In this document: piece by piece, positions 1 to 64,000 of the stretch
Layout of the letters: the number at the start of each line of letters is the position of its first letter
Position numbering within the stretch: position 1 is the first letter of the stretch
NCBI RefSeq assembly: GCF_016097555.1
Contig: NC_054699.1
Coordinates: 6,024,102 to 6,088,101, forward strand
Source: Gigantopelta aegis
Lineage: Eukaryota > Mollusca > Gastropoda > Neomphalida > Peltospiridae
Length of the DNA stretch: 64,000 nt
Reading direction: 5' to 3'
Made by a program: the position numbers and the translations under genes
The notes under the pieces: generated by a model
What the model was told of the DNA's origin: nothing
Databases searched by the model: none
Seen by the model: only the letters and a program-made list of their open reading frames with translations

Positions 1-129
1 TCTAGGTGAAAAATATACCTTAGTATTTAAACACTAGGGTGTGTCTCTTTAAAGACATGAAAACTAAAAATGCGGATTTAACCAACACAGATGCAGCCCT
101 CGCAATTCAGATCATCTTGAAATAGTAAT

Positions 130-560
130 TTAGTACAAATAATAATAAATGGCAGTTGGCAGTGTCACTGCTAAAATCGGTTGCAAAATTAGTGTGCGAC
201 AACATTTCTATTATCAATGAAGATGTAATTTATTATTATTGGTATTAAATTACTATTTCAAAAGTAAATCTTCGATGATGATAAAAAGTTGTTGCAAGCC
301 TCTGAAAAATGCAAAAACAAAAGTTTTGTTCTCGCGTCGTTCGCGCAAGTATAGTTTGCAGGACCCATATTTCATACGCAGGTTGAATTTATGGCATCAT
401 TTATATGATCATTATGGATCACATAAAAACGAAATAGGTTATCTGAATTGGTTTTTACATAACCCATGAACGGTTTGCCATAATTTTCAATTTTCAAACG
501 CCTGTTGTGGCAACCAAGTTTGTAACAGATATTAGCGGTGACACTGCCGACTGCCATCAT
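130..560. repeat. Imperfect inverted repeat near left edge
   Basis: ggcagttggcagtgtcactg near 151 is mirrored by cagtgtcac and cgactgccat near 540-560; arms of roughly 100 bp with mismatches. Looks like a foldback or MITE remnant. The open frames inside are probably by-products of the palindrome. Confidence 0.4.
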
Positions 561-821
561 GAATTGTAACACACTTTGGTACATACTGTAAAACCCCCAA
601 AACAAAACATACACAGCAGAAGCAATAATATTGATACAATTACATTGAACATGTTCATGGGTTACAATATGGTACATAACTGTCAAATGCCATGCGAATC
701 AGTGCACTGGGATCAAATCCCATCCGTATATACACTTCTTTTTTTTTGATGTTTAGAAAGTTTAAACTGGGTGCGTTGAAGCTCCTACAAACCAAATGAC
801 ACTGAACCCCCCTCCCCCTCC

Positions 822-853
<32 letters not shown>

Positions 854-1160
854 GTGCAGCAATTAAAATTCAGGTAAGAAACCTGTAGTGTTGTAATTAA
901 AAAAAAAGTTGGTATTAGCCAAAAATATAAGTATTTAATAGAGGATTTAACAAATAAAACCAAAACCCCTCACAAAAAACAAGGCCAAATATTGGTCCTA
1001 CTGAAGCCTGACCAGTCATACCACTTCCTATGGCCTCGAAACCTCATAGATGTAAAGTGAGGCCAGAGACATTTGTTTAAAGATCAATCAGTCATAATGG
1101 CAGACTTGATAACATGTGCTTCGTATAAAAAGAAATATCAAAGCAAAGGAAAAACTAGCT

Positions 1161-1710
1161 TTAGTGTCCTCTACATTGTCTTGTTTATACATGTACGTTG
1201 GGTCAGGGCTTTAGTGTCCTCTACATTGTCTTGTTTATACATGTACGTTGGGTCAGGGCTTTAGTGTCCTCTACATTGTCTTGTTTATACATGTACGTTG
1301 GGTCAGGGCTTTAGTGTCCTCTACATTGTCTTGTTTATACATGTATGTTTGGTCAGGGCTTTAGTGTCCTCTACATTGTCTTGTTTATACATGTACGTTG
1401 GGTCAGGGCTTTAGTGTCCTCTACATTGTCTTGTTTATACATGTACGTTGGGTCAGGGCTTTAGTGTCCTCTACATTGTCTTGTTTATACATGTACGTTG
1501 GGTCAGGGCTTTAGTGTCCTCTACATTGTCTTGTTTATACATGTACGTTGGGTCAGGGCTTTAGTGTCCTCTACATTGTCTTGTTTATACATGTACGTTG
1601 GGTCAGGGCTTTAGTGTCCTCTACATTGTCTTGTTTATACATGTACGTTGGGTCAGGGCTTTAGTGTCCTCTACATTGTCTTGTTTATACATGTATGTTT
1701 GGTCAGGGCT
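1161..1710. repeat. 50-bp tandem array, 11 copies
   Basis: Unit starts ttagtgtcctctacattgtc and ends gggtcagggct. Copies are almost identical; the 4th and 11th share the variant atgtatgttt, which suggests block duplication. Confidence 0.97.
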
Positions 1711-1716
1711 AGAGTG

Positions 1717-1795
1717 TTTGTTTTGTTGTACGACACCACTAGAGCACACTGATTTATTCATAATCGGCTACTGGATGTCAAACATTTGGTAATGG
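1717..1795 (-). repeat. SINE 3-prime fragment
   Basis: gacaccactagagcacactg and atgtcaaacatttgg are the reverse-oriented tail shared by most SINEs here. Confidence 0.7.
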
Positions 1796-1837
1796 CTACA
1801 AACTCAGGATAGTCAATTTAAAAAAAAAAAGAGTTAA

Positions 1838-2047
1838 AGTTTGTTTTGTTTGACGACACCACTAGAGCACATTGATTTATTAATCATCAGCTATTGACAT
1901 GTAGTCTTAGAGAGAAAGCCCGCTACATTTTTCCATTAGTAGCAAGAGATCTTTTATATGCACCATCCCATAGACAGGATAGCACATACCATGGCCTTTG
2001 ATATACCAGCGATGGTAAACTGGCTGGAAAGAGAAATAGCCCAACAG
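1838..2047 (-). repeat. tRNA-derived SINE, head missing
   Basis: Reverse orientation; has the tail gacgaccaccactagagc-like block, the core agatcttttatatgcaccat and cctttgatataccagc. The tRNA-like head is absent. Confidence 0.85.
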
Positions 2048-2166
2048 GTTCTCTAATGGGGTCCTTTAAATAAACACATTTTCCTAAATCTGACAATTCA
2101 GATCCTTAGATTGATCCTTAACCTTTTTGACTTTACTAATAACATTAAACTTACATATTAATGGGA

Positions 2167-2450
2167 GTGGGATGTAGCCCATTGGGAAAGCACCCACTTG
2201 ATGTGTGGTCAGTTTAGTATCGATTCCCTTTGGTGGGCCCATTGGGTTAGTTCTCGTCCCAGCCAGTGCACCACGACAGGTATATCAAAGGCAGTGGTAT
2301 GTGCTATCCTGTCTGTGGGATGGTACATATAAAAGATCCCTTGCTACTAATGGAAAAATGTAGAGGGTTTCCTCTCAAAGACGAAATGTCAAAATTACTA
2401 AATTACCAATAGCCGACAATTAATAAATCAATGTGCTCTAGTGGTATTAT
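2167..2450 (+). repeat. tRNA-derived SINE
   Basis: Head gggatgtagcccattggg, B-box region atcgattccc, core aaagatcccttgctactaat, tail aatcaatgtgctctagtgg. Confidence 0.9.
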
Positions 2451-2665
2451 TTTGGGGTTGGTTTTTTCACGTTAGTGACTAGTACAAACACTACAAGAAG
2501 AAACCCGACCCACCAATCCGAAATGGGCTTACTGTGTGTTTTGGATAGAGTGTCATTTTGTTTTGTTTTGTAGCATTTGTTCTAGTCAGAAACATGTAAG
2601 TGAATTGGCTAAAGTATTTTCAGTGTTATACACCGTCAGTTTCAAATTTCACAAGACTAAACTTA

Positions 2666-2722
2666 AAGTTTGTTTTGTTTTACAACACCACTAGAGCACA
2701 TGGATGTCAAACATTTGGTAAT
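2666..2722 (-). repeat. SINE tail fragment
   Basis: gtttgttttgttttacaaca plus gatgtcaaacatttgg, with the middle deleted. Confidence 0.6.
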
Positions 2723-4824
2723 TTTGATGGAAGGCTAGAAGATACTAAGCTAAGAAAAACTATTTCACATAATAATAATAATAATACATGTAATAATAAC
2801 AACAACAATAACAACAATACAGAAATTAAATAATATATTACTGTTGTATCACAAATGCTTGAAATTCATTAGTCAAATATTTTAGTTATTGTACCAACAC
2901 TTAAGAAAACATATTACTGTTGCATCACAAATACTTGAACTTTTTCAGACCAATATATTTTACAGTTATAGTACTCACAATTTTATCAGAGCCATTCTTT
3001 ACCCTTTCAACTGACCCATAGGTTTTCTTTTCTTAGCTGAACATTTGTTGAGGTTTTCTGACGTACATTTTATGTATATATATATATTTATTTTTTATTA
3101 TTATTATTTTTTATTATATATGTATACAAATGTATGTTTGATGGAAGATATATGGAACTAGAATTTTTTTCATGTTGCAAAGACACATATTTCTAAAAGT
3201 GATGGCTACCCAAAAGGGTCCAAATTCACAAACATCATTAACATAATGTTTACAGGTATTTGCTATTTATTTCTTGCTAAAAATTATGGAATATGGATCA
3301 TGGTAAAGAAGAAAGAAAATTATTTAATATATATTTCAAACTCACTATAATTACAAGGAGAATTTTTTAATTGTGAATTAATTAACCTAGTTTTGCACAT
3401 AAACATAAATTAGCAATTGAAACTGAAAAACTATTGTAACAGTCATAATTACAAACAGTTTAAATAATACAGTTATACATATACCTTTCTTTTTTTTAAC
3501 AAATAGTTTTGTAATTTTCTGTGTGAATAAATACCAAATACTTTTAAACATACAAATACTAAGTGTAAACATAATGTTAGGATGTTTAGTGAATTTACTA
3601 ACTGACTCATCATAAAATTGATACTTGCCATTAGCTTAAATAAAACATCATCATAGGTGACTCCCAACCCCCCCCCTCCCCCCCCCCCCCACACACACAC
3701 ACACACCTATTTTTATAGTTACATTCTATAAAATTCCCAGTCCTTGGAGTTGGGTTTTTGATATATATTGATAACAAACAACAAATTCTTAGAGATTTGA
3801 AATATATAAAAAAAACCCACATATAAATAAAACATAATAAAGAAGCTAAGTTTTGACTATCACTGTGGTGGATTTGGGGAGTGATGTTTGTTATTTAGCA
3901 GCAAACTGCACCTTAGCAATGCTATCTCTCACTCAATGGCAATATTCCAGTCAGCTCATGTCCCAGGCCCACCCTTTAATGTCAGAATCCAACACTATTA
4001 TAAAGCAAATATAAAGCAAAATATCTGAAAAGTGGGGGGGGGGGGGGGGGGGGGGGCATGTGCCACCCTTGCCACGAACACCCCCCCCCCCATAGTTCCT
4101 ACACGCTTCCTACGCCAGTGCATGACCTATTTAAAATGTGCTGTCTAGTAAGGAAAATGAAAACCATGATTTCTCTGGTAAACAGAGACTAAACACAAGC
4201 AAGCAGTCAATCTTGACACCAACCTAAAATCAGGAATCCAGGAATTATCCAGAGATATTTCAAATCTGAATTTAATATGGTTAAAATTAGTATTGGTTGA
4301 GTCTTTTTTATGAACAAAATGCGATATAATGAAACATGCAGTTTTTTTGTTTTTGTTTTGGGTTTTTTAGAAAGAAAAAAGGACAGTTTTTGATAGTCAT
4401 GATAGTTTATAATCTGTCCATCATTAATTTTAACGTAGGGTAAAGAAAGCTTCTATAAAACAAAAAAGTTCTGATTTCATTTCTACAAAAAATGAAAGAA
4501 CTGAAATACATGCAACAATGAATAGCTATCGATTTAAATTTGTTAATGCTAACAGCAGGTACTATTCTCTTCACCACCAGTTCACAAAATCAGTTTGTAA
4601 TTTGATGTTGTTGTTTTTGTCTTAAATTTGTAAAAAAAAAATCTTTACAAAAAATGTACAATCTGCAGTACAGTTCCGACCAACAAACCTTATTTACTCT
4701 GGTTCATCTTTTCTTTTCTTTCTTTTTTTCTTTTTTTTGGGGGGGAAGGGTTGTTTTAGAGTTAATTATATTTTTAAAGTTGAAACTGAGCCAAGTATTA
4801 ATTATGTCATATATGTATATATCA
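2723..4824. other. AT-rich flank downstream of PARG
   Basis: No coding signal. Holds (AAT/AAC) runs near 2770-2820, a poly-C tract with (AC)n at 3666-3706, and a 23-base G tract near 4035. PARG 3-prime UTR must lie at its right end, but I saw no clear AATAAA on the minus strand close to the stop. Confidence 0.5.
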
Positions 4825-5004
4825 CTATCGATACATATCAAATAACATATATTCGAAGAATGTGAACGATGGCGTCTGATCCCTCAGAAAACTGTCGGAA
4901 GAATTGAACTCGTCAAGCTCCCGAACACAGTATTTCTCAACCGCTGTCACAAGGTCACCGACTGTCCATTGCAGAGACTCAATAAGAGCAATCACTTCTT
5001 CAAT
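4825..5004 (-). CDS. PARG: PARG exon 12 (C-terminus and stop)
   Basis: Residues 1322-1380 and TAG. LQWTVGDLVTAVEKYC matches human KLTVGDVYKLLLRYY, the last conserved helix. The tail FEYMLFDMYR is specific to this gene. Acceptor tgttttcag. Confidence 0.9.
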   Translation of the reverse strand: MEEVIALIESLQWTVGDLVTAVEKYCVRELDEFNSSDSFLRDQTPSFTFFEYMLFDMYR

Positions 5005-8000
5005 CTGAAAACAAAGTATGCATATTAAATTAGTATGGTTTTATCAAACCTGCTATTGAGGCATAATATATATATGTGTATCTGGGAACAGGATTTAGCT
5101 CAGTCAGTTGAGTATTCACTTGAGGTGTTTGCGTTTGCAGGAGTGAACCACCTTGGTGGATCCATTCAACTGAGTGGGTTTTATTCTCGTTCCAACCAGT
5201 GCACCACAACTGGTAAACAAATGTATGTGCTTTCTTGTCTGTTGGAAAGTGCACATAAAAGATCCCTTGCTGCATTAGGAAGGAAGGAAATATTTTATTT
5301 AACGACACACTCAACAATTTTATTTACGGTTATATGGTGTCAGACATATGGTTAAGGACCATACAGACATTGAGAGAGGAAACCCGCTGTTGCCACATCA
5401 TGGGCTACTATTTTCGATTCGCAGCAAGGGATCTTTTATATGCACCATCCCATAGACAGGAAAGTATATACCATACCTTTGTTACACCAGTTGTGGAGCA
5501 CTGGCTGGAATGAGAAATAGCCTAATGGGTCCACCGACGGTGATCGATCCTAGACCAACCGCGTATAAAGCCAACACTTTACCACTGGGCTACGTCCTGC
5601 CCCCTGCTGCATTAGGAAAACTGTAGCGGGTTTCCTCTGTATCAAAGGCTGTGGTATGTGCTATCCTGTCTGTGGGATGGTGTATATAAAAGATCCCTTG
5701 CTAAATGAAGAAAAATGTAGCGGGTTTCCTCTCTAAGACTATATGTTAAAATTACAAAATGTTTCACATCCAATAGCTGATGATTAATTACTTAATGTGC
5801 TCTGGTGGTGTCGTTAAAAAAAAAAAAAAAAAAAAAAATCTTATATACTGAACAAAAAAAGAAACTTCCGATTTGTACATATAGTATTTGTTGTGTTAAA
5901 GAATTCATTGTGTAATGAAATTATATAGGTAGTATTAGCCTTGAGCTATATTATCAGGATTCATGAATTTTATTGATTAATTTTGCACTTTTAATCGTCG
6001 ACAACGTGAAATTCAATTTGCACGTGCATGCATGGTTCAACATGTCCCGTGTAGTATTCGGTCAATTTGTTTTACTTGTCTTACTGACATTGTTGTCAAG
6101 TGAACGAAAACACTTCAAAATTTGTAAACAAATTAACGTTTTTTACATTGTAGCATTTTTAGTATGCCAAGAATACCCAATAATTTACGCAAACGGGCGA
6201 TTAGCATGCTTGATGCTGGCATGTTGACAGAAGACGTTGCAAGGCATGTTGGGAGTTCTAGTCGAGCGATACGAAATCTTCGCGTAAGATTTCGAATGAC
6301 AGTAAGCACCAACGACTTGCCACGTCGTGGATGTCCGCATGTTACAACACGTGGTCAAGACCGCTATATCATGAACACGCATTTGCGCAATCGATTCTAA
6401 ACTGCCACTGCTACTGCTGCTAACACACCTGGGCTTCATAATAACCGAATCAGTGGGCAAACTGTTAGTAATTGTCTGCGGGAGAACGGTTTACATGCAC
6501 AACATCCTTACGTCGGATGCGTTTTAACGCAACGTCATCGTCTAAATAGTCTTAATTGGGCACGTGTACACACTCGTTGGATACGGCGACGCTGGAATAC
6601 AGTTCTTTTTTCGGATGAATCGAGATTTTCTTTACAACGTGGTGATGGCAGGGTGCGCGTCTACCGTAGGAGAAATGAACGCTATGCTGACTGTTGTGTT
6701 CTTGAACGAGATCGTTTTGGGGGTGGGGGTTCTGTCATGGTCTGGGCAGCCATTGCCCATGGTTATCGTTCACCACTAGTCGTCATTGATGGCAATTTAA
6801 ATGCTTAACGTTACCGCGATGACATTCTCGCTCATCACGTCATTCCTCTGTTCCATAACAAGGCCAACATCTTGATTTTTCAGCATGCTAATGCCACCTC
6901 TCACACAGCTAGAGACACAGTAAATTTTCTTAGGACAAATACCATTGATTTCATTGATGACTGGCCCGCTAAAAGTCCTGATCTCAACCCCATCGAGCAT
7001 GTCTGGGATAGTCTGGACAGACGATTGAGGCGTCGTCCCAACCCACCCGCTAAGGTTAACGAACTTCGTCAAGCGCTCATTCAGGAATGGAACAATATTC
7101 CACAACCAGAAATCAACACTTTAGTCAATTCTATGCGCATGCGATGCACTGCAGTGGTCAATTCAAGAGGTGGTCATACCCGTTATTAAGTGGGTGTTTT
7201 TATTTTTAACCCCTACCACACTTGGTCAAAATTTCTCCCAGTTTCTGTTAACCTATGGCCATGATTTTTGCACCAAACAATGCATCATGGAACACTCTTT
7301 AAACGCATATATAACAATTATTCCCCCGGTTTGTTTTCATCAAGTTATGTTCAAGCAAAGTTAGCGGAAGTTTCTTATTTTGTTCAGTACTTGCCTGTAA
7401 GTGAAACACATAAGAGTATGACAGAGGATGGTGGGTGGGGTTGAGTCAGCTGATCCATAATTGCAGGAACAAACATTCACATTGGAACAAAACATTGATG
7501 GAGATGACCGGCCTCGGTGGTGTTGTGGTTAAGCCATCAGACACACGGCTGGTAGGTACTGGGTTCACAGCCCGGTACCGGTTCCCACCCAGAGCGAATT
7601 TTAACGACTCAATGGGTAGGTGTAAGACAACTACACCCTCATCATTCTCACACTAACCACTAACAACTAACCCATTGTCCTGGACAGACAGCCCAGATAG
7701 CTGAGGTGTGTGCCCAGGACAGCGTGCTTGAACGTTAATTTGATATAGGCACGAAAATAAGTTCAAATGAAATGATGGAAATGTTTGGGCAACATAAGGT
7801 GACTGTAAAGCTATTCACCATATATTTCTATCAATATCAGTTGTATTATATGTTAAAATGCACAATGATTCGTTCGGAACCCTATATAGCTGTTTAGTAC
7901 TAAAGCAAACATGAATAAATGTTACCCAGATTTTGGTATTTTCATTTAATTTGGAAAAAAATCAGCCTGTCATCCTACAAAAATGGGAGCCTGTATGCCT

Positions 8001-11000
8001 GTTAGGATGCAAATTTAGTACGATTCTGTGTTTCCGAGAATCCTAGATCTTGGGTTGGAAGCACAATATTATAAGACAGAATCCTAAAATATTTAAATTA
8101 CATCATGCTTTGATTTCAGTCGTGACGTAGCCCAGTGGTAAAGTGTTCGCTTGATGTGCGGTCGATCTGGGATCGATCCCCGTCGGTGGACCCATTGGGC
8201 TATTTCTCGTTCCAGCCAGTGGTGTGTGCTATGCTGTCTGTGGGATGGTGCATATAAAAGATCCCTTGCTGCTAATCGAAAAGAGTAGCCCATGAAGTGG
8301 CGACAGAGGGTTTCCTCTCTCAATATCTGTGTGGTCCGTAACCATATGTCTGACGCCATATAATCATAAATAAAATGTGTTGAGTGCGTCATTAAATAAA
8401 ACATTTCCTTCCTTTCCTTTCTTCCTAATTTGTTTTTTTAAATTTTAAACTCCATATTCAGTGCCTGCCTACGGTCAAACAGAATGAATGAATGAATGTT
8501 TAATTTTAAACTCCATATTCAGTGCCTGCCTACGGTCAAACAGAATGAATGAATGAATGTTTAATTTTAAACTCCATATTCAGTGCCTGCCTACGGTCAA
8601 ACAGAATGAATGAATGAATGTTTAATTTTAAACTCCATATTCAGTGCCTGCCTACGGTCAAACAGAATGAATGAATGAATGTTTAATTTTAAACTCCATA
8701 TTCAGTGCCTGCCTACGGTCAAACAGAATGAATGAATGAATGTTTAATTTTAAACTCCATATTCAGTGCCTGCCTACGGTCAAACAGAATGAATGAATGA
8801 ATGTTTAATTTTAAACTCCATATTCAGTGCCTGCCTACGGTCAAACAGAATGAATGAATGAATGTTTAATTTTAAACTCCATATTCAGTGCCTGCCTACG
8901 GTCAAACAGAATGAATGAATGAATGTTTAATTTTAAACTCCATATTCAGTGCCTGCCTACGGTCAAACAGAATGAATGAATGAATGTTTAATTTTAAACT
9001 CCATATTCAGTGCCTGCCTACGGTCAAACAGAATGAATGAATGAATGTTTAATTTTAAACTCCATATTCAGTGCCTGCCTACGGTCAAACAGAATGAATG
9101 AATGAATGTTTAATTTTAAACTCCATATTCAGTGCCTGCCTAGGGTCAAACAGAATGAATGAATGAATGTTTAATTTTAAACTCCATATTCAGTGCCTGC
9201 CTACGGTCAAACAGAATGAATGAATGAATGTTTAATTTTAAACTCCATATTCAGTGCCTGCCTACGGTCAAACAGAATGAATGAATGAATGTTTAATTTT
9301 AAACTCCATATTCAGTGCCTGCCTACGGTCAAACAGAATGAATGAATGAATGTTTAATTTTAAACTCCATATTCAGTGCCTGCCTACGGTCAAACAGAAT
9401 GAATGAATGAATGTTTAATTTTAAACTCCATATTCAGTGCCTGCCTACGGTCAAACAGAATGAATGAATGAATGTTTAATTTTAAACTCCATATTCAGTG
9501 CCTGCCTACGGTCAAACAGAATGAATGAATGAATGTTTAATTTTAAACTCCATATTCAGTGCCTGCCTAGGGTCAAACAGAATGAATGAATGAATGTTTA
9601 ATTTTAAACTCCATATTCAGTGCCTGCCTACGGTCAAACAGAATGAATGAATGAATGTTTAATTTTAAACTCCATATTCAGTGCCTGCCTACGGTCAAAC
9701 AGAATGAATGAATGAATGTTTAATTTTAAACTCCATATTCAGTGCCTGCCTACGGTCAAACAGAATGAATGAATGAATGTTTAATTTTAAACTCCATATT
9801 CAGTGCCTGCCTACGGTCAAACAGAATGAATGAATGAATGTTTAATTTTAAACTCCATATTCAGTGCCTGCCTACGGTCAAACAGAATGAATGAATGAAT
9901 GTTTAATTTTAAACTCCATATTCAGTGCCTGCCTAGGGTCAAACAGAATGAATGAATGAATGTTTAATTTTAAACTCCATATTCAGTGCCTGCCTACGGT
10001 CAAACAGAATGAATGAATGAATGTTTAATTTTAAACTCCATATTCAGTGCCTGCCTACGGTCAAACAGAATGAATGAATGAATGTTTAATTTTAAACTCC
10101 ATATTCAGTGCCTGCCTACGGTCAAACAGAATGAATGAATGAATGTTTAACGACACCCCAGCATAAAAATACATATCGGCTATTGAGCGTCACCAATGGT
10201 AAGTATATGAAAATATTATTTATATATATTCATGTAAAACCTCAGTGTAAAGAGCTGTGGGGGATAAGTATAACACAATACATAAAATCAAGGTAAGTAA
10301 ATTTTAAAACTTTGTATACAAGTCAAAGTGTTTTAAAGACTTTACAATTAATTCTGGATGGAATTTAAAGGATTCCAAAACATTTCTGTTGCCAAATATA
10401 ACATTTCTCGTCGGCTTGAGATGATCACACTCCACCAAAGTGTGGCGCACAGTCAGCGTACACTGACAATGTTCACACTGAGGAGCAGGGTCCTTCTTTA
10501 AAATAAATGAATGCATCAAATAGGTATGGCCGATGCGGGCACAACACAAGACTAGTTCATCCTTCCTGCACCGCCTGTAGGATGACTGCCACTCTCCCAG
10601 GAGCAACATCTGCCAAATCTGCTTTGAACTTGCCCAGTGTCCATGTTGGTATCCCCTTCAGTGATTTTAAATTTCATATTAACCTATATATTTTTTTTGA
10701 CTTGGCAAGATGATTGGGATGGTGCAGTTACGAACAAGCTTCATTGTGTTAAGCCAGTCCTGGGAGAGTGGCAGTCATCCTACAGGCAGTGCAGGAAGGA
10801 TGAAGTAGTCTTGTGCCAAACAGAGTAATTTGGCATAATAACGACTTGTAATGTGGGATAATTTGTAATACTGGGATATGTCCAGTATTGGAAGGAAGGA
10901 AGGGAAGGAAATGTTTTATTTAACGATGCACTCAACACATTTTATTTACAGTTATATGGCGTTAGACATATGTTTAAGGACCAGATATTGAGGGAGGAAA

Positions 11001-14000
11001 CCCACTGTCGCCACTTCATGGGCTACTCTTTTCGATTAGCAGCAAGGGATCTTTTATATGCACCATCCCATAGACAGGGTAGTACACAGCCTTTGATGCA
11101 CTAGTCGTGGTGCACTGGCAGGGATTGATCCCACACCGACCGCGCATTGAGCGAGCGCTGTACCACTGTGCTACATCCCGCCCCCAGCTATAAAAACTGC
11201 AGTAACATGCCATCTCTACATCTATTGCCAGTATCTATCGCCAGTCACAGCATCTCTACATCTATCGCCAGTCACAGCATCTCTACATCTATCGCCAGTC
11301 ACAGCATCTCTACATCTATCACCAGTCACAGCATCTCTACATCTATCGCCAGTCACAGCATCTCTACATCTATCGCCAGTATCTATCGCCAGTCACAGCA
11401 TCTCTACATCTATCGCCAGTTACAGCAATACATGCACTGTTTACTTTTCACTTTCAAGTTTCAGGGACAGGAAATAAGTTGAATGAAATGCGTGTTTTAA
11501 TTGCTTGTTCAAGTTTCGTGGTAGTTAATCTATTAGTTTTTAAAAAAACTAAAATTAAACTGACCTGCTCAAGTCTAGGATCATCAAAAGTGTAGTAGTG
11601 CATGCTGGGAATATGGACTTCGCTAGCTGCTATCCACTGCAACATGCACTTGAGCTGGGGGTCACCACAGAATGCCCCACACCCCCAGTTTCCAGTCGCA
11701 AGAGGAAGTCCTCGACAGCGGAAATGTTTCTGCAGAGAAAAAGAAAACAAATTAGGTCGACATAATTTAGAATACTCAATCAATACACCAGGGCGATGAA
11801 AACGTAAAACCATCGTAGGCTACGACGTCAATATGGTGTGTGCTATAGGGTGTATACTACCAAATCAAATCGGATTATCCCATAGATGACAATAGTAATG
11901 TATGTGGTTAAAGTGATGAAAACGTAAAACCATCGTAGGCTACGACGTCAATATGGTGTGTGCTATAGGGTGTATACTACCAAATCAAATCGGATTATCC
12001 CATAGATGACAATAGTAATGTATGTGGTTAAAGTGATGAAAACGTAAAACCATCGTAGGCTACGGCGTCAATATGGTGTGTGCTATAGGGTGTATACTAC
12101 CAAATCAAATCGGATTATCCCATAGATGACAATAGTAATGTATGTGGTTAAAGTGATGAAAACGTAAAACCATCGTAGGCTACGGCGTCAATATGGTGTG
12201 TGCTATAGGGTGTATACTACCAAATCAAATCGGATTATCCCATAGATGACAATAGTAATATATGTGGTTAAAGCGATGAAAACGTAAAACCATCGTAGGC
12301 TACGACGTCAATATGGTGTGTGCTATAGGGTGTATACTACCAAATCAAATCGGATTATCCCATAGATGACAATAGTAATGTATGTGGTTAAAGTGATGAA
12401 AACGTAAAACCATCGTAGGCTACGACGTCAATATGGTGTGTGCTATAGGGTGTATACTACCAAATCAAATCGGATTATCCCATAGATGACAATAGTAATG
12501 TATGTGGTTAAAGTGATGAAAACGTAAAACCATCGTAGGCTACGACGTCAATATGGTGTGTGCTATAGGGTGTATACTACCAAATCAAATCGGATTATCC
12601 CATAGATGACAATAGTAATGTATGTGGTTAAAACTCCTATCTGCAGCGCATCAATCGATATAAATGCCACAGATATAAATACTACCACCCCTCACCCTTA
12701 AAGTGAATCAGAAAACATTGGGGGTCAAGCTGCTCATTTCTGAGATAACGGGTAGCATCTATGACTAACCTAGTTCCGCACAAAATTCTAGTACTTTTTT
12801 TTTATAAGTACCCCATACATGTTTTAAGCACAAGGCTACTTGACACAGTGGTACTAGATGAAATAAAATGGCATACATTTTTTGCCCAGATGAAACTATT
12901 TTTTTTTACAAACAACATACAACCAACATAGTCACATTTATCACCATCATAGGACTTGTGGTGTTCAATTCGGTGCACTTCCAACTTTGATCCAGCCGGA
13001 AGTTATTTGGTTTTATCATCCATTAAAGGATTTTGTAGGAGATATTGCTGGCACTATAATTTGCGATATCTTCTGCGATATCTCCACAGGAGATATCGCT
13101 TCTTATAATCTTGATTGGTCAAATTTTAATCACAAGACAATGTTTTGTTACATCACAGTGTTTGTTTCAGTGCTAAACCAACCATTAGTGACGTCACGCC
13201 ACTGCCGTTCTGCTAGTTAACGAGTCTACCGCTGACATTCAACCCACAGTACTGACATTGTTTACAACTGTCGCAAATGAAAAAATTTATAATGGATGAT
13301 AAAAAGAATACCCCCCTCGTGTCTTGTGATATCATAATTTATCAGCACTTGTTGATAAAAGTATAAAATCCTCGGCAAGCCTCAGATTTCATACTTTTAT
13401 CAACTCGTGCTGATAAATTATGATATCACAAGACACTCGGGGAGTATCCTCTATTAGTCCTACCGTACCTATAGTGACGTTTTAGCCTACGATGGTTTTA
13501 CGATTTCGTAGCGCTAAAATAACTTTGAAAATCCCTTGCCAGGTTTATATTTTTAATTCTTAATTTTAACACATTTGTAACAAAGAATCATACTGGATGT
13601 TTGAAAAAATGTGGGGACTAAAATCACCAATTTATTAATGTTGTATATTCAGTGACAAATCTCGACTTACTTAGAGGTCTGAATACGTATCACAAATGGA
13701 ATACTAATAAATTATTTAAAGTTACATTCTCTGGTTACAGTATTATAACATCATGTACAAATGTGAAATACAAGCTCAAATGCACTTTTGAAAAGGTTGT
13801 GTGTGTTCGCTATGAACGGATATCGTCAAACGTATATGCTTGATTCGTCGCCTGTGCCGCTATAGCTCGGCAAAGCACAAACGACAGCCTGTTGTCAGTT
13901 TCAGTTAACACGTGCGTTTGCAGATTTCAAATTGTAGGGTTCAAAAAAGTAAAAGAGAAATCTTGCGCTGTACGAAGAATGTTTGGTTGAGGATACGGTA

Positions 14001-17000
14001 CTAGAGTCTTTAGTTAAAACCGGTTTGACAACGTATTATCAACAGTCGTACCTTCCTATTTCAGAATTGATATTTTATAAAGTGTTAGTAGAACTTTAAA
14101 AGTTTAGTTTGTATACTAGTAACACATTAATTATGTATATATTTTTAAAATAAAATATACTAAAGTAGGCAATGAACGTTTTCACTTCTTAATTTTACGT
14201 GTAAAAATCGACAAATTCAAATAAATATTATTTCGTTTGGAAAGGGTAAAGTTGGGGGGGGTTGTTTAACGACATCAAAGATAAAGCATATTGATTTAAT
14301 AATCATCTGACCCCATACAACCGTTAATAAATTGTGTTGAGTGCGTCGTTAAATAAAACATATCCTATCCTTCCTTCCATCTGCTGTTGGATGTCTAACA
14401 TTTGGTAATTTTGACATATAATCTTAGAAAGGAATCAGTTGCATGTGCAGGGGAAGGGTATTGGAGGTCGAAACCCTTACTTGTCCAAGCTTTAAAAAAC
14501 CTGAAATGTATTTTTTGGGGGAGCATGGCCCCATATAAACTTCGCTCAACACAGTCTATAACCCCAACCCCGCTGAAATCCCTGCACACACGCCTTGGAA
14601 ACCCGCTACATTTTTTTTTAGCAAGGGATCGTTTATATGTACCATCCCACAGACAGGATATCACATACCATGGTCTTTTTGTATACCCGCCAATGGGGAT
14701 CGATCCTAGACTGACCGCGCATTTCCAAAAAACACCTTTTTAGGTCTAAGTAATGAATAAAAATAACATATAGTCTTGAAAAATGTTACGTAAATCGAAC
14801 ACAGTACCCTCTGTGAGATCGGTACGAGGCCATCAAAAGTGTTCCACTTTCAAAATCATGGCTTTGTTTTTGACCTGGATAAGCCAGCGTAGTGAAACCA
14901 ATGCGGAGTGCGGCGTCATATATGCACCAAACGTAATTGGATTTTCTGTTCTATATGCTTAAATAATAAAAATATTTCAGGGAATGTAGTTTTAACAATA
15001 AAAGTTGAAATAATCTTTATACAAAGCTAAAACACTTTTTACTATACTTAAATAACGTTAATTTCAAAGCATTCAATCTACAATGTAAACAATTATTTTA
15101 TAATTAAGAAAAAAGAAGCTAGAATCATACAAAAAGCTAAAAAAAACACCTATTTTAAATTTTAAAAAGGTAAAAACAAGAAAGAAAAAGAAAGAAATAC
15201 ATCTTCCTTAAAGTCCCTGACCCTAGATATTAGCCAATGAAAAATAGTTTTCAATATTACAGTCTTTTACTGTTAAATGATAATTTTTAGCAAAATCAAA
15301 TGTGTTGTCATGTCATGTCATGTCATAGGGTTTTACGTGCACATTCAGAACAAGCTGTTGTAGCGCACGCCTGTCGTGGGCACAAGAGCCGGCCTTGGTC
15401 AGCTCCTCCGTCCATGACAGGAAAGAAATGTGTTGTTGGTAATCCTGGTATTTGTAATAGCTCTAACTTAACTGTATGTGAAAAACAAAAACAGTACATG
15501 CCTAGAAAATAACCACAGTTCATACACTTTGTGCCAAACCAAATTCCATGGCTTCTTAAAATAATTTGTTTTAGTATTTTAAACCATTTTCAGCAATTGT
15601 CAATAAAATATGATATTACTAGTGTAACACTGTCTTGATGCAAAATGCCGATCTCTTTCGTGCGTTATCTCAAATGGTAAAAATAATAATTATCATCCTA
15701 TTTTCATTCAACTCAAAATTCCATGACTTTCCTGACCTGGAAAATGACATTTATTTTATACAAATTCCTTTACTTTTCGAGGAATTCCATGACCAAACTA
15801 AAAATTCCATAACTTTCCAGGCCTGTAAAATGACATTTATTTTATACAAATTCCTTTACTTTTCCAGGATTTCCATGACCAAACTAAAAATTCCACGACT
15901 TTTCTGACCTGGAAAATGACATATTGTGACAAATCCCACAACTTTCCAGCATTTCCATGACCCAACTCAAACAATTTCTTGAGTTTCCAGGTCTGGAAAA
16001 TGACATTTTTTTCTTTCATTCCACAACTTTTCCAGGATTTCCATGACCAAACAAAAAACAATTTCATGATTTTCCAGTACTGGAAAATAACATTTATTTT
16101 ACAAATTCCATGACTTTTCCAGGATTTCCTTGACCCGTATGAACCCTGACTTGAGACAGGGCTTTAAATACTTCTACTAGAATTCAATAAATGAGACAGT
16201 TTCACAGTTAGCCATCAATCCTTACCTTGGGGGGAGACGAGTCATCACAGACATTGAGAACACTTTTCAAAATCTCATCTGCCATGTTCTCGGCAAGTAA
16301 CTGAACCCTCGGCAGCGGAACGTCGAGAGTGTCAACAAACTCATCATCATCACCACGACCATCATCAGAACCACCTGCAGACTCGCGTCGTCTCATCCGT
16401 TCCATCTCATCCTCGGTCATGTCCTGTACGGCGAGCAGTGCCGAGTTGGTGATGTCCCATGCAAGGGAGGCGGCGTATGAAAGAAGATTCGGGTGATTAA
16501 GGCAACAAGCGCTGAAGTCGAGACCCGCGTCGCGGTAGATGATGCCGATTGCCTGCTGGATGATGTTGTTGGCAAACGTGTCCGCCAGGTCTTCGATCTC
16601 GTCCACGCTGTGGTAGCGGCCAAGCCGGTCGAACTCCTCCTGGAACTCGCGCCCGACTTTCTTGGGCAGGGGGAACCAGTGCTCGGTCTCGGAACACGTG
16701 CTGTCGGATCGCACATGCCGGTCGTAATGCTGGTGGTGATGTCCCCCACAGCAGCTCTTCGACCTGAGACTCTGTCGTGGGCTGCAGAAACTGCTGTTCA
16801 GCAACTCTCCTTCCAGATTGGCCAGAGTCAGGTCGCGGAAGCCACTGCTACGCCGGGACCCCGTCGTGCTGGTCCCCGTGTGGGCAGACATGATGAGTAA
16901 GGGTGGGATAGAGGTGTCTGCTTTCATCAGCTCCTCGGCAAACCTCGACAAAACGGGATCTCTGAATCCACAAGAGCTCCTGCGACGGCTGGTGGGGAAA

Positions 17001-20000
17001 CTGCTCCATGAGCCACGGCGAACACTTTCCTTGTTGAGCACCTGCAGAAAGTCGTCGTCCGTCCTCAGAGATTTCAACTTTCTGTCGTCTTTTGAATACG
17101 GCTTAGAAACACAGTACGTCTTGAGCGACAGACTGACACTGATGTGACAAGGCTCGCTGCTCCGGCGTTCATACGATTTGATCTGGCGTCGACCTTCGAC
17201 ATTTAGGAATGCATTCGTTAAAGTTTCTCTCGACAAATGTTTGGTGGGGATTCCAAAACTGGAAAAAATGGCTGATTCTATCACTGACTTGGAATCGACC
17301 ACTTCTTCCTGGCATTCCGTTCCCAGCGGTAGAGAGTCACTGACACTAGAAACACCGTCACTCATACCTTTGCACGAACTCTTCACGCTACCGCACAACT
17401 TAGACTGGTTCCCGTGCTCCGCATGATGGGAGAGAGACTGAAAAACCTGGTCTACAATTATGGCTGCTGCCTCCTGGTAGCTGACTTGAATTCCAGCGTT
17501 CTGATTCCTGTCCACGACAACATGCTCAGAGCTCTTAGGAATGGTACAGCTTGGGGTTTCGGTACGTACACCCGTTTCTTGACCTGAATCCGCTGCTGGG
17601 GAAGAGGATACCGGAACAAAACCCGATGTCTCGCCTGCTGCGATGCTAGACAAAGCTTTCTCACTTTCGGACTCCGACAATGTCTTTTTGTCTCCTCTTT
17701 GAGAGGCCGGTTCACTGCTGAACGAACAGGCAGAACTGGCAGACACAGTCAAATTAGCAGACAGCTCTCTCGGCGTCTGGCTTGCGCCGAAGTCGTGAGA
17801 GAGACTTTGTGACGAGAGATTTCCTAAAAGTCCAGCAGCGTAGTCACTGGAAACAGTGAGCAACACATCCTGCACAATCTGGTCAGCGAATAAATGGTAC
17901 GACTCGTCCTCTGGAAGACTCAAATGAGAAGCCGAAATGGCACTGTCCACGGATGCAGATATATATTTGAAAATCAACGCTGCTTCCATCAGAGCAGAAG
18001 TCATCACAGTCTGCATCAAATAACTGGCATAAATTTCAGTGGCATTAGACGATTCCGATTTAACACCCGACGTGACTTTCTGGGGACTGGGTCTACACGG
18101 ATAGGGCTTAACAATGCTGTCTGGCAGAGGCTCGACGTCAAACGTCAGCATCTGGGGATCCCGATGGGCAGCCACGGAGATTCCCTCCTGCATCAAATGA
18201 CTGACGAGGTTCTTCGCGAAGTTGCATATGACCGGCTGAAAGCCGTTCTCGTGGATCGTCCGGTGCTGTTTCAGTTTTTCATTCTTCAGGTACGACTCGT
18301 AGAACTCCTCGAGGTCGGAACTCAGGTCGGATGAACTCCGTTTGGTGCTGGTGCTGCTCCTCCCGGAGATGTCGCTCAGGTTCGAACTCCTGCGACGGAC
18401 ACACGACACCTTGTGGCTGTAGTTGACGTCCAAGAGGTCAGAGCTGGCGTTCTGAGAACCGGCGACAGGAGAGATCGGCTGCCGTCTTTCACCGAAACTC
18501 CTGCCAGAATCGAGCAGAGGTGTATCGCCAGGGGAGCTGGACGCTGACACGCACACGACTGGCTGGTCGGGCGGAGGTGGGCCAATGTCCGTTGGTTTGT
18601 CCGAGCTGGTCGCTAAAGCAGGTCTTTCTAAGTGGTGGTCAGAATGGTTAGTCTGCTCGAGGCAGGAACTTACTTTGGATGCTGGTTCCGCGAACAGTGA
18701 AATGGCAATGTCGCACATTTGCTTTTGGTTTTTTCCTAAAATGGTACACGCAAAAGAATACACAAATAAATTTAAATAATGTTGAAAAACATAATGGTCT
18801 ATTCACAATTATCTACATTTTTATAATCATACTTGTAAAAAACAAAATTAATTCTTTTTTTTAATCTTTTTTTTTTATACCTTTTTTCATCTAAAAGCAG
18901 TATGCAAACATTTAAAATTTTATATTATCAAATTTAAAAGAAAAACAGTTTGAATCTTATGTTAAACATGATTTTGTGAAGACTATATGAAGGAAGGAAA
19001 TGTTTTATTTAATGACGCACTCAACATATTTTATTTACAGTTATATAGCATCAGACATATGGTTAAGGACCACAAAGATATTGAGAGAGGAAACCCACTG
19101 TCGCCACTTCATGGGCTACTCTTTTCGATTAGCAGCAAGGGATCTTTTATATGCAACATATAGGGGTAGTACATGCCACGGCCTTTGATATACCAGTCGT
19201 GGTGCAATGGCTGGAACGAGAAATAGCCCAATGGGCCCACTGACAGGGATCGAACCCACACCGACTGTACATCAAGCGAGTACTATACCAATGGGCTATG
19301 TCCTGCCCACTATACCCAGTTGTGGGCCATTGATTGTGATTATGAAGAACCCCAATGGGATCGCTGAGGGGGATCGATCCCACAACCTAAGCACCACAGT
19401 GCGAGCGCTCAACCAACTGAGCTAAAGGCGGTGCCACACAATACGAACGTCTCGTCAGGCCTCCGACAACTGAATATTTATCGGTTACGCAAAAATAAAT
19501 TCAGGTAACCCATTTTTTTTTTGCGTAACCTGTTACGTCCATGTAAATAATATGCTAAGTTTAATGCGCAAAGGAAGATAGGATATGCTAAATTAGATCT
19601 GCAATGTTATGACAACGCCATGTGTGTGTGACATCATTAGAGACTCTGAGCGGGACGTAGCCCAGTGGGAGAACGCTCGCTTGATGCGAGGTCAGTCTAG
19701 GGTCGATCCCTGTCGGTGGGCCTATTGGGCTATTTCTCGCTCTAGCCAGTGCACCACGACTGGTATATCAAAGGCCGTGGTATGTGCTATTCTGTCTGTT
19801 GGATGGTGCATATAAAAAGATCCCTTGCTACTAATGGAAAAATGTAGCGGGTTTCATCTCTATGACTGTGTCAAAATGACCATATGTTTGACATCCAATA
19901 GCCGATGACTAATAAATCAATGTGCTCTAGTGGTGTCGTTAAACAAAACAAACTTTCTTTTTTTCATTAGAGACTGAATCTGGACTCTAAAAGTTTTATA

Positions 20001-23000
20001 AGCACGGACCCTACTCGTACGAGAATAGCCAAATGATAAGACAACAATACGATTTCATTGGTTTCTATGTAATCGGTTATTCACGAGGCTATCCTCGTAC
20101 GAGACACTTGTCTCGTGTTGCCTTAAGTCATGCCTGGGAAAGTCACAGTGGCAACCAACACCGAAACTTCAGTTCATCGGAGCAATGTTAACGTCCGGAT
20201 TTGCCCCTGGTAATTTCTAACACAGCCCTCACTAAACGATGTGAAAAAAATACCTGGACTTTCTTCCTGTTCAAAGCTGCCCATGGCCGACTGGAAATCC
20301 TCATCCATGGATAGGTTTTCGGGCTCAGCCTGTGATACGTCCTCTGTTGGTAGACAGAATCCGACCAAAGCTTTGTTCACTTCCCGCAATATGCTGTGCA
20401 GCTCGTACTGCCATTTACTACAACCGTTGTAATTGATGGCGTCGATCGCACACAAAATAGTTTTCAGGTTGTTCTCAGAATCTCTCTGAAAATAAGAATT
20501 TTTTGTGAAGTAAATTGTGATTTCATGAATGGCGTCGATTGCACAAAAAATAGTTTTCAGGTTGTTTTTAGAATCTCTCGGAAAATAAGAAAAATAAATT
20601 GTGTTTTAATTAATGGCATTGATTGCACACGTTGTTTTCAGGTTGTTTTCAGAATCTCTCTGAAAATGTTAAAAAAGTAAATTATGTTATTTGCGGCAAT
20701 CTTCATAATTAATGGTGTCAATTACACATAACATCGTTTTCAGTGTTATTATGAGAATTTCTCGGAAATTGAGACAAAAAGTTACTTATGTTATTGGCAG
20801 CAATCTTTGTCATTTATGGTGTAATCAATGCACACATTGTTGTTTTCAAATTAGTATCGGAATCTCTCAAACCCACATTCTCCGATTGTTCTTTTCCCCC
20901 CATCCCAACCAGTACCCCACAACTAATATATAAAAGATTATGGTATATGCTCTTCTGCTGTGGAAAAATACATATAAGAGATTTCTTGCTGTTGGTGAGA
21001 AAATGTAGAGCATTTCCTCTAAGACTATATGTTAGAATTATCTAACAATTAACATCCAATAGCAGATGATTAATAAATCAATGTGTTTTAATGGTGTCAT
21101 AAAAAAAAAAATCATAATTAAAAAAAAATAAAGATCAACACACACCTCTGCAGGATCTACAAAGTCTCCTCCGTATTCTAGATCAGCAGCGTAACCGTAG
21201 TGACTAGAAAACTGTTCAAATCCACTCATCACGATTGCCTCGTTTTCTTCCATTGATTCCATAAACAGCAGCGATGCTATCAGTTCGGGACACTCGCAAA
21301 AACGGATTTCCTCCTGACACAATCACAAAAAGGTAATACAGACTGAGTAACATAACATATCGCTTGGTAAAAGTTCAAAGTGCACTTGCCATTGATAATT
21401 AATTAAGGTGACAATATTGGTTGTCAATTTTTTTTCATTTTACCTGGACAACAAATGAATACAATGTTTTAATACAGAGTAAAATATAACTGTGTGCTTG
21501 AAAGTATGGGATACCTGTAAAACAAAGTATACAATTCTGTGCAAAACTACCGGTAGGTGGTGTGAACATATCCTCTTTTATTACATACCTATTAAATCTT
21601 ACTACAGTGATAAAGACATTTTCAAACCGTGTGATAAACTACCGGTAGGTGGTGTGAACATATCCTCTTTTATTACATACCTATTAAATCTTACTACAGT
21701 GATAAAGACATTTTCAAACCGTGTGATAAACTACCGGTAGGTGGTGTGAACATATCCTCTTTTATTACATACCTATTAAATCTTACTACAGTGATAAAGA
21801 CATTTTCAAACCGTGTGATAAACTACCGGTAGGTGGTGTGAACATATCCTCTTTTATTACATACCTATTAAATCTTACTACAGTGATAAAGACATTTTCA
21901 AACCGTGTGATAAACTACCGGTAGGTGGTGTGAACATATCCTCTTTTATTACATACCTATTAAATCTTACTACAGTGATAAAGACATTTTCAAACCGTGT
22001 GATAAACTACCGGTAGGTGGTGTGAACATATCCTCTTTTATTACATACCTATTAAATCTTACTACAGTGATAAAGACATTTTCAAACCGTGTGATAAACT
22101 ACCGGTAGGTGGTGTGAACATATCCTCTTTTATTACATACCTATTAAATCTTACTACAGTGATAAAGACATTTCAAACCGTGTGATAAACTACCGGTAGG
22201 TGGTGTGAACATATCCTCTTTTATTACATACCTATTAAATCTTACTACAGTGATAAAGACATTTTCAAACCGTGTGATAAACTACCGGTAGGTGGTGTGA
22301 ACATATCCTCTTTTATTACATACCTATTAAATCTTACTACAGTGATAAAGACATTTTCAAACCGTGTGATAAACTACCGGTAGGTGGTGTGAACATATCC
22401 TCTTTTATTACATACCTATTAAATCTTACTACAGTGATAAAGACATTTTCAAACCGTGTGATAAACTACTGGTAGGTGGTGTGAACATATCCTCTTTTAT
22501 TACATACCTATTAAATCTTACTACAGTGATAAAGACATTTTCAAACCGTGTGATAAACTACCGGTAGGTGGTGTGAACATATCCTTTTTTATTACATACC
22601 TATTAAATCTTACTAGAGTGATAAAGACATTTTAAAACCGTGTGATAAACTACCAGTAGGTGGTGTGAACATATCCTTTTTTATTACATACCTATTAAAT
22701 CTTACTAGAGTGATAAAGACATTTTAAAACCGTGTGATAAACTACCGGTAGGTGGTGTGAACATATCCTTTTTTATTACATACCTATTAAATCTTACTAG
22801 AGTGATAAAGACATTTTCAAACCGTGTGATAAACTACCGGTAGGTGGTGTGAACATATCCTCTTTTATTACATACCTATTAAATCTTACTACAGTGATAA
22901 AGACATTTTAAAACCGTGTGATAAATTTATTTTGTATTACACATATGTGCGATCTGGATCAGAACTTGTAAATGGGGATTCCCCTTTTTAAATTTTTACT

Positions 23001-26000
23001 GACATCAGCGCCTTTTTATTACTGACGTCATATATGATTTAATAATTATGTCACATCGTATTTGAAACATTACACAAGACTGCCACAAAGTATGATTCTT
23101 AACGTTACGTAAATCCATGAAAGAAGGATTGATTAATAGATTTAACAAAGTTATGACGTTAAATTAAAAACTGTTTTTGTAAAACATAAAAGAAGGTATG
23201 TAATAAATACAGAACTTAATAAAATAAACTTATGCAATAAATAGGAAGCGAAAACAATGTATGTGAAGTTCTGTATATATATATATCAGGGGTGGGAATT
23301 GGTGAACTGTAAAAAAAGAGGAAATCTAAGAGGGAAATTCTTGAAATCATATGTTAAAATTTGGGCCATCTGACATATTTTGGAGGAAAGGACAATTAAA
23401 ATGCAAGAAAACGCAATGTTCCATGAGAAGAAAACAGCCGATCAGAGGAGAATCTCTACCCCTGATATCTTTAACATGATCCATGAAAGTTTCCACTTTA
23501 TTCAGTTAAAACTTTGAGGGATGGGTTGGAATATTCATAAACTTGGTTGATATATTACATATACCCCGGTAGTATTTTGTTTAGCCACATGTTAATATTG
23601 TCACCTATGGGAGTGTATTAGTTATAGTTCAACCAGAAATAATTCTAGTGTAACGTCAACAATATAATCCAATAATATTACTGTTTTGACACAAATTGCA
23701 AATATCTTCCTGTGTTATTTTTAATGGACAAAAATAAATTAATGAATCAATTTTATTTTTCATAATTAACTGTACAACTCCATAACCCTACATATGAAAA
23801 GAAAAAAGAAAGAAAGAAGTTTTATTTAACGATGCACTCAACACATTTTATTTATGGTTATATGGCGTCAGCCATATAGTTTAGGACCACACAGATATAG
23901 AGAGAAGAAACCCGATGTCGCCACTTCATGGGCTGCTCTTTTCGATTAGCAGCAAGGGTTCTTTTATATGCACCATCCCACAGACAGGGTGGTACATACC
24001 ACGGCCTTTGATATACCAGTCGTGGTGCACTGGCTGGAACGAGAAATGACCCAACATAGGAGTTAATATCCAGTCCTCGAAATTGGCTCCACAATTAAAA
24101 TGTGTCGAGTGTGCATCATTAAATAAAACATCCCTTCCTTTGAAATTTACATCAACCAGCAGTATCGCTATAAAAAGCTGTGGTAAAACTGTTCTGCAAC
24201 TGCTTTGTTTCCATTATCAGGTATTTACTTTGTTATTTGTACTAAATTACCACTGAAAGATGATTTGAATTTCGAGGTATGTAAATATCTAAACCTTTTT
24301 GCACCCTCTAGTTCCTGCAAATTCCTGCATCCACCCACGATATGCAAGCTTACAGTTTCCCTACCTGAACTTTACCACGCCCGAGAACACCTCCTCCAAT
24401 ATAGCGGTTTGCAAAGTCAACCTGTGAATAGAAGAAAGAGGATACAGAAATATTAATAATATAGCGGTTTGCAAAGTCAACCTGTGAATAGAAGAAAGAG
24501 GATACAGAAATATTAATAATATAGCGGTTTGCAAAGTCAACCTGTGAATAGAAGAAAGAGGATACAGAAATATTAATAAAACAACTGACACTGAACTAAT
24601 ATTTTTCATTAATATGGTCTACTTGTATTATTATTTTTTTTTACACAGTATTTTTTTCTAATTTTACGTTTTAGTATTTAGTATAAAGTAAAGTCATTTT
24701 AAAAAGTCTTGAACAACTCCTTTGATATTGCTATCTGTAAATACATTTATTTAACAACTGACAGCAATTATGTTTTGGTTAATGCAAAATTAATGTAAGG
24801 CAAAAAAAAGAAGAAAAAAAAAAAAAAAGTGCTCTCTGTTCAGACTAAAATTCCTGAATTGATGCGGTGATGCAGCTTTTTTTGTTTTTGTTTATTTTAA
24901 AGCATGGATTGCACAGAAAAGGTGGCTATATTTGATACCAAAATAAGGAGCATATTTAAATTGAAATCAGAATGCACATCCTAGTTCATGCGCGGTGGCA
25001 TTTTGGCTCTAAATACGGTTTACGTCATAGCAAGAAAAGCCTGGCAAAAAATGTTGATGCGTGCGGGTCAAAATAGACGCGTACGCTGACCAGAGACCAG
25101 AAATTTATTTTGTTTGGTCTAATTATGCCAATCCGTGAACACTCTCATCATAAATGCTTTGGTTGATCTAAATGATATTATGTCATTTAAAAAACTTTAC
25201 AAGCAAGGTGCAATAAGTTAACTACATGTTATTTGTACACTTGAGGTGTTTTTAAAAGACCTTAAAAAAACATCGGAGTCTCCACTTTAACATTTTTAAA
25301 GCGCATGACCTCATATGAAGTTATATGGGAGTATACTACCAAATCAAATCCCATAGAAGACAATAGTAACATATGTGGCTAAAACTCCTACCTGCAGCGT
25401 ATCAATCGACATAAATGCCACGGATATAAATGCTACCACCCCTCACACTTAAAGTGAATCACAAAAAATTGCTAGAGCAGGTTTGACTATATCTGTATCT
25501 CCATATCAATGTTATGATGTTATTTGGTACATTCATTTACTTGATACGTTTGATGTATAATTAAAACCATATTGTACGGTAGGATTTTGGGCTCCCCAAC
25601 CCTGACACTGCCATTGATTCAGGGATAATACTACTAAAATATTATAATAATTACGGAAGGAGAATCTACCTGGATTCCATCAGAGCGGATATCTTCCAAG
25701 TTGCCATAACGATAAACAGGAACAGGGCACAGTGCAACTGTGGACGTACGTAAGTCTTCCAATGTGGGCAACCTCTTGGGTTCAATAACCTGAAAACATC
25801 ATCATCATTGTCATCATCATCATCAGATAAACTTCACTAAAACCAGAGGCATACTCAGGAAGGAAGGAAAATGGTTTATTTAACGACGTACTCAACATAT
25901 TTTATTTACGGTTATATGGCATCAGATATATGGTTAAGGACCACACAGATATTGAGAGCATGGGCTACTCTTTTCGATTAGCAGCAAGGGGCATGCTCAG

Positions 26001-27574
26001 GAGGGTGGGGGCGCTTGCGAACAATCTGACTGGTACCAACATGTTCTATCATATCACATACATTTAATGTTAGGTGCAAAAACCAGTCTAGCAAGCAATG
26101 ACGAGTGCTCACCCTCCTGACAATGCCACAGCTGCAGCCAGAGATGTTATTCCTGTTGCTTTGCAATGATTGATTTTTTAAAAGGTATTAAAGTTCACCA
26201 ACAGGTATATTACAAGACCATAAATGAGTGATTTTCTGGAATTAAATTTTATCCACCCTTCTGTATTTGGTTTTATAGTTCATGGTTTTGAAATGTGGGT
26301 GGGGTTTATATTCTTTTGAACTAGAATGACCAGAACCACATTGATTTTTTACAACATATTTTCTTCTGCAATAGAACCAGGACCAATGCCTTGAAATACA
26401 TTTTACCCAAGTGCATGTGTGATATGGCAGATGAGTGTCTCAAGATCTTAACAGACAGCACGTTCTGTCAAACTGAAATACATTTTACCCAAGTGCATGT
26501 GTGATATGGCAGATGAGTGTCACAAGATCTTAACAGATAGCACGTTCTGTCAAACTGAAAAGAATGAATGAATGAACGAATGAAGGAACGAACGAAGGAA
26601 TGTTTAAATACACCAGCATAAAAAATGTCAAACTGAAAAGAAAACAATTAACCTTAATGGGAAATAAGAAAAATATGAATAGTGGTAGTGGATGGGCCGA
26701 GCACCCAAACTTCAATCCAAAAGACCCCATCAACAACCTGAGTCGAGGGAAACAAGTTACAATCTTCAGACTGCGAACAGGACACTGTAGACTGCGGTCC
26801 CACCATACCAGGATTAAACTTGTCCCCTCTCCAATCTGTCACTGTGAACAAGCCGCAGAAACTGCTGAACACATCCTACAATACTGCCAACAACACAGCC
26901 AACTCAGAGATGCTCACTGGCCAACACCGAAAAACACAGAAGAAAAACTTTATGGAGACCAGGAATCCCTCCGTGTCACTGTGAGATTCATCCTGGCAGC
27001 AAACATCTCCATCTGATATCATTACAAGAAGGAACGAACAGAAGAAGAAGAGGAGTGGATGAGCAAAAGAAAATATATATCCTATTCTAATTAATTTATT
27101 TTATAGGTTAGGGACATTTTTCACTGCACGGTTTTTGGTACAGCATCGGTGTGGAAAATGGACGCATAAAAAAAAGAAAAGAGGATTCTCTTGTTATCAA
27201 TAGCCCTGTTTTCATATGTAGAGTGTGGTTTTTTGGTAACCATGCCTGTACTGACCCCAAGTTCTGTCAAAAACTGTGCACATGGAATATGCCCCTTAGA
27301 GAAAAAACAGCTGTGAAAGAAAAAAACACCCATCAAAATAAACCATCCAAATGAACATTTAAAAAGGGTAAGTAGAAACATTACATTCCTGACTCAAAAT
27401 CATAGTAATTAATAACGGTATACTGTACCTGTCGACAGTAAACAATGTTGCCTGTTAACTCGGAATCTTTCTGCGTGATTCTCTCAAAATAATTGAGGAT
27501 CATTCTCAACTTAGCAATCTGAGCTGGCCTGAAAGATAATAAATTGTTTCCTTATTTTAAAGCTGCCATATTTG

Positions 27575-27612
<38 letters not shown>

Positions 27613-30600
27613 TAGATAGATAGATATTTCAAAAAATTTCAATCTCCACTGAAATAAATTTATTCTTATTAAAGTTTCTTATTCTAATCTATGATTCTCA
27701 CCTCTCCCCCCCCCCCCCACTACCTTTTATATTTGCCCGTCACCCCATATCATGACTCATGTACCTGAAGACAGTGTGAGTGACTTCATTAATTTCAACG
27801 TATTTTCGTGCTTATATCCAATTAAGGTTCAAGCACGCTGTCTTGGGCACACACCTCAGCTATCTGGGCTGTCTGTCCAGGACAGTTGGTTAGTTGTTAG
27901 TGAGAAAGAAGAGGGTGTAGTGGTCTTACACCTACCCACTGAGCCCTTTAGCCGGTACCGGGCTGCAAACCCTGTACCTACCAGCCTGTAGTCTGATGGC
28001 TTAACCACTGCACCACAGTTTTGAGCCTTAATAATGGTCCTGTCAGTAGCCTCAGTAGGTTTGTGTTAAGCATTGAATAAAAGGTTTTTTTTTTTTTTCT
28101 TTAACACCACCACCACTACAGCACAATGATTTATTAATTATCAGCTATTGGACGTCAAACATTTGGTAGTTTTTACATATAGTCTTAGACATGAAACCAA
28201 ATACATTTGTTCATTATTAGCAAGGGATCTTTTATATGCACTATCCCACTGACAGGATAGCACATACCACAGCCTTTGATATACCAGTTGTGGTGCACTG
28301 GCTGGAATGAGAAATAGCCCAATGAGACCACCGACAGGAATCGATCCTAGACCGACTGTGCATCACGTGAGTGCTTTACCACTGGGCAAGGTCCCACCCA
28401 TCTTCATAAATCAAGACTAATATTCGTTCCTTGTATTCAGCCTTGATACATGTAGTCAAGATTACTGATATCCACTACTAGCGCCCTCTATTGGAAGAAA
28501 ATTTGTAACACCGATTACGTCCCTTACACGATGACATCGCTGACCAATCACAGCATCGGTAACATGTGACAATCTTGAAAGCAATATCAGTGTTCGCCCG
28601 CCAACATGGAGTTTACATAACAAGGGAATCTATAAGGAGCGTTGCGATTCGTTGCAATCAGATCTCATCGCATCCAGTGAAATTTAAGCATTTTGTGGCA
28701 CGATTTCTTGACGACATGTATCAAGGCTGAATACGAGGAACGAATATTAGCCTTGATTTATGAAGATGGGTCCCACCAAAAAACATTACGTAAGTATTCA
28801 GTAAGTTATAGTCCATCCCATCATTCTATAAAACTGTTTTTTGTAAATAATTTTTGTTTGGTTTGATGTAAGAAGAAACATAAAAGTGTTTTGGAAATAA
28901 CAAACAAATACTATTTTTATGTTGCAATTTAAAAATCAATTGGCTTGTAAATAAATAAATTGTAAATTGCATACAAAAAAAAAACAATTGTTATTTCCAA
29001 AACACTTTTACTTTTCTTGTTACATGAAACAAAACTGAAATTAATAGCAATTTTTTTTTTTATAGATTAATATTTTGCTCTTACAAATACAGGTTTCTGA
29101 AGAATGCTGTGAAGTTGATCCTGTTCAAATACGTGGTGTAATCTTTTGTCCTCTCGGGAAACACGCACAGGAAAGCACACGCTAAAATCCGTGCCACGAA
29201 CGTCCGGGTCAACACAGTGCTGCCACCTTGTGTAAAAAAAACCACAACAATTTTTAACATAATTAAGAATAATTTCAGTATTTGAACATTCAGAGGTGTT
29301 CGTATTTTACTTCCAGTTAATTTCAAGCCGTGTAGTACTAGTCCTTCCCACTGAGATGCGTTATTATGCTTGTACAACCAAACACACGAGACAGCGAGCA
29401 GTGCAGGAGTAAATGTGGGCAAAAACAATAAGAAATTTTCTGGCAAAATGAGCTGGCCTGAAACCTTTTCACCAAGTATTTGTATCATTCTATCCACAAA
29501 ATTAGTTGTAATCCATGTAAAAATAATTAGTTATTCATTGTTAACCCTATATAGCTGTTCGGGAGTAATGTAAACATCAGGGATGTGAGAGAGGCTGGAA
29601 CAAAAAAGCTTACTGCAGCCGGGGTCCAGGGGGGCCTTAAGGGCCCCTGAAGGAAAATTGTTGTTTGCAACCCCTGGAACTGCCAAAAATTGCATTCAAT
29701 GCAAGAAATCTAAACTGGTTATAACTTATAATATAAGGCACACATCATAAACTTGAAACCGTGAAAACATGCAAATGAACCTGGTGTGGTCAACAGTATT
29801 GAACATCATGTTTTTGGGTTTTTCCAGACGAAATGAAAAAGTGCATTTACGCGTTTCTGCATAGCTCTCACATTCCTGAAACATGAATAAACGTCGTTAT
29901 CCAAATTTGGGCATTTTCAATTAATTCGGGCAAATAGCAGGCTACCCTCCTACAAAAATGGGAGCCTGTACGCCTTTGCAAGCACACCTTAATTTCATCT
30001 CAGAAGGGTTTTCTATCATCCATCTAAAATATTATAATACTAATAATATTAAACATGAAGGACTGATACCGTTTGATGAGTTGTCTGTTTAAAGGCAAGA
30101 AACAGCATCGTTGTGAATAGATCATCTTTCTTTAAGAGGGAATGTAAAAAGGGATGGGGGGGGGGGGAAATAGTGGGATGGATTTACTTGGGGTGGGGGG
30201 GGAAAAGAAGTTTGTTTTGTTTCACACCACCACTAGAGCACATTGATTTGCTAATCTTTGGCTATTGGATGTCAAACATTTGGTAATTCTGACATACAGG
30301 CTTAGAGAGGAAACCTGCTACATTTTTCCCATTTGTAGCAAGGGATCTTTTATATGCACCATCCCACAGACAGAATAGCACATACCACAGCCTTTGGTAG
30401 TGGTACACCAGTCGTGGTGCACTGCCTTGGAACAGGAAATAGCCCAATGGGCCACCGACGTGGATCGATCCCAAATCGACCACACGTCAAGCTAGTGGGA
30501 GGGAGGGAAGATGCCATTTTGTTTATTGAGCAGTGAGTTTCTTAGTACTGACCTTGTTGCTGTCGACTGTAACAGAAGTTTGGTGGAATGAACTCTTCCA

Positions 30601-32760
30601 CACTTAGAACCAGATCAATGATCTTCGGCAGGGTCGACTGCACAAAGCACTTGCTTTCTTCCACTGGGCAGTTGCATTGTAAGAACTCAAACAGGCCATA
30701 CCACACGAAACTGAAGTCAATCTCGGAATGTCTGTCTTTGGATCTCACAACTGGTTTACCGTATGAAATGTAAACAAAGAACATTTAGCATTTTGACATC
30801 TCTTATATACTAAGATAAAAAAACCTTTTAGGAATTTTAATTTTAGTAAATGATCTTAAATAACTGAAAACTCATAACTTTCAAAGCGAAATTAAGACAC
30901 CAGATTTAATTGATGCATCATTTGTCAGTACAAGTAACAGGCGATTTTCAATACAAAACTGAAAGTCGACACCTGTGCCCATGACAGGCGTGTGCTACAA
31001 CAGCTTGTTCTGAATGTGCACATTAAAACCTATGACGTGACCTGACCAGAACAAAATGAAATGTGTAACTGTCATATCATTGAAACTGGGGAGTTAAAGT
31101 ACAACAGAGTAGTATCAAATATACTGACATCAAAAACCTTTATACTGAAGTCAAACATATTTATACTGCTATCAAATACCTTTATCTGAGGTGATGACAT
31201 CGAAGTCGTTGGTCTGGTAGCCAGCCTGCACCGCAGTGTGGATGTCCTGAACACTGTAGACGATGTCGTCCAAGTTGTAATCGTCACTGACACACATGCT
31301 CCTCAGACCCACGAGGAGATGTCGGATGTCAGACCATGCCTGAAGGTTACACGGAAACGGCAGACGATCGGTCTGCATTGCCAAATTGTTCATCCTAAAA
31401 GGGATATTCCATAATTAAACAATGATTGAGCAGGATTCAAGTTCTAATCTCACATTTTAAAAACATATTTTAAGGATAGCTTTGGTGAACATCGATTTGA
31501 TTTATTAATCATCGGCTATTGGATGTCAAACATTTGATATTTTTTACAGATAGTCTTAGAGAGAAAATCCGCTATATCTTTCCATTAGTAGCAAGGGACC
31601 TTTTATATGCACCCAGTGTTTCTGCCAGAAATTTTTTGGGGGGTGTGGCACTGTGGAATTAAAAATGTACGTGTGTGCTGAATGCAACCACAGTAAACAG
31701 GGGGTATAGGGATCTCCCACAAATTAAGAAAATGGGTGGCATTAAAAAATTAAAATAGTAACGTGTGTGCTTAATGTTGCAAAATCACACAGTAAACAGG
31801 GACTCATTAATGTTGTCCCACATAGTAATGATAAGACTCATTAATGGGTAGCATTAAAAAAACCACATAGTAATGATAAGACTCATTAATGTTGTCAAAA
31901 TCACATAGTAATGATAAGACTCATTAATGTTGTCAAAACCACATAGTAATGATAAGACTCATTAATGTTGTCAAAACCACATAGTAATGATAAGACTCAT
32001 TAATGTTGTCAAAATCTGCAAAACATTTGGGTATGGCGCCATCCCTGTTTTATCCTCTGGCAGAAACCCTGGCACCATACCACAGACAGGATAGCACATA
32101 CCACAGCCTTTGATATACCAGCCGTGGTGCACCGGATGGAACGAGAAATAGCCCAATGGGCCCACCAAAGAGGATTGATCAAGCCCCCGATACATTTATT
32201 AGTCAAAGACTAAATGTTGTCGCCATTTCATATGAAAATTAGGCTGAGTCCTGATAAACATAAGGGAACATTATGTTTTCAAAACTTTTATTAGCAACAC
32301 TTCTGATCCATTGAAAATGGGTGGTGTCGTGATTAAATCATCAGGCATAAGGCTGGTAGGTAAAGGGTTCGCAGCTCGGTACCGGCTCCCACCCAGAGCG
32401 AGTTCTTAAGGGTTCAATGGGTAGGTGTAAGACCACTACACCCTCTTCTTTCTCACTAACAACTAACCAACTGTCCTGGACAGACAGCCCGAATAGCTGA
32501 GGTGTGTGCCCAAGACAGTGTGCTTGGACCTTAATCGGATAGAAGCACAAAAATAAATTGAAATGAAATGAATTGAAAATGGATTAGCAATTACTGTTTA
32601 ATGTTTTAAAATTGTGCAGCAATCTCTAAAACTTGCAATGCAATACTGAGCCAAATGTTCCCTGAAATTTTTTTTTTTAAAGAGTTGTTTAATTTCACCT
32701 GTCTGTCAGTACACTCTCAGTGGCCTCCTCAGCCACCTCCATCGCTTCCTCACTTGACAT
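4825..32760 (-). CDS. PARG: Poly(ADP-ribose) glycohydrolase with a giant insert in the catalytic domain (12 coding exons)
   Basis: PARG hydrolyses the ribose-ribose bonds of poly(ADP-ribose) and reverses PARP signalling in nucleus and cytoplasm. Coding exons on the minus strand: 32699-32760, 31180-31394, 30553-30750, 29091-29226, 27429-27528, 25670-25789, 24365-24421, 21146-21313, 20254-20485, 16226-18735, 11565-11729, 4825-5004. All have GT/AG borders and the phases join to 1380 codons plus TAG. The family signature is intact: VDFANRYIGGG (278-288), seven residues, then QEE (296-298; EE matches human E755/E756). EEIRF, AIDAINY, REVNKALVGF and ATGNWGCGAF (1277-1286) follow in PARG order. The long vertebrate N-terminal regulatory region is missing; the start is fixed by an in-frame TAG two codons upstream. 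Oddity: residues 430-1266 come from a single exon with no PARG counterpart known to me and lie between REVNKALVGF and ATGNWGCGAF. Family assignment is very sure; the joined transcript is inferred from splice phase. Confidence 0.96.
5090..5840 (+). repeat. SINE with second type of tRNA head, split by a nested SINE
   Basis: Head ggatttagctcagtcagttg and the TGAGGTGTTTGCG region at 5090-5280; the body resumes at 5605 and ends in a long A-run at 5816-5838. The break is filled by the reverse-oriented SINE at 5281-5604. Confidence 0.88.
5281..5604 (-). repeat. Nested SINE with target-site duplication
   Basis: Complete reverse SINE: tail tttatttaacgacacactca, core, head ctgggctacgtcctgcc. It is flanked by TGCTGCATTAGGA at 5268-5280 and again from 5605, a 13-bp duplication of the host SINE. 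Confidence 0.93.
5848..7387 (+). mobile_element. Tc1/mariner DNA transposon, decayed (intron 11 of PARG)
   Basis: Terminal inverted repeats CTGAACAAAA..AAGAAACTTCCG flank the element, with TA on both sides. A transposase frame runs 6164-7189 (342 codons): helix-turn-helix region NNLRKRAISMLDAGMLTEDV, first Asp in LFSDESRFSL, last acid in KSPDLNPIEHVWD. Two in-frame stops, at 6398-6400 and 6806-6808, break an otherwise continuous frame. The middle block reads FQHANATSH where Tc1 proteins have QDNARPH, so the second catalytic Asp is lost. Inserted at the A-tail of a SINE. Confidence 0.93.
7505..7776 (+). repeat. Second SINE family (ACCGGCCTCGGTGG head)
   Basis: Head gaccggcctcggtggtgttg, then ccggtaccggttcccaccca, body tgtcctggacagacagccca, tail aagttcaaatgaaatg. 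Related copies at 27789 and 32319. Confidence 0.88.
8120..8412 (+). repeat. tRNA-derived SINE, near full length
   Basis: Head gtgacgtagcccagtggtaa, B-box ggatcgatccc, core, and tail gagtgcgtcattaaataaaa, followed by CCTT-rich sequence. Confidence 0.93.
8441..10150. repeat. 61-bp tandem array, about 28 copies
   Basis: Unit aattttaaactccatattca..gaatgaatgaatgttt repeats with almost no change. Three units (near 9142, 9569, 9935) carry tagggtc for tacggtc. The last unit runs directly into a SINE tail (10123-10200) beginning with the same gaatgaatgaatgtttaa. In PARG intron 11. Confidence 0.98.
10123..10200 (-). repeat. SINE tail (ACCCCAGCA type)
   Basis: gaatgaatgtttaacgacac then cccagcataaaaatacat and ggctattgagcgtcacc. 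The same end is seen near 26560, 42041 (plus strand) and 61341. Confidence 0.7.
10304..10610 (-). mobile_element. LINE ORF2 tail fragment (RNase H end, Nimb/I-like)
   Basis: Minus-strand frame of about 101 residues with GEWQSSYRRCRKDELVL, RIGHTYLMHSFILKKD and CEHCQCTLTVRHTLVECDHL. The RIGHTxLTH plus C-x2-C-x8-H-x4-C pattern is the C-terminus of I/Nimb-type non-LTR retrotransposons. It ends at a stop at 10304. Clade is from memory of the motif. Confidence 0.75.
10700..10828 (+). mobile_element. LINE ORF2 tail fragment, opposite orientation
   Basis: Frame WQDDWDGAVTNKLHCVKPVL then GEWQSSYRQCRKDEVVL overlaps in content with the minus-strand fragment at 10304-10610, but on the plus strand. The two form an inverted pair about 90 bp apart. 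Confidence 0.7.
10891..11184 (-). repeat. tRNA-derived SINE
   Basis: Reverse copy from ggaaatgttttatttaacga to ctgtgctacatcccgccc, with a short gap in the core. Confidence 0.92.
11213..11430. repeat. 27-bp tandem repeat
   Basis: About eight units of cacagcatctctacatctat cgccagt, two with a shortened form. Confidence 0.95.
11565..11729 (-). CDS. PARG: PARG exon 11 (ATGNWGCGAF block)
   Basis: Residues 1267-1321. ATGNWGCGAFCGDPQLKCM aligns with human ATGNWGCGAFGGDARLKAL, and YYTFDDPRL with YFTFGDSEL. This lines the ADP-ribose pocket. Acceptor tttctctgcag, donor gtcagt, phase 0. A 120-bp tandem array begins about 60 bp upstream of the acceptor. Confidence 0.96.
11791..12630. repeat. 120-bp tandem array, 7 copies, containing a transposon end
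   Basis: Unit starts gatgaaaacgtaaaaccatc and ends gtaatgtatgtggtta; copies differ at only a few bases. The first 40 bp are the left inverted repeat of the element whose right end is at 13473-13515. Starts about 60 bp upstream of the PARG exon 11 acceptor. Confidence 0.97.
13012..13305. repeat. MITE-like insert with short TIRs
   Basis: ttttatcatccattaaa at the left is mirrored by ttataatggatgataaaa at the right. Inside is the palindrome gcgatatctcc..ggagatatcgc. Confidence 0.5.
13306..13448. repeat. Near-perfect hairpin element
   Basis: Arms of about 59 bp: gtcttgtgatatcataattt and aaattatgatatcacaagac, separated by a 24-bp loop. Typical of a palindromic MITE. Confidence 0.8.
14262..14376. 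repeat. Rearranged SINE tail pieces
   Basis: A reverse tail (gtttaacgacatcaaagata) abuts a forward tail (gtgttgagtgcgtcgttaaa). Confidence 0.55.
14393..14726 (-). repeat. SINE interrupted by unrelated DNA
   Basis: ctaacatttggtaattttga at left, agggatcgtttatatgtacc and gatcgatcctagactgaccg at right. About 150 bp near 14440-14596 do not belong to the SINE. Confidence 0.7.
14727..15699. other. PARG intron 10, no feature seen
   Basis: AT-rich intron sequence without coding signal or clear repeat, apart from a cctgtcgtgggcacaag block (15370) similar in reverse to 30975-31005. Confidence 0.4.
15700..16140. repeat. Degenerate repeats of a hAT-like MITE end
   Basis: Phrases such as aattccatgacttttccagg and gacctggaaaatgac recur about six times, ending in gacccgtatgaaccctg. 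The last block resembles the CAGGGTTCATACGG end common on hAT-type MITEs. Lies 85 bp after the donor of PARG exon 10. Confidence 0.65.
16226..18735 (-). CDS. PARG: PARG exon 10: 837-residue AKAP-like insert inside the PARG fold
   Basis: Seen: one open exon of 2510 nt, acceptor ccattttag, donor gtaagg, phase 1 in and phase 0 out, making residues 430-1266. It is rich in Ser, Arg and acidic residues and richer in GC than its surroundings. Basic phosphosite-like motifs: RRRSS 543-547, KRSSS 561-565, RRSS 953-956, RRGS 1002-1005, RRRSS 1013-1017, RRSS 1057-1060, RRRES 1211-1215. Amphipathic segments: AKNLVSHLMQEG (603-614), ADQIVQDVLLTV (713-724), AAIIVDQVFQSL (853-864), ANNIIQQAIGII (1151-1162), AWDITNSALLAV (1188-1199), ADEILKSVLNVC (1248-1259). 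Known: RII-binding helices follow A-xx-[IV][IV]-xx-[AV][IL]-xx-hydrophobic, as in AKAP-IS AKQIVDNAIQQA; AKAP11 and SPHKAP are largely encoded by one giant exon. Inference: an AKAP11/SPHKAP-like scaffold exon now part of PARG. Its exon status is strongly supported; AKAP homology is tentative. Confidence 0.85.
18989..19309 (-). repeat. tRNA-derived SINE
   Basis: Full-length reverse copy from gaaatgttttatttaatgac to gggctatgtcctgccc. Confidence 0.93.
19310..19434 (-). repeat. tRNA-like SINE head
   Basis: Reverse complement reads ggcaccgcctttagctcagt tggttgagcgctcgc, then gggatcgatccc: A-box and B-box of a tRNA-like head without a following body. Confidence 0.6.
19460..19570 (+). repeat. Dispersed repeat, partner at 57590
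   Basis: ttatcggttacgcaaaaata and gcgtaacctgttacgtccat recur in reverse at 57590-57725. Unclassified. Confidence 0.5.
19648..19966 (+). repeat. tRNA-derived SINE, near full length
   Basis: Head gcgggacgtagcccagtggg through tail gctctagtggtgtcgttaaa. Located in PARG intron 9. Confidence 0.93.
20005..20125. repeat. Small palindromic element
   Basis: actcgtacgagaatagcc (20013-20030) is mirrored by ggctatcctcgtacgag (20087-20104). Confidence 0.5.
20254..20485 (-). CDS. PARG: PARG exon 9
   Basis: Residues 353-429 plus one base. AIDAINY and REVNKALVGFCLP match PARG AIDALHF and RRELNKAYCGFLRP. It then runs about 33 acidic residues past the human loop before donor gtattt, phase 1. Decayed copies of its acceptor and first codons lie just upstream (20486-20880). 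Confidence 0.94.
20486..20880 (-). repeat. Tandem decayed copies of the PARG exon 9 acceptor and first codons
   Basis: On the PARG strand the motif agagattctgaraacaacct followed by a GTGCAATCGACGCC-like string recurs about four times upstream of exon 9, roughly every 80-100 bp. The copy ending at 20657 keeps CAG and reads the exon frame for 17 codons before TAA. Copies near 20580 and 20763 have CCG in place of CAG. Confidence 0.85.
20909..21107 (+). repeat. Degraded SINE
   Basis: acatataagagatttcttgc, tctaagactatatgttagaa, atgattaataaatcaatgtg; no head. Confidence 0.75.
21146..21313 (-). CDS. PARG: PARG exon 8 (catalytic glutamates)
   Basis: Residues 297-352, beginning EEIRFCECPELIASLLFM, the family EEIRF-x-NPELI block with both catalytic Glu as the first two residues. 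FEQFSSHYGYA matches human TEQYSEYTGYA. Acceptor tgtgtcag, donor gtgtgt. Confidence 0.96.
21544..22926. repeat. 92-bp tandem array, about 15 copies (PARG intron 7)
   Basis: Unit contains ctaccggtaggtggtgtgaa and cctattaaatcttactacag. Copies at the right end share variants (cctttttt, actagag). Each unit on the PARG strand has a strong 5-prime splice-like ATAG|GTATGT. Confidence 0.97.
23281..23470. repeat. MITE, hAT-like ends
   Basis: atatcaggggtgggaatt is mirrored by aatctctacccctgatat. About 190 bp, no coding capacity. Confidence 0.65.
23811..24141 (-). repeat. SINE with extra forward tail piece
   Basis: Reverse SINE to about 24055, then gtgtgcatcattaaataaaa of a forward tail. Head missing. 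Confidence 0.85.
24365..24421 (-). CDS. PARG: PARG exon 7 (GGG half of the catalytic signature)
   Basis: A 57-nt exon for residues 278-296, VDFANRYIGGGVLGRGKVQ. It carries the diphosphate-binding GGG and the Gln of the QEE triad; the two Glu are in exon 8. The acceptor and the first 22 bases of the exon belong to a 60-bp unit present three times (24400-24579). Acceptors at 24482 and 24542 are therefore identical and would add 20 or 40 open in-frame codons. Confidence 0.95.
24400..24579 (-). repeat. 60-bp unit x3 carrying the PARG exon 7 acceptor
   Basis: Each unit on the PARG strand holds a pyrimidine tract, ttctattcacag, and the exon start GTTGACTTTGCAAACCGCTA. Copies are essentially identical. 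Exonised units would read VDFANRYIINISVSSFFYSQ, 20 codons without a stop. Confidence 0.97.
25330..25470. repeat. Diverged relative of the 11791-13515 element
   Basis: tatactaccaaatcaaatcc, gacaatagtaacatatgtgg and ctcctacctgcagcgtatca match 12080-12710, with one copy of the unit instead of seven. Confidence 0.8.
25670..25789 (-). CDS. PARG: PARG exon 6
   Basis: Residues 238-277, the first strand region of the macrodomain, leading straight into VDFANRY of exon 7. Acceptor gttttcag, donor gtagat, phase 0 on both sides. Confidence 0.9.
25857..25990 (-). repeat. SINE tail half
   Basis: tggtttatttaacgacgtac to cttttcgattagcagcaagg. Confidence 0.85.
26393..26558. repeat. 82-bp direct duplication
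   Basis: acattttacccaagtgcatg..cacgttctgtcaaactgaaa occurs twice in a row with three differences. Confidence 0.95.
26560..26635 (-). repeat. SINE tail fragment (GAATGAATG type)
   Basis: gaatgaatgaatgaacgaat expanded, then gtttaaatacaccagcataa. Confidence 0.55.
26690..27016 (+). mobile_element. LINE ORF2 tail fragment (Jockey/I-like)
   Basis: Frame ends RLRTGHCRLRSHHTRIKLVP, CHCEQAAETAEHILQYC, then a stop at 27016. LRTGHxxL followed by C-x-C-x8-H-x4-C is the usual C-terminus of Jockey/I-group ORF2. 5-prime truncated, in PARG intron 5. Confidence 0.75.
27429..27528 (-). CDS. PARG: PARG exon 5
   Basis: Residues 204-237. AQIAKLRMILNYFERI corresponds to PARG PEKLKTLFCYFRRV. Acceptor tctttcag, donor gtacag, ending in phase 0. 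Confidence 0.9.
27580..27625. repeat. AT and GATA microsatellite
   Basis: (AT)n about 15 units followed by (TAGA)n. Confidence 0.9.
27789..28022 (-). repeat. Second-family SINE
   Basis: Reverse copy: cgtgcttatatccaattaag, ctatctgggctgtctgtcca, agccggtaccgggctgcaaa, ggcttaaccactgcacc. Confidence 0.9.
28087..28398 (-). repeat. tRNA-derived SINE
   Basis: Reverse full-length copy, ending in its head at ctgggcaaggtcccacc, where the MITE at 28399 has inserted. Confidence 0.9.
28399..28768. mobile_element. 370-bp TIR element with 9-bp target duplication (Mutator-like MITE)
   Basis: TIRs of about 60 bp: catcttcataaatcaagact at left, agccttgatttatgaagatg at right, including cgttcc and cagccttgatacatgt. 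GGTCCCACC flanks both sides (28390-28398, 28769-28777). Long TIRs plus a 9-bp duplication fit Mutator-like elements. No transposase. Confidence 0.85.
28852..29038. repeat. Palindromic MITE
   Basis: aaaagtgttttggaaataac is mirrored by gttatttccaaaacactttt, arms about 40 bp. Confidence 0.75.
29091..29226 (-). CDS. PARG: PARG exon 4
   Basis: Residues 159-203. RILACAFLCVFPER and YLNRINFTAFF match human LLANAFFCTFPRR and YPDINFNRLF. Acceptor acacaag, donor gtattt; the last Leu codon is split with exon 5. Confidence 0.92.
29545..29975 (+). repeat. Dispersed repeat shared with 7800-8060
   Basis: ccctatatagctgtt and acaaaaatgggagcctgta occur in both places with a longer middle here. Unclassified. 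Confidence 0.5.
30206..30494 (-). repeat. tRNA-derived SINE
   Basis: tttgtttcacaccaccacta, core, then ggatcgatcccaaatcgacc; head partly lost. Confidence 0.9.
30553..30750 (-). CDS. PARG: PARG exon 3
   Basis: Residues 93-158, acceptor accag, donor gtcagt. STLPKIIDLVLSVEEFIP matches the PARG accessory-domain block written TLPKIADLALCLPN in human PARG. Confidence 0.92.
31180..31394 (-). CDS. PARG: PARG exon 2
   Basis: Residues 21-92, acceptor ttttag, donor gtattt. Begins MNNLAMQTDRLPF and contains the helical stretch WSDIRHLLVGLRSM. It belongs to the all-helical region before the macrodomain. Phases on both sides fit exons 1 and 3. Confidence 0.88.
31496..32180 (-). repeat. SINE split by a TIR element
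   Basis: Tail half 31496-31613 and core half 32072-32180 (agacaggatagcacatacca) are interrupted by the element at 31617-32068. Confidence 0.85.
31617..32068. mobile_element. TIR element with internal 38-bp repeats
   Basis: Ends agtgtttctgccagaaa and tctggcagaaaccctgg are inverted copies; gcacc flanks both. Units of cacatagtaatgataagact cattaatgttgtcaaaa recur about five times at 31801-32015. Related ends at 60510-60740. hAT-like ends, superfamily uncertain. Confidence 0.7.
32319..32573 (+). repeat. Second-family SINE
   Basis: ggtggtgtcgtgattaaatc, ctcggtaccggctcccaccc, tgtcctggacagacagcccg, tail aattgaaatgaaatga. Confidence 0.9.
32699..32760 (-). CDS. PARG: PARG coding exon 1 (start codon)
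   Basis: Encodes residues 1-20 plus two bases, starting MSSEEAMEVAEEATESVL, acidic, and ends AG|gtgaaa. TAG lies in frame six bases before the ATG. An acceptor-like tttgtgttacag sits 16 bases before the ATG, so a 5-prime non-coding exon probably lies upstream; I could not locate it. Confidence 0.85.
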
Positions 32761-33620
32761 GCTCTAATGCACAATCCTGTAACACAAAGTAAAGCCTCGT
32801 TATCAATGAAGAATGCCCGAATGAATGCCCTAACAAACAATTCTTAACACAATGAAAACACATCTTGTAAATAAAAAAATCCTGTAATACAAAATGAACA
32901 ATCCTGTAACAAAGTAAATGTTCATGAACAATGCTCGAATGAATGCCCTAACAAACAATCCTTAAAACAAAGTAAACACATCCTGTAAATGAAAATAATC
33001 CTTAACACAAAATGAATAATCCTGAAACAAAGTAAATGCTCAAGAACAATGAACGAAGACTTAATGAAAGTTTAAAGTTTGTTTTTTGTTTAACAACACC
33101 ACTAGAGCACATTCATTAATTAATCATCGGCTATTGGGTGTCAAACATTTGGTAATTCTGACATGTAGTCATCAGAGGAAACCTGCTACATTTTTACTAA
33201 TGCAGCAAGGGATCTTTTACAATATGCACTTTCCCACAGACAGAAAAGCACATACCACGACCTTTGACCAGTTGTGGTGCACTGGTTGGAACAAAAAAAA
33301 CACACAATCAGTTGAATGTATTCACTGAGGTGGTCCGATCCTGCAACGCAAACACCTCAAGCGAGCACTCAACCGACTGAGCTATGAACAATCCATAACA
33401 CAAAGTAAACACATCCTGTAAAGGAAAAAATCCTGTGACACAAAGTAAATGCTTATAAACAATGCCCTAATGAACAATCCTGTAACACAAAATAATCGTG
33501 TAACACAATGTAAACAATGCTGTAACACATAGTAAACAATGCTGTAACACATAGTAAACAATGCTGTAACACATAGTAAAAGCTTGTAAACATTGTAAAT
33601 TTATGCAAAATGAAAAACAC
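32761..33620 (-). repeat. Degenerate repeats of the PARG exon 1 acceptor, split by a SINE
   Basis: On the PARG strand, variants of ctttgtgttacaggattgt recur about a dozen times, with CAGG kept in many. The copy at 32777 would be the working acceptor 16 bases before the ATG. The SINE at 33070-33388 has inserted among them. Confidence 0.75.
33070..33388 (-). repeat. SINE with GAGGTGTTTGCG head
   Basis: Reverse copy ending in gcaaacacctcaagcgagca ctcaaccgactgagcta, the second tRNA-like head. Confidence 0.9.
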
Positions 33621-34065
33621 ACTCATCAGCCTGGTTGCACCTAAAAACTTACGAATTTGTTACCTACAGCAATTTTAAAAGGTTTTTGTCCAAGGCAAAA
33701 TGCTCACCTACAATAATTCTGAGCCTTCTTATAGCAGTTTAAACCAGCTTCTTTTTTTAAATTAAAAAACAAAAATAATTGCTTCAACCAATAGCAATGA
33801 TTTTTGTCCAGCAGTAACAAATTGCTATCAGGAAAGCATCTGACCTACAGGAATTCAGCAAGCTATGGCATTACGGAGGGGTGGAGGTGGGGTCTTGACT
33901 GTGGCAAGGTAAGTTTCGGGGCTGGGAGGTTAGTTCAACAAGATAAACCATGACATACATCATGTTAAAGTTGATCTTGGTGAACTACAGTGGGGAAAGG
34001 GGGCTGTGTCATACTCCCCTGTAGCTCAAGTAACCTCTAGCCGTCCCCTTGGTTTGAAATGGAGA

Positions 34066-34475
34066 GCTAGAGATGACTGTAATACTTCGGAAATTGTCGA
34101 TGACCAAATGGTAGCCAGCTACTGTGTCTGAAGTACACATTTTGTCCTAAATCTGATGCCACAACGCTTTAGTTTGATTATTCTTGAGTCCAGTCATGAC
34201 ATTAAACTTACATATTGTTAACCAATGCTACACGAAGAAATCTGATGCCTACGTGCGAAACAAACCTCTGCTGTACTTTCTTGTAGTGACATAGAGCAAA
34301 GTGTGTGCCCACGTGATACTTTGGTACTGGTTTAACGTCATGATTTGACTTGAGAATAATCAAAGTAGAGCTCCTTGGCATCAAATTTAGGAATAGTTTT
34401 TTTATTTTATACAGCAGCTGGCTATCATTTGGTCGTCGACGATTGCCGAAGTATTACACACAGTCATCTCTTGCC
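34066..34475. repeat. Inverted-repeat (foldback) element
   Basis: Arms about 140 bp: gagatgactgtaatacttcg and gaccaaatggtagccagct at left, agctggctatcatttggtcg and cgaagtattacacacagtca at right. Confidence 0.75.
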
Positions 34476-34542
34476 CTCCCCTACAACATATCAATAAAGG
34501 GAGGGCTAGAGATGACTTGAGTTAGCTCTCCTGGGAAATGTA

Positions 34543-36146
34543 TACTACTCAAAAGAATTTAAGGGTCAGACGATATTTTCGACATTATTTTCTGAATGTC
34601 AATTATATTAGCTAGACCATAATGTCACGCATGGTATTGTTCCAATTTGACGAAAGTGGGTCTAAGCAACCCATAAATGAATTAAAATCCACTGTCATTG
34701 ACACTGTCGACTAGTTCTAATGGCGAAAACATGCTTACATTTGCACGTAAATTAGGGCGAAAGCGAAAGGTCTGTTAAGTGCCCATAACTTGCTTTTTCA
34801 CAAAGCGCTTCATTTGCACGCTTTGCATGTGTATTCAATGTTCCTAATGCTGAATTTCCGTATAATTGGAGCTTGCGTTCGTGTACGGTGCACACTCCAA
34901 ATTCGACAATGGTACGACGTCAACTGACTATCAAAGATCGAGGAAGGGCTATTGCTTGGCTTCAGGATGGCAATACGCAAAGAAATGTTGCTCTGAGACT
35001 TGGTGTCAGTCAGAGTGTCGTTGGCCGACTGTGGCAACGGTACCAAGCAACGAATTCTGTTCGAAATCGTCCACGTTCGGGAAGACCCCGAAGCACTACA
35101 AATAGAGAGGACCGCTACATCACCAATATGGCTCTACGTCAACGCACAACCACTGCACGCCGATTACGTGACAATCTGCGGACGGCGACTGGAACTCGAG
35201 TGTCTGATCAAACCATACGCAATCGTCTGAGAGCCAATAATCTACGCTGCCGTCGCCAGGCTGTTCAACCACCACTCCTACCACGTCACAGAACGTCCAG
35301 ATGTCACTGGTGCACACTTCATCTGCGGTGGCAACGTGTTCAGTGGGGTCGAGTGATGTTCACTGATGAGTCCAGGTTTAGTCTCCAGTTCAACGACGGT
35401 CGGGTTCGTGTCTACAGACGTCCTGGGGAGCGCTTCGCTGACGTTAACGTTAGACAACGTCACCGGTTCGGTGGTAGCAGCGTCATGGTGTGGGGCGGCA
35501 TCTCTATCCACCACAGGACCCCCTCTATGTGGTGGATGGCAATCTGATTGGAATCCGCTATCTGAATGAGATTATCCGGCCGTTGGTTCTCCCAGGCCTT
35601 CAGCAGATTGGCGGCGGGGCAGTTCTGCAGGATGACAATGCCAGACCCCACCGCGCCAGGGTGGTAACGGACTTTCTCAGACAACAAGGTATCGCCAGGA
35701 TGGATTGGCCAGCATATTCGCCTGACTTGGCCCCAATAGAGACGCCTGGGACGAATTAGGCAGGAGAGTTCGGGATAACCATGCCCCTCCGGCCAACCTT
35801 CATGATCTGGGTCAACTTCTTATGGCAGAGTGGCAGGCCATTCCCCAAGAGTTCTTCAGACGTCTGATCAACAGCATGAGGCAACGATGTGTGGAGTGTA
35901 TTCGCGCCAGGGGTGGATTCACACACTATTAAACGAATGTTCTAATGTGTAAAATCCATGTTTGACAACCTTCAACTTTGACAGCATGTCATGTGACTTT
36001 CTTGTATACAGTGACGTTTATTTGTGTTTTTTTTGTAAATATGGAACAATAAATTAAATTTTTGGTGTAGTTTACATCATCAATCTAATACACTCTGAAA
36101 CTTATTTGGTTATAAATTTTGGACCCTTAAATTCTTTTGAGTAGTA
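34543..36146 (+). mobile_element. Tc1/mariner DNA transposon, second family, frameshifted
   Basis: TIR CTACTCAAAAGAATTTAAGG at both ends next to TA. Transposase starts at 34909 (MVRRQLTIKDRGRAIAWLQD) and ends HTHY-like FTHY at 35932. Catalytic blocks FTDESRFSLQ, LQDDNARPHRA and YSPDLAPIE are all present. There are two small frame losses, near 35518 (one base) and near 35742 just after PIE (two bases), so no full protein is made. Younger-looking than the 5848 copy because all three acidic residues survive. Lies between PARG and POLR2A. Confidence 0.93.
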
Positions 36147-36148
36147 TA

Positions 36149-38105
36149 TTTAAAAAAAAGAAAACTGGCTTGGAGCAGTTTGTTCGATATTTGAAAAAAC
36201 CCTCAAATGACATTTAAAATTAGGTATACAATCATCAAGACAAAACAAATTCTGGTTCAGCAAATTTTCAGATACATACAATGATATATTGGGGTACCAC
36301 AATATCGTGGTATTTAACTATTTGGAAGAAACAAAGAAATGTACTTAAACATATGAAGGTAAATATACTTGGGTTGCAATTTTTTGCTATATCTGCATCA
36401 TGTCCATGCCATTGTGTTGACAAATAAATGCAGTTCTAACATTAAAACAGTTGATGGAAGTACACCATAGCACTGGCTTCCGTTCAAGGGAGGTTACCAC
36501 GATATCGCGGTAAATCGCAAACGTTACAATATGGTGGACCACACGGGTCAAAAATGGTTCTTTTTGTACACACATTTGTAGTAATGTCTAGTAAACAACC
36601 TTCAACACAATAATGAAGAAAAGTCAACTTAAAACGTTTCATTTTTCAATTGTAGTAAAATATTTACATTTTCCAATGGAAAAGTCGGTAATAAACAGTG
36701 TGGGCATTTAAAAATACTACCAAATCATATTAGTAAGATTCAACAGTTATATAATCAATATTTATCGAGTGAAACCAAGAACAGAACATATTAAAAGTTA
36801 TGTGTTTTGTTTAAATTGCCAATAAATATAGGCATGGCCCTTAAATGTTTCCATACTTTTCTAGAGGTCGCCCGTTCTAAATATAGTAACACTGTGACCG
36901 TATATAGCCTCGTTTTGATTGTCAACAACCAGACGACAGTCGGATAGCTGTCAGAGCAGAATTGTATGCGTGTATGGCAATTACTGGGGCTATTCATAAG
37001 CATGGGGGTGTCAGTAAAATCACACTCGTTATTTTATGACCAAACAGTAAAAGTATGAATACATACCCACAATTTTGACATTTTTTCAAATTTGTTAACG
37101 GGGAAAACAATGTGTTGTCTGTTATCACATTTCTAATAATAAGCATGCCACCAGGGGGCATTGCGCGTGCTAAACCGCAAAAATGTAAATGCCGTAATAT
37201 CGTGGAACCTGCGATATCGTGAGCAAGAAGTATACATGTATGATGAGAATTTCCGTGAAAATTATAAAAATGTGGCGAATTTAAAGAATATTTTATTAGC
37301 CAAAGCTTAATTGTTGTCACAACTTTGTATAAAAATTAGTAATTGGCTAATATGACAATGGACAGGGTGAGCCCTGAATCGCATGACTGTTTGATGACAG
37401 TCAGCACAATGAACCCGCATTAATGATTAAGTGTATAGAGGTCACAGACTCACTCATCTTTATTTTGACAATGATTGAAGGAAGTAACAGAAGACAAGAA
37501 ACTGACTCACACGTTTATCATTACAAACTAAACATGGTCATATCTTCTTCTAAAATGGTTAACATCATTTTATCACTATCATATAACAATCTACTATTTA
37601 TAACGATGATCAATCGACAGTTTTAAGTTTATGTTGTGGTTACGGAATTCCCCATTTCCTCGGCAGGAAGTGGGAAATTTTGTCTCCATAATCGTATAAA
37701 TAATTTCGAAAAAAAAAATCACTGTATGTATACCGCAGCATTGATTAAGTGATTAGTTTAGTAAAGCTTATCGTAATAAACCTGCATTGTTTATGACACA
37801 ACATCCCAGTGTTTAGTTTCAGTCAGCATCGCCAATGGTCATGGTTAGCATACTTGCATACGCAATAACACAAGGGAGATAATTCACAATAAATGGATCA
37901 TCAACATATTGGCGTCTTCGGTAAAATGCTACTAAATAAAATCTTTCGGAATTTGTGCGGCAGTTCCAGTTCCCAGAGAAAATAATATAATTTTATTTTA
38001 ATAATTCAAAGAAAGACATATATTATATGTCATAAAACTGCATATAATATAACTATGCTGTTATATTTAATACAATGTATTGTTATTATTTCTTTTGGGT
38101 CCGTT
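36149..38105. other. Intergenic DNA between PARG and POLR2A
   Basis: AT-rich, no coding signal. Holds short palindromes such as ccacgatatcgcggtaa (36497) and taatatcgtggaacctgcga (37196), perhaps parts of an old element. No gene supported. Confidence 0.4.
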
Positions 38106-38490
38106 CAAAAAAATTTAAAGGCGCAGACCCTAGTTTCAGGCCAAACAAATGGACACTAAGTTTGGTTAAGTTACAAACCTGTAACACATTTGGATAACGC
38201 TACAAGAGAGTGAAACAAGAGTCTGTGAAGTTGAAACGGTGAAATATCGTTCAAAATAGACTAAAACTCGACTCCGTAACTGTTAGCCTACTTCTCAGAC
38301 GCACGTGCGTTTTTAAAAATATTAAAAAAATTATTTTGTGGTATTAGAAACACCAGAAAACTTCGGTTGTACGGAAATGGATAAGTTAAACAATAAAATA
38401 TAAGTAAAGTTTGATTTCAGTGATCATAAACGGCTCTAATAGTGAAAAATATGCCTTAGTGTTTAAAAACTAAGGTCTTTCCATTTAAGA
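38106..38490. repeat. Dispersed repeat, inverted partner at 41380-41540 and 42632-42850
   Basis: gcagaccctagtttcag, acaaacctgtaacaca and aaaatatgccttagtgttta recur in reverse at 41400-41450 and 42780-42860; a similar string opens the window (1-50). Confidence 0.7.
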
Positions 38491-38555
38491 AAAAACGCCT
38501 TTGAGGCGAGGTGGTTCAGGGGTGCATTAAAATATGTTATGAGGAAAATGGAGAA

Positions 38556-39261
38556 AGAAAGAAAGAAAGGAATATTTTAATTAATGACGCATTCAACACA
38601 TATGGTTAATGACCACAGACTGGGAGATGTATCAGAGTGAAAACCCGCTGCCGGAACCTGGCTGAATGGCCGGCTCGGCGCGTCGGCAGCACTCGGCAGG
38701 AAAGAGTCAATAACGCCACACATTCATAGCACTACTACATGTACCCAGCCAGACAAATTCTACCACTGGTAGTTTCAGTCACTAACCAAGAATTGTCGGC
38801 CATTTCCATTTCTTTTATAATCCTTTGATTGTAAGCATATGTCGTAAATGCATGGATGTTTGTGCCTTTTTTTTTTATACACTTCTTCGTTAATATTTAG
38901 TTTTGGCATTGTTTTTATTTATTTTTTAAAGAAAAAAGAAAAGAATAATATAATAATAAAAAATTGTCAATATGACATCACAGCTTTGGGGTTTCTGTGT
39001 GCGTTGGAGCAGCAAAAATGTAACGGTGACGCGCTGTTGACGCGCTACCCTAATTGGGTATGTAAAGGGGATTTAATTGAAAGTTCTTGTTTGCTGTCGA
39101 AGCTATTGACGCGCTGCGCTAGTTTGAGGTGGGCTTAGTTTGCAGCAACGGATCTTTTATATGCACAATCCTACAGACAGTAATACGGTAATATATACAC
39201 CAGTTGTGGAGCGCTCGCCGGAACTAGAAATAGTTCCACCGATGGGGGTCGATCCGAGAGA
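38556..39261 (-). repeat. SINE fragments, split
   Basis: Tail piece 38556-38650 (ttaattaatgacgcattcaa) and core/head piece 39137-39261 (acggatcttttatatgcaca) with about 490 bp between. Confidence 0.6.
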
Positions 39262-39637
39262 TTTAATTGTTTTGTTTGTTTTGTTTTGCCCCTATAAACA
39301 AGAATAAATATCCCAGTTCCAACGTGCAATACATTAATATATTATAGATTATAATAATTAACCTATTGATCAGTAAAAAAAAAAGAAGGTGGTAGAATAT
39401 GATGAATTTTTTAATTAATTTTTTTAAACTGTTATCATTGACCGTTATATAATAATCAGATCGAACATTGTGATAGCGTAATAAAGTTTCTATAAGGTGA
39501 AACCACTCTGTATTCGGAAGCACCCGAACATATCTTCGGTGATCTTCGGAATGTGCGCCCTCTTGTAGTTGCACAATCACTGCGTTAGTTCCCTTTTGTC
39601 CATGGAATTGAAAAGTTCAACCCGTAGCTCCAGAAAG

Positions 39638-39645
39638 TATAAATA
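39638..39645 (+). promoter_or_regulatory. Possible TATA box of POLR2A
   Basis: TATAAATA lies 253 bases before the POLR2A ATG in a repeat-poor stretch (39580-39897) that should hold the 5-prime UTR. Transcription would start near 39670. Based on the motif alone; AT-rich DNA yields such matches by chance. Confidence 0.3.
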
Positions 39646-39897
39646 TTCTCACATCAACCGCAATCAGAATTCTGGCCCAGCAGGGCTTGAGGAAGAATAA
39701 GTTGGAAAAGATGAGAAATTAATATTTCTCTTGCTTTTTCTATTTCTTCAAAAGCTTGTTTCAAATAGTTTTTTCTGATTTATGCGTAGACGTGGATGGA
39801 GTTATTTTGAGAAGACAGTATTTTATTGATAAAATTCACAGAAAACGAGGTGATTCGTATGCGAACATTTTGAGACGCTTGCTGGAAATCTTCCAAC

Positions 39898-64000
<24,103 letters not shown>

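Follow-up and report, generated by a model that had tools for sequence, protein, structure and literature searches.

The PARG gene LOC121369852 of Gigantopelta aegis raises the question of what a single, very long exon is doing inside the catalytic domain of the enzyme. The longest stop-to-stop frame in the window (the whole 64-kb stretch of DNA analyzed) lies at 18802-16208 on the minus strand and spans 864 aa, far ahead of the runner-up at 252 aa. The predicted exon 10 (18735-16226, minus strand, 2510 nt) has the acceptor ...TTTTAG and the donor GTAAGG, and its phases (1 in, 0 out) fit exon 9 (20485-20254) and exon 11 (11729-11565). The 12-exon model encodes 1382 aa with no internal stops, a product that matches the NCBI model of LOC121369852 (P0002) end to end at 100% identity. 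Without exon 10 the frame shifts and reaches a stop at codon 454, so that skipping would truncate the PARG enzyme. Exon 10 has a GC content of 0.52 (0.60 at codon position 3) versus 0.38 for the window, and a search of the G. aegis genome with its protein retrieved a single match, exon 10 itself. Of the 882 residues between NKALVGF and TGNWGCGAF, exon 10 contributes 837, exon 9 contributes 34, and exon 11 the remaining 11. A long in-frame exon interrupting the PARG catalytic domain is confirmed as a real observation, and the original prediction is borne out as to the matching phases, the position inside the macrodomain, and an insert that exceeds its host domain in size. The features of the gene, as positions in the window, are as follows.

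32699..32760, minus strand: exon 1, with the start codon ATG at 32760; product identical to P0002
27429..31394, minus strand: exons 2 to 5 (exon 2, 31394-31180; exon 3, 30750-30553; exon 4, 29226-29085; exon 5, 27528-27429), N-terminal and helical PARG_cat_N region, Pfam match at residues 123-234
25670..25789, minus strand: exon 6, where the PARG macrodomain begins
24365..24421, minus strand: exon 7, VDFANRYIGGGVLGRGKVQ, catalytic signature
21146..21313, minus strand: exon 8, from EEIRF (remainder of the GGG-QEE signature) to the GYA loop
20254..20485, minus strand: exon 9, macrodomain to LREVNKALVGF plus a 34-residue linker with the phospho-FFAT-like motif
20279..20299, minus strand: phospho-FFAT-like DFQSAMG, residues 417-423, flanked by acids on both sides; loose pattern only
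16226..18735, minus strand: exon 10, 837-residue insert, residues 432-1268
18371..18397, minus strand: RRRSSNLSD, PKA-type site; RRRSS and SD invariant in 16/16 aligned proteins
18161..18238, minus strand: predicted helix H1, residues 598-623, PKA-anchoring pattern match at 601
17933..18052, minus strand: predicted helix H2, residues 660-699, without a pattern match in G. aegis
17816..17905, minus strand: predicted helix H3, residues 709-738, pattern match ADQIVQDVLLTV at 715
17405..17479, minus strand: predicted helix H4, residues 851-875, pattern match AAIIVDQVFQSL at 855
17150..17233, minus strand: conserved block SRETLTNAFLNVE...YERRSSEP, including an RRxS site
16898..16987, minus strand: strongly conserved block RRRSSCGFRDPVLSRFAEELMKADTSIPPL
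16526..16606, minus strand: predicted helix H5, residues 1142-1168, pattern matches at 1149 and 1153
16427..16492, minus strand: predicted helix H6, residues 1180-1201, without a pattern match in G. aegis
16322..16342, minus strand: second FFAT motif EFVDTLD, residues 1230-1236, preceded by an acidic stretch
16244..16315, minus strand: predicted helix H7, residues 1239-1262, without a pattern match in G. aegis
11565..11729, minus strand: exon 11, second macrodomain part, from LATGNWGCGAF
4825..5004, minus strand: exon 12, PARG C terminus and stop codon

The product has the PARG fold. Pfam assigns PARG_cat_C (8.1e-66) and PARG_cat_N (1.1e-22) above the curated cut-offs, the PF05028/PF20811 scores being 222 bits (cut-off, 26.3) and 81 bits (cut-off, 25.6). 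The catalytic signature of VDFAN, GGG-x-QEE, and GNWGCGA is complete and lies on both sides of the insert. These elements are kept in 33, 33, and 32, respectively, of 35 insert-bearing rows, the exceptions being P0007, P0014, P0022, P0038, P0039, and P0048. A second set of PARG exons in G. aegis, on C8, is of the canonical type, with a loop of 13 residues.

In relatives, contigs barely longer than the coding sequence contain both PARG halves and the insert (P0019, 1521 aa, longest contig of 4649 bases; P0030, 1329 aa, 4385 bases), and these look, we infer, like spliced transcripts. A gene-model artefact, with exon 10 belonging to another gene nested in an intron and PARG spliced without it, is scarcely credible and was rejected, since the phases agree on both sides, the NCBI model is identical, and such short contigs span both halves and the insert. 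Joining of exon 9 to exon 11, which breaks the frame, and confinement of exon 10 to a separate gene, when relatives encode the entire arrangement in one protein, are the two outcomes against which the original prediction had been set; neither found support in the reading frame or in these relatives.

The insert occurs at the same macrodomain point in other molluscs, a lamp shell, sea urchins, an acorn worm, and amphioxus. In a tree of 33 rows, only three of them insertless, 30 insert-bearing PARGs across lophotrochozoans and deuterostomes form one clade (99/98). This tree omits twelve rows that are partial, oddly modelled, or without anchor patterns (P0003, P0007, P0009, P0010, P0013, P0014, P0021 to P0023, P0028, P0039, and P0047), as well as P0048, for its long branch, and P0032, in which no anchor pattern was found. 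An earlier tree of 25 rows, including the long-branched bryozoan, gave 89/95 for the insert clade. The proposal of a new PARG architecture therefore stands with respect to the interrupted macrodomain and fails as a novelty of the snail, because lophotrochozoans and deuterostomes share it. The AKAP-like helices and FFAT motifs of the insert, described below, had no place in the original prediction. The same distribution speaks against a lineage-specific insertion in mollusc PARG with regulation of entry to the substrate pocket as its chief role. Such a role would suit the position of the insert just ahead of the GNWGCGA loop and the intact catalytic signature, but anchoring-type motifs predominate in the insert, and in a sea urchin model the insert region is of low confidence, so that no contact with the core is predicted. 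This reading is improbable.

Structure modelling predicts disorder over most of the insert and a helix at each of seven conserved blocks (H1 to H7). The insert also carries many conserved RRxS sites. The amphipathic PKA-anchoring helix pattern matches seven times in G. aegis, fitting four of the seven helices (H1, H3, H4, and H5), with two matches outside H1 to H7. The pattern, which is not specific, is more frequent in inserts than in shuffles or PARG parts; in the bryozoan insert it is not in excess (2 versus 0.94; P, 0.24). Amphipathic-helix patterns are frequent in helical proteins. The best PDB match of the insert profile is smAKAP (E, 0.036), with one stretch passing alone. Searches of single helices against the PDB and of the insert alone against Pfam gave no match, and two PDB matches of the insert as a single sequence (E, 1.8 and 3.2) were dismissed as chance.

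FFAT motifs were sought with the core [acid][FY]x[D or ST]Ax[acid] and acidic surroundings, among 36 rows that exclude P0003, P0009, P0010, P0013, P0021, and P0023. The first, phospho-FFAT-like motif is present in 28/36 proteins by the loose pattern and in 23/36 by the strict one, and is missing in 8/36, including Lingula and the bryozoan; the G. aegis form, DFQSAMG, is weak, with G at position 7. The second motif, found in molluscs (EFVDTLD in G. aegis), occurs in 23 of the 36.

Parts of a link between PARG and AKAPs had been seen in two 2024 papers. PMC11377751 describes homology between the C terminus of SPHKAP and AKAP11 and the latter half of the PARG macrodomain, and loss of the N-terminal PARG portion in the AKAPs. 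The scaffold anchors PKA according to PMC10460453, and its phospho-FFAT core, DFxTAxE, is placed close to the N terminus (PMC3261905, PMC10460453).

The exon 11-12 tail of G. aegis matches Pfam AKAP_110 (PF05716) below the cut-off of 25 (E, 8.2e-4; 18.2 to 18.3 bits), and the Lingula tail reaches 24.4 bits against the same cut-off. Such sub-cut-off matches occur in 18/20 insert-bearing tails, hand-picked out of 37 with near-copies dropped, versus 2/8 insertless tails, which come from six proteins, two contributing two tails each. No AKAP family reaches the Pfam cut-off in the insert or the PARG tails tested, and an AKAP_110 search gave no match in the G. aegis genome, nor in any control genome. 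The AKAP4 tail matches AKAP_110 (4.5e-68) and PARG_cat_C (0.012). Profiles of equal size do not separate the two PARG types on this tail (30.2 to 37.1 bits over 20 draws for insert-bearing PARG; 32.7 for insertless PARG). The helix profile finds no counterpart in the middle region of AKAP4 (its best domain there scores -3.0 bits, and 82/500 shuffles do as well), and a likeness between the two was dropped on that basis.

A profile of the N-terminal PARG half that includes the FFAT stretch scores 23.7 bits on SPHKAP (in a sequence numbered two off the published F212/T214) and 13.8 on AKAP11, versus 4.6 and 5.7 for the best of the shuffles scored (470 and 482 of 500, respectively). Without the FFAT stretch the scores are 5.7 and 3.1 bits (0/1000 and 13/1000 shuffles as good), and with a longer PARG-half profile 5.0 and 4.2 bits (1/1000 and 6/1000). 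Because of this drop, the idea that SPHKAP and AKAP11 retain traces of the N-terminal PARG half is treated only as a lead.

These results also bear on a rival reading, which sees in the insert an ancient disordered arm peculiar to PARG, with a regulatory role in gating the enzyme and in docking other partners. Its AKAP-like helices, FFAT motifs, and RRxS sites would then be convergent, and only the general PARG fold would be shared with the C termini of AKAP3, AKAP4, AKAP11, and SPHKAP. The lack of any AKAP Pfam model above the cut-off, the failure of the helix profile on AKAP4, and the equal-size profiles agree with such an arm. It is nevertheless unlikely, though a serious contender, given the FFAT core shared with SPHKAP and AKAP11, the uneven AKAP_110 matches, smAKAP as top PDB match, and a cyclostome gene that combines both domains.

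It is instead rather probable that the conserved insert is an A-kinase-anchoring and VAP-binding (FFAT) module, as its motifs predict, and that this PARG is ancestral to AKAP3, AKAP4, AKAP11, and SPHKAP. The protein would co-localize PKA with poly(ADP-ribose) hydrolysis on the surface of the endoplasmic reticulum (ER). Judging from the motifs, the insert helices would bind PKA regulatory subunits at their dimerisation domain, VAP binding would be switched when the first FFAT motif is phosphorylated, and anchored PKA would phosphorylate the RRxS sites, with a possible gating effect on PARG from its place next to the GNWGCGA loop. PKA scaffolding at the ER is at least as likely a role as the proposed pocket-side control of the glycohydrolase. 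After a duplication of PARG, one copy may have taken up the insert in an intron before the lineages of lophotrochozoans and deuterostomes separated, and the catalytic half may then have decayed in jawed vertebrates. On balance, Bilateria seem to have inherited an ER-tethered, PKA-anchored PARG, kept whole by molluscs, brachiopods, echinoderms, hemichordates, amphioxus, and probably cyclostomes, with AKAP11, SPHKAP, AKAP3, and AKAP4 of jawed vertebrates as its descendants with a decayed catalytic half. Such descent would explain two features, the half macrodomain at the C-terminal end of these AKAPs and the phospho-FFAT motif close to the N terminus of AKAP11 and SPHKAP.

If true, this account gives an origin for a vertebrate AKAP family, including the sperm fibrous-sheath AKAP3 and AKAP4 and AKAP11, described as a bipolar/schizophrenia risk gene (PMC11952666), explains their half macrodomain, and provides a bilaterian enzyme in which the removal of ADP-ribose is linked both to cAMP/PKA signalling and to ER contact sites. 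Two questions become testable with it: whether PKA controls PARG activity locally in invertebrates, and whether AKAP half-macrodomains still bind ADP-ribose.

Canonical PARG (PF05028 and PF20811; human PARG structures) has the same fold, both domains, and the VDFAN...GGG...QEE and GNWGCGA signatures, but only 10 to 14 residues from NKAxxGF to TGNWG (3 rows), versus 613 to 1536 in insert-bearing PARG (30 rows). SPHKAP and AKAP11, the vertebrate RI-anchoring, VAP-binding AKAPs, have the FFAT core of insert-bearing PARG and half a macrodomain, whereas the G. aegis gene has both PARG halves and the catalytic signature. AKAP3 and AKAP4, of the sperm fibrous sheath (Pfam AKAP_110), share the PARG-like C terminus but, as PMC11377751 describes them, are without the N-terminal PARG half present in the G. 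aegis protein, and the AKAP4 middle region gave no match to the insert helices. The cyclostome PARG_homolog CGG08 (PARG_cat plus AKAP_110) is listed as a domain-shuffling novelty of cyclostomes (PMC11788884, Table 3). Compared by this published domain listing, CGG08 of lampreys and hagfish is probably the same gene as insert-bearing PARG, and the present results suggest a retained ancestral architecture rather than a cyclostome novelty.

The PARG gene runs along the minus strand and is read in 12 exons, one of which splits the macrodomain in two. The gene, its intronic repeats and its neighbors are as follows.

32760-4825, minus strand: PARG gene, 12 exons, 1,382-aa product
18735-16226, minus strand: exon 10, 837 residues between the two macrodomain parts
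8441-10150: near-perfect minisatellite, 61 bp by 28, PARG intron
11795-12632: near-perfect minisatellite, 120 bp by 7, PARG intron
21544-22925: near-perfect minisatellite, 92 bp by 15, PARG intron
6401-7189 and 34789-35547, plus strand: transposase remnants (HTH_Tnp_Tc3_2, DDE_3), that at 6401-7189 in the last PARG intron
49992-58908, plus strand: reading frames matching an RNA polymerase largest subunit (Rpb1 domains 2, 3, and 7), adjoining the PARG gene

The product contains no internal stop, is 100% identical to the NCBI Gigantopelta aegis protein LOC121369852, and carries both PARG domains above the Pfam cut-off. The anchors NKALVGF and TGNWGCGAF stand 882 residues apart, counting the flanking linker. 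Omission of exon 10 was computed to truncate the protein at codon 454, and the exon 10 protein has a single match in the genome, its own locus. The original prediction of a PARG macrodomain interrupted by an 837-residue single-exon insert is thus borne out by the open frame, the identical NCBI protein, and the effect of skipping. Contigs encoding whole proteins in relatives barely exceed the coding length (database proteins P0019, 1,521 aa, longest contig of 4,649 bases, and P0030, 1,329 aa, 456 member sequences, longest contig of 4,385 bases), which suggests spliced transcripts holding both PARG halves plus the insert. The exon 7 acceptor and the first 21 nt of that exon (VDFANRY, part of the active site) lie inside a perfect threefold 60-bp tandem at 24398-24579, which supplies two further in-frame acceptors upstream; their use would add 20 or 40 active-site residues. 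The public model of the Lottia protein (P0007) has an 18-residue repeat where the VDFAN exon belongs, probably an intronic tandem repeat misread as an exon.

Judged by its distribution among database proteins, the insert is old. The insert query found 16 proteins, 13 with a PARG domain and 3 that are insert fragments, and all 12 matches bearing a species name are molluscs. When the query was the end of a clam insert, 17 proteins matched, every one with a PARG domain. The first macrodomain part, a query blind to the insert, found 33; those from amphioxus, Saccoglossus, two sea urchins, a sea cucumber, Lingula, and a bryozoan are interrupted at the identical position by a long insert. Related molluscs share the arrangement, which extends beyond that phylum to Lingula, the bryozoan, and deuterostomes. 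Among the matches, P0032, named as the plant Thlaspi arvense, shows two animal-like PARG tails; our guess is possible contamination by an insect.

A tree built from the PARG parts separates 30 insert-bearing rows (613 to 1,536 residues) from only three insertless rows, paddlefish, mayfly, and one more, with 10 to 14 residues between the anchors; the dividing branch has support of 99/98. Support for the insert clade was 89/95 in a first tree that included the bryozoan. Within the clade, deuterostomes group weakly (86/49), Lingula joins the molluscs (91/89), and P0041 branches first. This 1,077-aa protein is a PARG with a 613-residue insert lacking the phospho-FFAT, and its organism could shift the origin of the insert further back. 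Canonical-type PARG exons also exist in G. aegis, on contig C8; their loop is 13 residues long and an intron lies at or adjoining the insertion point, so a duplicated PARG gene probably gained exon 10 within an intron that was already old. More PARG-like pieces occur on small contigs of the genome (G000 C2522:2922-3559, with many stops, C616:10066-11889, and C2964:1209-1642).

The structural model of exon 10 has a mean pLDDT of 49 and 20 helical elements, 7 of which correspond to the conserved blocks H1 to H7 (best ten-residue block of 73 to 83 each). The PKA-anchoring helix pattern matches the G. aegis insert seven times against 1.04 in shuffles; five matches fall in H1, H3, H4, and H5 and two elsewhere, with no fit for H2, H6, or H7. 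In 13 of 15 inserts examined the count was equaled by at most 2 of 1,000 shuffles, the weaker two being the hemichordate (shuffle fraction 0.028) and the bryozoan (0.236). Pattern density is 0.94 per 100 aa in inserts versus 0.28 in the PARG parts, which are also helical. A profile of 24 helices (mollusc H5 to H7 plus two from Lingula), run against 177,635 PDB sequences, matched mostly designed repeat proteins through summed scraps; two matches had a stretch passing alone, the better being the smAKAP peptide 5hvz_C (E of 0.036). Pfam SmAKAP matched the hemichordate insert at 4.3e-4 and 21.7 bits, below its cut-off of 27. Compared with PARG parts (6 in 15,844 aa), inserts are about twentyfold richer in PKA-type R[RK]x[ST] sites (255 in 33,249 aa).

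A phospho-FFAT-like core occurs within 50 residues after NKAxxGF in 28 of 36 proteins, against a shuffle expectation of 0.4, and takes the strict form [DES][FY]xTAx[DE] in 23; among the 36, it was not found in Littorina, Biomphalaria, Mya, Dreissena, P0033, P0041, Lingula, or the bryozoan. The G. aegis core, DFQSAMG, is a weak form. Near the insert end, 23 of 36 proteins carry a second, conventional core, mostly D/E-[FY]-x-D-A-L-D (EFVDTLD in G. aegis), and its bearers are molluscs or rows grouping with bivalves.

The FFAT motifs are predicted to tether the protein to VAP at the endoplasmic reticulum, the first through phosphorylation, and the helices to dock PKA holoenzymes, for which the insert would offer many RRxS sites as targets. 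As the insert ends shortly before the active-site GNWGCGA loop, cAMP could in this way adjust or localize the turnover of poly(ADP-ribose).

On a possible link to vertebrate AKAPs, whole-protein scans gave a match to the Pfam family AKAP_110 in the PARG tail for two of seven proteins, those of Lingula and a sea urchin (profile positions 606 to 664), and the family was not among the matches of 16 mollusc proteins. With tails alone and E up to 10, it matched 18 of 20 from insert-bearing PARGs (best 1e-5, G. aegis 7.7e-4) versus 2 of 8 from PARGs lacking the insert (best 0.11); all matches with scores examined fall under the curated cut-off. Three tests were adverse: the helix profile did not match the middle of AKAP4, equal-size profiles did not put the AKAP4 tail closer to the insert-bearing PARGs than to the insertless ones, and an N-terminal PARG remnant in SPHKAP and AKAP11 was weak without the FFAT stretch. 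The C-terminal homology therefore stands on PMC11377751 and the Pfam matches, and the sharing of the FFAT core on motif counts. A literature search with PARG and AKAP terms, covering titles and the starts of abstracts outside preprints and most subscription papers, found no description of this gene, and the portions of PMC11377751 and PMC11788884 consulted do not mention an insert inside PARG or an invertebrate gene.

According to passages of PMC11377751 (2024), human AKAP3, AKAP4, AKAP11, and SPHKAP have the C-terminal half of a PARG macrodomain at their end and have seemingly lost its N-terminal part. The FFAT cores are DFVTA-E in AKAP11 and DFLTASE in AKAP110/SPKAP, as the latter is named in the relevant passage of PMC3261905, and co-localization of SPHKAP with VAPs requires its phospho-FFAT, as an excerpt of PMC10460453 states. 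The AKAPs likely descend from the insert clade and not from a different PARG. PMC11788884 (2024; section 2.5/Table 3 and section 3.5) lists, as a cyclostome novelty, a gene that combines PARG_cat with AKAP_110; on the simplest reading, it is the insert-bearing PARG gene, and the AKAPs are decayed descendants.
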